Of a DNA stretch of 64,000 bases, positions 1 to 64,000 are shown piece after piece (the stretch's first letter is position 1; every line of letters begins with the position of its first letter). The stretch spans positions 62,001 to 126,000 of the forward strand of contig VLTN01000031.1 of the NCBI GenBank assembly GCA_008330645.1, read 5' to 3'. Below the pieces are notes generated by a model. It did no database searches. It was not told the origin of the DNA and saw nothing but the letters and a program-made list of their open reading frames with translations. Origin of the DNA: Cafeteria roenbergensis (taxonomy: Eukaryota; Sar; Bigyra; Bicosoecida; Cafeteriaceae). Position numbers and translations under genes: made by a program.

Positions 1-2
1 CA

Positions 3-3000
3 GCCGGACGGCCGATTGCGCCCCCGGCGTGGCCGCAGTCGCCACCGCTCAGCGCCCACGGCTCGGTTGGGCACGGCTCTGTCGGTCATGGCTCTGCCGG
101 TCATGGCTCTGCCGTTTTGCCAGTGTTCGCCCCGTCGTCCGGAGCCCGGCGCCGGCGCCGCACCCGCGCCAGCAGCGGCGACCAGGCCTCAACGGGCGAT
201 GAGGGGGGTGGTCTCTCGTCGCGGGCTCTGTCGCCGGCAGGATCGAAGAGCTCTGCCTCTTCGTTCGGAAGGATCCGTCGATCGTCAATGGCCGAGCTGG
301 AGCTGGGGGCGGCCCTGGCTGATTTGCCGAGCGACGTGGAGCCCCTGTCCGACGGTGACGACGCGCCGTCAGAGACGCCTAGCCGACTGGCGGCGGCGCT
401 GGACTCACTGCCGTCGTGGCTGGGAGCCAGGGCTGATGCGGCAGCGGCGGCTGCGGCTTCGGCTGCTGCTGCTGCGGCTTCGGCCGAGGTGTCCACTGCG
501 GCGGCAGTATCAGGTTCACTCCACGCGCCGGCAAGTCCGTCTCAGGACGCCCGAATTGCGGCCGAACAATTCACCGAAGGGGGTTACCGACACCGACCTC
601 TCCCCTTGCAGGTCAGGCCACGAAGTGTGAGCATGTCCCTTCCGTCGGCAGAGCAGAACGACAGAGCTCGTCACGTCACATCACCAGCAGAGCCGTGCCT
701 GGCGGAGCCGGCAGGAGCAGCCGGCGCCTCGCCGGGCAGAGCGAGATCCGCCTCCGGCAGAGACAGCAGCAACGCCCCAGGCGCGGGGTTCACTGCCGGC
801 GTCCCTGGTGGCATTGCCAGCACTGCCGTCGACGCTGCTCCGGCTCTGCCGCCCGCTGGACCCTCCCTTCGTCGATCGCGAGCCGCACCAGAGTTTGCGG
901 TTTCGCTTCCGACCGTGGTGTCCATGGATAACTTGGCAGGGCTGGCAGGATCGGCAGAACCAGGAAGCCCGCTCGGTCCGCTGGGTCGGGGCCACACTAG
1001 CCCGCGACACTCGCGCACAGCGACCCCAGCGGCAGGATCGGGGTCAGACCCCGGATGCGGCAGCGACTCGCTTTCGTCCCGGGGCCACAGCGACTCTTCC
1101 TCCTCCCGGGTGGGCGCCTCCCGCCGTCACGATGCATCGACGGCCTCGCAAGCACCGACGGCAGGCTCAGCGCAAGCCTTCAGTGGCCCGCCGACGTCGC
1201 TGCCGCGGCCGCCTTCGCCGACGTCGGAAACCAGGTCGGGCGTCGAGCAGAGCCGTCAGCACGGCGGCGGTGGCACCGCCGGCAGTTGTGGCGGCGTGTC
1301 GATCACCACGAGCGCCGGCCGCTCCAGCGCTGAGTGTCCCGACTCCGAGCCCACAGCCGCAGCTGGTCGAGCCGCGACGGAGGCGGAGAGGTGGCCGCTG
1401 CTCCGCGCTGGCGGGATCGCCGTGCGCTGCTCGCCGGACGCCGTCACGGGTGTGCAGAGCCCCGCGCCGCCGAGAGACACGGACGTCAGCGAGTGGCACC
1501 GTCAGTCGGTCTGCCGGCTGGCAGGCCCGGCGACGACGGAACCCGGCCCCGCAAGCCGAATGCCAGTGGTGGTGATGGCTGGCCACTGTGGCAGGCAGAG
1601 CTCTGCCGTCGTGGTTCGGACAGTGCCTCGGCCGGCTGGCCCAGCCAGCGAAACCGCTGGCCGCGAAACTGCTGGTGCTCCCCAGGCTGGCGCCGGCAGA
1701 GCCGGTTCGGACGGCGTCGCGGCGGCCGCCCGCGCCGCCGCGACCGAGGTGGTCGCGCTGGCCCGCATCGACGCCGTCGCCTCGGCGGGGGGGGACGCGC
1801 GCTCGCGGCTGGTGGCTCGCTGCCTGGGGGACGGCTGTGTGTCCGACGCCGCCGGCCGTCGGATCCTCGTCGCCCTGGAGGCGGCCGACCGAACGCTTGC
1901 GGCAGAGCTAGCTCTGCTGCGCGACGTCGATAACGTGGCAGAGCGGGCAGAGCGAGCGCTTGGGCTCTGCCGCCAGCTGACCGCCGCGGTGGCGCTGACC
2001 CACTCAGCCGGCGTGACGCACAAGCGTCTCAGGCCCTGGACCGTTCTCGTGCGTGGCAGAACGCTCAAGCTCGCGGGGTTCGGGTGGGCCCAGGTGGCCT
2101 CGGCCGGCGCGCCCCCTCACCCCAGCGCCACCCCTCGCTTCACGCAGGCCCCCGCGGCGGCCGCGCCTGCAGCAGCGCTCGGCTCGGACCCGTCAGGCGG
2201 GCCGGAGCGCCTCGGCCTGGCAGAGCTGACAGAGTCGATGATCCGGGAGAGCGACGATGCAGAGCTTGAGTGGCATCGGCAGAGCCAGCTGTCCGGGCGA
2301 AGTGACCGGAGCGCCGGTATGCCGGCTCCTGCAGCCTGCTCCGCCGCCTCGGGAGGCAGACACGCGATGGCAGCGGCAGGCGACGCTGCTGCCGCCGCCG
2401 AGAGCGATGACGGGCGGCAGAGCAGCGCCGCTGCTGTGCGCGGCGCGGCGTCGTTCGCTGCGGTGGCGGCTGCGGCCGCGGGCGCTGGCTCTGCCGCCGC
2501 GGGTGCCGTCGGCGCCGTTCCGTTGGTGGACCCGCCAGCGGAGGGCACGGCGGCGCCTGTGCGAGCGCCCGAGGACGACGGGGCGGGCTGGCTTCCGGCG
2601 GAAGTATTGTCCGCGCGGTTGCGCGGGACGAGTCACTCGGGGGGCGTGCCGGCGGATCTTTTCGCCTTGGGATGCCTCGTCTACACGGTGCTGAGCAACG
2701 GCAGGCACCCGTTCGACCCCATCAACAGCCCGTCACCGGATCCGGGGTCTGCCGGCTCTGCAGTGGCCAGTGCCCATCGAAGCGTTGCTGAGCTGCGCAA
2801 CGAAGCAATCCTCCGCGACCACCGCACATCGGACGGCTCAGTGCGCCCGCGAGCCGCGTGGCACCACATCCGACTCCACCGGTCGCCGTCGGACCACGGA
2901 GCGCCCGCGCAGGCGTCGGCGCGCGGGACCCCTCCAAGCAAGGGGCCGCCCCCTCTGTCGGTAGGACCCGCCGCGTCCTCGGCAGGATTGCCGGAGGTCA

Positions 3001-4244
3001 GCCCCGCCCACCCCCCGGCTGCCCCCACCGGCGCCGCTGCGCCGGGCATCGGCGCAGCGGCGGCGTCTGTCCCAGCGTTCCGACCGGGTCCGGCTCCGGC
3101 AGCTGCTGGCTTGCAGAGCGGGGCAGAGCCGGGCGGCTCTGCCAGATCGGGCGGCGGCCTGGCGCTGCTTGCGTCGGCGCCGTTCAGACGGGTGTGCGCC
3201 GCGCACCTGATCAGCGAGCTGCTGCGGCCGCACCCGCTGTCGAGGCTTGCGGCTGCGGACGCGGCCGTTCACCCCCTGTTCTGGCCGGAGGCGGCGGTGG
3301 TCCAGCTGGCGGCTGCGTGCTCCGATGTGCTGCGTGCGGAGTACGGGATGATGCCGCCGGCGGGGGGGCAGCGACAGGACCGCAGGGGCGGACGGCGGGG
3401 CGGGCGGCGCGGGGTGGCGGCTGCGGGCGGCAGCGCCGCGGCCCGGCACCGTGACGCGGGCTCAGGTGCGGCGGGTGCCGCTGGTGGCGGTGATGCTGGT
3501 GGTGCTGGAGCTGACCGCGGCAAGCTTGAAGCCGCCGGCTGGGATGGAGATCGGCGGCAGAGCCGTCGGCGGCGGCGGCAGCGGTCGGAGCAGCAGCTGG
3601 CCGGGTCTCTGCCTCCGCTGCTGGCTCTGCTGGAAGGCGAGTACCGACGCCGGCGAGGGCCCGACGCGGCCGCTTGGGCGGATGACCTGGCCCGCCTCGA
3701 CGCGCAGGCCGGGCGAGTTTGGGGGCCTGACACCGCGGCGGCGGGGTCGGGCGCCGGGGGGAGCGACGCCGGGGCCGCTTCGCCGGTGGGAGGCGGGTCC
3801 ACGAAGGACTGGAAATCGCCGCGAGAGTACGCTGCCGTGTATGCGGGGCGCGGGCTGGGCGCGCTTGGCATTCTGCGCGCGTGCCGCAACGTGGCAGCGG
3901 CGCACGCGACGGAGTTCGTCGCAGCGGGTGTCTTCGCGTCAGCCCGGGAGGCGCGGTCGTATTTCGTGGACTCCTTCCCGTGGCTGTTTCTCAAAGTGGC
4001 AGAGGCCGGCGTGGGGGCGCACCTGCTGGCTTCCAGGCCGCCGCGAGCGCGTGGCGCCACTGCTGCCGTGCGGGTCGACCCCAGCATGGGCGTGGCAGAG
4101 GAGGCGGCGCGGCTGGCCCAGCGGCTCCTGCTCGAGGGGGAGCGGCCCCGCGTCCTGAGAGCAATCGGGTCGGTCGCGTGCTCCGTTCTCTCGGACGCGC
4201 AGGCCAGGTCGGCGCTGGGTCCGGCTGACGGGGCGTCGTGGTAA
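3..4244 (+). CDS. IRE1/RNase L-type pseudokinase-KEN protein (5' end outside window)
   Basis: The frame is open from the window edge to the stop at 4244, with no convincing start, so upstream exons are probably missing. The first 1.7 kb encodes a Ser/Ala/Gly-rich stretch. A kinase-like domain follows: VTHKRLRPWTVLV near 2010-2050 stands where HRDLKPxNIL is expected, GFG near 2077 replaces DFG, and DLFALGCLVYTVLSNGRHPF at 2656-2715 matches the IRE1 F-helix region. After a long insert, HLISELLRPHPLSRLAAADA (about 3205-3265) and HPLFWPEA (about 3270) match the IRE1 kinase end. A KEN-like domain follows at about 3805-4070, with ILRACRN near 3870-3890 and YFVDSFPWLF near 3960. In IRE1 the kinase controls an RNase that cleaves mRNA in the unfolded-protein response. 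Here the catalytic Asp and DFG Asp are absent, so phosphotransfer is unlikely. KEN Tyr, Arg and Asn have counterparts, but the catalytic His is offset by one. No lumenal domain or membrane span is visible. The family call is good; activity is unknown. Confidence 0.72.
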   Translation, partial: AGRPIAPPAWPQSPPLSAHGSVGHGSVGHGSAGHGSAVLPVFAPSSGARRRRRTRASSGDQASTGDEGGGLSSRALSPAGSKSSASSFGRIRRSSMAELELGAALADLPSDVEPLSDGDDAPSETPSRLAAALDSLPSWLGARADAAAAAAASAAAAAASAEVSTAAAVSGSLHAPASPSQDARIAAEQFTEGGYRHRPLPLQVRPRSVSMSLPSAEQNDRARHVTSPAEPCLAEPAGAAGASPGRARSASGRDSSNAPGAGFTAGVPGGIASTAVDAAPALPPAGPSLRRSRAAPEFAVSLPTVVSMDNLAGLAGSAEPGSPLGPLGRGHTSPRHSRTATPAAGSGSDPGCGSDSLSSRGHSDSSSSRVGASRRHDASTASQAPTAGSAQAFSGPPTSLPRPPSPTSETRSGVEQSRQHGGGGTAGSCGGVSITTSAGRSSAECPDSEPTAAAGRAATEAERWPLLRAGGIAVRCSPDAVTGVQSPAPPRDTDVSEWHRQSVCRLAGPATTEPGPASRMPVVVMAGHCGRQSSAVVVRTVPRPAGPASETAGRETAGAPQAGAGRAGSDGVAAAARAAATEVVALARIDAVASAGGDARSRLVARCLGDGCVSDAAGRRILVALEAADRTLAAELALLRDVDNVAERAERALGLCRQLTAAVALTHSAGVTHKRLRPWTVLVRGRTLKLAGFGWAQVASAGAPPHPSATPRFTQAPAAAAPAAALGSDPSGGPERLGLAELTESMIRESDDAELEWHRQSQLSGRSDRSAGMPAPAACSAASGGRHAMAAAGDAAAAAESDDGRQSSAAAVRGAASFAAVAAAAAGAGSAAAGAVGAVPLVDPPAEGTAAPVRAPEDDGAGWLPAEVLSARLRGTSHSGGVPADLFALGCLVYTVLSNGRHPFDPINSPSPDPGSAGSAVASAHRSVAELRNEAILRDHRTSDGSVRPRAAWHHIRLHRSPSDHGAPAQASARGTPPSKGPPPLSVGPAASSAGLPEVSPAHPPAAPTGAAAPGIGAAAASVPAFRPGPAPAAAGLQSGAEPGGSARSGGGLALLASAPFRRVCAAHLISELLRPHPLSRLAAADAAVHPLFWPEAAVVQLAAACSDVLRAEYGMMPPAGGQRQDRRGGRRGGRRGVAAAGGSAAARHRDAGSGAAGAAGGGDAGGAGADRGKLEAAGWDGDRRQSRRRRRQRSEQQLAGSLPPLLALLEGEYRRRRGPDAAAWADDLARLDAQAGRVWGPDTAAAGSGAGGSDAGAASPVGGGSTKDWKSPREYAAVYAGRGLGALGILRACRNVAAAHATEFVAAGVFASAREARSYFVDSFPWLFLKVAEAGVGAHLLASRPPRARGATAAVRVDPSMGVAEEAARLAQRLLLEGERPRVLRAIGSVACSVLSDAQARSALGPADGASW

Positions 4245-4539
4245 ATGGAACCAGCGCTCGGCGCCGATGCAGCAGGGCCGCGCGCGGTCGACTGCGCGAG
4301 CCGGGTGTGTGAGTGTGAGTGCTGCGGGCGGCAAAGCACTGCAGGAGTTGGCAGATTGCACCGCAGCCCAGCGCGTCGGGTCCGCAACTCCACGCACATG
4401 AGACAATCGACAAGCAAAACAGAAAATCAATCGGCAGAGCGAGTCCGCCAGTCGTGCCCGCCACCCCCGCATCAGCACAAAGCTCGGCGGCTGGAGCCCG
4501 GAGGACGAGCCGGGCCGGCCTGGGCCGTAGCTTCCCACG

Positions 4540-7500
4540 ATGGCGGCGGCGTTCGTGGCGCGCGCGCCCAGCCTCGCCGACGCTGTGGACCGAGCGCTCT
4601 ACACATATGGCGACAAACCGTTTCTGGCCTGCCGCGAGCGCGTAGCAACGCGCAGCCTGGCGCAAGCCCCGGAGACATACGTCCCGGACACCGTCTGGAC
4701 GTTCCGGGAGACGGCTGTGGCGGTGGGGCAGTTTGAATCCGTGCTCCGCGGGCTGCGCCTGCCGGAGCACTCGACAGTCGCGATCATGTGCCACAACTGC
4801 CCCGAGTGGCTCTTTGCGGACTGGGCGGCAGCCAAGGCAAACCTCCGGCCCGTGGGGATCCACGGGTCGTGGCCCCTGGACGACGTGGCGCACGTGCTGT
4901 GCGACTCGCAAGCGCGGGCACTTGTCGTGGCCCCGCAATATTTCCACCGCGCCCTGGAAGCAGCCGCCGCAGCGCCCTCCGGCTCCCTCCTCCTGAGGAC
5001 CATCATCATCCTCAGCGAGGTGACCGCCACTTCGCTCCCAGCAGACGGTGGCCGGTGCCCCGCCGAGGACGCAGCCAGTTGCCCGCCCTGGCCGCAGGAC
5101 GCAGTCGTTTGCGTGTCTGCGGCGCTCCCAGAGACGGCCCGCGCAGCAGCAGGACCGCGCCCGAGGGTCACTGCCCCCGACAGGGTCACCCTTCGCTCTG
5201 CTGCCCCCACGGGCGCCGTCTCTTCCGAGGGCAGCGCCGGCGACGGGCGCAGCCAAGGCCGGGCCGGCCACGTCATCCGGGTCCTGTCGCTGCGCGCTCC
5301 CAGGCGCCCCGCCGTACTCTCGCCGCCGCCTGCTCTGTCGGGCGACGCTAGCAGCCACATCAGCACCCTTGGGCCATCGGGCCGCCCGTGGGCGTCCCCC
5401 GCTGGCCGCGCCGCCGCCGCCGGCAGCATCCCGAGCGACGCCCATCCCTCGCTTCAAACCGGCGCTGCTGCTCGGCCCTTCGACGGCCACGCCGACCAAG
5501 GCCTCGACAGCGACGGCAGCGACTCGCCCCGGGCGGGCCGCGGGCCCGTCCTCCTCGGTAGAGCCAGTTCTCACGACGTGGAAGGGCAATGCTTCCGAGG
5601 CGATGCCGATGGGCCCTGCGGCGGCCTCCGCCCCGACAGCGACTGGTCCCTGTCCTTGAGTGGCGGCCTGCCGCGCCCGCCTGCCTTCGACGGTGTCGAA
5701 GTGGCTCTGCCGGCCGTCCAGCCGCTTGAGCGCACCCCAGCCGGGGGCGGGTTCGCGGACGACCATGTGGAGCTGTACCTGTGGGATGAGACGTTCACTC
5801 TCATGTATACCAGCGGAACGAGTGGCCTGCCCAAGGGGGTGATTGTGACTCGCGCGAGATGGATGGCTGATGCGTCGGTGAATCCCTTCGCCGGGCACAC
5901 GGACCCCACGGCGGTTTCGCACATGGCGCTGGCGCACGGAGGCGACCGGGGCATTTGCTGGCAGGCGCTGTTCTGCGGCGCGCGGCTTGCGGTATGCCCC
6001 GCGGACGACCACTGGGCGTTGCAGCGCCAGCTGCAGTGGGCACGGCCGACGCTGCTGCTGGGCCTCAGCCACTTCTGGGCGCGGTGGCACGGCCAGCTGC
6101 AGGCGTGCGAGCGCCGTGCTTGCGGCGGGCTCGCAGCGGCGGCAGTGGCGGCCGCGCGAGCGCTGGAGCGGGCGGGCGCTGACTCTCGAGCCGGGTCGCT
6201 GGCCGATGGTTTGTCGCTGGGCGATGGCTCGGAGGTCGTGTCCGCAACGGCAGCATTGACGTCGGAACCGTCGGCCACGGGAGCGGCTGCTGCAGCTGCG
6301 GCTGCGGCTGCGGCAGCGGCTGCGGCAGGGGCTGCGGTTGATTGTGTGCCGGGGCCGGGGCAGGGGCGCGGCAGCGACGCTGGCGAGGGCTCTGCCTCCG
6401 CCTCCAGTGCATTGGCGAGTGAACCCACTTGTGAAGTGGGAGCTGCTCTTTGCGGGCTCTGCCGAGTTCTGGGTCAGCGTCTGGTGCCCACCGTCGCGGC
6501 GTGGAGCAACGCTGCGGCTCGCGGCGATGACGTCACCGACTGGACGTCGGCTCTGCAGAGGACGTCGGCGGTGCTTGCTGCTGCCGTTGCAGAGGCAAGG
6601 CAGGCCGGCGGAGGCGTCGGCAGGGCGGAGGCGGCAGGCGTGGCGGCTGGATTTGCGGCAGGGCTGCTGGCAGAGCCGCTGATTGACGGTGCGGACCTGG
6701 GAGTCACTCGCGCTGCAAATGCAGCGACGCTGGCGGGTTCCGTGCGAGGAAGTGGCTCTGCCGGTCCTGCACCCTCCAGCTCTGCAGACCCCTTGCGCGA
6801 AGCTATGGCGCTCTCGGGCAAGGCAGTCCTGTCGCGGGTGGCGGAGTGGCGGCCACGGGTTGGGCAGGAGTGGGGCTTCTGCAGCCGCCCCAGTGACTCC
6901 CTCGTCCGCGCGGTTTCGCGTGCTTCGAGTGCTCGCGGCGAGCTGCTTCACCGAGCTGCGGAGTGGCTTGGGGGTCGCGTGATGACGCCTGTGACGGGAG
7001 GGGCGCGCACGCCGGCCGATGTGCTGGCGTCCATGACGGCAGCACTGTCCCCCGCCTGGTCCAGTGGGCAGGCATCGGTTTCGCGCACCAAGGATGCCTA
7101 CGGAGCAACCGAGTTTGCGGGCATCGCAGTCAACGGTCAGATCAACGCGTCGATCGAGACCCTGGTCGAGCCAGCCCCGCGGCTAGGCTGGCAGGGCGCT
7201 GCGGACGCGCCGGTGAGCAGAGGCGAGCTGCTGGTGCGTCTGCGCGGCTGGCCCGTGGGACGGCCGGCTGTGCGGTACTGGGGTGAGGCGGCTCAGGCAG
7301 AAGCGGTTGCAGTTGCCCGGGCGAGGTCAGACGCGTCTGACGAAACCGCCCCTGCAGCCGTCTCCAAGGCTGCCCGTCGCTGGCTCCAGCTCTATGAGGA
7401 GGGGTGGTTCCGCACGGGTGATGCAGTGGTGATTGATCACCGACAGCAGTCGGACGATCCCAGAGGTAGGATCATCGTGGCTGGAAGGGTCGGCTCCAAG

Positions 7501-10500
7501 TCCGAGCTCTACTGGAAAGGACGAAGTGTGTGGATCGCGGCCGATTCCATCGCCGGAAGAGCCAGCATCGCGGCGTCTGTGGCCGCTTGCGTCGTCTACT
7601 GCGACCGAAACCAGCCCCGCCCCGTGCTGCTGGTTCTGCCAGAGCGGAGCGCTGCCAAGCCGCTGGTGGCAGCGACCCCCGCCGTCACGGTTTTGGTCGA
7701 CGTCCTCTCATCGCTGCTGGGACCGCGTGCCGCCGAGGCCATGACCGTGACCGCCCTGGACGGCGGGCTGGCGGCCGTGGCACCGGATCTGCCATCGGAC
7801 GCCGCGCTGGAGGCGGCGGGACTGCGCCCCTACGAGGTGCCAGCAGGAGTGGTGGTCGTTGAGGGCCCGTGGTCGGCGGAGGACGGACAGCTCACCTCAA
7901 CGGGCAAGCCGCGGGCGTTCGCGCTGGTGTCGCGCCACAGGGAGTCGCTCGACGCCGCATACGCCGGATTCGAAGCTCTGCAGGAACGATTGGCAGAGCC
8001 ACTTCGCGAGGGGGGCACTGGCGGCGTCCCTGTCCGAGCGGCGGGCAGTGCTACTGCGGGTGATGGGGAGATCGACCCCTCCAGGGGCAGAGCGGAAGGA
8101 TCTGCGGCAGCTTCACATCCCACTTCGCCCGGACGGCCGACATCGCTGTCCCTCCGTATTCCCGGCAGAGCCGTCTTGCAGCCCCGCGACCCGAGCGCCC
8201 AGGCCGAGGCTGCGACGGCCACTGGCACTGGTGAGGCGTCCGCCATCGGAACGCTGAGCGCGGCAGAGCTCGAAGGAAGGATCGCAGCAGCCGTCGACGA
8301 CGTGATCACCTCGCGGTCGGCTCTTCGCGCGGCAGAGCCGCGTGGCGACAACGGGTCTCTCGTCGACCTCGCCGACGCAGGCGCCATCCCAGCGCTCACC
8401 TGCGCCCCGCCAGCCGGCGCTGCCACCAGCGCGGGCGCGGCCGGCACCGCAACGGGGAGTCCCGCCGCGACCGGCAGAGCCGCATCGACCCTTCCAGCCT
8501 CGGTCCAGTGGGTGCCCCCCCTGGCCCTCAAGCCTGCCAATCAAATATTTTCAAGGATGCAAACGTTCGTGCGGCACCGGCGCGCCCGCGTGGGCGAGTG
8601 GAGCGCCTCTGAGGCCCGAGCCGCCCGCCACATCAGGCGGGCCGTGGCGTCGCGGTGTGCGGCAGCCGAGGCGGCGGCGGCCTCAGCGGTGCGGGCCTGG
8701 ACCTCCGCAGTGCTGACCCGAGCGGCCGCTGGGTCCCTCGCTCTGCAGCCGCCAGAGTGGTCGGCAGAGCTGGACCCTTCCGGTGGCTTGGCACCCGCTT
8801 CATCGGCGAGGCGGTTTGCGGCGCCACGCGTGCTGCGGGCGATCGACGAAGCCGAGGCAGCCGCGCAGGCGTTGGCAGAGCTCTTCGGCGCCGCGTCGCT
8901 CGCAACACCGCATCGCTCGGAATCCGCTTCGCGACGCAGCGTTCCGAGCGACGCGGCGTCCCGCGCGCTCGCGGCGAGCGACAGGGCAAGAGCCAGCTCT
9001 GCAGGCCACGCCTCGGACCAGCCCGCTGCGTCCGGCCACGTCATGTCGGCGTGGCGGCATGCAGATCAGGACAGTTGGCTCTACCGCACGCTTCGATCAG
9101 CTCTGCAGTTGCTAGCTCGATCGCGAGCCGAGTGCGCCGCCGCAGCGGCGTGGGGGCAGTGGGCGGCCGGCGATGGGAAGGATCGGAGTCACTCGATGGA
9201 GGTCCACGCGGAGAGCCAGCGGCTGACGCTGCTGCGGCTTCGGATGGGGGCGGCGGGCGTGGCTGTTCCGGCACGCATCTGGACGGCGGCGTGGTGGAGT
9301 GACCCCAGGGGGGCCCGCGGGGGGGTGCCCCCCGAGCTGGCGCAGTCGCTGGGGGCCGCCGAGTCGGTGTGTGCCGTCACTGGAAGAGTGGTCGAGAGCG
9401 ACTGCCACGACACCGGACGGTTACGCCGTGTTTGCCTGGACGCGGGGCTCAAGACGGGGCACGGGGGCCCCCTGGAGGTTTCGGCGGAGTCTGTGGGGCT
9501 GTTGCGGGCCCTTGCAGCAGCGGTCGGGGCTGCTGTCGCGGCAGGGGCCCCGGGGGCCCTGACCTGCGCGGCTGCGCTGCGCAGGCTCGACCCACACGGG
9601 GCCGTCGGAACCGTCACCGAAGCTGCGAGGGCCTTCCGCGAGCAGACACCCGGAAGCGCCGCACTTGCCGCGCCAGCGCCCGGCAGCGGGCGCTTCTGCT
9701 GGGCGTGGGAGGGCAGCCACCACTGGCAGCTGCGCTCTGCCATCACGCCGACATCAGGGCCCCTGGACGCCTCTGCAGTCGCCTCCCCGGCGCTGCTGGT
9801 GTCCAACGCGCTGGCGACCTTTGCTGGGCGGCCCGCCCTCGGCCTGGTCGACCCGCGCCTGGTAAGCGCGGTGGACATGTTCGGCAGAGTCACACTGATG
9901 GCCTGGCGACAGGGCCCGCCCTCCGCCGCGTCGACGGCCCTGCGCGCGCTGCTGGCCGCCGCGCCGCACGCCGGGACCACTGCAACCGCCGCCCCGACTG
10001 CGGCGGCCGCTGCTGCTGCCGGCTGCGCCCAGACCTCGGACGACACCGCTGGCTCTGCCGCCGTCGCAGCGCCCGCCGCTGAGGAGCCCCCCCGCCTCAC
10101 CGACGACTCGTCTCTGCCCGAGTCGGACGCTTCAAGCGAACCGCATGCAGAGCCCTGCGCAGAGCCACAACTGACAGCGCTTCTCCGAAGCGTTTTGGCA
10201 GCAGCAGAGCTTGCAGCGCCTCCAACGGGCGCTGGCGGGTTGCCAGCGGCGTTGGACCCGCTGCGAGCCGCCCTGGGGCCAACCCTCAGTGGCTCTGCCG
10301 GGATGAGCGACGCGCAACGCCGTTCGTCGATCGTCATCGGCTCTGCACCTGCTTCGGCCGCGGCCGCACCTGCTGCTGCTTTGTCGAGAGGTGCCGCCGA
10401 CGACCCGGCGATTGCTGGTGCGGGCGCTGGTCGCAGTGGCGCTGGTGGTGCTGCTGCTGCTTCGGCGGCCGCTGCTGACCGGCGTTGGGAGACTCTGAGC

Positions 10501-13500
10501 GACGCTGTGAGCGACGCTTTGAGCAATGCTTCCACGCGTGCATCGCTGGCAGCGACGCTTGCTGTCGACGACGCGGTTCTGGACCGCGTTTGGGAGGGGT
10601 CGACGCTGAAACCCGCTCACGATGCGCCGACGCGGGCCAGCACGGCTTTGGGTGACGCGCTAAGCAGCGCCGACGTCGGTGGGTGGTGGTCAACGGAGAG
10701 CTGGCCGGCAGTTGGCCAGCAGCAGCAGCTGGAGGCCAGGCCCGCTGTCGGCAGAGCCGCCGATGTCGAGTCACTGGAACGGGCTCCCGAACGACTCTGG
10801 ACGCGGGCGGCCGCGGCGTTTGGAGCCCGTGGCTCTGCCAGCCTCAGGGCCCTCTCAGGGCCCCTGGTACGCGCGGCTGCGCTGCGGGGCGAGTTCCGAT
10901 GTGCAGGCGGGATGCGCTGGCTGACGGCCCGGGCTCTGCTTGATCTCGCTGGAAGGGTCGGCAGAGCTCTCAGGGCTCTGCCAGGCGTGCGGCGAGGCGA
11001 CACTGTGGCCGTGGCGGCTCCCGTCGGGGTGGAGTGGGTGGCGGTCGATGTCGGGTGCGCGCTGGCGGGGCTGCGGTGCGTCGGGCTGCCGACGGCGGCG
11101 GATAATTTCGCCGTTGCGCACATGGTCAATGACTGTGGCGCCACTGTCCTGGCGGTTTCGTCGGACATGCTCCTACCAGCGGCGCAGAAGCGAGGGGCGC
11201 GCCTAGGGGCCGGATCCGGCCCCGACGCGCCGCCTGGCGGCCTGTGGTCGGTCGTTGAAGTTGCCCCCGCCATCGCGAAGGCAGCAGCATCAGCAGCCGC
11301 GGGAGGAGTCACTCACGCCGGCAGAGCCGGCGCACGTTTCGACGAACGCGACGCCCAAGCCTCACTGTCCAGCCACCCTGGCAGAGCTGGCGGCGCAAAG
11401 AGTGTCGGCAGAGCCGCTGGAGGCGCGTCTGTCCCCAGCAAGCCGCAACCACAGGGGCGGAGGCGGGCGTCGGCAGCGTCCCCCGAGGAGGGCACTCGCC
11501 GCACGTCACAGACTCGTGCGGACGGGTCGGAGGCCGAGACGGTGACGTCGCCGCAATCTGCGCCTCGATCAGCTGACTCGCAAGGTGGCGAGGTGCCTGC
11601 AACGGACAATGCCGAAGGGTCTGCACCGCGGAGTGCTCGACCCGGCTCTGCCCTGGGCTCTGCACCCGCGGATGAGGACGAGGACGAGGACGACCCTGCC
11701 CCCGCTGATGACGCAGCGATGCGTGCCGACCGCCCGTCGGCTGCCAGTCACCATCGCGTCACCTCAACATCGGCGGCGGATCCCGATTCAGCGAGTAGCC
11801 GTGGCGGCCCCCGCCTTGGCAGCGCTTCCGCGGGATGGGGAGATCGCGGCTCTGCCGGCGACGTGGACGACGTTGACGACGAACCGGTGCCAGTTCCAGC
11901 GCAGCCGTCTGCTCAGCGACCACCCGCGCTGCCGAGTGGAGGCGGGTCGCTGCTGCACGTGGTGCTGGTGGACGCGGCTCTGCCGCCAGAGGGGTCACTG
12001 GGAGACCCTTCCAGCGCGCTGCGGTGGCTGCAGCTGGTGCTGTCCGGACGCTACCGCAGACCTGCTGAGTCGACGAAGACAGGCTCTGCTTTGAAGGGGA
12101 AGTCTGGCTCTGCCAGTTCTCTCAGCTCTACCGCCTCGTCCAAGCGCGGTGGGGACGCAGACGACTGCAGCGGTGCAACTCAGCCAGACGCTGCTGGTGC
12201 TGCTGGTGCCGGTGCTGGTGCTGCCGGGGCTGGTACTGCCGGTGCTGGTGCCGGTGACGGTGACGGTGGCCCCAGTGGCAGGGGGTTCGCTTCGGCGGGC
12301 TGGGCGCTGGATGGGGAGGGCGACCCGCAGGGTGCGACGCCGTCAGCTGACCCTGATGTTCCGGTGATGTCGGCAGACCCCTCCACAAGTGCCGGGCTGT
12401 CAGTGCCGGTCGCGCGAAGGCCGGGCAGGGCGATATCTGGCCGCAGCCCTCCGGGCTGGGCCCAATCTCCTGTGTCTGTCAGCAAGGCGGCGTCTCTCAC
12501 TCCCCCACCAGCATCAGCGTCTGCATCAGTACAAGCTGCTGGTGCGTCCACGCAGCCATCGGCAGCGGTGTCAGGGGCAGCAGTGGCTTCGGCTGCAGCG
12601 GCCCCGCAAGCCTCCCAGCCCCTCGGCACTTGGCTCCGCGCTCCCACGCCCGACCCGATGAGGAGAGCGGCTGTTGACAGAGGGGCGCCTCGTGACCGTG
12701 GCCACCACGATCGCGCTGCCGGCGCGCCACGTCAGGGCGCAGGGTCAGACCGCGACGACGCAGGCACAAGTGTTGGCGACGACGACGACGACGACGACGA
12801 CGATGGAGGGCTGGCAGAGCCAGACGACGAGGCGAACCCTTCTGGCTCGTCGCTGGCGGAGCCGCCTTCGTTCCGTCACGTGTGGTCTCTTCCGGAGCTG
12901 GTCACGCCAGCATCAGCGGCGTATCTTTCCGAGGCCGTGCCCCTGGAAGCCCCCCACCTCCAGCCCCCTTCTCCGCCTGCAGCAGACGAAGAGGAACCGT
13001 CCCCGGAGGCCGACGCCTCGGGAACTGTCGATCCTTCCACACACTTCACACTTTGCTTCACGGCAGGCACGGGGGGGAGGCCCAGAGCAGTGCCCCTGTC
13101 GGTGGAAGACTTCGCCGCCGCAGTGGCGGAGCCGTCGTTCGCGTCGCCCCTGGTAGAGCCAGCGGTAGTGTCGCTCAGTCACAGGGCCCCACGGCTCCGC
13201 CTCTGGGAGCGGCTCGTCTCCGGCGGCCGCGTGGCGCTTCTGCACTGCCAAGCCGCGCACCCGCCCGGCCCCGCGGCTGCCGCGACTGCGCGCCGCCCGG
13301 CCCCCCTTGCTGGAGGCACGGAGCCGGCTCTCTTGGCGCAGGCAGCGACCGCTGCGCCTGCGGGGCTGCGGCTGGCAGAGCCGGCTGCGAAGGAGGCCCT
13401 GTCGGTGCTCACGCAGCTGGCTTGGACGGGCCCGACTCACGTGGCTCTGCCGGTCAGACTCTGGTCAGGCCTGGAGTCGCTCGCGGCGGCCCTTGACGCC

Positions 13501-15063
13501 GCGATTCCAGTGGCAGGATCTGGGGGCAACGGCCCCGCTTTGCCGGAGATGGGCTGGACGGAGGCAGGGTTGGGCCGGCGGCTCGTGGCTGCGGGTCTGG
13601 GCCCGCGGCTGGTCGATGCTGCGGCTACGGGGGATGTGCTCCCAGCGTCGGTGAAAGAATTTGCCGAAGGCGTTTGCCGGTTGGCAGGTGCCGCCTTCGT
13701 CGACCACTATGAAGCCGCCGAAGTGGGTGGGGTCACTCGCAACGGGGCCCCCGTGTCCCTGAACAAGTCTGGCACTGTGGAAATCCGTCTGGCGCCCCTG
13801 CCTGCGCTCGGCTTCCCCGGCGACGGGCCCCGCTGGTGGGTCGCCCCGCGCATCGACGCGGACGCAGCTGCAGCGGCTGCTGCAGCGAGTCTCGAGGCGG
13901 AAGGGTCGGCAGAGCCGCGGCGCGGCGGGCACGCGTCGCCGCCCTCCAAGGGCAATGCCGTTGGCTCTGCAGGACCCGGCTCGCTTGTTGAGGCCGGGGT
14001 GCCGGTGCTGGGTCTGCCAGTCACTGGGGAGATTTGCGTGCGCTGCAGGGGCGGCTCGGGCCGCTACTGGGCTGGGCACAGCGGTGGCCGCAGTGGCGGC
14101 GACACAGGCGGCGGATCGCGGATCGCGCGCAGGCGCTTCGGGCTGGCAAGCGAGGCTGCCTCGGCGCCCGGATCAGCTGGGTACGATGGCACGACCGCCG
14201 CCGCCGCCGCTGCTGCTGCTGCTGGCGGCTCGTTCCAAGTGGTGGAGGGCGGCGACGTCTGGTGGCGCTCTGGCGACGTGGCCAGGAGAGTCAGGGCCGG
14301 GCCGGCTCGCCAGTGCGAGCGCTTCGAAGTGATCGGAAGGGTCCAAGACGCGGCGGTTTCGCGTGACGGAGTGGTGGTGGCCGCCAACATCGTGGAGGCG
14401 GGGCTGCAGGCGTGGCCGGGGCTGGGAGGGGCGCTGCTCGTGGGCGGGCGCGAGTGCGGCAGCCTCGCAATCGTCGTTGGGCTGGCGTGGGTGGCGGACG
14501 GTCACGGCCCAGCAGCGCCGGCGATGGAGGCGGACCCCTCGGAAGCGAGCGACGGTGTGGGTGTGCAGAGCGCCGGGCTGACGGCCGGGGGCAGCCCGTT
14601 CGCCCGCTCCGCCACTGCGGTGGCGTCCCCTGCCGCAGCTGGGTCGGCCGCCTCGCGATCCGGGGACGAGCGCGGAGGGCGCGGGGGGCGGATCCAGCCC
14701 CCCCGGGACCAGGCTGACGAGGGGGATCCGCGAGCCCCGGCCGGCCCTCCAGCGAGGATTGCGGCGTCCGTCGTGTGGGCGGCGCTGGAGGGAATGGGGG
14801 TGCAGCTCGGCCCAGGAATTGGCCGGGAATGTGCCGTGAGGCGGGTCACTGGGTTCGGCCAGGGCTGCGCGACGCTAGAAGCGGCGCTCCCGGTTGGCAC
14901 GGCGCTTGGGCCTGTGGGTGTGAGTCCGCTTCGGTGGGGCGTCGATTCGGGGCTTGTCGGGGGGAGCTGCAAGCTGCGGCGTGCAGCCGTGGTGGAGGCA
15001 CACGCCACGATGATCCGCGAGCTGCACGCGGCAGGAAACGCCGCCCTGGCTGAGGCGCTGTGA
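4540..15063 (+). CDS. giant protein with two adenylate-forming (AMP-binding/acyl-CoA synthetase-like) domains
   Basis: A single-exon frame of 3507 residues starting at ATG 4540, 295 bases after the previous stop. The first adenylation domain covers roughly residues 10-1130. It has VAIMCHNCPEWLFADWAAAK near residue 88, the P-loop YTSGTSGLPKGV (nt about 5803-5838), DAYGATEFAGI (nt 7092-7125) and EEGWFRTGDAVVID (nt 7395-7440). These match the A3, A5 and A7 motifs of long-chain acyl-CoA synthetases, which activate carboxylic acids as adenylates. A long low-complexity middle follows. A second domain (about residues 2110-3507) has the same order but weak motifs: CFTAGTGGRPRAV (nt 13051-13089, Arg in place of the P-loop Lys), YEAAEVGG in place of YGxTE, and WWRSGD. 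The second half may be regulatory. DIP2 proteins also carry paired adenylation domains, but I do not claim orthology. Poly-Ala near 6290-6340 and a (GAC)n poly-Asp run at 12778-12803 lie in the linkers. Confidence 0.85.
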   Translation: MAAAFVARAPSLADAVDRALYTYGDKPFLACRERVATRSLAQAPETYVPDTVWTFRETAVAVGQFESVLRGLRLPEHSTVAIMCHNCPEWLFADWAAAKANLRPVGIHGSWPLDDVAHVLCDSQARALVVAPQYFHRALEAAAAAPSGSLLLRTIIILSEVTATSLPADGGRCPAEDAASCPPWPQDAVVCVSAALPETARAAAGPRPRVTAPDRVTLRSAAPTGAVSSEGSAGDGRSQGRAGHVIRVLSLRAPRRPAVLSPPPALSGDASSHISTLGPSGRPWASPAGRAAAAGSIPSDAHPSLQTGAAARPFDGHADQGLDSDGSDSPRAGRGPVLLGRASSHDVEGQCFRGDADGPCGGLRPDSDWSLSLSGGLPRPPAFDGVEVALPAVQPLERTPAGGGFADDHVELYLWDETFTLMYTSGTSGLPKGVIVTRARWMADASVNPFAGHTDPTAVSHMALAHGGDRGICWQALFCGARLAVCPADDHWALQRQLQWARPTLLLGLSHFWARWHGQLQACERRACGGLAAAAVAAARALERAGADSRAGSLADGLSLGDGSEVVSATAALTSEPSATGAAAAAAAAAAAAAAAGAAVDCVPGPGQGRGSDAGEGSASASSALASEPTCEVGAALCGLCRVLGQRLVPTVAAWSNAAARGDDVTDWTSALQRTSAVLAAAVAEARQAGGGVGRAEAAGVAAGFAAGLLAEPLIDGADLGVTRAANAATLAGSVRGSGSAGPAPSSSADPLREAMALSGKAVLSRVAEWRPRVGQEWGFCSRPSDSLVRAVSRASSARGELLHRAAEWLGGRVMTPVTGGARTPADVLASMTAALSPAWSSGQASVSRTKDAYGATEFAGIAVNGQINASIETLVEPAPRLGWQGAADAPVSRGELLVRLRGWPVGRPAVRYWGEAAQAEAVAVARARSDASDETAPAAVSKAARRWLQLYEEGWFRTGDAVVIDHRQQSDDPRGRIIVAGRVGSKSELYWKGRSVWIAADSIAGRASIAASVAACVVYCDRNQPRPVLLVLPERSAAKPLVAATPAVTVLVDVLSSLLGPRAAEAMTVTALDGGLAAVAPDLPSDAALEAAGLRPYEVPAGVVVVEGPWSAEDGQLTSTGKPRAFALVSRHRESLDAAYAGFEALQERLAEPLREGGTGGVPVRAAGSATAGDGEIDPSRGRAEGSAAASHPTSPGRPTSLSLRIPGRAVLQPRDPSAQAEAATATGTGEASAIGTLSAAELEGRIAAAVDDVITSRSALRAAEPRGDNGSLVDLADAGAIPALTCAPPAGAATSAGAAGTATGSPAATGRAASTLPASVQWVPPLALKPANQIFSRMQTFVRHRRARVGEWSASEARAARHIRRAVASRCAAAEAAAASAVRAWTSAVLTRAAAGSLALQPPEWSAELDPSGGLAPASSARRFAAPRVLRAIDEAEAAAQALAELFGAASLATPHRSESASRRSVPSDAASRALAASDRARASSAGHASDQPAASGHVMSAWRHADQDSWLYRTLRSALQLLARSRAECAAAAAWGQWAAGDGKDRSHSMEVHAESQRLTLLRLRMGAAGVAVPARIWTAAWWSDPRGARGGVPPELAQSLGAAESVCAVTGRVVESDCHDTGRLRRVCLDAGLKTGHGGPLEVSAESVGLLRALAAAVGAAVAAGAPGALTCAAALRRLDPHGAVGTVTEAARAFREQTPGSAALAAPAPGSGRFCWAWEGSHHWQLRSAITPTSGPLDASAVASPALLVSNALATFAGRPALGLVDPRLVSAVDMFGRVTLMAWRQGPPSAASTALRALLAAAPHAGTTATAAPTAAAAAAAGCAQTSDDTAGSAAVAAPAAEEPPRLTDDSSLPESDASSEPHAEPCAEPQLTALLRSVLAAAELAAPPTGAGGLPAALDPLRAALGPTLSGSAGMSDAQRRSSIVIGSAPASAAAAPAAALSRGAADDPAIAGAGAGRSGAGGAAAASAAAADRRWETLSDAVSDALSNASTRASLAATLAVDDAVLDRVWEGSTLKPAHDAPTRASTALGDALSSADVGGWWSTESWPAVGQQQQLEARPAVGRAADVESLERAPERLWTRAAAAFGARGSASLRALSGPLVRAAALRGEFRCAGGMRWLTARALLDLAGRVGRALRALPGVRRGDTVAVAAPVGVEWVAVDVGCALAGLRCVGLPTAADNFAVAHMVNDCGATVLAVSSDMLLPAAQKRGARLGAGSGPDAPPGGLWSVVEVAPAIAKAAASAAAGGVTHAGRAGARFDERDAQASLSSHPGRAGGAKSVGRAAGGASVPSKPQPQGRRRASAASPEEGTRRTSQTRADGSEAETVTSPQSAPRSADSQGGEVPATDNAEGSAPRSARPGSALGSAPADEDEDEDDPAPADDAAMRADRPSAASHHRVTSTSAADPDSASSRGGPRLGSASAGWGDRGSAGDVDDVDDEPVPVPAQPSAQRPPALPSGGGSLLHVVLVDAALPPEGSLGDPSSALRWLQLVLSGRYRRPAESTKTGSALKGKSGSASSLSSTASSKRGGDADDCSGATQPDAAGAAGAGAGAAGAGTAGAGAGDGDGGPSGRGFASAGWALDGEGDPQGATPSADPDVPVMSADPSTSAGLSVPVARRPGRAISGRSPPGWAQSPVSVSKAASLTPPPASASASVQAAGASTQPSAAVSGAAVASAAAAPQASQPLGTWLRAPTPDPMRRAAVDRGAPRDRGHHDRAAGAPRQGAGSDRDDAGTSVGDDDDDDDDDGGLAEPDDEANPSGSSLAEPPSFRHVWSLPELVTPASAAYLSEAVPLEAPHLQPPSPPAADEEEPSPEADASGTVDPSTHFTLCFTAGTGGRPRAVPLSVEDFAAAVAEPSFASPLVEPAVVSLSHRAPRLRLWERLVSGGRVALLHCQAAHPPGPAAAATARRPAPLAGGTEPALLAQAATAAPAGLRLAEPAAKEALSVLTQLAWTGPTHVALPVRLWSGLESLAAALDAAIPVAGSGGNGPALPEMGWTEAGLGRRLVAAGLGPRLVDAAATGDVLPASVKEFAEGVCRLAGAAFVDHYEAAEVGGVTRNGAPVSLNKSGTVEIRLAPLPALGFPGDGPRWWVAPRIDADAAAAAAAASLEAEGSAEPRRGGHASPPSKGNAVGSAGPGSLVEAGVPVLGLPVTGEICVRCRGGSGRYWAGHSGGRSGGDTGGGSRIARRRFGLASEAASAPGSAGYDGTTAAAAAAAAAGGSFQVVEGGDVWWRSGDVARRVRAGPARQCERFEVIGRVQDAAVSRDGVVVAANIVEAGLQAWPGLGGALLVGGRECGSLAIVVGLAWVADGHGPAAPAMEADPSEASDGVGVQSAGLTAGGSPFARSATAVASPAAAGSAASRSGDERGGRGGRIQPPRDQADEGDPRAPAGPPARIAASVVWAALEGMGVQLGPGIGRECAVRRVTGFGQGCATLEAALPVGTALGPVGVSPLRWGVDSGLVGGSCKLRRAAVVEAHATMIRELHAAGNAALAEAL

Positions 15064-15443
15064 TGGGAAACGGCAAGCGAACTCGGCGCGGTTTTGGCTT
15101 GCCGTGGGCCAGGCTTGAACCTGATCGAGGCATGGTTGGGAGGCAAGCCTTTGCCGCGCCTCTATTCATGCAAGCCTTTTGCGCTGGCGCACTCTGTTCA
15201 CGCCGCTGTGTCGAGCCACACACGAATGCTGATGTCCTGAAAGCGGAGCCCACGCATGTTGCCGCAATGCGGCCGGCACTCCTTGAAGTCCTCCTCCTTT
15301 GCATCGAGCTGTAGACTGGCGGGTTTTGAATCGTCCGGCCACTGCAGCAGCACCGGGACAGCCCTGCGTGGCTGTCATTCATCGCGTGCACGCTGAGCTG
15401 TGTCGCATCGATTCCGCAAAGCAAAAGGAAGCGAGCGACGCGG
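15064..15443. other. intergenic, tail-to-tail
   Basis: This 380-base gap lies between the stops of the convergent adenylation gene and ankyrin gene B. I see no gene, RNA or repeat in it. Confidence 0.6.
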
Positions 15444-17215
15444 TCAATTCGAGGCCTGCCAAATGACAAGCTGCTGGCGCCGCAGCCACCTCTGGGCGCT
15501 CTCTGGATTGGCCATCAAGTCCCGGCAGACGTCGTCAGTACAGGCATCCACCGCCGTTCGTCTGAACTGCGAGCAGTCGGTCAAGCTGGAGGGGATGCCT
15601 GAAACAAACTCGTCGGCACCTGCCCACTGCTCGTAATAACAGCTCGGCACAAAAGCACTCCCTAGCGCACGCCACTTTTGTCGCCCAACTGGCGAGCCAC
15701 AAGCCGCAGCTAAAAGTTGTCGTCTCACGTTGTCGCTGGCGAGAGGGTCTGCTCCCGCGCCGAGAAGCGCCCGGATGCTTTCCACCTTGCCGTACTCCCC
15801 GGCTTCATGAAGTGGCGTCCAGTTTTGCTGCTAGAGCGCACAGAGCAGAGCACGGGGAGCCCAATGAGGAACAATGGAAAGCAGGCCCTTCGCGGCGAGC
15901 GAGCGACAACTTGGCCTCCCCCGCCCAGCCCACCCCTGAACGAGGGCGACGCTTGCCCTGCGCGCAACGGACTCGTATCGCAAGCGCCGGCCAGTCAGAA
16001 GAGGCACCCCCCAGCCTAACGTCGTCCCTGGCCTCAAAGTCTGCGCCAGAGTCCAGCAATACGCGCACGGCTTCCACGCCGCCGTACCGACACGCAAGGT
16101 GGAGCGCTGTCAGCCCGCCCTGCGGGAGGATCACAAGGCAATTGCGCGCTCATCTGATTGCATGTGCATGTTGCGCTGCGGAGCACAGTGCCTGCCAGCC
16201 CGCATCTCATGTCCGATCAGCCACTGCGGCAAGATAACTTTGCGTGGCCTCGCTGGCTCGCCATTCAATCGCGATTCACAGGGGTCGGCTGGGCTGCGCA
16301 CCACGCTCCTGGCCTTGGCATCGGCGCCGCGCTCCAGCAGCAAGCGAAGCACTTCCGGGTGTCCGGAAGCCGCAGCAAAGAGAAACGGAGAAAATTCGTC
16401 CAGCGGGCCCGTGCCGAATGAGCGCCCGGCCACGAGAGGGAAACGCGATCGGTGGTCGCTCGCGACTCGCCCTGCCTGATGCAGCAAGGCAGCGCCAGCA
16501 TCTGCCGGCGCAACTGGCGCACTTTCCCGGCTTCCTTGCTCCTTGCACATGCGCTCTTCGCACCCCTTCCTTGCCCCGTTGTCCCTTCGGCTCCCGCGAC
16601 GGCTGTGGGCAACATCGCACCTCATCTCGTGCCTCGAGGTCCGCGCCGCTGTCCAGCAGCAGACGGACCACCTCGACATTTCCGGATGAAGCAGCACAGC
16701 CAAGCGCCGTCAATTCGCTCTGCGTTGGGGTAATAACCACGCCCACGGCGGGGGTACGCGGTGGCGATACAGCGGAGGCTGCCGCAAAGCAGTCGCACGA
16801 ATGGCAACGGCCCGGCCCGCAACATGACCAGCATGCGCACCGCGCATGAATTTCGCGCGCAAAGCTCTCGTGCTTGGCGGCGCCGGACCGCTGACTTGGC
16901 CTCAAGCACGGCGCCGTGCGCCAGGAGCAGCCGAACAAGCTCCGCGTTGCCGTGGCGCGCGGCCCAATGAAGCGGTGTCAAGCGTGCCTGCGGGATCGCA
17001 AAAAAGCCGTCCCGCTCCTGTTGCAACGGCAGGCCCCATACTCGTCGTACTGCCGCCCTGGCGTTGCGCTGCGCTTGGCATCGCACCTTGCCGCTTGCTC
17101 TCCAGTTCGCAAGCGCGCCAGCGGCGAGCTGTCGCGCCACCTCGTCTGTGTCGTTCGCCTTTGCCGCCGCGAACAGCGCTTGGCACGCTTCGCTCCGGGA
17201 CACGATCGAGCCCAT
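15444..17215 (-). CDS. ankyrin-repeat protein B, seven exons, predicted N-myristoylated
   Basis: The spliced model gives 248 residues. Exons: 17215-17087, 16987-16889, 16719-16621, 16400-16302, 16119-16021, 15827-15729, 15566-15444. The five internal exons are each exactly 99 bases in phase 0 and encode one 33-residue ankyrin repeat with signatures such as TALHLACRYGGVEAVRVLL and GADPLASD. Donors are GTGCGA, GTCCGG, GTGCGA, GTGCGC, GTTAGG and GTGAGA. Acceptors are CAG except before exon 4, where the sequence is CTG. Exon 1 starts MGSIVSR, with Gly2, Ser6 and Arg7 fitting an N-myristoylation signal. The last exon encodes a helical tail (DVCRDLMAN, QRWLRRQQL). It is a tandem paralogue of the gene at 17727-19287, which fixes the start and the splice sites. 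The likely role is membrane-tethered protein binding; partners cannot be read from the sequence. The odd exon 4 acceptor may be a sequence error, a non-AG site or decay. Confidence 0.8.
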
Positions 17216-17726
17216 GCCCGATGCCGTGCTCTCGCTTGCGGGCACGCAGGTCGGGTCGGAATCGGTAACGCAACGGGATCGCCTTTGGCTCTGCCAACGT
17301 AGCGCCTGCAATCTGCAAGCGGCAGCCGCGCTTGCCGGGAAACTGCTCGGCTTGATTGCGACCCCGCTGCTCGAATCCGACTGTTTATGGCACGGCCTGG
17401 GCCCATGCTCGGAGTGGTTCATTGCTCTGTGAAGCGCTAGGGGCTTGCCGAGCCCGTGCGATCGGGGCATGATTCATCCAACGCATGTGGCGCCCGCCCC
17501 TTGCCGCGGCTCGAATGCCAAGGGACGATCTCGCGCAACGGAGAAGCTGGCGAGTGGTCCTAGGGAGAAGCTTCGCTCATGTGCCGATTCATGCACGAGC
17601 ATTGCCCGTCAGCCGCGGCGGGAGCCGGCTCGGTTGCGCACAACGTCAAGCTGGCGTGGAATTGCGCTTCTTTGGCTCGCTCCGACACGTTTCGCAGGTT
17701 GGCCGGGCACAGCGTCAGTGTGCCCG
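17216..17726. other. intergenic between the tandem ankyrin genes
   Basis: About 510 bases between the start of ankyrin gene B and the stop of ankyrin gene A. It should hold the promoter of B and the 3' untranslated region of A. No other gene is evident. Confidence 0.5.
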
Positions 17727-19287
17727 TCAAACCCCGCCCACCCGCCACGTTGCAAGCTGCTTGCGCCGGTGCCACCTTTGCAAGCGCTCCGAGTCGGCCA
17801 TGAGTCGGCGGCAGGCTTCACCTTGGCACACTGCCACAGCCGTCTGGCCGTGCTGCGAGATCAGAGGGAAAGATACGTGGCTGCTGGAGTAGCTTGCGCG
17901 TTGCTGCTGCTGCTCGGTGCGGATCGCTGACCACGGCTTCCATCCCCGAATCGCGGTGCTGAGCTGACGCAGCGCGAATCCGTTTTCAGCTCCGCTGTGA
18001 TCTCACCATGTCGCTGGCGAGCGGGTCGGCGCCTCGCTCGAGCAGCAGGCGCGCCACCTCCTGGCGGCCATGCGCAGCGGCTGAGTGAAGGGGCGAAACA
18101 CCGCCCTGCGGTACAGGACGGCGGCAAGCAGGTCGGGCGCGAACGGCCACAATGTGCGTCCTGAAGCACCACCCCGTGCCCCCTCGCGCCAGGACGGGGC
18201 AAGAGCCACTGGGCGCGCAGCGCGGGCGTGTCGTGCGCCATCCTGCTGTGCCTTCGCGCCTGCGCGCACCGTGGCGACGTGGGTCGCCACTGAAGCCGCT
18301 TACAGTCGTCCTGGCGGCGAGGTCCGCGCCGCGATCCAGCAGCAGCCTGACGATCTCCAGCTGGCCGCGCTCGGCCGCCTGATGCAGTGCAGTCCAGTCG
18401 GTCTGCGCATCGACACAAGATCGCTGAGCGCTTCCAAGCACCCTGGCCTGGGCGGCTCCGACCCCAACCCCATCGCAAGCCACGCCACGACCAGACCCTC
18501 CGCACACCCAGCCCTCCGCGCCTCCCCGCACTCGCTCGACAGATACGACTCGGGCATCGCGATTCGTTTCGCCACTACCCCCCCCTCCCCGTTCGCGGGG
18601 CCAGACGGGTGCCCAGCGAGCTTCGCGCCCACCGCAAGCCGCGCGCTGCGGGCAGCAACGCAGGTCTGACCCGGTTCTTGGCGTCCACCTTTGCGCCGCG
18701 GTCCAGCAGCAGCCGAATGATCTCCACATCTCCACTGTCCACCGCCCAGAGGAGTGTTCTTGCGCCACCCTGAGGCATGGCAGCGCAGCATTCAGCCGTT
18801 CACGGGCCGTTGCAGCCCTGAGCCGCCCGCAAGTGAAGCAACGGCCAAGCCCCACTGCCGGCGCTCAAGCTTGCCGTAGCCCGCCCGCCCCACGCATTGG
18901 CCAAGGCCGCCACTTGTTTCCTCCATGCGCAGCCCTCTGCGCCAGCCTGACGTCTGACTTGGCCTCGGTGTCCGCCCCGTGGTCAAGCAGCAACCGCAGA
19001 ATTTCCCGGCGCCCCGCAAGAGCAGCGATGTGAAGCGCCGTTGAGTTTGTCTGCGGGGAGGGGGAGGGCGAGAGCATGCAGGCGCACGCGACAGCTCGCT
19101 GGGTCGTGTGTCTTCCCCAGGGCAGCGGAGCGGGCGCTGAGCGCAAGGGGGGTCGCACCCATAGATGGTTGTGCCAGTTTGCCGGGGCGCCCTCGGCCAG
19201 CAACCGTGCCACCTCTCGAGCGTCGTCCGCCTGCACAGCCGCAAAGAGCAATGGCCCTGTGGCCGCGCGCGACGTCCGCGCCCCCAT
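17727..19287 (-). CDS. ankyrin-repeat protein A, six exons, predicted N-myristoylated
   Basis: The spliced model gives 216 residues. Exons: 19287-19159, 19050-18952, 18769-18671, 18402-18304, 18105-18007, 17852-17727. The four internal exons are each exactly 99 bases, phase 0, one ankyrin repeat per exon (for example TALHIAALAGRREILRLLL and TALHQAAERGQLEIVRLLL). Donors are GTGCGA, GTCAGG, GTCAGA, GTAAGC and GTGAGA; every acceptor ends in CAG. Exon 1 begins MGARTSR, with Gly2, Ser6 and Arg7 fitting N-myristoylation, and aligns residue for residue with exon 1 of gene B (43 codons each). The last exon encodes ACRRLMAD and LQRWHRRKQL, matching the tail of gene B. An in-frame ATG at 19395 exists, but homology favours 19287. 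It lies head-to-head with the apyrase. The function beyond protein binding at a membrane is unknown. Confidence 0.85.
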
Positions 19288-19534
19288 GCCGCCCTCGGTG
19301 CCGCTCAGAGCCGCCGGGGGAGCTGCCGCCAGCGCAGCAGCTCTGCCCGCTGCAACAAGCCAGAGGCATTTTGCGGCTGCAAGTCGCGGCAGCATTCTCC
19401 TTGCCCGCCAGCACTCCAAGAGGCGGCTGCGCACCTGCTGCGCATCCTCCCTGGCATCGTCTCGCGGCGGCGCTCTGGCCAGCTGCGCTGCTCCCGCGGC
19501 CGCGGCCCCTGGCTCTCGCACACCCGCTCGGAGA
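19288..19534. promoter_or_regulatory. shared divergent promoter region (inferred)
   Basis: This 247-base gap separates the start codons of two divergent genes, ankyrin A (minus) and the apyrase (plus), so both promoters must fit here or overlap the genes. No TATA-like or other element was recognised. Confidence 0.45.
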
Positions 19535-21223
19535 ATGGCGCCGTCGACTCGCTCGCGCGCGCTCGCAGCGGCCGCCGTCGCGGCTTGTCTTGTCGCGCTG
19601 GCTCCCACGGGCGCGGCGGCGGACGACGACTCGGTGCTTTCCTACGGCCTCGTCATCGACGCCGGGTCGTCCGGGTCGCGGCTTCACATCTTCAAGTGGC
19701 CGAAGCGCCGGTTCGACGCGTCCAAGCTGCCGGCGCGCGACCTGAGCGTGCCCGTGGAGCTCGACAGCGCCTCCAAGTGCACGCCCGGGATCGACAAGCC
19801 CGAGGGCGTAACGAAGCTTGCGGCCCTGGTTGCGAGCGCCAAGGCGATGCCCATCTTCGCGGACGGCGTCGCAAGCCAGACTCCCGTGTTCCTCAAGGCC
19901 ACGGCTGGGATGCGCATCGCCACCCCCGAGGTCCGCGCGAGGCAGCTCGCGTCGGTGCGAGACATGCTCCGCAAGAGCGGCTTCCTGTTCACGTCGGACT
20001 CGCAGGCGCGCGTCATCAGCGGCGAGGAGGAGGGCGTGTTTGGCTGGCTGTCCGTGAACTACGCCAAGGGCGCGCTGCACTACGCCGCTCCCAACACCCT
20101 CACGGGCACGTACGGCGCCCTGGACCTGGGCGGCGCGTCAACCCAGATCACGATCAAGCCTGCCCTCCCCGACATCCTGTCCGACAGCTTCACGGTGCGC
20201 CTTGGGGCTGTGCTGGCGGAGGACCTGTACACGCACTCGTTCCTGTACTTTGGCCAGAACGAGCTGACAACGCGCGTCAACCAGGCGCTGCTCTACCAGA
20301 ACTGGCCGGCCGCCCCCGCCGGCCAGGCCCCCTCCACGGTGCCCAGCCCCTGCCTGTACGCCGGGCTGAACCAGTCCTTCACCGACCCCGCCACGGGCGC
20401 ATCCACCACCCTGGTGGGCTACGGCGACATGGACGCGTGCCGCAACGGGCCCCTCGCGTCGCTCATCAACAAGCGGGCGGTCTGCCTCACCGTGCCCCGG
20501 CCCCGCCTCGACTCGCTGGCAGCCCCGGCCCCGCCAGCGCCCGCCGGCCCGACCCAGCACGGCAGAGCACTTCGCGCGCTCCCGTCCCCCGCCCCGGCTA
20601 TCAACGCGACCGCCTCGGGTTGCTCCATCCAGGGCGTCCACCAGCCGCCCCTCACAGGCCTGCGACTCGTGGCATTCAGCGGTTTCACCTACGTGTGGAA
20701 CCTGCTGGATATGCCCGGCGAGGGCGGCACGCTCGCCGCGTTCGAGCCCCGCGCCAGGGACCTCTGCGCTCTCAGCTGGGCCCAGGTGCAGCAGCAGTAC
20801 GGGTCGGTGGCCCCGCCCGCGTTCCTGGCCACCTACTGCCTCGGGGGCGCAGCCACGCTCAGCCTGCTGGTGGACGGATACGGCATGGACCCAACGGACC
20901 CGCAGGCGCTCATCGTCGCCGAGTCGGCCGACACGTACGGGTGGGCCCTGGGCTCAATCCTGTACGAGGCTAACGTGGCCGGCTACGACGTGCTGCTTCC
21001 CTACGAGGCGCTGTTCATCGCGGCGGTGGCGGTCGCCGGAGTGGCCGGCTGCGCCGTGGTGTGCCTGCTGGGCCTCCTCTGCGGCTGCTGCGGCTGTGTG
21101 GCCGCTCGCTGCTGCTGCGGCGGCGGCAGGAGCGGGTGGGGAGACGGACCCCGAGCCAAGGGCACAAAGGCGTCTCTCAATGCGGCCGACCTCGACGTGG
21201 TCGTCGAGAGCCCTCTGGCCTGA
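19535..21223 (+). CDS. GDA1/CD39-family nucleoside triphosphate diphosphatase (apyrase)
   Basis: A single-exon gene of 562 residues. ATG 19535 was chosen because it starts an N-terminal hydrophobic signal anchor or signal peptide (about residues 9-29). The apyrase conserved regions appear in order: IDAGSSGSR at residues 41-49, KATAGMR near 122, GEEEGVFGW near 163, and ALDLGGASTQ near 195. C-terminal features include YGWALGSILYEANV (nt about 20937-20978). These proteins hydrolyse nucleoside tri- and/or diphosphates with a divalent cation on the lumenal or outer face. A C-terminal span (nt about 21005-21070) is followed by a short Cys/Gly-rich tail, giving the two-span layout of membrane ecto- or Golgi apyrases. 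In the Golgi such an enzyme clears nucleotides left by glycosylation, and it sits beside an epimerase that makes UDP-galactose; that link is only suggestive. Substrate preference cannot be read. Confidence 0.93.
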   Translation: MAPSTRSRALAAAAVAACLVALAPTGAAADDDSVLSYGLVIDAGSSGSRLHIFKWPKRRFDASKLPARDLSVPVELDSASKCTPGIDKPEGVTKLAALVASAKAMPIFADGVASQTPVFLKATAGMRIATPEVRARQLASVRDMLRKSGFLFTSDSQARVISGEEEGVFGWLSVNYAKGALHYAAPNTLTGTYGALDLGGASTQITIKPALPDILSDSFTVRLGAVLAEDLYTHSFLYFGQNELTTRVNQALLYQNWPAAPAGQAPSTVPSPCLYAGLNQSFTDPATGASTTLVGYGDMDACRNGPLASLINKRAVCLTVPRPRLDSLAAPAPPAPAGPTQHGRALRALPSPAPAINATASGCSIQGVHQPPLTGLRLVAFSGFTYVWNLLDMPGEGGTLAAFEPRARDLCALSWAQVQQQYGSVAPPAFLATYCLGGAATLSLLVDGYGMDPTDPQALIVAESADTYGWALGSILYEANVAGYDVLLPYEALFIAAVAVAGVAGCAVVCLLGLLCGCCGCVAARCCCGGGRSGWGDGPRAKGTKASLNAADLDVVVESPLA

Positions 21224-21665
21224 GGGCGCGCGTGTGCCTGCCTGTGTGTTTGAAATCTCAGCTAGCTTCATTCCGCCGCGGACCCAGTCAACTCAGCCGC
21301 TCTCGCTCGCGTCCTCGGGACCAAGCGCGGCCTGCCGGCTGCTCAGCCACTGCCGCGCGGGAAGCACGCAAGCGTCTCTGTCGCTCGCTTTCGGCAAACA
21401 AGCTCTGAAACTGACCGCACAGCCGACGCGATTGAGTTGCCCCCCACTTGCATGTCCAGGGGCCTGCGCGTGTGGTGGCGCTCGCGTGCGCTTCGAGACA
21501 GCCGACCTGGGGCAGGGAGTGTTGCCTTGCTGGCGTGCAGCATTGTCGGCGCGCCACGATTCCGAACGGAAGCCGTACTGACCGCGCGCTGCCGGCGGAC
21601 TATTCTCGCGCCGATGGCCCCACTGCTCGCATTATGGTCTGGGCAACACACACGCCTCCCGCACA
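21224..21665. other. intergenic, tail-to-tail
   Basis: About 440 bases between the convergent stops of the apyrase and the epimerase. It contains T-rich patches, but I found no gene or repeat. Confidence 0.55.
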
Positions 21666-23185
21666 CTACTCAGCCGGCTCGTCGCGGAAGCCGCGCGGGT
21701 TGGCTTGCTGCCACCGCCAGCCATCCTTGCACATGTCCTCAATCGTCAGGCCGGCCTTCCAGCCCAGCACGCGCTCCGCCTTGCTCGTGTCCGCAAACAC
21801 GCGTGCGAGGTCACCCGCCCGGCGTGGCCCGAACGTGTGCGGCAGCTCGCGTCCCAGCACAGCGCTCATGGCGGTGACAACCTGCTTGACGCTGATTGCG
21901 TTGCCGGTGCCCAGGTTGAACACAGCAGTGCGCGGGTGAGCCGCTTCGTCCTCCTCCAGCCCAGCTGGGGCCTTGCCGCCCACGAACGCAGACAGCGCGG
22001 CCAGGTGCCCCTTGGCCAAGTCGACCACATGCACGTAGTCCCGCTCGGCTGTGCCGTCCGCGGTTGCGTAGTCTTCGCCGAACACGGTGAGCTCCTTGCG
22101 CCGGCCCACCGCCACCTGCAGCACGTACGGCATGAGGTTGTTGGGGATGCCGACCGGGTCCTCGCCGATGCGCCCGGAGGCGTGTGCGCCAACGGGGTTG
22201 AAATACCGCAAAAGAACGACTCGCAGTCCCTCGTCAGCCCTTGCAGCGTCGATCATCACCTGCTCGAGCATGAACTTGGTCCAGCCGTACGGGTTGGTCA
22301 CGCCGCGGCCCACAGGCGCGGTCTCGGCGAAGGGGGGCTCGCTCCCGTCGCCGTAAACCGTGGCCGAGGAGCTGAAGATGATCAGGCCGCAGCCTGCCTT
22401 GCGCATCTGCCGCAGCAGCACCAGCGTTCCCACGATGTTGTTGTCGTAGTACGCCAGGGGCTCCTCAACGGACTTGCCGACAGCCTGCGAGCAACACCGA
22501 TCGATCGGCGGGGCGGACGCGTCGGCGGGCGCACAGGCATTTGTCGCGCAGGCCTGGAGCCGAAGCACGCGCGGCGGGCGCCGCTGCCCTTGCGCCAAAC
22601 ACGCCTAGCAGGCGCCCTTGCGCCACCCACCTTGAGTCCTGCAAAGTGGATGACCCCGCCAAACTTGCGGCCTTCAAAAGCGGCCGCGACGGCCGCCTCG
22701 TCGCGCAGGTCAGCGTTGACCCAGTCAAGCATGTCTGGCTTGCCAGTCAGCTCCTGCACGCGCCGAAGCGACTCTTCGCTGCGAGCAACGGAGAGGCGCG
22801 AGCGGGGGCAGGGCGTGCGTGTGTGCGTCGGGCGGGGCGCAGTTGTACGGGGCCATTGCCCCGCGCAAGGGGCATATGGGCTCTTGGGCGCGCAGCGAGG
22901 CGGCCGCCGGCTCGCAGCAGGCGCGATCGCCTGAACAGGGTGCCAGCCCACCGCCACCTCCCCACGCCCTGGGAGCAAACGGCAGCAGAAGGATGCACAC
23001 GCGCTTGGCCGCGCGCGGTGGCCGACCGTGGGGCGCGCTCACCAGGAATTGCTGAAGTTGTCGACCACGCGGCAGCCGAACCCGGCGCCGATCAGCTCGA
23101 CTAGCGTGTGGCTACCGATGTAGCCAGCCCCGCCAGTCACCATGATCCACTCGCCGGTTGCCGGAGTCGCGCTGCTGGCCGCCAT
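21666..23185 (-). CDS. GALE: UDP-glucose 4-epimerase, three exons
   Basis: Exons 23185-23043, 22778-22631 and 22484-21666 join to 369 residues, close to the usual 340-370. Introns are 264 and 146 bases, with donors GTGAGC and GTGGGT; both end in GTTGCTCGCAG. The joins restore family sequence: DNFSNS continues into [13 protein letters not shown], and HFAGLK into [16 protein letters not shown]. The NAD-binding glycine motif GGAGYIGSH is at residues 18-26, SSSATVYG at 135-142, and the YxxxK catalytic pair is Tyr163 and Lys167 (NPYGWTK). The C-terminal [19 protein letters not shown] fits the family. The enzyme interconverts UDP-glucose and UDP-galactose through a transient 4-keto intermediate, in the Leloir pathway and for galactose donor supply, normally in the cytosol. 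No targeting signal is seen. Reading straight through without splicing would lose residues 48-97, so splicing is required. Confidence 0.95.
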
Positions 23186-24584
23186 GCTTGCTTCCGGCGG
23201 TCTGGAGTGCGTGTTCTGAGGCTTTGGGAACACTTGCCGCGTGTGCTCTGCGCGCTCTTCTCGGGGCAGTTGTGCGGCGTAGGAGCGCCCCACAACACAC
23301 ACCACGCGGTAGAAGCATCCGTTGCATGCATGCGCGGGATACCTGGGGTGAGACGGGCGGATTCACTCGCAAATTCAGCCGCAGCGGCCAGATTCCGACG
23401 CTGACTCGGTGTCGTGGAACACCTGTCGCGGGTCACTCGCGAGCCGAGTGCGGCAGGCGGGCTGCCAGCGGGCGCCGCATGGGCCCCGGGGAACCGGAGC
23501 CAAGCAGCTCGGTGCAACGGCTGGGAGTCAGCAGGCCGTACGGCCGTGCCAAAGGGCGGGGCGGGCGGGGAAGGGCGGCCTTGAGTGTGGGCGGGCAAGT
23601 GTGCCCCTGCCCCCGCCACCTGGGCGCGTGCTGGGCCGGGGGCCGCGAAGGTAGGAAAGGAGGGCGCCCACGGAAATCCGCCGAGGGCGCAGGGGGAAGC
23701 TCTGGGGGCAGCTGACGACGAGTCGACGCCGGTCGCAAGAACAGATTGGCTGGGCAGTTGCAGCGGCTTCGGCACGGCCGGCCTTGGCAGGGAGCACTCC
23801 AGCCCCCGGCGCACGACGCAGTCGGCGTGGCCGTGGGCGGCGAGGGCACATTGTTCGCTGCGACAGCAGCGGTACCAGCACCGGCGCCTGCGCCGATCGA
23901 GGCAGCTGAAGCCGCAGCCCGCGATGGGTCGAGCCGCCGCGGCCCTCGAGCGGCGGCACTGGCGCAAATCACGGGCATGACACATCCTCCCACCTCAGCA
24001 TCGCCGAAGGCTGCCACCGTGGCAGCACTGGTGGCGCAATTCAATGCTGGCGAGCGGTGGCTTGCTGCGCGGCGTCGGGCGAGGCTGCACGGCCGCTGGC
24101 ACTCGGCCCGGGCGGGTCCTCTCGCTTGCGACACGCAAAGTAGCGGTCCCGGAAGGGCTTGCAGCGCTGCTCCGACCACCTGCGGCAGGGTCAGGGGTGG
24201 GGAGGGAGACAACGCGGAAGCGCAGCTGCGTTCGTGGCGACTGCAGGAAGCAAGCGCTCGAAACGCAAGCAGCCCGTTCGCTCACTTCCACTTGGCCATG
24301 CACTCCTGCCACTCGCAAGCGAGAGGCTTGCACACGGGAGGCACGTCTGATTTCTCAGGCATGGCGCGGGCTCGCGCCAGCCAAGCGCAGTGCCAGCCAT
24401 CGTGCGCCCAAGAGAGGCAGAGCAGGCACGCAATTCAACCCGGCGATGCTGTGCCGCCACTTGCGTCGCGCCCACCCGCAAAGGGCTGTGCGCTCTGTGC
24501 CGGCTGGGAGACAACTGCCTCTAGTGCCGTCCTTCGCGCAGGCCTGGGTCTGGCAGCGGCCGCGCGACAGCCGGACTCGGCGCC
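23186..24584. other. 1.4-kb gap without a supported gene
   Basis: This divergent region lies between GALE (minus) and the CAMSAP-like gene (plus). Long Ala/Arg/Pro-rich frames are open on both strands, as expected at this GC content, but none shows a recognisable domain or a clear start. It should contain both promoters. A further 5' exon or small gene cannot be excluded. Confidence 0.4.
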
Positions 24585-27500
24585 ATGTCAACCGGCAACG
24601 GCGCCCCGCTCCCTCTGCACGCTCTGGAAGCCTGCTTGCAGGTGCTGCAGTACAAGCGCCTTGACGACAGCGTGGCGCACACCGTGAGCATGTCCAGCAC
24701 GCTGGGGGCGACGCGCCTGTCCCTTCCAGCGGCCGGCGCGTGGCGTGCCTCGATGAGCGTTTGAGCGCGGGCTGCCCGCAAGCGGCTCGCGAGCCCTCCC
24801 CCGTCCTGAACGGGGCCGCACTGCCGCGCGCCTCTTTGTTCTCCATGCAACTCCCGCGCGTTTGACCGACCGCGCTCCGGTCCGACCACCGACCCTTCGC
24901 GGCCACGACCGCGGCGACAGCAATTGCCGCCGGTGACGCTGCCGCGGATTCCCCGCCCGCCCCCGCAGGCCGCCTCGTCCGCCCGCCGCGTGTGGGAGGC
25001 CATGCGAGCAGCCAGCATGTCGCCCCCGGCCAGTCACGACGGCATCACGGCCTGTCAAGACCTCGTCCAGCTCGTGCCGCGATTCCGACGATTCGTCACC
25101 GTGTCAGCGGAGCTGCGGCCACGGCAGTGGCAGCGCGATGTCGAGGCCGCCGCCGCGGCCTCTGCGGACGATCCTTCCGATCCTTCCGATCCTGCCACTC
25201 GAATGGCGGCAGTGGCATCCGTGGCGGAACGGTCGTTGCAGTCAGCACTGGCCGAATCCGCTGGCGGCTCTGCCGCTGGTGGCTCTGCCGCACGTGATCC
25301 AGCAGGATTCGGCTCTGCTGCAGGTGCGCTGACGTCCCCCTTCTCCAGCAGCAACCCCTGGCCCATGGTGGCTTTCTTCGTGGAGGCGCTGCCGGCAGAG
25401 CCGGCAGAGCCGTCGTCGTCGTCGTCGGCGGCGGTGGCTGGCAACGCCTCGGGCGGCCAGGTGGCCGTTACGCTGTGCGTTCCTGCCTCCTGGGAGGCGG
25501 TGGCGTCCCCCGGATCTGCGGGCATGCGGATGGCAGTTGCTCGGTCGCGGGTGGCTGCCGAGGGCTCTGCCGACGGTGCGGGGTTGCACTGGAAGGTGCG
25601 GAGTTTCGAATCGGTCGCAGCCGCCGCTCTATCCGTTGCGTCAGCCTGCCGTGGAAACCACCGAGTGTCCGTTGTGCGCATTGACAGGCGGACGCCGGCT
25701 TCACGCGTAACCGCCGAGCGACGCGTGGCCAGCGACGAGCCAACACCCTCCGACGCGGGTGTCGGTGCCGGCGGAGCTGCCGGTGCCGGTTCCGTTGCCG
25801 TTGCCGGTGCCGACACCGGGGCAGCTGAGAGCAGCCCGCCGACCCCCGCGGCAGCGCCGACCGTGCGAAGGGTGCGTCCCCTCGGCTGGGCTGCGCGCCC
25901 ACCGCCGGAGGATACTCCGAGTGGTGGTCCTTCCGACGGAGCTGATCAGCGCGCAGACCAGCATGCCGCCAGCAGCGACGACGAAGGCGGCGCCGTCGAC
26001 CGCGACGGGCCCGCGACAGACTCATTGCCTCGGATTCGGAAGGATTGGAAGGATCCGCAAGTCAGCAGCGGGCCCTACAGGCCAGCGAGCGGTTCCAACG
26101 TCTCAAGCGCTGATCCTTCCACAGATGCTTCCACCAACCCTTCCGGCCAGGGTGACGCTGCCGGCACCGCCCCTGATGCGGCCGGCGGCGATGCTGGCGC
26201 CTCCCTCGGCACAAGTGGCGACGGCGGGGATGGCAGCGGGGCAGACGGCGGCAGGCGGGTCTCTGGCCGCCGCGCCGCGCCGGGAGGTTCGCGAAACCGC
26301 GGCTGCGACGGCGAGCCGTCGCTCAGTGTCCCTGGCTCGCCCGTCGACACCGCTGCGTCTCCCAGCAGGTCGTGTCACAGTCCAGTCACATCCCAATCAC
26401 CGCCGCGGCACAGGCCAGTTGCGACCCTGCCTGCTGTCGACGTCGAGGACGGCGGTTTCGCGGCCGATGAACCCTGCCACTCGCCCGCGGGCCGAAGTGA
26501 GGACGATGCCTCCTCGGCCGGCCTTGGCGGTTTCACCGACTTGAGAGCCGGTGTGCGATCGGCCCTGGCCGCAGTGCTAGCGCCCGGCGCGTCCCGCGGG
26601 GCGCCCGGAGCAGCTCCCGGCGCCTCCGGGCGCGTTGCTCTGCGGGGGCCCCAGCTGCGCGCCGCAGGCAGGGCGCCGACCGCGCCGTCGACGGTCGACG
26701 GCGCGCCGGCTGGGGCCTGGGATCGTCACGGCGGGGGAATCGGGGTCCGAGACGGCGATGGTTCTGCTGATCCCTCCGGACAGATCCGTCCGTCGAGCCG
26801 TCGCGAAGTGGGCCTTCTCGCTCTCAAGGCACTTCGTGAAGGCAGAGCCAGCAGAGCCAGAGGCACCGAAGAGACTTCGAACGGCACGACGCCGCACGCG
26901 AATCCTTCCAGCGGATCAGCTGATGCGGGCGCCGCGGCTCTGCCGTCAGCCCGGCGGCGAGGGCGAGTGGGCGGGCTGGTGAGGGTTCCCGTGGCGGCTT
27001 CCAGCCCGAGGGGCGACCGCGATCACGACCATGACCACGGCCTCGCGCACGATCAGCTGACGCGTGGTTCCGACCGGCCGAGCGTCAGCCCCCCGTCGCC
27101 GGGGCATCACCAGCCGCACCAGCCACGCGCGAGCCAGATTCCGCGCAGGGTCGATCGGCGAAGCCGCTTGCACGAGCTGGCAGAGCCTTCCACGGAACTG
27201 GCTCTGCCAGAGTCAGCTCTGCAACACCCAGCGCTGCCAGCACCTTCCGGGCAACCCAGTGGGGAGCCGAGGGATGCAGGCCACCGCCTGGAAGGATTCG
27301 GCAGAGCAGGGGCCGCGCGCGAAACCGCTGGTTCTGGCGGGGCCAACCGTGCCTCAGGCAACGGAGCTGGCGCAGCGGGCCGGGCAGCCCGCCAACCTGT
27401 GCAGGGTGGCGGCGAGGGCTGCGGCGGTATCGGCGGCGGCATTGGCGATGGTATCGGTGGCGGTGAAGGCGGTGGTGAGGGCGGTATCGGCCCCGTGGCG

Positions 27501-28307
27501 AGCCCGGCAGAGCCCCTGGAGGACCCCCGCCACCGCGAGAGAGCTCGCCGCCGCAAGCCGGCGGAGGCGTTCGAGGTGCCCGCCCACTCGCCCGGGCGCC
27601 AGCCCCGCCAGCGCCCCCCTCGCCGCCTGCTGGAGCGGTTGCAGCGGCGACAGGACGCCTCGCCGCGCTCTGCCGGGGCAGGATCTGCACGAAGTGGCGG
27701 CTTGGATGACGGTCAAGCAGAGCCAGTCGCCTCGGGGGAGGCAGCGGAGGTTCTTCCATCGGAAGGATCGGCTCCGGGTGCCGACGGCGGAGCAGAGGGC
27801 GATGCGCCCGCAGGCCGAGCCAGATCCCGCCCGCGGCGGTCAGTCGGGCCGTCGTCCGCTGACCGCGCAGGAGCCGACGCAGACGGGGCGACGAGCCCGC
27901 CCAGGCGCGCCGCCGCCGCCGCCCCGGCGCCTGCCTTGGCCCGCCTCATACCCAACGGCCGCCGGGTGGAGCTGGCGCTGCGGCACGTGTGCCTCGCTGC
28001 GCCCACCGTGCGGGACCAGCTCAAGGAGGCTGTCGACGTCATCAGAGCCGGTGCAAGTGACGCCTTCGTCGTGCTGCTCCGGTCGCGCAGCGGGACGGCG
28101 TACAAGGGCCTCTACCGCCTGCAGCGCGGGGCCCTGGCAGAGCTGGGGGCGGAGGCGCTGGGGCTGGTGAGGGTCGCTGGCGGGGGGCCCGGCCTGCTCA
28201 GGCCTGACGATTGCAGAGCAGTGATGCGCTTCGACACTGCTGGGAAGCGGTTTGCTGCCCTGCCGCTCAAGGCAATCGAAAGCGCGGATGCAGTGGCCAT
28301 GCGGTGA
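24585..28307 (+). CDS. CAMSAP-like protein with C-terminal CKK domain, two exons
   Basis: The main exon 24969-28307 has no good start of its own. It is preceded by a CAG acceptor at 24966-24968. A short upstream frame at 24585 (ATG) ends in a GTGAGC donor after 24683, and both ends are in phase 0. The joined N-terminus runs LQYKRLDDSVAHT into AASSARRVWEAM, for about 1145 residues in total. The middle is a long Ser/Gly/Ala/Pro-rich linker. The last 120 or so residues match the CKK domain of CAMSAP/Patronin proteins: LRHVCLA, DAFVVLLRSR, YKGLYRLQ, VMRFDTAGKRFAALPLKAI and a final DAVAMR. In animals CKK binds and stabilises microtubule minus ends, so a cytoskeletal role is inferred. The N-terminal calponin-homology domain of animal CAMSAPs is not evident. 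The CKK call is strong; exon 1 is a phase-based inference. Confidence 0.82.
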
Positions 28308-28630
28308 ATACCAGCGCGCTGTGCGGCGGAAGTGCGTGCTTGCACGAGCGCGCCCGGTCCGCTATTCAGCACAGCAATGTGTTTCCGGATGCGGTGAAAA
28401 AAATGGATCCTGGTGCAGAGCGCGGCGGGTGTACACAAATGCGCCAGCGAGCGGGCCCGCCGCCACACGCTTGCGCTTCGACAACGGCCGCGGCAGCCAT
28501 GGTCAGCCAGCGTTTGCACTCGCAAAAAGGGCGGGGCAGTGGGGTTGGAGCAGCAGACGAGAGAGCCTTGCAAAACACTCAACAAAAATAGCTCAGCGGT
28601 GCGCGCGGCAGTCCGGCCCCCGTGCTGCCA
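28308..28630. other. intergenic, tail-to-tail
   Basis: About 320 bases between the convergent stops of the CAMSAP-like and SLC35C2-like genes. It is slightly less GC-rich than its neighbours. No gene seen. Confidence 0.55.
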
Positions 28631-31600
28631 TCACAACGCCCCATCAACATGGCCGTGGGCCGCCGCTCTTGCACCCGCTGCGACTGCCATCGCTTCCGCC
28701 TTGGCCGCTGCCGCCGCCGCTGCCGCTGAGGGCGATTGAGCCAGCGAAGGCGAGCGTTGTCCGCCACCCGCCGTGCCAGCCCCGGCACTCGCAGCCCCAG
28801 CGCTGCCGCTGTCGCCGCCGCTGCCGCTGCCGCTGCCGGCCCCACCGTGTGCCCCACCTCCTCGCTCCAGCACCCCGAACGCCGTCGTGCCCAGCAGCAC
28901 CAGCGCGATGCCAGCAGCCTCCGCCACCCCCACCGTCTCGCCCAGCACAATCGCCCCCAGCCCAATCACCAGCGCTTCCTTCACGTGTCCGGCCACGGTC
29001 ATCGTGATGGCACTCGCCCTGCTGATCACCTGAAGCTCTGCACCGATCATCACGAATGCGAGCAGCGCCCCGGCCAGCGTGCCCACCACAGCCATCACAG
29101 ACGTCGGAACCGCGTCCCACGCGGGTGAGCCAGCGGCTGCAAACCCCTCCACCGGCAGAGCCACGACGAACGTCATCACGGCGCAAAGTGGGGCCGTCCA
29201 GGCCATCACGAACAGCGGGTCCAGCCGCCGACGTCTCTTGGTGGCGGGAGACGCGCTGGATGCGGCCACCCCCTCCTGAGAAGAGCCGCGTTGGATGAGG
29301 CCAGCCCGCTCCGCGACGGCGTCGTCATCCCGATTGGCAAGCGCGCCGCCGCTGACGGGGATCGCCACGTTGGGCCGCCCGCTCAGCGACTCCAAGTCAA
29401 GCGACTCTGCGTCGTCCAGCGATGCAAAATCGCCCAGCGAGTCCGAACCGTCGCGGCGAAGCGGCGCAGGCTCGCGGTGAGGGGTGGGGGACGTGTCATC
29501 CGACCGACAGTCATCGTCCCCGCTCCCGCCGTCAGCGCCCCTGCCGTGGGCGCCCCCGCCGTCAGCGCCCCTGCCTGTGCTGCCAGAAGCGACCACCACT
29601 CCGACCGACGACTCCGCACCAAACTCCGCATCTGTTCCCGCCCGGGACCGCACCACAGCTCCTGCCATGGCCCCCTCGCTGTCAGCACAGGAGGCGCCAG
29701 CCGCGGCGGACTCACCGCCGTCGCCCGCGCACCCGGACCGCTGCGCCCACACGATACCCCCGGTGGACGTGCTGGCAGAGCCGTCATCATCGTCAGCGGC
29801 CGCCTCCGCTGCGGCGCCACCTCCTGCCCCGCCGGCGCCGCGGTCCAACGGAGCTGCTCCCAACTGCAGCCCGCCTCCCACTTCGCCGTCTGCCACTGCG
29901 TCGCTCACCTGGCGGAGCAGCCGCTCAGTGGTGACCCACCTCGCGGCGTTGGCGGCCGCGGCAGCCACAGCCGCAATGGCGCCCACCGCCAGGGCGGACC
30001 CCGCAACCGACCCCTCCGTTGACGCGGCTGCGGCGGCGTCTGGGAGCGACTCTCCGGCGCCGTCAGCGTCGTCCGCATCGGGCGCTGCGGCAGTGTCCGC
30101 CACTGATCGCTCAGAGCGAATCGGCGCAGCCCCGCCGACCAACACCCCGCCCCGAACAGCCACGGCCGAAGCCGCGAGCGCGCGAGGCGGCCTTGCCGAT
30201 CCTTCCAATCCTTCCAGCGGCGAGGTGGCAGCAGCTTCCCTGGGGGATCGGCCGCCAGCGGCGTTCGCCTCGGCCGCGTCAACGGGGCTGAGAGACGCGG
30301 CCATTCCGCCGCCGCCGCTGCCACCGCCGCCTCCAGCAAGGGCCGGGCCCGCGCTGCTGGGTCCGTCGACGCCAGCGGGGCCGGCGGCCGCCGTAGCCAG
30401 CACGAGCTGTCGTCCTCCCGCCCCGCCGCTCCTCAGCGGCTCGCCCTCGCGCTGCGCCGATGCGGCTCCCGGTGGTGCGGCCAGCGGCCGCGGGAACACC
30501 GCCGGGTCCATCGCTCGCCGCGACGGCGGGAGCCTGCGCCTCTGCGAAACCGCTGCGGATGACTGCTGAAGCAAGAGTGACACGCCGGTATTGGAGTCCT
30601 GATTTGCCGCCAAGCTTGATTCAGCACCCGATGGGGCCGTGAGCTGGCCATCGTCGTCGGGGGGCGAGTCTGGCGTGGGCGTCGCCGCGGGGTTGGCCTG
30701 GCCTGGCCAGCACCCGGCCAGCACATCGCAGGCGAGCGACGCCGCCCGACGCCCCCGCGTGGGCGCGTCCGGCGCGTCACCGGGGTCCGTTGGCCCCGGC
30801 TCTGGAGGCGGGCCGTAGGCGCCGGCTGGCTCCAGCGCTGCAGGGGGGGCCCTTGAGGCTGCGAGGGGCCCCTTCTCGCCGCCGACCGCCGCCAGAGCGA
30901 CCCCCACAAACACCACGGCGATGAGGCCTGCGGCCCTCAGGCGAAACCGCTGGAGTCCAAGTGCAACTGCCGCAGCGTACGTGAAGCAGAGCGAAGTGCT
31001 CTTCCCGACTGTGTAGAGCCACACGGGCACGAGCGAGACCGCGAGGTTGCTGAGACAGACGTCCGAGGCGGTGGCGACGGCGATGGGGCTGACCAGGGCC
31101 CAGAAGGACGGGCGCGATCGAAGGAGCTGCGCGGCCGCAGCGGGGGGCGGCGCGGGCGAGGCCGCGGGGGCGGCGGGCGCTGCGGGGCTGGAGGAAGTCG
31201 CTGGCCCAGCGGCGGCACCCGCGGCGCGCGGCCGGCTGAGAGCAGTGGCGGGAGCGAAAGGCGCTGCAGGGGGCCTGCCTTCCACAGCGCCGGCAACGTC
31301 GGGGGCGGTGGTGCCACTGGCGGGCGAAGACGGGGCGGCGGGGAGGCGCGCGGGAGGTGCCTGGTCAGACCCTCTCGCGGCGCACCCCAGCGCCATGGCA
31401 ATGCTGCTTGGCACAAACTGCCGCCCCAGGGTCAGACGCACGATGATCCACGAGATGCCCGACTGGACAGCGAAGTGAACCCCTGTGACGACCAGTGGCG
31501 CCTGGAACAGCTCCGACAGCAGCCACCTGTTCCAGAGTGTGAGCGTGATGGCGGCAGAAAACCACAGCGCGATCCACCTGAGCATGTCCGCCGCACGCCA

Positions 31601-31759
31601 CTGCATCAGCTGGCGAGCGGATGCCGCCTCGGGGGGAGGCTTGCCGAGGCTGTCGCCCCCAAGCGCCCAGGCGGCGATGGTCAAGATGCCGCACATGACG
31701 AGCAGCCCCACCAGCAACATGCCCAGCAGCAGCAGCTGCCGTTCGTTCTGCTCAGCCAT
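28631..31759 (-). CDS. SLC35C2/TPT-type drug/metabolite-superfamily transporter with giant linkers
   Basis: A single exon of 1042 residues from ATG 31759. The first span is LLLLGMLLVGLLVMCGILTI. Next come WFSAAITLTLWNRWLLS and FAVQSGISWIIVRLTLG, then the family block SDVCLSNLAVSLVPVWLYTV followed by KSTSLCF. A span ending in ARWVTTERLLRQ matches the SLC35C2 RWxxTQxLL element. The C-terminal half has ISRASAITMTVAGHVKEALV, then LGETVGVAEAAG and ALVLLGTTAFGVLE, typical of triose-phosphate/nucleotide-sugar transporters. SLC35C2 is a Golgi or early-secretory protein linked to GDP-fucose supply; the substrate here cannot be deduced. Known relatives are about 350-400 residues. The excess is low-complexity sequence between spans, mainly a stretch of about 300 residues and a stretch of about 200. 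It shares a 192-base divergent promoter with the next gene. Confidence 0.82.
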   Translation of the reverse strand: MAEQNERQLLLLGMLLVGLLVMCGILTIAAWALGGDSLGKPPPEAASARQLMQWRAADMLRWIALWFSAAITLTLWNRWLLSELFQAPLVVTGVHFAVQSGISWIIVRLTLGRQFVPSSIAMALGCAARGSDQAPPARLPAAPSSPASGTTAPDVAGAVEGRPPAAPFAPATALSRPRAAGAAAGPATSSSPAAPAAPAASPAPPPAAAAQLLRSRPSFWALVSPIAVATASDVCLSNLAVSLVPVWLYTVGKSTSLCFTYAAAVALGLQRFRLRAAGLIAVVFVGVALAAVGGEKGPLAASRAPPAALEPAGAYGPPPEPGPTDPGDAPDAPTRGRRAASLACDVLAGCWPGQANPAATPTPDSPPDDDGQLTAPSGAESSLAANQDSNTGVSLLLQQSSAAVSQRRRLPPSRRAMDPAVFPRPLAAPPGAASAQREGEPLRSGGAGGRQLVLATAAAGPAGVDGPSSAGPALAGGGGGSGGGGMAASLSPVDAAEANAAGGRSPREAAATSPLEGLEGSARPPRALAASAVAVRGGVLVGGAAPIRSERSVADTAAAPDADDADGAGESLPDAAAAASTEGSVAGSALAVGAIAAVAAAAANAARWVTTERLLRQVSDAVADGEVGGGLQLGAAPLDRGAGGAGGGAAAEAAADDDDGSASTSTGGIVWAQRSGCAGDGGESAAAGASCADSEGAMAGAVVRSRAGTDAEFGAESSVGVVVASGSTGRGADGGGAHGRGADGGSGDDDCRSDDTSPTPHREPAPLRRDGSDSLGDFASLDDAESLDLESLSGRPNVAIPVSGGALANRDDDAVAERAGLIQRGSSQEGVAASSASPATKRRRRLDPLFVMAWTAPLCAVMTFVVALPVEGFAAAGSPAWDAVPTSVMAVVGTLAGALLAFVMIGAELQVISRASAITMTVAGHVKEALVIGLGAIVLGETVGVAEAAGIALVLLGTTAFGVLERGGGAHGGAGSGSGSGGDSGSAGAASAGAGTAGGGQRSPSLAQSPSAAAAAAAAKAEAMAVAAGARAAAHGHVDGAL

Positions 31760-31951
31760 GGCGGCCCCAGGCGCCGCGAAGAGTGCGGACCCTATGCGGG
31801 GCGCCGGTGCGGCGGGCGGGTGGCCCCACGCGGGCCAGGAGAGTGCCCGTGCGCGGTGCGGCAACAGCGACTTGGCCGACGGGCTGCAGAGCCAGTTGCA
31901 CCGCTCGGGGCGACTGCGCGCCCGCACGGGCACTGGCCGCCCCGCGCGCGC
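31760..31951. promoter_or_regulatory. short divergent promoter region (inferred)
   Basis: Only 192 bases separate the start codons of the transporter (minus) and the Pro/Ala-rich gene (plus), implying a compact bidirectional promoter. No motif recognised. Confidence 0.45.
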
Positions 31952-34900
31952 ATGGCGCGGCGGGACTATGGGCGGGCCTATTCGCCCCCACACAACTCCG
32001 CCCGCGCCGCCGGGGGCGGCGTCGGGAGCGGGCCGGGGTCGCCGCTCGCGACGGACTGGTTAACTGGAGCTCCGCTACCGGCGCCACCTCCGCCCCCCCG
32101 CACTGCCGAAAGCGAAGCGCGGCTGCTGGACGCCGTGTGCGCCAGCCTTCATGGTGCGGCGGCGCCTTCGGCGGCCCTTTCGGCGCACACGACGGCGGCG
32201 CCTGGCCAAACGGTCGCGTTTCTCATCGACCGCAAACTGCTGCCTCGAGGCGAGCGCCCCCCCCGGCCGCCCCGGCTCCCAACGGACCCCCACGGCGCCG
32301 CTGAAGCCCTCGTGGCGTCGGCTCTTTCCCCATCCTTGCCCCGGCTTGACACTGTGCGCGTGCCCCGCTGCTCCTTTGACGACATCCGCGCTGCGGCATT
32401 TGCCGCTGTTGCGCCCTTGCTTCCGTCCGGGCTCTCGCTGCCACCGCTGCACGTGCGGCTGCGTGCTCTGGACGCCCGCGGCCCAGCTCTGGAGTCTACC
32501 GTGCAAGTCTCTCGTCTAGCGAGCGCCTGGGAAGCAGCGCACCGACGGCACGACCAGCAGCAGCAGCGGCAGCCTCTGCAGTCTGGTGAGGAGGGCTGGG
32601 GACAGGCGCCTGCAACGGGCGGTGCGGCAACTGGCGCCGCTGCGGTTGCGGTCTCAGCGGAGGTGGAGGCCTCAGCGGAGGCCCCAGCGGAGGTGGAGGC
32701 CTCAGCGGAGGCGGAGGCGGATGCGGAGGCGCCAGCGGAGGTGGAGGCCTCAGCGGAGGCGGAGGCGCCAGGCTGGGGCGCCGGCGGCGAAACGGCCGAA
32801 CCCGGGCACAGCGGCGGCGACGGGGTGCCTGGCGGGAGCGGCGATGGTGCTGGCACGTCCGCTGCAGTCAGAGGCGATGGTCTCAGCGAGCGCGCCTGCG
32901 ATGCCGGAGCCAGCAGCGCTGGTGGCGACCACATGCATGGGGCGAGCGTCGATGCAGAGCCGCACGCACGGACCTCACCTGCCGACGGGCGAGCGAGCAA
33001 CGCCTCTGAGGCAGCGAATGCCACGAAGCGAGGGGCCCGGCAGGCCCCGGCCGCGCGTCAGCCAGTCCCGGCGCTGCCGATCGCTGTCTCAGCCTCAAGC
33101 TTCGCCATTGAGGCCATCCGCCTCCAGCGACGGGCCTGCGCAGCCGCTGGCTCGCCCGCGCTCGCGTCGCCTCCCGCCGCGGCCTCGCCGCGTATGGACA
33201 AGCATGGGCAGAGCCAGCAGCCCCACCCCGCAATCCGCGCCGACGCCGGCAGCGTCCGCAGCCGCGAAGGCCCCACCCGGGCTGCGCGTGTCAGCGGCGC
33301 GCAATCGGCGCCCGTGGCCGAACCACCGGCCCCAACGGGGTCGCGAGCAATGCTGCCAGCCCTGCCCGATGCGGCGGCTGTGAGGCGTGCCCAGCATTCT
33401 GCGGAGCTCACCGATCAACGCAGCGATCCTTCCAGCGCTCCTGGCAGGGCGAGCAAGGCCCCCCCCGTCGCCTGTGAACCGCTGCCGCGCGCCGATGCAC
33501 GTGCGGGCCACACCAGTTCGGCCGGCGCCGGTCCAACGCCTAACCTGGGTCACGCCGCATCGACGGCGGCCGTTCCAAGCGACCCAACGACAGCAGAGGC
33601 TACGGAAGCCGCACCCGGCGAGCGGCCGGCGGCGGCGGCTTCAGCGCCAGCACCGGCACCTGTGGCACCAGCAGCACCTGCAGCTTCAACACCCGATGTT
33701 TCCGCACCGCCTCCGACGCCGTGCAGGCCGTCTGGCAGAGCTCCCCCTCCGACGCTCACCGTGGTCCCGGAGTGCGACCGGCTCCCGGTGATGACCCCGG
33801 CACGGCCGCGCTCGTCTCAGACGCTGGACGAGGCACTCCAGCGCGAGCTCGCGCCGGACGACACGCAGGAGCCGGTGACCGCCGGCGTGCTGGACGGCGC
33901 ACCCGTGCCCGGCCATTGTGCGCGCATGTCCAGTGCTGATGTGCTGGTGACCGAGGTACCGGCTCTGCTGTCTCCGCCCCGACCGCAAGTTTCGCCGAAT
34001 GCGCCCGTGTCCGAGCAGGCTGATGCCCAAGTGACAGAGAGCGCTGGCCACGGGACTGACGTCACACCTGACCAGGGCGTTGCTGCCAGGCCCTCCGAGG
34101 CGCCTCCTCGTGATGTGAGGGCCGTCGACACCGTTCCAGGTCGGCACGTCTCCGCCCCTCCTCCACCTGCTGCTGCTGCGGCAGATTCGGCCCTGTTGGT
34201 CTGCCAAGTCGCTCCGGCAGGCAAGGCTCTGCTGAGCGCGCCTCCGGCGCCGTCAGCACCGATAGCAGAACCACCATCGCCAGCAGCAGCAGCAGCCCCT
34301 GCCGCTGCAGCGAGCTTGCAACGCAGCACCCCGCTCTCTCAGGCAGCCGCAGCAGCAGCAGCAGCGCCCGAGCCGGCAGCCGGTGCAGCAGCTTGCCGCT
34401 CCCCGCAAAGCGCACCGGCGCCCCCCCGCAGCCGGCCTCCCCGGCAGAGCAGCGAGCTCGCCCTGGAGCTCGCTGCTCTGCGGGCAGAGCGCGAGTCGGA
34501 GGGCGCGCTCTCGAGGCTGCGCGACAGGCAGGCGGCAGCAGCGACCGCAGGCACTGCCTCGCCGACGCAGCCGCCAGCTGGTGCGGCAGGCACCAGGCCA
34601 GCCTTGGGCCGGCCAGGCTCGATGCAAGGCAGCCCTCACCTGCGGCCGGAGCGACCATTCGTCGCCACCGCGTCTCTCACACAAGCCAACCGGCAAGCCG
34701 GCCACGGGCCCAGGACAACCCACCCTCCCCGGGACGCGACAGCCATCGCTGCAGCTGGGGCTTTGCCCGCAGCCGCAGCGGCGGCGGCTGGGCGAATCCC
34801 CGAGCCTGCAAGCAGCCGTCGCCGCTCCAGCGTGCAGAGCCTGCTGGCAGAGCTGCAGAGCCTCAGCGAGGAGCTCGACGCGGCCACGGACGCGTCGGTC

Positions 34901-35761
34901 GCACCGGCTCTGCCACTTCGATCGCCCACAAGCTCGCAGGGCTCTGCCAGCGTTGCGTTCTTCAGCCCAGCAGAGCCGGGAACGCCCAGGCGTCGACGCC
35001 GGCGCCAGCTTGACATCTCCGTGTCGCCGGCCCGGCCTGCCGCGAGCTCCACCGGTTCGGCCGGTTCCAGCGCCATGCAGCCGCTTTCGACGAGGGCCCT
35101 GGGGGCGCCAACGTCGCGAAAAGCCAGCCACGAGCGTGAGCAGCAGCAGCAGCAGCAGCAGCAGCAGGCACGGCTGCATCATGAACCCGTCATTGGGCGG
35201 TCGCCAGCGGGTCGGGCGGAACCGCCCGCTCCGCCTCGCCGACGAACCGCCAATCGGCCGCCTCCCATCCGGGTGGCAGTGCCGCAGGCGGGATCTCAGG
35301 CGCAGTTTCCACCCCACAGCACCAGCGACAGTCCGCAGGGGGGTGGCGTTGCAAGCAGTGCGCGCTCGCAAGCAGCAGCGAGCGTTCCCGACGCGGCGCT
35401 GTGCGCAGAGCCCCCCTGCCCAAGCCAGGGTGCTGCACCAGCCGTGGACTCGACATCAGGCGTTTCCCCCGCCTTGCCAGGCGGATCGGAGGCAGGGCAG
35501 GCTCCAGAAGTGCGCCAGGCGTCCGTTGCTGGAGCAGCCGGCGTCGCTCCAGAGAGCGTGCCAGCGGTCGTTGCTGTGGCCCCCGCGGTGCAGGCCGGGA
35601 GTGACGTCGCACCGCTGGCTGCCGGCGGCGGGCACAGCGGCGCGGCCAGTGGGGAAAGTCCCAAGCCGGCGAAGCGCGCGTCTCCGCCCCCCCCGAAACG
35701 GGCAGGCGGGGCGTCTCGCCGCAAGACGCGCCTGCCGCCGCCCCCGCCACCGCGCAAGTGA
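31952..35761 (+). CDS. large Ala/Pro/Ser-rich protein of unknown function
   Basis: An intronless frame of 1269 residues from ATG 31952. I do not recognise a domain. Roughly residues 50-190 look folded (QTVAFLIDRKLLPRG, FDDIRAAAFAAVAPLL, LHVRLRALDARGPALESTVQ) and end in a Gln-rich stretch. After that the protein is almost wholly disordered in composition. It includes an acidic Glu/Ala repeat (nt about 32660-32770, units of VEASAEA and AEAPAE), a short predicted coiled coil with SSELALELAALRAERESEG (nt about 34453-34509), another with VQSLLAELQSLSEELDAAT (nt about 34833-34889), a (CAG)n poly-Gln run near 35140-35170, and a basic proline-rich end (PPPPKRAGG, LPPPPPPRK). Such a layout suits a scaffold, but that is a guess. 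Confidence 0.6.
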   Translation: MARRDYGRAYSPPHNSARAAGGGVGSGPGSPLATDWLTGAPLPAPPPPPRTAESEARLLDAVCASLHGAAAPSAALSAHTTAAPGQTVAFLIDRKLLPRGERPPRPPRLPTDPHGAAEALVASALSPSLPRLDTVRVPRCSFDDIRAAAFAAVAPLLPSGLSLPPLHVRLRALDARGPALESTVQVSRLASAWEAAHRRHDQQQQRQPLQSGEEGWGQAPATGGAATGAAAVAVSAEVEASAEAPAEVEASAEAEADAEAPAEVEASAEAEAPGWGAGGETAEPGHSGGDGVPGGSGDGAGTSAAVRGDGLSERACDAGASSAGGDHMHGASVDAEPHARTSPADGRASNASEAANATKRGARQAPAARQPVPALPIAVSASSFAIEAIRLQRRACAAAGSPALASPPAAASPRMDKHGQSQQPHPAIRADAGSVRSREGPTRAARVSGAQSAPVAEPPAPTGSRAMLPALPDAAAVRRAQHSAELTDQRSDPSSAPGRASKAPPVACEPLPRADARAGHTSSAGAGPTPNLGHAASTAAVPSDPTTAEATEAAPGERPAAAASAPAPAPVAPAAPAASTPDVSAPPPTPCRPSGRAPPPTLTVVPECDRLPVMTPARPRSSQTLDEALQRELAPDDTQEPVTAGVLDGAPVPGHCARMSSADVLVTEVPALLSPPRPQVSPNAPVSEQADAQVTESAGHGTDVTPDQGVAARPSEAPPRDVRAVDTVPGRHVSAPPPPAAAAADSALLVCQVAPAGKALLSAPPAPSAPIAEPPSPAAAAAPAAAASLQRSTPLSQAAAAAAAAPEPAAGAAACRSPQSAPAPPRSRPPRQSSELALELAALRAERESEGALSRLRDRQAAAATAGTASPTQPPAGAAGTRPALGRPGSMQGSPHLRPERPFVATASLTQANRQAGHGPRTTHPPRDATAIAAAGALPAAAAAAAGRIPEPASSRRRSSVQSLLAELQSLSEELDAATDASVAPALPLRSPTSSQGSASVAFFSPAEPGTPRRRRRRQLDISVSPARPAASSTGSAGSSAMQPLSTRALGAPTSRKASHEREQQQQQQQQQARLHHEPVIGRSPAGRAEPPAPPRRRTANRPPPIRVAVPQAGSQAQFPPHSTSDSPQGGGVASSARSQAAASVPDAALCAEPPCPSQGAAPAVDSTSGVSPALPGGSEAGQAPEVRQASVAGAAGVAPESVPAVVAVAPAVQAGSDVAPLAAGGGHSGAASGESPKPAKRASPPPPKRAGGASRRKTRLPPPPPPRK

Positions 35762-36343
35762 GGCGTGCTGCCGAGCAGTGCAGCGCAACCACCAAGCGGG
35801 CTCCGTTTTCTCGGCGTCACAGCGGCGAATGAATGCAGAGAGCAAACGTTGGCGCTCAAGTGCATGCCGCCGTGATGCCGTCTCTGCTGCAATAATGTTC
35901 GCAGCACCACACGCTTGATTGGCCTTGAGTGAGCATTTCGGAAACTTTATACACGAGTCAAGCAGTGGTGCGGGCCGCTCCGCTCGCAGGGCTGCGCTTG
36001 CACCTGCGCGCGCGCGCGCCCTGGACGCCCATCTGCAGGCCGCGCGGCGCTGGGACCGCGGCCCTTGCACGCGGGATCGCCGCGCTCGCCTCCCGCCGCA
36101 GCCGGCGCGGTGAGCGGCGGGCTGCACGGGTTGAAGCAGAGCTCGAATCCTGCATTTGCTTGCGGTTGCTGTCTCGCGAACGGCACTGCAAACACTCCAG
36201 CCGGCGCACACCAGGGCCGGGATCCCCGGGCCCGGGCCTCGCTTGTTCCCCCCCCGCCGCATCGCGCGCGGTGTGCAGCTCGCCGGCCTCCGCGAGGGCG
36301 ACCCGAGCGGCCGGCAGCCGCGCCCCCGACGGTGCCGGAAGCC
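35762..36343. other. upstream region of F-box-like gene copy A
   Basis: About 580 bases without a supported gene. From about 35961 it matches the region upstream of copy B from about 49600, so the duplication includes the putative promoter. Confidence 0.55.
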
Positions 36344-38970
36344 ATGCCGAGCCGCAGCACGAGCCGGGCCCTCGCTGCCAGCGCGGGCGCTCCAGGCGCG
36401 TCGTTTCTGAGGGTGTGGGGGTGCCGGTCCGACCGCCGGCGCATCCTGTCGTTTCTGGGCCCCGATGGCGCCGTGCTGGCTCGGGTGAACCGCCGGTTGG
36501 GGGCCGACCTGGAGTCGAGTGGGTTCTGGCGCGAGCGGTTCTTGGACACCTTCTTCAGCCCCGCCGAGGCGGCTGTGGTGCGTGCGGAGCTGGAGGAGTG
36601 CGAGGCGGACGCCGTCGACGAGCGCGACCGTGCTGGGGTCCCGGCAGGTGGTGTGGCTGCGGCGGGGGCTGCGTCGGCGGGAGGCGCCGCGATGGCAGCG
36701 ACCAGCCGGCGGGGCCAGGCGCTTGCGCGTTTGCGTCGCGGTCCCGGGGGGCGCGCTGCTCTAGGCCCGGGCGGTGCCATGCCGCCCGCTATGCTGGTGG
36801 AGCTGAGTGCGTGGGAGGCTTGTGGGGAGGCGGCCGCAGGCGAGCCACCGCCACGGCGGGATGTGTCTGGACTTTTCCGGGCTGCGCTGTCGTGGGTCGT
36901 CCGGCTTTGGCGCGATGCACTCGACGATAGGGCAGCCGCTTTCGACCGCCTGGTGGAGGCAGCCCGAGTGCTGGCTCCGGCCCTCCCAGCGGTGCTGAGG
37001 GAGCCAGCCTGGAAGCTGGGTCTGCAGGACGACGACAGGGCGTTGCTCGCGGAGGTCGTGGAGGAGCTGGCGGGCTATCCAGACGCTGCAAGCGCTCGTG
37101 GGGTGGTGGACCGACGCGCCAGAGCAATGCTGCATGTCGTTGCTCAAGCACATCGAGCCATGTGGGCAGGCTGCCCTGGCGCTTGGGGGATCGCCGCAGC
37201 TTGGTGCCGGGTGCTCGAGCCAGTGTGGCCAGCGGTCCAGGCGGTGCGTGAGCGCCAAGGCCGAGGTCGTCTGGGGGTGTTGCCCGACCCGGGAGCGCTT
37301 GAGGCGGTGCTTGCACGATTTGTCGCTGCCGATGACGGCCCGTTGGAGCGGGCGACGGCGTGGCTTGCGGATGCGCCGTCTTGGACCCAGGAGGAGGGGC
37401 GATGCGGATTGCACGCAGCCGTGCAGATGGCGGCTGATGAGGTGGTGATGGGCGTCCTACCGCTGATCAGGCAGCCGCGGCTGTTCGACTCGAGCTACAT
37501 TGGCGCCTCGTCGGCGCGGGAACGCGACGCCGCGCTCAAGGCGTGCTTCCGGGAGCTCAGCGGCGACCGCCGTGTGCGTCGCGGACCGGTGAGCGGGTAT
37601 GGGACGGCGGGCATCGCATATGCAGCCTATCGGGCGCTGGACGACCGGCCCAACCCGTACCGGTTGCTGGGCGCAGCTCTGGGCGCGGCAGTGCGGCGAC
37701 AGCAGTCAGACCTCAAAGTAGCAGGTGAGCTCAGCCGCTCGATGCCGCCGGCTCGGCGTATTGTGTGGTCGAAGCGAGCGTGCATCGTCATGTTCGTGGC
37801 CATGGTGCTCTTGACCGCGGCTCAGTGGAGTGTCCTCTGGAAATGGCGAGCTGCGTGTGCGCTGCGCGTGTCGGAGGCCTTCCCGGCCGGCTCCGACCCA
37901 GCCATGGCGGCCGCGTGGCTATGCCCGCTGGGTCTGGCCTCCGATGCAGAGGAGAAGGCACTCGGCTTCAGCTGCGACCTGCTGCTGCCGACCACGCCCC
38001 CGTCGCTGGCCGGCAACGCATCGAGCTTCGCCGTCAACGCCGCTGCTTTGAGCTATGCCGTGTGCGGACGATTCGCTTCGATCAGGTCGCGGCCCGAGGT
38101 GGAGGCGGCATTCCGAAGCGACTACGGCTGGATGCTGTTGCTTGCGTTCATCGTGGCGTTGTTGCATGTCGTGGCCTTCACAGCATGGGCGTGGGCGGCA
38201 TTGTCGGCGCGGTGCACGGGGCGGCCGAGTCTGTGCTCGCTTCGGCTGCTGTTGTTGCTCCAAGACACGCTGCTGCCGCCCTTGGTGCCGCTGCCGGCCA
38301 GCTTGCGCCTCGTGGTGGGGCGATCGTGGCACGTGCTGCATGCGCTGACGTGGACCTTCGTGTCGCCGGCGCTCGCGGTGGGCCTGGCGCAGGGCCAGTC
38401 CTACGACGACCACGGCGTGTGCTCGGCTCTGGCCGCGGCGGTGGCCGTTGTGAGCGCAGGCATGGCCGTGTACGTGATGCCGTGGGGGAGAGTGCCCGGG
38501 TGTCGGCGCGGCGTGGCGAAGCGGGATGGAGCGAACAACAAAAACGATGTGCTTGCCGCTGTCGTGGTTGCATCGCTCATCGCCGAGTCGGCGTGCTTCG
38601 CGTGCTGGTCGGGGCAGTTGTTGGAGTGCTGGGGGTGTGGCGCGGGCGCCTCGCGACGCCACGCTCCTGCGTGAGGTGTCGTGCGACTCCGGGTGGTGGG
38701 TTGGTCTGCAGTGCTGGTTGATCCTGTGGGTTCTGGTTCCGGCGCTGTGGCTGGACACTTGGTTTGTGGTGCAGTGGCTTCGCGACTCCTTGCAAACCGG
38801 CGGACACGCTTTGGCCTTTGTCGTGCCGGCGATGTCTCCTCTGGGTTCAGCGGTTGGGCTGGTGCTCATCAGTGAGCCGCCGGTCGGCCTCGATGGCGGC
38901 AGTCTCGGTTTCCAAGCTGTTGACGCCATCACCATTCTGCTGATTGCGACCCTTGCTGCTACTCAGCTGA
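36344..38970 (+). pseudogene. F-box-like multi-span membrane protein, copy A (disrupted host gene)
   Basis: ATG 36344 begins MPSRSTSRALAA, as in copy B. An F-box-like segment follows (RILSFLGPDGAVLARVNRRL, then FWRERFL), a helical middle, and several membrane spans, closely similar to copy B to nt about 38635. There a 14-base stretch present in B is missing from A, shifting the frame; the first frame then stops at 38674. Sequence homologous to B continues in the other frame to the element junction at 38970. The last 40 or so codons lie beyond the element at 47346-47482. Copy A therefore carries two independent lesions and is probably non-functional, unless a shortened 776-residue product is used. 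Which lesion came first cannot be told. Confidence 0.8.
38964..38970. repeat. left flanking CAGCTGA (candidate target-site duplication)
   Basis: CAGCTGA abuts the left terminal inverted repeat and recurs at 47346-47352 next to the right one. The uninterrupted copy B has TTCAGCTTGAC at the matching point. The duplicated unit may be 5 (GCTGA), 6 or 7 bases, since the repeat end and the target blend. Confidence 0.65.
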
Positions 38971-39035
38971 TGTTATAGTTTAGTATATTGCTGTGATATT
39001 CAGCGCCGGGGAAATGTGTGTGGCTAGTACTATAC
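38971..39035 (+). repeat. left terminal inverted repeat
   Basis: About 65 bases that match the reverse complement of 47282-47345 with a few differences, sharing TATTGCTGTGATATTCAGCG and GTGTGTGGCTAGTACTATAC. It contains the first of four copies of a 29-base terminal motif (38986-39014). Confidence 0.88.
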
Positions 39036-39100
39036 TGGAAATGATCGAAATCTAGGGCTGCTGTACAACTTGGTTCGCATCGAAACGCTACCGCTAAACC

Positions 39101-39973
39101 TTGCGAGCGCATGTGGCTCTGCTTTCTACGGCAGAGCTGCACCTCGCCGATCATCAATCGTTTTGCGCCCTCCGAGAAGCGAGCGCACCCGGTGCTCAAG
39201 CCCACGTGGGCTTCCCGGGCGACCGTGGACCCCGCGGTGGCCGCGGCCACAGCGCCGTGTCCCGGGCTGGGTCCCTGCTTACCCGCCAGTCCCCGGGCTC
39301 TCGCAGCGACCTGACGCCGCGAGCGCAGGCCAGAGTCCTCAAACGCAGGCCCTTTCTCGTCGTGGAACTCCAAGTCTTCGAGAAGATGTCCAAATCGTGG
39401 GAGCGCCTCCTCTTCGATACCGACCCCTCTTCCCCACAGTACAATCCCACAGCCATGGGAGCCGCAGCCGCCATCGAGAGGCTCATGGCCGAGCGCCGGT
39501 CCCCCTCCGAGCCTCACTGGCGAAAGCGGGATGGCACGCACGTCGTTCCTTCCGATCTGGTGGCCGCCCTCCAGGCGGCCAACCCTCACCTGCGCATGTG
39601 CCGCAGTACTCCGCACAGCTTCCGAATCTCGGCTGCTAGCTGGCTTGTGAACCAAGCCCGCGTCAGCCGGGAGCGTGTCGCGGCCCTTGGCCGCTGGCAC
39701 GACCCGAAATCTCTTGACACCTACATCCGAGTGAACACCGTCGTCCCGGAATTCACCCGACTGGATCGCTCTGCGATGCCCTGGTCTATGGAATGGGATG
39801 GCTCGGAGGGCGACCCTGGCGGTCCCCGCCGAGCCGAATCTTTTGCCACTAGGTCAGCATCGGCGATTCTCGCCTCCACTCTGCCAACCAGAAACAAGAC
39901 AGCAACACACACTTTGCCCCCCGGTGAATATCACAGCAATAAAGACAGCAAGCCTAAGGAGGCTGAATATTGA
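39101..39973 (+). pseudogene. tyrosine recombinase, C-terminal part (element fossil)
   Basis: The readable part carries the catalytic end of a eukaryotic tyrosine recombinase. PHSFRISAASWL (about nt 39615-39650) supplies the HxxR motif, and LGRWHDPKSLDTYIR (about 39688-39732) supplies the second His/Trp position and the nucleophile Tyr. This family (HSFRIGAAT and LGRW types) occurs in DIRS and Crypton-like elements and performs site-specific strand exchange. The expected N-terminal half is not evident, so the gene looks partial and broken. It is present only at the left end of the element; the right end lacks the equivalent segment of about 0.87 kb. Confidence 0.72.
39913..39941 (-). repeat. 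terminal motif, inner left copy
   Basis: The second of four copies of the 29-base motif (TATTGCTGTGATATTCA followed by a G/C block and AAA, read on the minus strand). With the copy at 38986-39014 it brackets the recombinase segment as inverted ends. Confidence 0.85.
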
Positions 39974-40268
39974 GCTGAACGAATGACAATACATCCAGTC
40001 AAAGGGATTCCACATCCCGCGACAAGAACAGGCGGTGACGATGCGGACCAGACAGAGGAGGGCGCCCTCTTCGCTGCAGAGCGGGGGAAAGCTCTGCCCA
40101 ACGAGCGCGCGCGCAATCAGCACACCGGACGCAGGAACTCTCCCGTCCGCAGCGGGAAACTCAGCGGCACGGCACTCGCCTGCCCTGATCAGTTATCCCA
40201 CAGGGAATCAGCGACTCCGCATTCCCGCCGCGTTTGTGTGACGCGCGCTTAAGCTTTTGTTTCTACAC

Positions 40269-40709
40269 ATGGCAGCGGCAGCCCGAGCGAATGATGCGAC
40301 GGGTCCCGACGTGGACTCGGACACGTGGATGGCGTTCCGAAGCGCGGTCCCGGGCCTCCCGACCTCTTGGGCCACGTTTGCGGAACAGGCTTTATACATT
40401 GACCTCTATCCGCGTATGTCGGGGGAGACGGCGTGTGGCAGACGGGGCTCGATTAGAGCCCCACAGCACGGCGAGCAGAGCCGAAGCGGCTCTGCCCGAG
40501 GGCTGGGAGGGTGGGAGAAACGATCACTCAACGGCACACGGAGCGCGTTGGGGCCGATGCTGGGTGCGTACCCGAGCAAGGTGGCCCGGTCGGCGGCTCG
40601 CGGGCCGGCGGAAGCTGGCAGAGCGCGTCCCACGATGTATGGGTGCGGGCAAATATGTACACGTCAAGGTCAAACTACCGACCCTACGGTCAAATCCATT
40701 TCTCTATAG
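40269..40709 (+). CDS. small arm protein 1 (146 residues, uncertain)
   Basis: ATG 40269 opens a frame whose first 55 residues look protein-like (DVDSDTWMAFRSAVPGLPTS, ALYIDLYPRMSGET). The remainder is Arg/Gly-rich and crosses two short DNA hairpins at about 40443-40500, so the true 3' end may differ. An identical mirror copy lies at 46477-46917. No family recognised. Confidence 0.3.
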   Translation: MAAAARANDATGPDVDSDTWMAFRSAVPGLPTSWATFAEQALYIDLYPRMSGETACGRRGSIRAPQHGEQSRSGSARGLGGWEKRSLNGTRSALGPMLGAYPSKVARSAARGPAEAGRARPTMYGCGQICTRQGQTTDPTVKSISL

Positions 40710-41670
40710 TAAAATGTATTATCCAAGACAGCGTACAAAACACACCACGGCTTTTGGTGAAGTTGCCAAAACTTCAGTGGGTACTGCGGGTGGGGAAATT
40801 AGCGGGACTGCGGGAAAAGAGGAGTCTGGGGTTTTGTGTGTACACTACCTGTTTGTCTTATTGTTATACACACATTCTGGGGCGCGGCTGGGGGCTAAAC
40901 AGTATTCGTTTGTTGCAAAAAGTCATCGGGCACTTGTTTTTCCGTGCTCTCCAGTGATTTTTCAGGGAGTTGCGCTGGAAGTATGGGGTACCCCCCATGG
41001 GATTCTTACAATTTATGTGATTTGTTGCTCTACAGTGCGCTTTCGGGAAATAAGAGATGGTGCCCGGCAATCCCATTTCCTCTATAGAGGAAAAAATGGG
41101 ATTGTGTGTATAGGGATTTCGGGGTCTCGGTGACTTCCCGGAAACTTCAGCGGGTACCACGGGCTAAAGATTTTGGAGGCGGCGTAATTGCTGCATTTGG
41201 GGGTTTTGTGTGCATATTTTTGTTCCACTAATGCTATACACACGCTTTGTGGCTGCGGTTGGGTGGGATAAACGTTTATCCGAGACAGCATTGCAAAATT
41301 AACTATGGTTCCAAATAGTGGTGATTGGATTCAAAGTTTGAGATCAGAGTTATTAGTGGTTGTGTGTGTATAGCATTAGTGGGAGTGTCTTGGTTTACAC
41401 ATTTCCTCTATAGTAAAATGGGTAAACCAAGACAGCATCCCTAAGTTCTCTCCAGTTTTTGGCCAGTCTCCGCAAACTTCAGCGGGGGCTATAGGCTAAA
41501 GATGAGGACAACCGCGTATTGGGGGATTTTGGAGGCTTTGTGTGTGCAGCAAAACTTTCTGCAAATGCTATACATTGTGACTAATCGTATTTCCATGGAA
41601 CCTCGGCAACGACATTTTCCTCAATAGTACAATGGGACTGCCAAGACAGCAGCCCTAATCTCGACCCCGT
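40690..41670 (+). repeat. degenerate tandem repeats in left arm
   Basis: Diverged units recur with shared landmarks: TTTCCTCTATAG (about 40700, 41088, 41402, 41612), GACAGC (about 40728, 41284, 41430, 41654), AAACTTCAGCGGG (about 40769, 41143, 41474) and AATGCTATACA (about 41231, 41567). Spacing of the AACTTCAG landmark is about 373 and 332 bases. Several units contain short palindromes such as TCCTCTATAGAGGA and ATAAACGTTTAT. Confidence 0.65.
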
Positions 41671-42199
41671 TTGCGTTGGGGTTCTGAAAGTCGCAATAGG
41701 GAACTGCGGGTTGGCGACTGGGAAGACCGTGAAATATGTGGGATTTTGCGACATTGTGTGTTGCTTGAATCAAACGGCACGAATCAAACCCGAACTATGA
41801 CTTGACTATGGGAGGGGTATTGCGACCCCTTGGACACTCCGAGACGTCCGAGACGTCGTGCGGGTGCATGACCCGTCCCATTGGACGTAATCGTGCGAAT
41901 TCGAACGATAGGGTCGTTTTGCGTGTGGAGTTTTCGTATAATCATGCGAATTCTTCTGTTTTGCCGTTGATTGAAAACACTTGCAGACGATATTGTTTGT
42001 TGGTAGGGAAATATAGCGGTCGAACAAACGCGATTCCCCCTCTGCTCCTCCCCGCCCGCAGCCCGAGCCGGCGAGCTGAGATACCTGGATTCGACGCTTG
42101 CTAACCTTGCTGGCATCCAAGTCTTCGAACAATGCGTGACTGAAGCCCCTGTGCGACACAGCAGTGACGTTATTCAACAGCACCAAATGCTCTGACAAC

Positions 42200-42430
42200 A
42201 TGAGCTCCGTTGTACCCTTCGTCGTCACGCCCACGGAGCGCATGGGACCGGAGGCGTTTGCTTTCCTCAAGAAGGTGGCGGACACGGCTTTTGGCGATGA
42301 GCCAAGGGAGCGTGCGCGCTGGGCCTTCCGGTGGCTGTCCAAGCAGAACGAGGTGATCGCCAAGGGGCTGGCGACGCAGCTCATCTGGCAGACGGAGCAC
42401 TTGCGGCGGCAGGTGGAGCGTTTGCGGTGA
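42200..42430 (+). CDS. small arm protein 2 (76 residues)
   Basis: ATG 42200 starts a compact, protein-like frame: MSSVVPFVVTPTERMGPEAF, then FAFLKKVADTAFGD, then RWAFRWLSKQNEVIAKGLAT, ending LRRQVERLR. Composition and codon use look coding, and an almost identical mirror copy lies at 44757-44987. Its short VxPFVV...GPEA...FL pattern recalls the extreme C-terminus of some non-LTR retrotransposon proteins, so it may be a captured LINE 3' end rather than an independent gene. That comparison is from memory and weak. Confidence 0.45.
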   Translation: MSSVVPFVVTPTERMGPEAFAFLKKVADTAFGDEPRERARWAFRWLSKQNEVIAKGLATQLIWQTEHLRRQVERLR

Positions 42431-42673
42431 GCGTGTGGTGGTGGATGGACTTGGAGTGGGACTGGGTAATTGGGCTGCTGGGTTGATGGGTCTGCGGGTC
42501 TGCGGGATTGGGATTTGGGTTTTGCTGGTTTGCGCGTTCTGTGACTCTGCGGGGATGGTTTGCTGGACCTCTGAGTGATGGCTTTGATGAGGCTTTGATT
42601 TGACTGTGTGGAATGCTGACATTGAGTCTTCATCCCCCCCAATGATGCTGAGAACCTGTATCTACGTTTGACC

Positions 42674-42753
42674 GCCATTCCGCGTAGCCAGCCATTCCGC
42701 GTAGCCAGCCATTCCGCGTAGCCAGCCATTCCGCGTAGCCAGCCATTCCGCGT
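42674..42753 (+). repeat. 17-base minisatellite
   Basis: Four full and one partial direct copies of GCCATTCCGCGTAGCCA, head to tail, just inside the inner end of the left arm. There is no counterpart beside the right arm, so it belongs to the unpaired centre. Confidence 0.92.
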
Positions 42754-42825
42754 GCTGCGCTTCGAGGCACTCGGCGTGGCCCAGCAGTGGCCTTGCCGCA
42801 CGTGCGCGAATCCGCACCACTCGAG

Positions 42826-44259
42826 ATGCTCATGGGAGTGCTGACAGCATTCGGTCACCGAATTCAAGGCGTCGTGTTGACCTCAGCGGTTACTATTGTG
42901 ATCGCTGCAGCATATACGGCCACGTTTGAAGTATTGGTCTCACCCTGCAGAAGCTTGAATGCAGACGCGACATCTCTTGACGTTCTTGGTCGTTGTGGCG
43001 TGAATGTCAGCACCTCGACTGACTTCACTCGAGACCTTGGGTCGTCATCGACAGTTCTGTATCCAGAGTATTTGGACACCGTGCTTATCTACAGCCTCTT
43101 GCCTGTGTTTGCAGCTGCAATTCTGGACACCTATTTCGCGTGGTTTTCTTCAGTATATCATGTGGTGGGATGCTTCACGTGCGAATGCTGTTTCCTCTGT
43201 GTCTGCCGAAGACAGTCGAGCTGGCCGGAGCTTGTCAGGACTACATTCTCTCCACAGGCATGGGACGGGCGGGGACTTCAGTGGTATATTTGCACGCGCG
43301 ATGAGCACTGCTGCTTCTGTCCGTGCTTCAGGTGGTTCCGTGTCCTCAGGGCAGTGATGGCGCTATTCTCTAATGCCATGTCGGGCTTGGGGACTGTTCT
43401 CCTTCTTCAATGGACTTCTGCCAGGTCACTTACCAGAAAGGATGGATCCGACGCTGTTCCTGACGGCTTGGAGAATGCAGCTATAATCGTCCTTGGTGTG
43501 AGCGGCGGCCTGCTGCTTGCTAGACTCGTGCTGAGCGTAACATCAGCAACTGCTCCTATTCCTACATCTCCTCTTGGTAGTGACGAAGACATCTCTGCCA
43601 GGGACGACCTCCATGAAATGTTCAAGAGCTCGAGCAGTCCGCCCCTCTGCCTTGCAGCACCGTCGTTTCTGGTGAATCTTGCCACAAATCAAGCTCCAAG
43701 CACACCGCAAGGCTTTCGAGTGCAGAGAGCAATGAACAAGACGACGGACGGACTTGCAATCGAACGTGTCCTTATGGCGGCAGGGGGTGCGATGGCGATG
43801 GCGGCGGCGGCGGCGGAATGCGTGGAAACGGCGAATGCGGCGAAGAAGGCGGCGGCGAATGCGGCGTCACGTGCCCAGGAGCTTGCTTTGCACTTGGATA
43901 TAACTGCAGATAAGGAGAAAAAGACCACGGCCGATGCACAGGCCGACAAGGCTAAGGAGGCAGCCAACAAGGCTAAATGGGCGGCCGACAAGGCGAAAAA
44001 GGCGGCCGACAAGGCGAAAAAGGCGGCCGACGAGGCGGCAGCCGCAAGGAAGGCGGCAGTGAAAGCAACAAGGGAGGCAGAAACACAGGAGGGCGCGGCG
44101 AAAGCAAAGAAGGTTATGGCGGCGAAAATGAAGAGTTTGGAGGAGGACATGGCAAACAATGCGGCCAGGACAGCAGCAACTGCAGCGCAAGCCTCGGCCG
44201 CCGCAGCGTTCGCGGAGGCGGCAAAAGCAAGGACTGTGCGGGTGGCCATGGAGGCTTGA
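42826..44259 (+). CDS. element cargo: four-span membrane protein with Ala/Lys coiled-coil tail
   Basis: ATG 42826 gives 477 residues. An in-frame GTG lies further 5', but the ATG is preferred. Hydrophobic segments: VVLTSAVTIVIAAAYTATFE, VLIYSLLPVFAAAILDTYFA, VMALFSNAMSGLGTVLLLQW and AAIIVLGVSGGLLLARLVLS. Between spans two and three lies a Cys cluster (CFTCECCFLCVC, then CCFCPCF), suggesting a palmitoylated or metal-binding loop. From about residue 320 the chain is a long Ala/Lys/Glu helix with tandem ADKAKKA heptad-like repeats, a likely coiled coil. Codon use is much less GC-rich than the host genes. I recognise no family. It sits alone in the unpaired centre of the palindrome, so it is cargo rather than mobility machinery. 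A GC hairpin at about 44352-44381 lies downstream. Confidence 0.7.
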   Translation: MLMGVLTAFGHRIQGVVLTSAVTIVIAAAYTATFEVLVSPCRSLNADATSLDVLGRCGVNVSTSTDFTRDLGSSSTVLYPEYLDTVLIYSLLPVFAAAILDTYFAWFSSVYHVVGCFTCECCFLCVCRRQSSWPELVRTTFSPQAWDGRGLQWYICTRDEHCCFCPCFRWFRVLRAVMALFSNAMSGLGTVLLLQWTSARSLTRKDGSDAVPDGLENAAIIVLGVSGGLLLARLVLSVTSATAPIPTSPLGSDEDISARDDLHEMFKSSSSPPLCLAAPSFLVNLATNQAPSTPQGFRVQRAMNKTTDGLAIERVLMAAGGAMAMAAAAAECVETANAAKKAAANAASRAQELALHLDITADKEKKTTADAQADKAKEAANKAKWAADKAKKAADKAKKAADEAAAARKAAVKATREAETQEGAAKAKKVMAAKMKSLEEDMANNAARTAATAAQASAAAAFAEAAKARTVRVAMEA

Positions 44260-44756
44260 CCGTCGGACGCAGGCCCACAACTTGGGCATCGCTAGGTTCA
44301 GCAAAGGCTGAGGCCACTCTATATAGAGCTCAAGCGTGGTGTGGTTGATCAGGCCGGGAGGCTTTGTGCTCCCGCCTGGCCACCTTCATCGTTGGGTGAT
44401 GGCTGAGGTTTGTTTTTCAGGTTCTTCCTCAGTTTGAATACCGAACCTGCAACCACGCACAGGGTCCTTATTGACAGAGGGTTATGAGGCATGGTATGTC
44501 AGAACTCTAGGTTTCGTAAGACTACGGTCAGGCTCTCAATATCGTTGGGGGGGGCGAAGGCTCAATGTCAGCATTCCACACAGTCAAATCAAAGCCTCAT
44601 CAAAGCCATCACTCAGAGGTCCAGCAAACCATCCCCGCAGAGTCACAGAACGCGCAAACCAGCAAAACCCAAATCCCAATCCCGCAGACCCGCAGACCCA
44701 TCAACCCAGCAGCCCAATTACCCAGTCCCACTCCAAGTCCATCCACCACCACACGC

Positions 44757-44987
44757 TCACCGCAAACGCTCCACCTGCCGCCGCAAGTGCTCCGTCTGCC
44801 CGATCAGCTGCGTCGCCAGCCCCTTGGCGATCACCTCGTTCTGCTTGGACAGCCACCGGAAGGCCCAGCGCGCACGCTCCCTTGGCTCATCGCCAAAAGC
44901 CGTGTCCGCCACCTTCTTGAGGAAAGCAAACGCCTCCGGTCCCATGCGCTCCGTGGGCGTGACGACGAAGGGTACAACGGAGCTCAT
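44757..44987 (-). CDS. small arm protein 2, mirror copy
   Basis: Mirror image of the 76-residue frame at 42200-42430. I noted one amino-acid difference (Gly for Trp within QLIxQTEHL). Confidence 0.45.
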   Translation of the reverse strand: MSSVVPFVVTPTERMGPEAFAFLKKVADTAFGDEPRERARWAFRWLSKQNEVIAKGLATQLIGQTEHLRRQVERLR

Positions 44988-45515
44988 GTTGTCAGAGCAT
45001 TTGGTGCTGTTGAATAACGTCACTGCTGTGTCGCACAGGGGCTTCAGTCACGCATTGTTCGAAGACTTGGATGCCAGCAAGGTTAGCAAGCGTCGAATCC
45101 AGGTATCTCAGCTCGCCGGCTCGGGCTGCGGGCGGGGAGGAGCAGAGGGGGAATCGCGTTTGTTCGACCGCTATATTTCCCTACCAACGAACAATATCGT
45201 CTGCAAGTGTTTTCAATCAACGGCAAAACAGAAGAATTCGCATGATTATACGAAAACTCCACACGCAAAACGACCCTATCGTTCGAATTCGCACGATTAC
45301 GTCCAATGGGACGGGTCATGCACCCGCACGACGTCTCGGACGTCTCGGAGTGTCCAAGGGGTCGCAATACCCCTCCCATAGTCAAGTCATAGTTCGGGTT
45401 TGATTCGTGCCGTTTGATTCAAGCAACACACAATGTCGCAAAATCCCACATATTTCACGGTCTTCCCAGTCGCCAACCCGCAGTTCCCTATTGCGACTTT
45501 CAGAACCCCAACGCA

Positions 45516-46496
45516 AACGGGGTCGAGATTAGGGCTGCTGTCTTGGCAGTCCCATTGTACTATTGAGGAAAATGTCGTTGCCGAGGTTCCATGGAAATAC
45601 GATTAGTCACAATGTATAGCATTTGCAGAAAGTTTTGCTGCACACACAAAGCCTCCAAAATCCCCCAATACGCGGTTGTCCTCATCTTTAGCCTATAGCC
45701 CCCGCTGAAGTTTGCGGAGACTGGCCAAAAACTGGAGAGAACTTAGGGATGCTGTCTTGGTTTACCCATTTACTATAGAGGAAATGTGTAAACCAAGACA
45801 CTCCCACTAATGCTATACACACACAACCACTAATAACTCTGATCTCAAACTTTGAATCCAATCACCACTATTTGGAACCATAGTTAATTTTGCAATGCTG
45901 TCTCGGATAAACGTTTATCCCACCCAACCGCAGCCACAAAGCGTGTGTATAGCATTAGTGGAACAAAAATATGCACACAAAACCCCCAAATGCAGCAATT
46001 ACGCCGCCTCCAAAATCTTTAGCCCGTGGTACCCGCTGAAGTTTCCGGGAAGTCACCGAGACCCCGAAATCCCTATACACACAATCCCATTTTTTCCTCT
46101 ATAGAGGAAATGGGATTGCCGGGCACCATCTCTTATTTCCCGAAAGCGCACTGTAGAGCAACAAATCACATAAATTGTAAGAATCCCATGGGGGGTACCC
46201 CATACTTCCAGCGCAACTCCCTGAAAAATCACTGGAGAGCACGGAAAAACAAGTGCCCGATGACTTTTTGCAACAAACGAATACTGTTTAGCCCCCAGCC
46301 GCGCCCCAGAATGTGTGTATAACAATAAGACAAAAAGGTAGTGTACACACAAAACCCCAGACTCCTCTTTTCCCGCAGTCCCGCTAATTTCCCCACCCGC
46401 AGTACCCACTGAAGTTTTGGCAACTTCACCAAAAGCCGTGGTGTGTTTTGTACGCTGTCTTGGATAATACATTTTACTATAGAGAAATGGATTTGA
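45516..46496 (-). repeat. degenerate tandem repeats in right arm
   Basis: Mirror copy of the repeat run at about 40690-41670, with the same landmark words in reverse complement. Confidence 0.65.
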
Positions 46497-46917
46497 CCGT
46501 AGGGTCGGTAGTTTGACCTTGACGTGTACATATTTGCCCGCACCCATACATCGTGGGACGCGCTCTGCCAGCTTCCGCCGGCCCGCGAGCCGCCGACCGG
46601 GCCACCTTGCTCGGGTACGCACCCAGCATCGGCCCCAACGCGCTCCGTGTGCCGTTGAGTGATCGTTTCTCCCACCCTCCCAGCCCTCGGGCAGAGCCGC
46701 TTCGGCTCTGCTCGCCGTGCTGTGGGGCTCTAATCGAGCCCCGTCTGCCACACGCCGTCTCCCCCGACATACGCGGATAGAGGTCAATGTATAAAGCCTG
46801 TTCCGCAAACGTGGCCCAAGAGGTCGGGAGGCCCGGGACCGCGCTTCGGAACGCCATCCACGTGTCCGAGTCCACGTCGGGACCCGTCGCATCATTCGCT
46901 CGGGCTGCCGCTGCCAT
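46477..46917 (-). CDS. small arm protein 1, mirror copy (uncertain)
   Basis: Mirror image of the 146-residue frame at 40269-40709, with the same doubts about its 3' half. Confidence 0.3.
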   Translation of the reverse strand: MAAAARANDATGPDVDSDTWMAFRSAVPGLPTSWATFAEQALYIDLYPRMSGETACGRRGSIRAPQHGEQSRSGSARGLGGWEKRSLNGTRSALGPMLGAYPSKVARSAARGPAEAGRARPTMYGCGQICTRQGQTTDPTVKSISL

Positions 46918-47244
46918 GTGTAGAAACAAAAGCTTAAGCGCGCGTCACACAAACGCGGCGGGAATGCGGAGTCGCTGATTCCCTGTGGGATAACTGATCA
47001 GGGCAGGCGAGTGCCGTGCCGCTGAGTTTCCCGCTGCGGACGGGAGAGTTCCTGCGTCCGGTGTGCTGATTGCGCGCGCGCTCGTTGGGCAGAGCTTTCC
47101 CCCGCTCTGCAGCGAAGAGGGCGCCCTCCTCTGTCTGGTCCGCATCGTCACCGCCTGTTCTTGTCGCGGGATGTGGAATCCCTTTGACTGGATGTATTGT
47201 CATTCGTTCAGCTCAATATTCAGCCTCCTTAGGCTTGCTGTCTT

Positions 47245-47273
47245 TATTGCTGTGATATTCACCGGGGGGCAAA
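47245..47273 (+). repeat. terminal motif, inner right copy
   Basis: The third of four copies of the 29-base terminal motif. Only about 30 bases separate it from the fourth (47304-47332), whereas the two left copies are about 0.9 kb apart around the recombinase segment. Confidence 0.85.
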
Positions 47274-47281
47274 ATGAGTGT

Positions 47282-47345
47282 GTATAGTACTAGCCACACA
47301 CATTTTGCCCGGCGCTGAATATCACAGCAATATACAAAACTACAA
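47282..47345 (-). repeat. right terminal inverted repeat
   Basis: Partner of 38971-39035. It carries the fourth terminal motif (47304-47332) and ends next to the second CAGCTGA. Confidence 0.88.
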
Positions 47346-47482
47346 CAGCTGAACTCATCGTGTGCACCATTCGTGGCGAGCGCGTCCTCCGGCGCATCGA
47401 GCCCCAGCATGGCTTCCGAGGATTCGTCACCGCCCACGAAGCGCGTGCCGCCCTGCGCGCGGTTCAGCGCCGAACCTGCTGA
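47346..47482 (+). pseudogene. severed 3' end of F-box-like gene copy A
   Basis: Starting with the second CAGCTGA (47346-47352), this stretch encodes VLRRIEPQHGFRGFVTAHEA and RAVQRRTC before a stop at 47480-47482. It matches the last residues of copy B (VLRRIQPSHGFRGFVTAHEA, RAVQRRTC). It is the tail cut from the gene body at 38970 by the element. Confidence 0.85.
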
Positions 47483-47732
47483 TCCCCCCAGCGGGACGTG
47501 CCCGCCTCGCCCGCCCGCGTGGACTCGGCAGCTTCGCTCTCGCATCAGCAGCAGCATCGTTTGCGTGCCGCGTGCAGCTTCGACCCAACCGCGGCTCATC
47601 CGCCCCGCCGTGCGCAAGCCACTGCGCGCGTGTGCGTGCCATCGCTCGCTGCGCCTGGGCCCCGAGCCGCTGGCAAGGCCACCTGCGCCACCCTGCAACG
47701 ACCGACACACACACGCACCACTCTGCCGCGCA

Positions 47733-49521
47733 TCAGCGCCGCTCGCTGCCCCGGGACGCGGACCTCGCCGGCGCTCGCCGCGCGCTCGAGTCGCGGCGCC
47801 GGGCCCGCTGACCAGCGCCGCTGCGGCCGCGCCCCGGGCCGCGCGCGCCCTCGGCTGCGCCCGCTCCTCGCCTCGGGCCACCGTCGCTCCGCCGCTGCGC
47901 GACCGCTCGGACCGCGTCCTCGGCCAGCGCACGGGTGTCCGACACGAACGCGTCGCCGCCCCCCGGCCCCAGAACACGCCTTGCCGCCCCACGCAGGGCC
48001 TCCCACGCGCACGCCGGCAGCCCGCGCTCCGCGGCGCGCGCCGAGCCCCGGCCCCGCAGCGCCCCCGACGGCAGCCGCCCGGCCACCAGGCTCACGCCCC
48101 GCACCATCGCCTGCCGGGCGCCCTGCAGCGCCTCCTCCGCAGCCCCGCCCGGCCCCGCCGCCGAGGCCGCCTCCGTCGCGCCGCCCGCCAGCGGCTCGCC
48201 CTCTGCCGGCGAGCGACGCCCCGCTGCCAGCGCGGCCTCGGCTGCCGCCGCGTGAGCCGACACCGCCTCCCCAAGCGCCGCCGGGGACGCCAGCGGGACG
48301 GTGGCTCGCACTCGCCTCGTCAGCCGCATGGCCTCGCCGGCGCCCCTCGCCGACAGCGCAGCGACCCGGTCCACGGACGACGCGTCGCCGCGGAGCCGCG
48401 CGCCCTCCAGGGCGGCAACCACCCGACACAGCCGTTGGCTCCGTCACGGCGAACACGCCCGGCCACCCGCCACACACGCCCTCGCCGCGCCCCTCCACCG
48501 GCGCCGAGCCGCCCGTCGACCCGTGCCGCGACGCCCCAGCGCCCAGCAGCCGCGCCAGCATCTTGGCCCCGTGCCCCGCCTCTGCCCGCTCCGCCCGCAC
48601 AAGCTCCGCGCACGTCAAGGGCCCCACGCACACGCGGCGGGACAGCTCGGCTGCCCTCCGGCCCAGGCCCTCGCCACCGGACGCCGCGCCGGCGCCAGCG
48701 GGGCCACCGCCGCCACCGGCTGGGCGGAGCGGCAGCGCGGCCTGCACCAGCGCGCCGGCCAGCCCCGCCAGCTCCGCCCCACGCCCGCCTGCGCCCGCGG
48801 CGTCGGATGCGCCGCGATCGACCAAGCCGACCACATCGTCGAGCATCCGCACGACGTCGGCAGGGTCCGCCCCCCGCGTCGACGCCGCGACGGCGCAGCC
48901 GAGCGCCGCCTGCACACCGCGCCACGCTGACACGGCCGGCGCGGCGCCGCCGCCGGAGGGCGCCCGGGCTCCAGCCGCGGCAGAGCCCCACGCCGCCGCA
49001 AGCAGAGCCGCCGCCGCGTCCGGAACAGGGTCCAGCGGCGCGGCAGAGCCGGCGGCGTCCGCGGACATGACCCACTCGCGCAGCGTGCGCGTCAGGCCCA
49101 CCGCCAGGCCGGCGCCCGCGTCCCTCGGCAGAGCTGCCACCTGCCGCAGGAGCCACCGCGGCACCGCGAGCCCTCGGCGCCCGGGCGCGCCACGGCCGCG
49201 GCCGCTCGGCGCAGCAGCGGGAGGCGCGCGCTGGCGGGCTGCACGGCCGAGATTGCCGCCAGGAGGGGCTTCCACGCCGCATCGACGCACGATGCCTCGG
49301 CCGATGCGAGCGCATGCTAGGACTGCGGCCTTTGCAGCCGGGAGTGAGGGGCCTGGGCCGCCCGCCGCCTTCGGGAGCGGGCCGTGCAGCCCCTCGGACC
49401 GGGCCTGCACGCGGCCGGGCTGGAGCGGCCGGCGAACTGCCGGGGCCACGCTCGGGGCGGCCGGCGCTCCCACGCACGCGCGGCTCGCCACTCGGCACCC
49501 TAAGGCCCGCGCCGCCGGCAC
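47733..49521 (-). pseudogene. Ala-rich helical protein gene, copy A (disrupted)
   Basis: Reading right to left, homology with copy B shows one coding line: RRAAELSRRVCVGPLTCAEL, GHGAKMLARLLGAGAS, then VVAALEGARLRGDASSVDRV, ending RGLPACAWEALRGAARRVLG and DAFVSDTRALAEDAVRAV, with a stop at 47733 shared with copy B. Near 48411 an extra base relative to B breaks the frame. No ATG opens the 5' part, and two competing frames are visible at 49100-49320, so the start is unresolved. Composition suggests a helical, soluble protein. I do not recognise it. It converges on the tail of the F-box-like gene. Confidence 0.5.
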
Positions 49522-49991
49522 GCATGCACTCCCCGTCGCGCCACAAGCGAGCCCCCCGCCTCCTCTCGGCGCCGCGGGACGCTCGACACGTCACGTGCCC
49601 AAGCAGTGGTGCGGGCCGCTCCGCTTGCAGGGCTGCGCTCCCACCTGCGCGCGACAGCGCGGGCTGGACGCCCATCCGCCGGCCGCGCGGCGCTGGGACC
49701 GCGGCCCTCGCACGCCCGGACGCCCCTAGAGCCGGGCGGGGCGGCGGCTCGCCATCGCGGCTGTGATCGCCGCGGGCCGTCCTGCGCCATCGCTCCGACA
49801 GAGCTCGCTGGCGGTTGCTGTCTCGCAAACGGCACAGCAAACACTCCAGACGGCGCACACCAGGGCCGGGATCCCCGGGCCCGGGCCTCGCTTGCCTCCC
49901 CTCGCCGCATCGCATGCAGTGTGCAGCTCGCCGGCCTCCGCGAGGGCGACCCGAGCGGCCGGCAGCCGCGCCCCCGACGGTGCCGGAAGCC

Positions 49992-52751
49992 ATGCCGAGC
50001 CGCAGCACGAGCCGGGCCCTCGCTGCCAGGGCGGGCGCGCCAGGCGCGTCGTTTCTGAGGGTGTGGGGGTGCCGGTCCGACCGCCAGCGCATCCTGTCGT
50101 TTCTGGGCCCCGACGGCGCCGTGCTGGCTCGGGTGAACCGCCGGCTGGGGGCCGACCTGGAGTCGAGTGGGTTCTGGCGCGAGCGGTTCTTGGACACCTT
50201 CTTCAGCCCCGCCGAGGCGGCTGTGGTGCGTGCGGAGCTGGAGGAGTGCGAGGCGGACGCGGTCGACGAGTGCGACCGTGCTGGGGGCCCGGCAGGTGCG
50301 GTGGCTGCGGCGGGGGCTGCGTCGGCGGGAGGCGCCGCGATGGCAGCGACCAGCCGGCGGGGCCAGGCGCTTGCGCGTTTGCGTCGCAGTCCCGGTGCGC
50401 GCGCTGCTCTAGGCCCGGGCGGTGCCATGCCGCCCGCTCTGCTGGTGGAGCTGAGCGCGTGGGAGGCTTGCGGGGAGGCGGCCGCAGGCGAGCCTCTGCC
50501 ACGGCGAGATGCGCTTGATCACTTTGACGATGCGCTGTGGTGGGTCGTCTGGCAATGTCGTGATGCAATCAGCCATACGTCAGACGCTTTCGACCACCTG
50601 GTGGAGGCAGCCCGAGCATTTGCTCCGGCCCTCCCAGCGGTGCTGAGGGAGCCAGCCTGGAAGCTGGGTCTGCAGGACGACGACATGGCGTTGCTCGCGG
50701 AGGTCGTGGAGGAGCTGGCGGGGTGTCCGGACGCTGCAAGCGCTCGTGGGGTGGTGGACCGACGCTCCAGAGCAATGCTGCATGTCGTTGCACAAGCTTT
50801 TCGAGCCACGCGGGCAGATTGCCCAGGCGCTTGGGGGATCGCCGCGGCTTGGTGCCGGGTGCTCGAGCCAGTGTGGCCAGCGGTCCAGGCGGTGCATGAG
50901 CGCCAAGGCTGGTGGGGCCATCTGAGGACGGTGCCCGACCTGGGAGGGCTTGAGGCGGCGCTTGCACGGTTCGTCGCTGCCGATGACGGCCCGCTGGAGC
51001 GGGCGACGGCGTGGCTTGCGGATGCGCCGTCTTGGACCCAGGAGGAGGGGCGATGCGGATTGCACGCAGCCGTGCAGATGGCGGCTGATGAGGCAGTGAT
51101 GGGTGTCGACGGGGTGATCAGGCCAACGCGGGCGTTGGACTCGAGCTACATTGGCGCCTCAAAGGCGCGGGAACGCGACGCCGCGCTCAAGGCGTGCTTC
51201 CGGGAGCTCAGCGGCGGGCACCGTGAGCGTCGCGGACCGGTGGGCGGGTATGGGACGGCGGGCATCGCACATGCGGCCGACCGGCCCAACCCGTACCGGT
51301 TGCTGGGCGCTGCTCTGGGCGCGGCAGTGCGGCGACGGCAGTCAGACCTCGAAGTAGCAGGTGAGGTCAGCCGCTCGCTGCCGGCGGCTCGGCGCCTTGT
51401 GTGGTCGAAGCGAGCGTGCGTCATCATGTTCGCGGCCATGGCGGTCTTGCTCGTGGCTCAGTGGAGTGTCCTCTGGAAGTGGCGAGATGCGTGTGCGCTG
51501 CGCGTGTCGGAGGCCTTTCCGGCCGGATCCGACCCAGCCATGGCGGCCGCGTGGCTATGCCCTCTGGATCTGGCCTCCGATGCAGAGGAGGAGGCGCTGG
51601 GCTTCAGCTGCGACCTGCTGCTGCCGACCACGCCCCCGTCGCTGGCCGGCAATGCATCGAGCTTCGCCGTCAACAGCACCGCTTTGAGCCGTGCCGTGTG
51701 TGGACCGGATGCTTCGATCAAGTCGCGGCCCGAGGTGGAGGCGGCATTCCGAAGCGACTACGGCTGGATGCTGTTGCTTGCGTTCATCGTGGCGTTGTTG
51801 CATGTCGTGGCCTTCACATCATGGGCGTGGGCGGCATTGTCGGCGCGGTGCACGGGGCGGCCGAGTCTGTGCCCGCTTCGGCTGCTGCTGTTGCTCCAAG
51901 ACTCGCCGCTGCCGCCCTTGGTGCCGCTGCCGGCCAGCTTGCGCCTCGTGGTGGGGCGATCGTGGCACGTGCTGCATGCGCTGACGTGGACCTTCGTGTC
52001 GCCGGCGCTCGCGGTGGGCCTGGCGCAGGGCCAGTACTACGACGACCACGGCGTGTGCTCGGCTCTGGCCGCGGTGGTGGCCGTTGTGAGCGCAGGCATG
52101 GCCGTGTACGTGATGCCGTGGGGGCGAGTGCCCGGGTGTCGGCGCGGCGTGGCGAAGCGGGATGGAGCGGTCAATGATGCAATCGCCGTTGGCGTGGTTG
52201 CATCGCTCATCGCCGAGTCGGCGTGCTTCGCGTGCTGGTCGGGGCAGTTGTTGGAGTGCTGGGGGTCGACGTGGCTGGGTGTGGCGCGTGCGCCTCGCGA
52301 CGCCACGCTCGTGCGTGAGGTGTCGTGCGAGTCCGGGTGGTGGGTTGGGCTGCAGTGCTGGTTGATCCTGTGGGGTCTGGTTCCGGCGCTGTGGGCGGGC
52401 ACTGGCTTCGTGCTGCGAGACCGAACCCAGGACGACCGTGGTGGAGTCGCTTTCTTTGTTCTTTTCTGGGTCATGCCGGCGATGCCTCCTCTGGGCACAG
52501 CAGCTGGGGTTGTGCTGCTCAGTCAGCCGACGGTCGGCTTTGATGGCGGCGTTGTCTTTGTGACAATTGTTGACGTCATCACCATTCTGCTGATTGCGGC
52601 GTTGGCGTTGCTTCAGCTTGACTCTTCGCGTGAACCATTCGCTGGCGAGGCCGTCCTCCGGCGCATCCAGCCTTCCCATGGCTTTCGAGGATTCGTCACC
52701 GCCCACGAAGCGCGTGCCGCCCTGCGTGCGGTTCAGCGCCGAACCTGCTGA
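49992..52751 (+). CDS. F-box-like multi-span membrane protein, copy B (intact)
   Basis: A single exon of 919 residues from ATG 49992, preceded by 390 bases conserved with copy A. The N-terminal segment RILSFLGPDGAVLARVNRRL, then FWRERFL (about residues 33-70), resembles an F-box, the Skp1-binding part of ubiquitin ligases. A helical region of about 400 residues follows, then about eight hydrophobic spans, starting VIMFAAMAVLLVAQWSVLW, YGWMLLLAFIVALLHVVAF, LTWTFVSPALAVGLA and ALAAVVAVVSAGMAVYVM, and ending VIDV-like TIVDVITILLIAALALLQL. The loop after span one has several Cys and an NAS glycosylation site. The soluble C-terminus ends FRGFVTAHEARAALRAV. The F-box call is tentative; the membrane topology is clear. 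A membrane-anchored F-box protein is a reasonable but untested role. Confidence 0.75.
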   Translation: MPSRSTSRALAARAGAPGASFLRVWGCRSDRQRILSFLGPDGAVLARVNRRLGADLESSGFWRERFLDTFFSPAEAAVVRAELEECEADAVDECDRAGGPAGAVAAAGAASAGGAAMAATSRRGQALARLRRSPGARAALGPGGAMPPALLVELSAWEACGEAAAGEPLPRRDALDHFDDALWWVVWQCRDAISHTSDAFDHLVEAARAFAPALPAVLREPAWKLGLQDDDMALLAEVVEELAGCPDAASARGVVDRRSRAMLHVVAQAFRATRADCPGAWGIAAAWCRVLEPVWPAVQAVHERQGWWGHLRTVPDLGGLEAALARFVAADDGPLERATAWLADAPSWTQEEGRCGLHAAVQMAADEAVMGVDGVIRPTRALDSSYIGASKARERDAALKACFRELSGGHRERRGPVGGYGTAGIAHAADRPNPYRLLGAALGAAVRRRQSDLEVAGEVSRSLPAARRLVWSKRACVIMFAAMAVLLVAQWSVLWKWRDACALRVSEAFPAGSDPAMAAAWLCPLDLASDAEEEALGFSCDLLLPTTPPSLAGNASSFAVNSTALSRAVCGPDASIKSRPEVEAAFRSDYGWMLLLAFIVALLHVVAFTSWAWAALSARCTGRPSLCPLRLLLLLQDSPLPPLVPLPASLRLVVGRSWHVLHALTWTFVSPALAVGLAQGQYYDDHGVCSALAAVVAVVSAGMAVYVMPWGRVPGCRRGVAKRDGAVNDAIAVGVVASLIAESACFACWSGQLLECWGSTWLGVARAPRDATLVREVSCESGWWVGLQCWLILWGLVPALWAGTGFVLRDRTQDDRGGVAFFVLFWVMPAMPPLGTAAGVVLLSQPTVGFDGGVVFVTIVDVITILLIAALALLQLDSSREPFAGEAVLRRIQPSHGFRGFVTAHEARAALRAVQRRTC

Positions 52752-53005
52752 CCCATCCAGCGGGACGTGCCCGCCTCGCCCGCACGCGTGGACTCGGCAG
52801 CTTCGCTCTCGCATCGGCATCAGCATCGTTTACGTGCCGCGTGCAGCTTCGACCCAACCGCGGCTCACCCGCCCCGCCGTGCGCAGGCCACTGCGCGCGT
52901 GTGTGCGGGCTATCGCTCGCTGCGCCTGGGCCCCGAGCCGCTGGCAAGGCCACCTGCGCGACCCTGCAACGACCGACACACACACACGCACCACTCCGCC
53001 GCGCA

Positions 53006-54112
53006 TCAGCGCCGCTCGCCGCCCCGGGACGCGGACCTCGCCGGCGCTCGCCGCGCGCTGGAGTCGCGGCGCCGGGCCCGCTGACCAGCGCCGCTGCTGC
53101 CGCGCGCCGGGCCGCGCGCGCCCTCGGCTGCGCCCGCTCCTCGCCTCGGGCCACCGTCGCTCCGCCGCTGCGCGACCGATCGGACCGCGTCCTCGGCCAG
53201 CGCACGGGTGTCCGACACGAACGCGTCGCCGCCCCCCGGCCCCATAACACGCCTTGCCGCCCCACGCAGGGCCTCCCACGCTCGCAAGCCGGCAGCCCGC
53301 GCTCCGCCGCGCGCGCCGAGCCCCGGCCCCGCAGCGCCCCCGACGGCAGCCGCCCGACCACCAGGCCCACGCCCCGTTCCATCGCCTGCCGGGCGCCCTG
53401 CAGCGCCTCCTCCGCAGCCCCGCCCGGCCCCGCCGCCGAGGCCGCCTCCGTCGCGCCGCCCGCCAGCGGCTCGCCCTCTGCCGGCGAGCGACGCCCCGCT
53501 GCCAGCGCGGCCTCGGCTGCCGCCGCGTGAGCCGACACCGCCTTCCCAAGCGCCGCCGGGGACGCCAGCGGGACCGTGGCTCGCACGCGCCTCGTCAGCC
53601 GCATGGCCTCGCCGGCGTCCCTCGCCGACAGCGCAGCGACCCGGTCCACGGACGACGCGTCGCCGCGGAGCCGCGCGCCCTCCAGGGCGGCAACCACCGA
53701 CACAGCCGTTGGCTCCGTCACGGCGAACACGCCCGGCCACCCACGACACACGCCCTCGCCGCGCCCCTCCACCGGCGCCGAGCCGCCCGTCGACCCGTGC
53801 CGCGACGCCCCAGCGCCCAGCAGCCGCGCCAGCATCTTGGCCCCGTGCCCCGCCTCTGCCCGCTCCGCCCGCACAAGCTCCGCGCACGTCAAGGGCCCCA
53901 CGCACACGCGGCGGGACAGCTCGGCTGCCCTCCGGCCCAGGCCCTCGCCACCGGACGCCGAACGGGCGCAGCGTGCGAGTCAGGCCCACCGCCAGCCCGG
54001 CGCCCGCGTCCCCGCGGCAGAGCTGCCATCTGCCGCAGGAGCCACCGAGGGAGCGCGAGCCCTCGGGGCCCGGGCGCGCCACGGCCGCGGCCGCTCGGCG
54101 AAGCTGCGGCAC
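53006..54112 (-). pseudogene. Ala-rich helical protein gene, copy B (truncated and shifted)
   Basis: Homologous to 47733-49521. The 5' portion is removed by a deletion of about 400 bases, and near 53283 two extra bases relative to copy A break the frame just before AWEALRGAARRV. The central part (VVAALEGARLRGDASSVDRV and following) is intact in a second frame, and the terminal stop at 53006 is shared with A. The two copies carry different lesions, so neither encodes the whole inferred protein. Confidence 0.5.
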
Positions 54113-54216
54113 GCGCGCGCGCTGGTGAGCTGCTTGGCCGTCGCTCTGGGCGTGAGCAATTTGAATTCATTCGATTTGCTTGCGTGCCGCAAGGCGCAAC
54201 GCAGCATTCGCCCAGA

Positions 54217-57200
54217 TCAATCCCGCCACAGCGCTGCGAGGCCGCTCGGCAACCGGGCCCCACCGCGGCTTTGCGGCGATTCGCTCCCAGGCGCAGCGTC
54301 CTGGCCGCTCGCCCCTCCCTCGCCGCGAGCAGCAGCTGAAGAAGCAGCAGCTGAAGCAACTGCAGCAGCATCCTCGCCTTCCGCTTCTCCGTCCCTGCTT
54401 GCAGCACTTGACCCGCCTAGAGACGCCAAGGCGCCGCTTGACATGTTGCCAGCTCGCCCCCCCAGTGACAGGGCCTCTGACAGGGCCCCTAGCAGCCCCC
54501 CCGACTCCATGCCTGCGCCTCCGCTGCCAGGGTACGCTCCATTCTTGAGCTGGTCACTGGCCTCCGAAGTCAGCCCGAGCCCGAAACCGTCTCCGTGAGC
54601 AATGTGCACGGGGCTGTCAGCTGCCAGCAGCCCTCCCGACCCAGCGCTGTCCAGCGGCAAGAGGGACGGCCCGCTCTCTGCTGCAAGCGGGCCTCCCGCC
54701 CCGGCTCTGCGGGAGCAGTCTCCGGCACTAGCTCCGCCGCCGCCCCGGCTACCGTCTGCGCCTCCCGCCCCCCCCACCGGCCCCAGCAAGTCCCCGAGGC
54801 CAAGGAAGCCCGCGCCCAGCTCCTCCACCGACGAGGCCCGCCCATGCGAGGCGAACCCGCCCAGCGCGGAGGAGGAGCCTTGCAGAAGGCTTCCGTTGGA
54901 TGAGCCGGCGACGGCCGTACGACCCCCTCGTGATGGCAAGCCGGCGATCCCAAAGTGGCCTCCCTCGCTGGAGTGTCCGGCATCGTTGACCAGGTGGCCA
55001 GCGCCCAGCACAGTCGCTGTCGCAGCGCCCGTCCGTTGCCCAGCCGCAGCCGCAGCTGCGGAAGCCATCCCCACGATGGAGGCCATGGGGGAGTCGTGCC
55101 CGGCCGCGCCACCCTCTGGCTCGTAAGGAGCCGTCGCTGACGGCAGGCGCAGACCGTAGCCGGCTCTGCCGCTGCTCGCCCGCGAGCAGCTTCTGTCGCT
55201 CGCGTCGCTCGGAGCCCTCCCAGAGCTCTGCCGGGTGCCGAGGCCGAACGCAGCGGATGCGAGGCCGACTCCAACGTCCAGCGCCAGCGGGGACCTCGCG
55301 TCGCTCAGCGATGGGGAGGCCACTGGCGACGGCGACGATGCCGCGGCACCAGCAGCTCCGCTACGGTCGCCAGCGCCAGCGCCGGCTCCAGCGGCCGTCC
55401 CAGCGCCTGCTGTGATCCTTGTGGCGGCAGCTGAGCCGGCAGTGACGGCTGTGGCTTCACGCGCGGCAAGGCCAGCTGACGTGGTCGGCACGACTGAGGA
55501 ACTGTCCTGAGCGACGCGCGTGCCCGTGCTTGAAGGATCGCTCAGGAGGCGGAACGGAAGTGGGGGCGGCAGAGCCACCCCCCATCCCGCATCGGAAGGA
55601 TCGGCGTGTTCACCGTCCCCGCTTGGGCCGGCCAGCCAGACATCTCCCCAGGTGTGACCGTCGCCGGCATCTGTGTGGCCGTTGTGGAACGGACCGTCCG
55701 CGTCGTGGGCGAAACCGCTGGGGTCCATCAGTCCGTGGTCAGCGCAGACACCACGCGACCCGGTGCTGGCGTCTGACCTCGAGGCAACGGACTCGCCGTC
55801 GTCGCTCGCACCTCCGCTAGCGAGCCTGTGCCCGCCAGCAGCAGCACCGGTGCCGTTGCCGTTGCGGCTGGGAGCGGGCGTGCCGTCGCCCCCGCCGTCC
55901 GCCAGCCCACCGAACGGACCCACAGACGACGTCTCGCGAGTTGCGGCGTCCGCCGCAGCCGTGTCCCATGCTCCTGAGGGAGCGACGCCTTCAGCCGCTG
56001 AGTTTGCCTCGCCAGAGATGGGCGGCTGACCGAGCGGTGAAGGAGGCGGCCGCTGCCTGCCCCTGCCGGGCGAAGACGGCTCTGCCAGCGCCAGCCCCTG
56101 CCGCCCCGAAGCGAAACCGCGGCTCTGCGGGGGAGCGGTGCGTGCTGAGACGGACGCCCCTCCGCCGCCGCCGCTCGGGCTCAGCCCGCCAGCGCCACCG
56201 GCAGTCGTTGCGCCGAGGCCTCCCCGGCGGCTGCTGCTGGAGGAGTCAGCCCCGGGCGACCCGGACCTGGCCGAGGATGCCGACGACGAAACCGCCGTCC
56301 TGCTTCCCCCCCTGCGGCCGCCCTGCTTGGCCGCCACCGCCTCCGCGAGGATGCTCCTCACACGGGCGAGGGGGACCACGCCGGCGGTGCCCAGCGCTTG
56401 GGGCAGAGCTTGCCCTGCCTGCATCATCGACAGCGCCGCAGCGCACTGCCGGTCAAGGGGGCACCCACTTCGCAGCTCTGCAAGAATGGCCGCCTCCTGG
56501 CCAGTTCGAAGCAGAGCCTCAACGCGACGCTGGCGGTGGAGCTGCTCGCGAGCGCGCCGCTTCATGTCAGCAACCGAGCCCGCCACCGTGGTCGTGCTCG
56601 AGCCGCCGACGGAGGCAGAGCCGCCCCCGCCTCCGACGCTGCTGCTGCCGCCACCGCCACCAGCGCCTGCACCGGCGGTCGGAGAGATGGCGCCGGCGGC
56701 GGCGCTTGTGCCAGCCGTCCGGTGCCGTGCATGCTTGCTGCTGGCGCTGCCGCTGGCGCCGCCGCGACCGGCCCCGGAACCATTGGCTCCGATCGAGGCG
56801 AAGCCGCGGCCGTTTCCGGCGTCGCCCGAGGGGGACAGCCCCCCCTGTGACCCAGACTTGCCGCCCTTGGACGCCGTCCGAGCTGACGAGGCCTTGGCCG
56901 GAGCGTTGGGAAGCGGGTTCTGTGGCTCTGCCACCAAGAGCCGACGGCCCGACCCCATCCGCCGCACAGCTGGCGCAGAGAAGTGCGCTCCCAGCGACGC
57001 GGCCGCCGCAGACCCTGCCAGCGACGAGGCCGAGGTGCCGGTCTTCCCGGCCGCCGTCTGGGGCGCGGCGGCGGCGGCGACGGTCGCTGCCGGTCGCTGG
57101 TGACGTGGGTCGCTGGGGCCCAACGCGGAGGGGTCTGGAAGGGCGCCCGCTGCGTCGGCCACTCCAGAGACGCCCTCCACGGGAGCAACCGGGCCCTGCG

Positions 57201-60200
57201 AAGCGGCAGGTGCGGCCGCCGCAGCCTGGGGCGGCTTGGTCGAGGCCACGGTCTGCGATGCAGCGGCGCCGCCGGAAGGGGCGGTTGGCGCTGGCGTTGC
57301 CGCCGCAGCCGAACCGCCGCCACCCGCTGCATCGCCAGTCGCCCCAGTGGCAGCGGCAGCAGCGGTAGGGTCAGCGCTTGCCACGGCGCCAGTGCTGCCG
57401 CTGCCATCAGCCGCCTTCTTATGCTTCCCCGCTGTGACCCACCCAACGTCGCTGTTGAGGTCAATGCCCTGCGCCGACGCGTCGCTCTGCTCCCGCTGGC
57501 GGGCGCGGATCCGCTCGCGTTCCCGTTTGCTCTGCTTCTTGCGGCGAGCGCGGGCCAGCGCTGCTCCGGACAGCTTGCCTCCGCTCGCACCGCCCCCGCC
57601 GCCTGCGGTGGTGGTGGTGGTGGACGTGCTCGTGGTCGAGTCGGCAGTCTCGCTGCGGTCGCGCCTGTCCGAGGCCGCATCTGCGGTGGTTGCAGTTGCA
57701 CCAGAAGTCCGCGAGGAGTCAGACCGCAAGCGGGTTCGCGAAGGGCCATCGGTGCCGGAGCCCGAGCCTGAGCCGGATGCGCCGTCGCTGCCACCCCGCA
57801 CCCCGTCGACCACCGACCCGGCAGAGCTGGCAGAGCCGCCCCGTCGTCTGGGAGCCAGGCCGGTGCCGTCGTGCCCGTGAAGGCCACTGCTGAGGCCGCG
57901 GCGGCGCGAGCGCGCCCCGGCTGCGCCGGCCACAACCGCAGCCACTGCCGCCACGTGTGACCCAGAGCCCGCAATGCCCCCACGCCCGTGGGCAGCAGCC
58001 CCACCCACTTCGCCCGACGCCCGCTTCCAAGCAAGCTGCCACATCAGCGCCACGGCGCCGCCGATGCACCCGAGCGCCAGCACCTGCCACACCCACGATG
58101 TCGGCGGTGGCAGCGCCGATACCAGCTCCGGGGGCGCGTCAGCCGACATGACAACCACCGGCTCCGGCACCAGCGGCCCGCCGCCAGCCGCGCGGGACAC
58201 GGCCTCCCCGGCGACGTTCTCCCTTGCCACAGCCTGGCGCTTGCGGTGCGGCTCTGCATCTGGCTCTGCATCTGGCTCTGCACGGGTGCTGCCGCTGGTG
58301 TCTCGACTGCCGCCGCTCGGTGACTCGGAGCCGCGGCTGCGGTCTGGGGTCCGTCCGTCGACGCTCGACCCACCCAGGCTCAACGAGGGCTCTGAGGCGA
58401 GAGCAACCTTCGCCGCCACGGTCGAAGCGGCGCCCTGATCGCCACTCTGAGGTTCTGCGACCGCTCCAGACCGCTGCATCGGCGAGGCCGAGCCGGACAG
58501 CCGGACAGAGGCCGCGCCGGCCACGCTGTCGGCCGCATCGCTCCCCTCCGCGGCCACAGAAGGCGCTACCTGCGACGGCGATGTCTTGCTTCCGGTGGCC
58601 GGCGACGTCCCGGCGGCTGCGAGCGCCCCATCGGCCGGGGCACGCGCCGAACCTGCGCGCCGCGGCGCCAGCCTGCGAAGGCGCCTCGCCTCTGCCGCAG
58701 GCCCCAGCGGCCCGGGCGCGGTCTTGGAGCCGGCTTCGTCGACCGCTGCCTCCGCGCTGAGCCCGGCACGGCCGCGCCGCTGCGGCTTCCGCTGGCGGTG
58801 CGGCGGAGCGCGTGAGCCCGAGAGGGCACCGTCTGCGCCCGCGCCCTCGCTGCCTGCGTCGCCGTCACCAGCGGCTGTGGCTGGGCCGCCGCCACGCCCC
58901 GCATCAGCCGCCGCTGCCTCGCCGTCCCCCGCTGCCGCCTCCACTTCCGCCTCTGCCTCTGCCTCCGGCTCCGCCTCCGCCTCCATCTCCGTCTCGCTGT
59001 CGCCGCTGCCGTCGTCAAAATCGTCATCGTAGTTGTCGCCACGGTCGTCAGCGCCGGCACCGTTGTCAGCGTCGCCACCGAGGTGCGCGCCGCCGTCCCC
59101 GCGCGCATTGGCCATCGCCTCGGCCTCCAGGCGCGCGAGCAGGCCGCCCACGGGGACCCAGTCGTCATCGCTCCCCTGCGCCTCCATCGACTCCATCGTG
59201 CTCCTGGCCAGCGCCAGCGCCTCCTGGCGCCCCAGCCGCATCTGTTCCAACCTCTCCAGCTCCGCGGCCAGGGCGTCAACGTTTGCGAAGGATGCCAGCG
59301 GGGCGAATTGCGCCTGCGCGCCCTCCCCGCACTCGCCCGAGGAGCCGTCGAGCGGCGCGCTCCCGCTGAAGAGTGTGGCGACGAGTCCCACGGAAGATAC
59401 GCCGGGCGCTGCTGCCCCGCCCTGCAGCGGCCCAGAGAGCGGGCCTCCTCGCTCCGCGCCGTCGTCCACGGCAGGGAGAACGAAGCCCACGCCGCCGATC
59501 ACCACCGACTCCGGCTCCGCACCCCGCAGCTGCTCTTGCGAGCGGGGCTGCTTCCCGGGGGCGGCGGGCGTAGCGGCCACACGGCCGCCTTCCAGCGGCG
59601 ACCCTGGCGCCTGGCCGCCGGACGCCGGCGCGGCCTTCTTGCCCGCGGGCGCGCTATGCCCCAGCTCGCTGTCACGGTCTGCCTGGGCCAGAACCGCGGC
59701 GGCGAGCACCCTAGCTGCTGCCTCGTCTGCCGCCTTGTTGTGCCTGCCACCGCTCGCCGCAGCCGCGGCGGCGAGCTCTGCCGCCCTGAGAACAACGCCC
59801 GGCGCGGCTGCGGCCGCCAGTGACCCGCCACCCCCCACGCCGCCGCCGTCCCCAACGCCGCCCTCACGCTCGCCCGCGCCCTCGCCCTCCGCGTCGACCC
59901 CGGCCCAGCCCCTCAGGTCGGGGTTTGTCACCGCCTTGGCGTTGAGGCGTCGCCTCATGCCGTCCTGCATGACCGCTGCCTGGAACTTCGCCTGCGTGGC
60001 GGCGTGCAGGTGGGGCTGCTGCCAGTCGTAGTAGCTTGCCAGCGGCAGCACCGACAGCGGCGGGCGCAGCGGACCCCCCATGAGAGCCAGGTTCGTCTCC
60101 GCCTCCTCAATCTGCGCGGCCGTCGGCGCCGCCCGGTGCGCCCGGTCGGCGTGCCTTCCGCCCTCCGCCGCCCCGCTTGCGGGGGTCTCGTCGGCCCAGC

Positions 60201-62501
60201 CACCCAGCTCCCCGATGTCGCCATAGTCGCCCGCGGCCCCCAGGCCCTCGGGCAAGCCTGCCGCCGCCGGCCAGGCGCCGGACCACGGCCCCTCCCCCCC
60301 CGGTGAGCTTGCCCCGAACAGGCCCGCCAGCGGTCTCAGCACCACGTCCTTCCAGATGGCCGCCAGCCGCCCGGCAACCCAGGAGGGCTCCACGCCGGCG
60401 CTCTCTGCCATGTCGCGCGCCGTGACGAGGGCGCTCCGTCCGTCCGCGCTCATCAGGTGCGGCGGCGGGTCCAGGACCCACCCGCTCTCGCCCGCGTGCC
60501 GCCAGCTGGAGGCTAGGAGGACCTCGACGTCCTTGTGGGCCGAGACGATGGAGCGCAGCTGAAACCGCGCCTCCAGCGCGTGAAACTCCAGCGGGAGGTC
60601 TGCCAAGGAGCGCACCCGGAAAGATTCGGGCAGAGCCAGCGGCAGAGGGTAGTCGAGACGCGCCATGGCCGCGGCCACAGCCTCAAAGGCCGTGACCACG
60701 AGGCCAGCCATCGCGGCCAGCAGGAGGACCCGGGCGCGCTGCTCCGTGAGGGCTGCACGGCGGAGGGCAACCCTGTCGGTGGTGGGCGACTGCCCGTCAT
60801 CACCCGGTGCCACGGGCGACGCCGAGTGGCGGCTTCCCCGCGCTCCGGCGAGTGACGCGGCCCCGCTCGCAGCGACGTCGGCGTTCGTCGCTCGTAGCGG
60901 GGCGCGTTGGCGACCGGACCTTGCCGCTCTGCGCTTGCCCCCGGCGCCAGTTTTCCCCCTGACGATAGCCGGCGCTGGCGCTGGCGCTGGTGACGGGTGA
61001 GCCGCCGCCGCGTCTTCGGAGGCGTCACGCGCGCGACCCGGTGTCACGGCCCCCTCTGATGCGCCGCCGAGCAGGCCACCTTCCCCGGCCTTTGCCGCGA
61101 CTGCCCCGGGTTCCGCGGGACGGGTCTCCATCTCGGCGTACACCAGGAGCCCCCCCACGGCGCAAATGACAGCGCCCCACCGAATGGCCTCAAAAAGCTC
61201 CGCCACCAGCCCCGTCGCCCCCAGCCCCGCCACGGTGGCGCTGACCCAGTCGGCTGCGCCCATGCCTGGGTCGCGCACAATGCCCAGCGACGCAACCACG
61301 CCGCCGAGGCCCTCGGGCAGTGCGCCGGCCGCCTCGCCTGCGGCCGCGTCCCGCATGGTGCGCATGCCCATATTGGGCCACGCCCATGGGTACCGCTCCA
61401 CGAGAACGAGCGAAGCCAGGGAACGAAGACCAAGCGCGTGGGCCTCGACCTCCGTCCAAACCACGAAGGACAAGTAGGAAACGATTGCGCTGCGCTCCAT
61501 CCAGGGGACGCGGTGCAGGCTGCCCAGCAGCAGCAGCCGGCTCAGGTACAGCGCCGGCACGAACACGGGCCGAAATGCATACAGACCTGCAACCCAGCAA
61601 GCCAGGCTCAGGGACAGCAGCTCGAAGCTGAGCAGCACGTGCGCTCCGAACCGCACAAAGCTCGGCAGCTCAAGCATCGCGTACCACAGCCTGGGCCGGG
61701 AGGGGGGGGAGGGGAAGGAAGCGGAACGAATCGCAGTCACACAACGCAGGACAAGTGCTGCAGTCAAGGGGGCACACCGTAGCAGCGCGTCCGGGCAATC
61801 CCGCGGGGCGGGAACGCAGGAGTAAAGCAAGTCGACCCGCCTGCGCCGCACAGCCGCGCTCCATGGACGCGCCCTGCACGGCGCCGGTGGCCAGCGCCGA
61901 AGAAAGGCACGCCCCGTGCCGAGCCACGGGGCCGGAGGCGCCGCCGGCGCAGCAGGCGCGCCGAGGGGCGGACGGATGACACGGCCGCACTTCCGCCAGC
62001 GGCCGCTGCTACCGGACGTTCGCTCCGGAGGCAAGCAGCGCCTTGGCTGCCCGCGAGGCGCCCCGACGGGGAGCAGGCGCGCCGAGGCATGAGCGCCTGG
62101 ATGAGGCAGCACGAAAGGCCGCGCTGCCCGTCCCAGGCGGCCGCCCTGGCGGCGCGGCGCGGCGCCGGGACGGTGCGTTATCGGGGCAACCGAGGGTGTC
62201 GAACCGCTGCCGGGCGCAGCGTGCGCAACGTCAGCGGGGCTCACCTGAACGCCGCGTAGGCCACAGACAAGATGTGCCACACCAGCACGACGACTGCGGT
62301 CGTGTCGAACGGCGCGCTGCCGCGCTTGCTTGCGCTCCAGGCGCTTGACAAGCCGGTGAGCAGCGCGAGTGCCAGTCCGACGCGGGCAGCGAAGCCCCAC
62401 GCGCGCTCGAGCGCCGCAGACAGCGCGGCAGGGTCGCCCCCCACGACTCGCCCCAGGCATTCGGGCGCGACCCGGGGCCGCGGCCGGCCGTTGTTGGCCA
62501 T
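54217..62501 (-). CDS. 2576-residue multi-span membrane protein with giant disordered tail, two exons
   Basis: Exon 1 is 62501-62245 (ATG 62501, MANNGRPRPRVAPECLGRV). The intron has a GTGAGC donor and a pyrimidine-rich acceptor ending CCCAG. Exon 2 is 61690-54217. The join turns SVAYAAFR into LWYAMLELPSFVRFGAHVLL without losing phase. The first 350 or so residues hold about six spans (LALALLTGLSSAW, TTAVVVLVWHILSVAYAAF, LLSFELLSLSLACWVAGLYA, FVPALYLSRLLLLGSL, SAIVSYLSFVVWTEV, IRWGAVICAVGGLLVYAEME). A seventh (LLAAMAGLVVTAFEAVAAAM) precedes a folded stretch with SIVSAHKDVEVLLASSW. One further span (VWQVLALGCIGGAVALMWQL) lies mid-chain. The last 1300 or so residues are Gly/Ser/Ala-rich apart from a basic helix (SKRERERIRARQREQ) and a folded-looking block (EALLRTGQEAAILAELRSGC). 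Family unknown. Confidence 0.72.
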
Positions 62502-62917
62502 GGGATTGTGTGTGTAGTTCGCTCGGACGGGACGCGAACGGGGTTTTCTGACGGGCGCTCTGGCCAGACTGCCGGTGACAGTCAGCAAAGTTCCGGGGGG
62601 CCCTAGTTGAGCCGGACTAGCCCGTCGTGCGCGGGCGCAACTCTGCCTGCGACTACGCTGCACTTGCGCAACCTGCCCCGCTGCCGCCTGTGGGGGCACT
62701 GCGCCGGCCCGCGAGCGACCCACTCCGCCCCGGGCCGTGCTGCTCCGCCGCCCCGCATCTGGTTTCCGCCGGCCTGCAGTTCCGGCCTCGCACTGCATCG
62801 CTGCTGCCCGCCGCGGCACGTGCAGGCGCGTGGGTACGTCATTTGGCGCGCATGGACGCCCCCCACGCGCGGCCAGGGCGCGGACTCGTCGCCGCGTCAG
62901 CCAGCCTGCGCCAGACA
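62502..62917. promoter_or_regulatory. divergent upstream region (inferred)
   Basis: About 415 bases between the divergent starts of the 2576-residue gene and the last gene. No promoter element recognised. An in-frame upstream ATG at 62852 could shift the right-hand start. Confidence 0.4.
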
Positions 62918-64000
62918 ATGGGGACGTTCCTGGACCAGCACGTCGGGCTGGGCCTGGTCCGCCACGAGCTCGTTGCGGCGGCGCGGTTTGATCGCTTTCA
63001 GCAGCGGCTGGCGCAATCCTGCTCCTGGGCGCGACAGCGCGCGGACCGCGCAGCCCTGCTTCGCCGGACCTCGGGCGGCACCAAGCGCGCTCGCTCCGAG
63101 GCGCAGACCGCCCTTTCGCTGGACGCCCTGTGCCCTCCGGCGCTGATCACGCTTGCCAAGTCAGACCCGACTCACCTTGCGCGCGAGACCGCCGAGGCCG
63201 AGGACTCCCGCCTCCGCGCCGGCGGCCGGCCGCCTCCCACCCCGGCCCCTCCCGTTGACGGCCGGGCCATGGCGCAGAAGCGCTTCTGGCTCGCGTTTGC
63301 GGTGATGGAGGCGGAGGCGGCTCTGCTCAAGGCCACGACACAAGCGGTGGCTCTCGTTGACGCAGCCAAGGCGCACTCCGCCCCGCCCCACCTGCTGCAG
63401 TGGGCGCAGGACTGCGTGCGCGCCCTTCGCAAGGTGGGCGACATCCGGCCCGTCACCCACTCGCTGTGGGGCCACCGGGCCACGCTTGCGCGGCGGATGG
63501 CTCTCAAGGAGCGCCCTCCCGCAAACCCCTCGGGCGGCTACTCGGCGGCGTGCCTGGGCCCCCAGCAGGCCAGCGACGTGCTGACGACGCAGGTGGGCCA
63601 CCCCCACGCCCGGGCTCCCGGGGCCGACGACCTCGCCGCGCCCCCGCAGCGGGCCGCGCTGCCCACAGTGGTTGTCGTGCCGCCCGCCGCCCTGGCCGCG
63701 GCCGCCGAGCGCGCCTCCGCGGCGCTCACCGCGTGGACCGCCGCGGTGAGCGCGGTGACCACGTCCCTCACCTCCCGCCGGCCGTCAACGGCGGGGCGTC
63801 GCTCATCGCGCGCGGCGGTTCCGCTGCAGCTTCGCGTGTCCGGCTTCACGGGAGGCAGCGTCGTGCTGCTCAGTGCCTGCGACGCCAAGGGCCCGCTGGC
63901 GCCCGTGCCCGCTGCCATCCAAGTTGGAATCGAAGTGCGAGCGGCCGCGGGGGACGAGGCCCCCCTGTGGCGGCCCCCGACCCCGCCGGTGTGGAGGCAG
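62918..64000 (+). CDS. protein of unknown function, 3' end outside window
   Basis: The frame is open from ATG 62918 (A at -3, G at +4) to the window edge, 361 codons. An in-frame ATG at 62852 would add 22 residues in a poorer context. The first 220 residues look helical (FDRFQQRLAQSCSWARQRAD, FWLAFAVMEAEAALLKATTQ, LLQWAQDCVRALRKVGDIRP). An Ala-rich linker follows, then a beta-like segment LQLRVSGFTGGSVVLLSACD and AIQVGIEV near the end. I recognise no family. Confidence 0.6.
   Translation, partial: MGTFLDQHVGLGLVRHELVAAARFDRFQQRLAQSCSWARQRADRAALLRRTSGGTKRARSEAQTALSLDALCPPALITLAKSDPTHLARETAEAEDSRLRAGGRPPPTPAPPVDGRAMAQKRFWLAFAVMEAEAALLKATTQAVALVDAAKAHSAPPHLLQWAQDCVRALRKVGDIRPVTHSLWGHRATLARRMALKERPPANPSGGYSAACLGPQQASDVLTTQVGHPHARAPGADDLAAPPQRAALPTVVVVPPAALAAAAERASAALTAWTAAVSAVTTSLTSRRPSTAGRRSSRAAVPLQLRVSGFTGGSVVLLSACDAKGPLAPVPAAIQVGIEVRAAAGDEAPLWRPPTPPVWRQ

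Follow-up and report, generated by a model that had tools for sequence, protein, structure and literature searches.

The window analysed here is a stretch of 64,000 nucleotides from Cafeteria roenbergensis (contig VLTN01000031.1, positions 62,001 to 126,000), and the question it raises is what kind of element produced the palindrome at 38971-47347. An earlier note, made from the letters of the window, had combined outer repeats, a one-sided tyrosine recombinase (YR) and long mirrored arms into a single new design. The palindrome is very probably an EMALE-derived element, of the mavirus-like provirophage kind, carrying an Ngaro passenger. The best explanation makes it an EMALE derivative that is truncated and poor in genes, an extreme form of something already known and not a new recombinase design.

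The palindrome represents the insertion of a mobile element bounded by terminal inverted repeats (TIRs; Table 1). Alignment of the arms gave 99.49% identity over 2,754 columns (13 substitutions and one gap), which bears out the earlier description of two long inverted arms with a one-base length difference and few substitutions; the unpaired centre of 1,870 bp with one long ORF was likewise found as described. The bounding TIRs were only partly so. Inverted repeats do stand at both ends (93.9% identity over 66 columns), with TIR ends TGTTRTAG... at 38971 and 47347, but they are not separate from the arms: when the 869-bp insert was skipped, the left outer repeat and arm formed one continuous TIR, as on the right, with 2,777 of 2,788 columns identical out to a drop in identity at 42626/44561. 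The surrounding host DNA is tandemly paralogous (35959-38948 to 49600-52598, and 47346-48700 to 52614-53973). The TIR ends, the GCTGA duplication and the filled and empty paralogues show insertion, with a 5-bp target duplication, into one copy of this tandemly duplicated locus. An assembly or library hairpin artefact, of a kind suggested by the assembly problems that EMALE TIRs are said to have caused at times (PMC8547959), is very improbable here, given the 869 bp extra in one arm, the 14 columns at which the arms differ, and the collinearity of both flanks with the insertion-free paralogue.

Table 1. Features of the palindromic element and its insertion site (positions in the window)
Feature	Position	Strand	Basis
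Target site duplication GCTGA, left	38966..38970	.	same 5 bp as 47348-47352
Left TIR, outer part (first half of terminal hairpin)	38971..39035	+	inverted match to 47282-47347
Nested Ngaro (YR retrotransposon) fragment, internally deleted	39036..39904	+	A repeat, YR 3' part, B repeat
Left arm (extended TIR)	39905..42658	+	99.5% to 44529-47281
R2, fragment (apparently the 5' end) of a different dispersed element	39943..40389	+	mirrored at 46797-47243
R3, 300-bp dispersed repeat	40400..40699	+	mirrored at 46487-46786
Arm core, EMALE TIR-type pieces with short hairpins	40700..42190	+	matches to provirus TIRs
Dispersed repeat, inner arm edge	42194..42650	+	arm identity drops within its final ~30 bp
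Unpaired centre, single copy in genome	42659..44528	+	genome search
Orphan 490-aa ORF, hydrophobic stretches, C-terminal part Ala/Lys-rich	42787..44259	+	
Right arm (extended TIR)	44529..47281	-	alignment with left arm
Right TIR, outer part	47282..47347	-	inverted match to left outer part
Target site duplication GCTGA, right	47348..47352	.	same 5 bp as left
Equivalent site without insertion, in tandem paralogous copy	52598..52614	.	alignment

By Pfam, no rve integrase was recognised in the element, and the only recombinase DNA recognised was the Ngaro fragment, which lies in the left arm and is missing from the right. A YR-type ORF lies at 39101-39973 (PF00589, E=0.0022, under the Pfam cut-off), on the strength of which the palindrome could be taken for a tyrosine-recombinase element with its arms as recombination substrates. 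That reading is scarcely credible, as the YR DNA has ends of its own that recur in solo repeats elsewhere, belongs with a full-length relative that has a reverse transcriptase (RT), and has no counterpart in the other arm. In the fragment, an A repeat (39036-39224) is joined directly to the YR 3' part, and a B repeat follows (39808-39904); the 5' end (TGGAAATG...) was common to all 19 of the 19 solo copies fetched, and the 3' end (AAGACAGCA) to 17 of them. The full-length relative, on contig C85, has RT and YR ORFs (RVT_1 4.6e-10, over cut-off; PF00589 1.1e-4, below) in the A1-[ORFs]-B1A2B2 arrangement of split direct repeats, of which the window insert retains one A and one B, with a YR fragment only and no RT. 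A search of the whole genome with PF00589 gave four matches, none over cut-off. These ends, the RT of the full-length relative and the absence from the other arm mark the recombinase DNA as a separate Ngaro insertion inside one arm and not as the element's own enzyme. The earlier view of it as the carrier enzyme was therefore abandoned, and with it the single new design, which resolves into a Ngaro fragment and a continuous run of repeat and arm. The locus shows a nested insertion that is easily mistaken for a new element design. Targeting of hairpin loops by Ngaro, an idea prompted by the position of the window copy ~7 bp from a palindrome centre, was dropped: none of the 17 of 19 solo copies with both flanks located scored above the best of its own 200 shuffles, and the window junction also fell within the shuffle range, in a weak test that allowed an offset of only 8.

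Relatives of the element were sought through its ends. A terminus pattern built from both ends, with 2-3 mismatches allowed, occurred at 49 sites in the genome (reversed pattern, 0) and at none in viral contigs, a set from which records near this genome may have been left out. The sites fetched were EMALE-type TIR ends with a similar subterminal hairpin next to them. Arm pieces were found as inverted pairs ~19-25 kb apart on contigs C1, C23, C29 and C58. Proviruses of ~19 kb in this genome have TIRs that the terminus and parts of the arm match; the TIRs of the one at C1:229814-248770 aligned over 833 columns at 99.2%. Duplications of 5 bp were read from the flanks on C1 (AGAGC) and C58 (AGACC). 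In the C1 provirus an integrase domain was recognised (rve_3 scored above its cut-off), and its capsid ORFs matched the entries 6g45/6g43, titled 'putative major capsid protein' (9e-40 and 5e-34), and the entry 6g41, titled 'minor capsid protein' (5e-33), with a Pfam MCP_V20_C match (2e-8); PDB 6g45 and 6g41 we take to be mavirus capsid proteins. Four further interior ORFs of C1 (Pfam on four, PDB on three) gave one Peptidase_S74, two weak matches and one without any, and three ORFs in another interior piece gave two without a Pfam match and one with weak primase-like matches below cut-off. A long ORF beside the C23 TIR, guessed to be a helicase, had no Pfam match. A foldback-type DNA transposon with no virophage kinship, its ends merely EMALE-like, would agree with the long TIRs and with the lack of a recognised virophage gene in the element, yet is improbable when its end pattern (2-3 mismatches) marks the TIR ends of proviruses, one of them with capsid proteins, and when a similar subterminal hairpin accompanies them.

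Within the element, 10 arm and centre ORFs had no Pfam match at E up to 0.01. None of 69 six-frame peptides from one arm and the centre matched provirophage DNA outside the mapped TIR stretches among the 60 matches listed, and none matched three interior pieces of the C1 provirus. No match to a mavirus-like protein came from Pfam, from the searches with the central ORF or from the comparison with interior provirus pieces. Since no virophage protein was recognised in the element, the kinship rests on TIR DNA. Published EMALEs have at least one ORF whose best match is a mavirus protein, and by that definition the present element is named EMALE-derived and not classed as an EMALE. Its GC content without the Ngaro fragment is 54.3%, versus 70-74% in the window flanks.

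Each arm is a composite. Copies of R2 at 90% were found on at least 8 contigs among the best 40 of 287 candidates scored, with a shorter second copy 5.8-5.9 kb off on seven of the eight and 2.2 kb off on C22. R3, probably a solo repeat, had copies at 97-98% on C107, C156 and C39 and at 84-89% on C42 and C8 among the candidates scored. Pieces of the arm core matched the TIRs of the C1, C23 and C58 elements at 71-84% (C110 up to 87%), in a different order. Across R2 and R3 (39943-40699) the two arms showed no differences. Because both repeats sit identically in the two arms, one end appears to have been copied onto the other: retrotransposon debris (R2 and R3) would first have landed near one end, and copying of that region to the other end would have given inverted arms of 2.8 kb.

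The arms may also have been made before insertion. In this alternative the EMALE origin is the same, and the palindrome arose in virophage DNA replication, for example when a fork turned back at one end, and was inserted ready-made through the integrase of a helper EMALE; it differs from the best explanation in the arm-making step and leaves the identity of the element unchanged. The single clean 5-bp duplication and the intact termini on both sides agree with such a history, as do the truncated EMALEs in print that still have two TIRs (PMC8547959). We consider it rather unlikely: single whole-arm copying does not predict six differences in the outer 74 columns against five in the middle 2,714, and no second palindromic copy was found (in one search, among the best 40 of 287 candidates). 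The innermost 32 bp hold seven further differences; Fisher tests against the middle gave p=1.2e-7 for the outer columns and p=1.1e-11 for the innermost 32 bp, with zone boundaries picked after the differences were seen and few differences in all. The inner cluster is the place where arm homology stops. Fast mutation at hairpin ends could be another cause of the clustering. Because the differences cluster at two edges, the copying step was most likely gap-repair gene conversion between the ends, anchored by the terminal repeat outside and the dispersed repeat inside. Gene conversion in place is thus favoured, with modest confidence, as the maker of the arms, and the earlier suggestion that conversion keeps them alike is supported as probable.

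A genome search with the centre, all candidates scored, found besides the centre itself only four short matches (33-81 columns), of which three are to the minisatellite. At the local base composition, an open run of 490 codons has a probability of ~4e-9 of arising by chance. The ORF had no Pfam match at E up to 1, and no relatives in the genome (all candidates scored), in two protein searches (best 8,000 candidates of each) or among viral contigs. Its third-position GC (0.59) places it near three provirus ORFs (0.48-0.57; two host ORFs, 0.77-0.78), whereas its second-position GC (0.52) falls between provirus (0.37-0.42) and host (0.58-0.61) and closer to host; on the origin of the centre, base composition points both ways.

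Searches of the genome turned up no further copy of the palindrome (best 40 of 287 candidates in one search, all candidates in others), and in 16 kb examined on C110 there was a one-sided, diverged arm without a mirror arm. The cargo-carrying mobile family proposed earlier thus lacks a second copy of palindrome or centre within that search and is not supported. We give little credence to a class of gene-poor virophage satellites, short and non-autonomous, which would keep EMALE ends only, enclose orphan genes or genes of foreign origin within long homogenised arms, and be moved by the integrase of intact EMALEs. If real, they would perhaps be packaged by intact EMALEs and would add a level of parasitism to the chain of flagellate, giant virus, virophage and retrotransposon.

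The steps by which the EMALE derivative arose, and their order, are reconstructed. The inserting enzyme would have been an rve integrase, judging by the larger relatives; virophage genes, none of which was recognised, would have been lost; and the centre would be what was left between the converted ends, with one orphan ORF. The deleted Ngaro was probably the last arrival, because it is present in the left arm only.

FB and Galileo, foldback or long-TIR DNA transposons, have very long, nearly identical inverted arms, as does this element, which differs from them in its 5-bp duplication and in ends like those of proviruses with capsid genes. Polintons/Mavericks share with it integrase-type insertion with TIRs; here, by contrast, no replication, integrase or capsid gene was recognised. 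Among the literature matches listed, none evidently dealt with a virophage or Polinton element that combines few genes with very long TIRs. The Ngaro elements (DIRS order) of Cafeteria burkhardae, solo AB repeats included (PMC8547959), resemble the insert in A and B repeats and part of the YR; the insert differs in being internally deleted, without RT, and with A joined to the YR 3' part.

Closest are the EMALEs of C. burkhardae, for which the survey (PMC8547959) gives TIRs and short target duplications, mostly of 3-5 bp (5-6 bp are quoted for mavirus and 'MPEs'), and places 4 of 20 analysable Ngaro insertion sites within TIRs. Complete EMALEs there have 29.7-52.7% GC and TIRs of 0.2-2.3 kb, ranges which argue that this locus is not among the 33 complete elements published. 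For its truncated elements the survey concludes that the TIRs 'must have regenerated'. It allows that elements without recognisable virophage similarity may have been missed, and this locus is a candidate for one. From the truncated EMALEs described there it differs in TIR length (2.8 kb against a maximum of 2.3 kb) and GC (54.3% against 52.7%), and further in having no recognised virophage gene, retrotransposon debris in both arms and an orphan central ORF. The doubled debris, and the clusters of differences at the outer edge and at the inner one, which lies in a dispersed repeat, are traces that bear on how TIRs are rebuilt. With the truncated EMALEs (PMC8547959) it shares TIR ends like those of larger proviruses, a 5-bp duplication within the 3-5 bp range, an Ngaro in a TIR, a shortened body and a TIR at each end.

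The near-perfect palindrome described in the earlier note is real: self-BLAST paired 39905-42658 with 44529-47281 in inverted orientation at 99.49% over 2,754 columns, and 14 columns differed in a global alignment of arm against arm. Outer inverted repeats were located at 38971-39035 and 47282-47347 by self-BLAST of the window, and the element spans 38971-47347 (8,377 bp), bordered by GCTGA on both sides. The host locus is tandemly duplicated in the window, with 35959-38948 resembling 49600-52598 at 89% and 47346-48700 resembling 52614-53973 at 96% (self-BLAST); the right part is more alike than the left, which may reflect separate histories of the two. No insertion is present in the second copy, and alignment of its edges located the entry point of the element; a 978-aa open frame (49815-52751) crosses this empty site. 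Long open frames are contained in the duplicated locus.

The tyrosine recombinase (YR), previously attributed to the palindromic element itself, is a passenger, since it lies in one arm only and its ends are common to dispersed short copies. With 38971-39971 as query, at least 76 matches were obtained in the same genome (36.3 Mb, 167 contigs; best 40 of 96 candidates); among the matches listed, 39036-39224 and 39808-39904 recur side by side as a ~360-bp unit, and the YR part is present in five longer copies. All 19 short copies retrieved start with TGGAAATGATCGAAA and 17 of them end with AAGACAGCA, which is absent from retrieved pieces L051 and L052; the ends of the window insert are identical to those of the short copies. 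Inspection by eye revealed no target duplication at the short copies. A longer copy on contig C85 (~5.75 kb) is laid out as A1 (97824-98012), RT ORF, YR ORF, B1, A2 and B2, where A and B are split repeats. Its RT ORF matched RVT_1 (4.6e-10) and its YR matched PF00589 at 1.1e-4, under the Pfam cut-off; a PF00589 search of the genome gave four matches, none over the cut-off. This arrangement is the layout of Ngaro, a YR retrotransposon, published for Cafeteria, scattered solo AB repeats included (PMC8547959). The window insert is a Ngaro with an internal deletion, in which the A repeat runs, over a 6-bp overlap, directly into the 3' portion of YR, and B follows. It breaks the left arm close to the midpoint of the left terminal hairpin, and the right arm has none. 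The undescribed nested design proposed earlier was thus a product of taking a nested insertion and its host element as one. Immediately after B2 of the full-length Ngaro lies a tandem array of ~700-bp period (C85:89001-92263, L050), one translated frame of which resembles ankyrin repeats.

The terminus of the element, TGTTRTAGTTTWGTATATTGCTG, occurred 49 times in the genome at up to 3 mismatches, and the same pattern read in reverse occurred 0 times. In 14 of 15 small pieces retrieved around such sites the terminus was present in both directions, 88-133 bp apart, as a hairpin, and 13 of the 15 run past the hairpin into sequence matching a terminal inverted repeat (TIR) on contig C1. Arm-like pieces (query 40700-42190) form inverted pairs ~19-25 kb apart on C1, C23, C29 and C58; the genome pattern search did not find the terminus on C29. 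At the C1 locus (C1:229814-248770) the two TIRs align at 99.2% over 833 columns, and the 5-bp duplication is AGAGC (AGACC on C58). An integrase adjoins its TIR (rve_3, 2.7e-7, over cut-off; rve, 1.5e-5, under), and a relative of this integrase is named Cafeteria roenbergensis FNF28_07666 (99% identity, 42% of query). A 607-aa ORF of the C1 locus matched 6g45 (9e-40) and 6g43 (5e-34; "putative major capsid protein") and a 351-aa ORF matched 6g41 (5e-33; "minor capsid protein"). These entries are solved capsid proteins of mavirus, and the C1 locus is thus a mavirus-like provirophage. A Peptidase_S74 (endosialidase chaperone) domain was recognised at 9e-12 in one of its ORFs (C1:239751-240998; L090 2751-3998, cut by the piece end). 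On C29, the ends of the provirus-like element (~24 kb) have an inverted match of 1,694 columns at 96% (L077 48-1690 vs L075), which exceeds those of C1 and C58 in length and may extend into flanking DNA; this locus may also have an extended inverted duplication.

Components of the arm, listed from outside to inside (window coordinates, left arm)
Component	Position	Remarks
Terminal hairpin	outermost part of arm	inner terminus missing
R2	39943-40389	apparently 5' end of a dispersed element
R3	40400-40699	dispersed repeat; 97-98% to copies on C107, C156 and C39, among matches listed
TIR-type pieces with short hairpins	40700-42190	
Inner dispersed repeat	42194-42650	arm identity drops in its last part

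Second, shorter copies of R2 lie 5.8-5.9 kb off on 7 of 8 contigs and 2.2 kb off on C22 (best 40 of 287 candidates). R2 and R3 show 0 differences between the arms over 757 bp, so they arrived while the arms still differed; the Ngaro, confined to one arm, presumably inserted later. C110 contains a relative of the arm that is diverged and one-sided. On either side of it lies a 318-bp direct repeat (C110:20426-20743 and 24414-24731, L048; 99.7%), and between these repeats is a 1.1-kb palindrome (C110:23291-24417, 91%). Just inside the left arm, a 17-bp minisatellite (42674-42753, 4.7 perfect copies) is also found on C110, with a diverged version on C99.

When the arm was counted as one TIR from the terminus to 42626, leaving out the Ngaro insert, 11 differences were found in 2,788 columns, six in the outer 74 and five in the remaining 2,714 (Fisher p=1.2e-7; p=5.6e-6 without the two differences beside the Ngaro junction), and the next 32 bp inward, where homology ends, held seven more (p=1.1e-11); the boundaries were chosen after the differences were seen, so these p-values are descriptive. 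The clustering is explained best by a recently copied tract between two older edges. The two ends of the element most likely underwent conversion or gap repair against each other, for which the terminal repeat would supply homology on the outside and the dispersed repeat on the inside. That truncated endogenous mavirus-like elements (EMALEs) must have regenerated their TIRs is stated independently in PMC8547959.

The 490-aa ORF of the centre is single copy in the genome, has several TM-like stretches and had no Pfam match; no protein relatives were found among the best 8,000 candidates per protein search. Its third-position GC (0.59) is near that of three provirus ORFs (0.48-0.57) and below that of two host ORFs (0.77-0.78), and its second-position GC (0.52) is closer to host (0.58-0.61) than to provirus ORFs (0.37-0.42), so that both a leftover accessory gene and a captured host gene stay candidates. 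For ten further arm and centre ORFs, Pfam gave no match (E up to 0.01). Six of 69 six-frame peptides from one arm plus the centre matched 15 provirus pieces by tblastn (60 rows). The three pieces from the interior of C1 received none of these rows, and at the eight loci with mapped TIRs every row lay within the TIR; 22 were in corresponding positions at four loci without a mapped TIR. Because they span several frames and both strands, the matches indicate DNA in common and no common coding. No recognisable virophage gene was found in the element by Pfam or by peptide comparison with the provirus pieces.

The palindromic element is best described as EMALE-derived, because its TIR type and target duplication are EMALE features, no virophage gene was recognised, and its GC lies just beyond the EMALE range given in PMC8547959. 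It is like the truncated EMALEs described there, with longer TIRs (2.8 kb vs a published maximum of 2.3 kb), and unlike them its retrotransposon debris is doubled.
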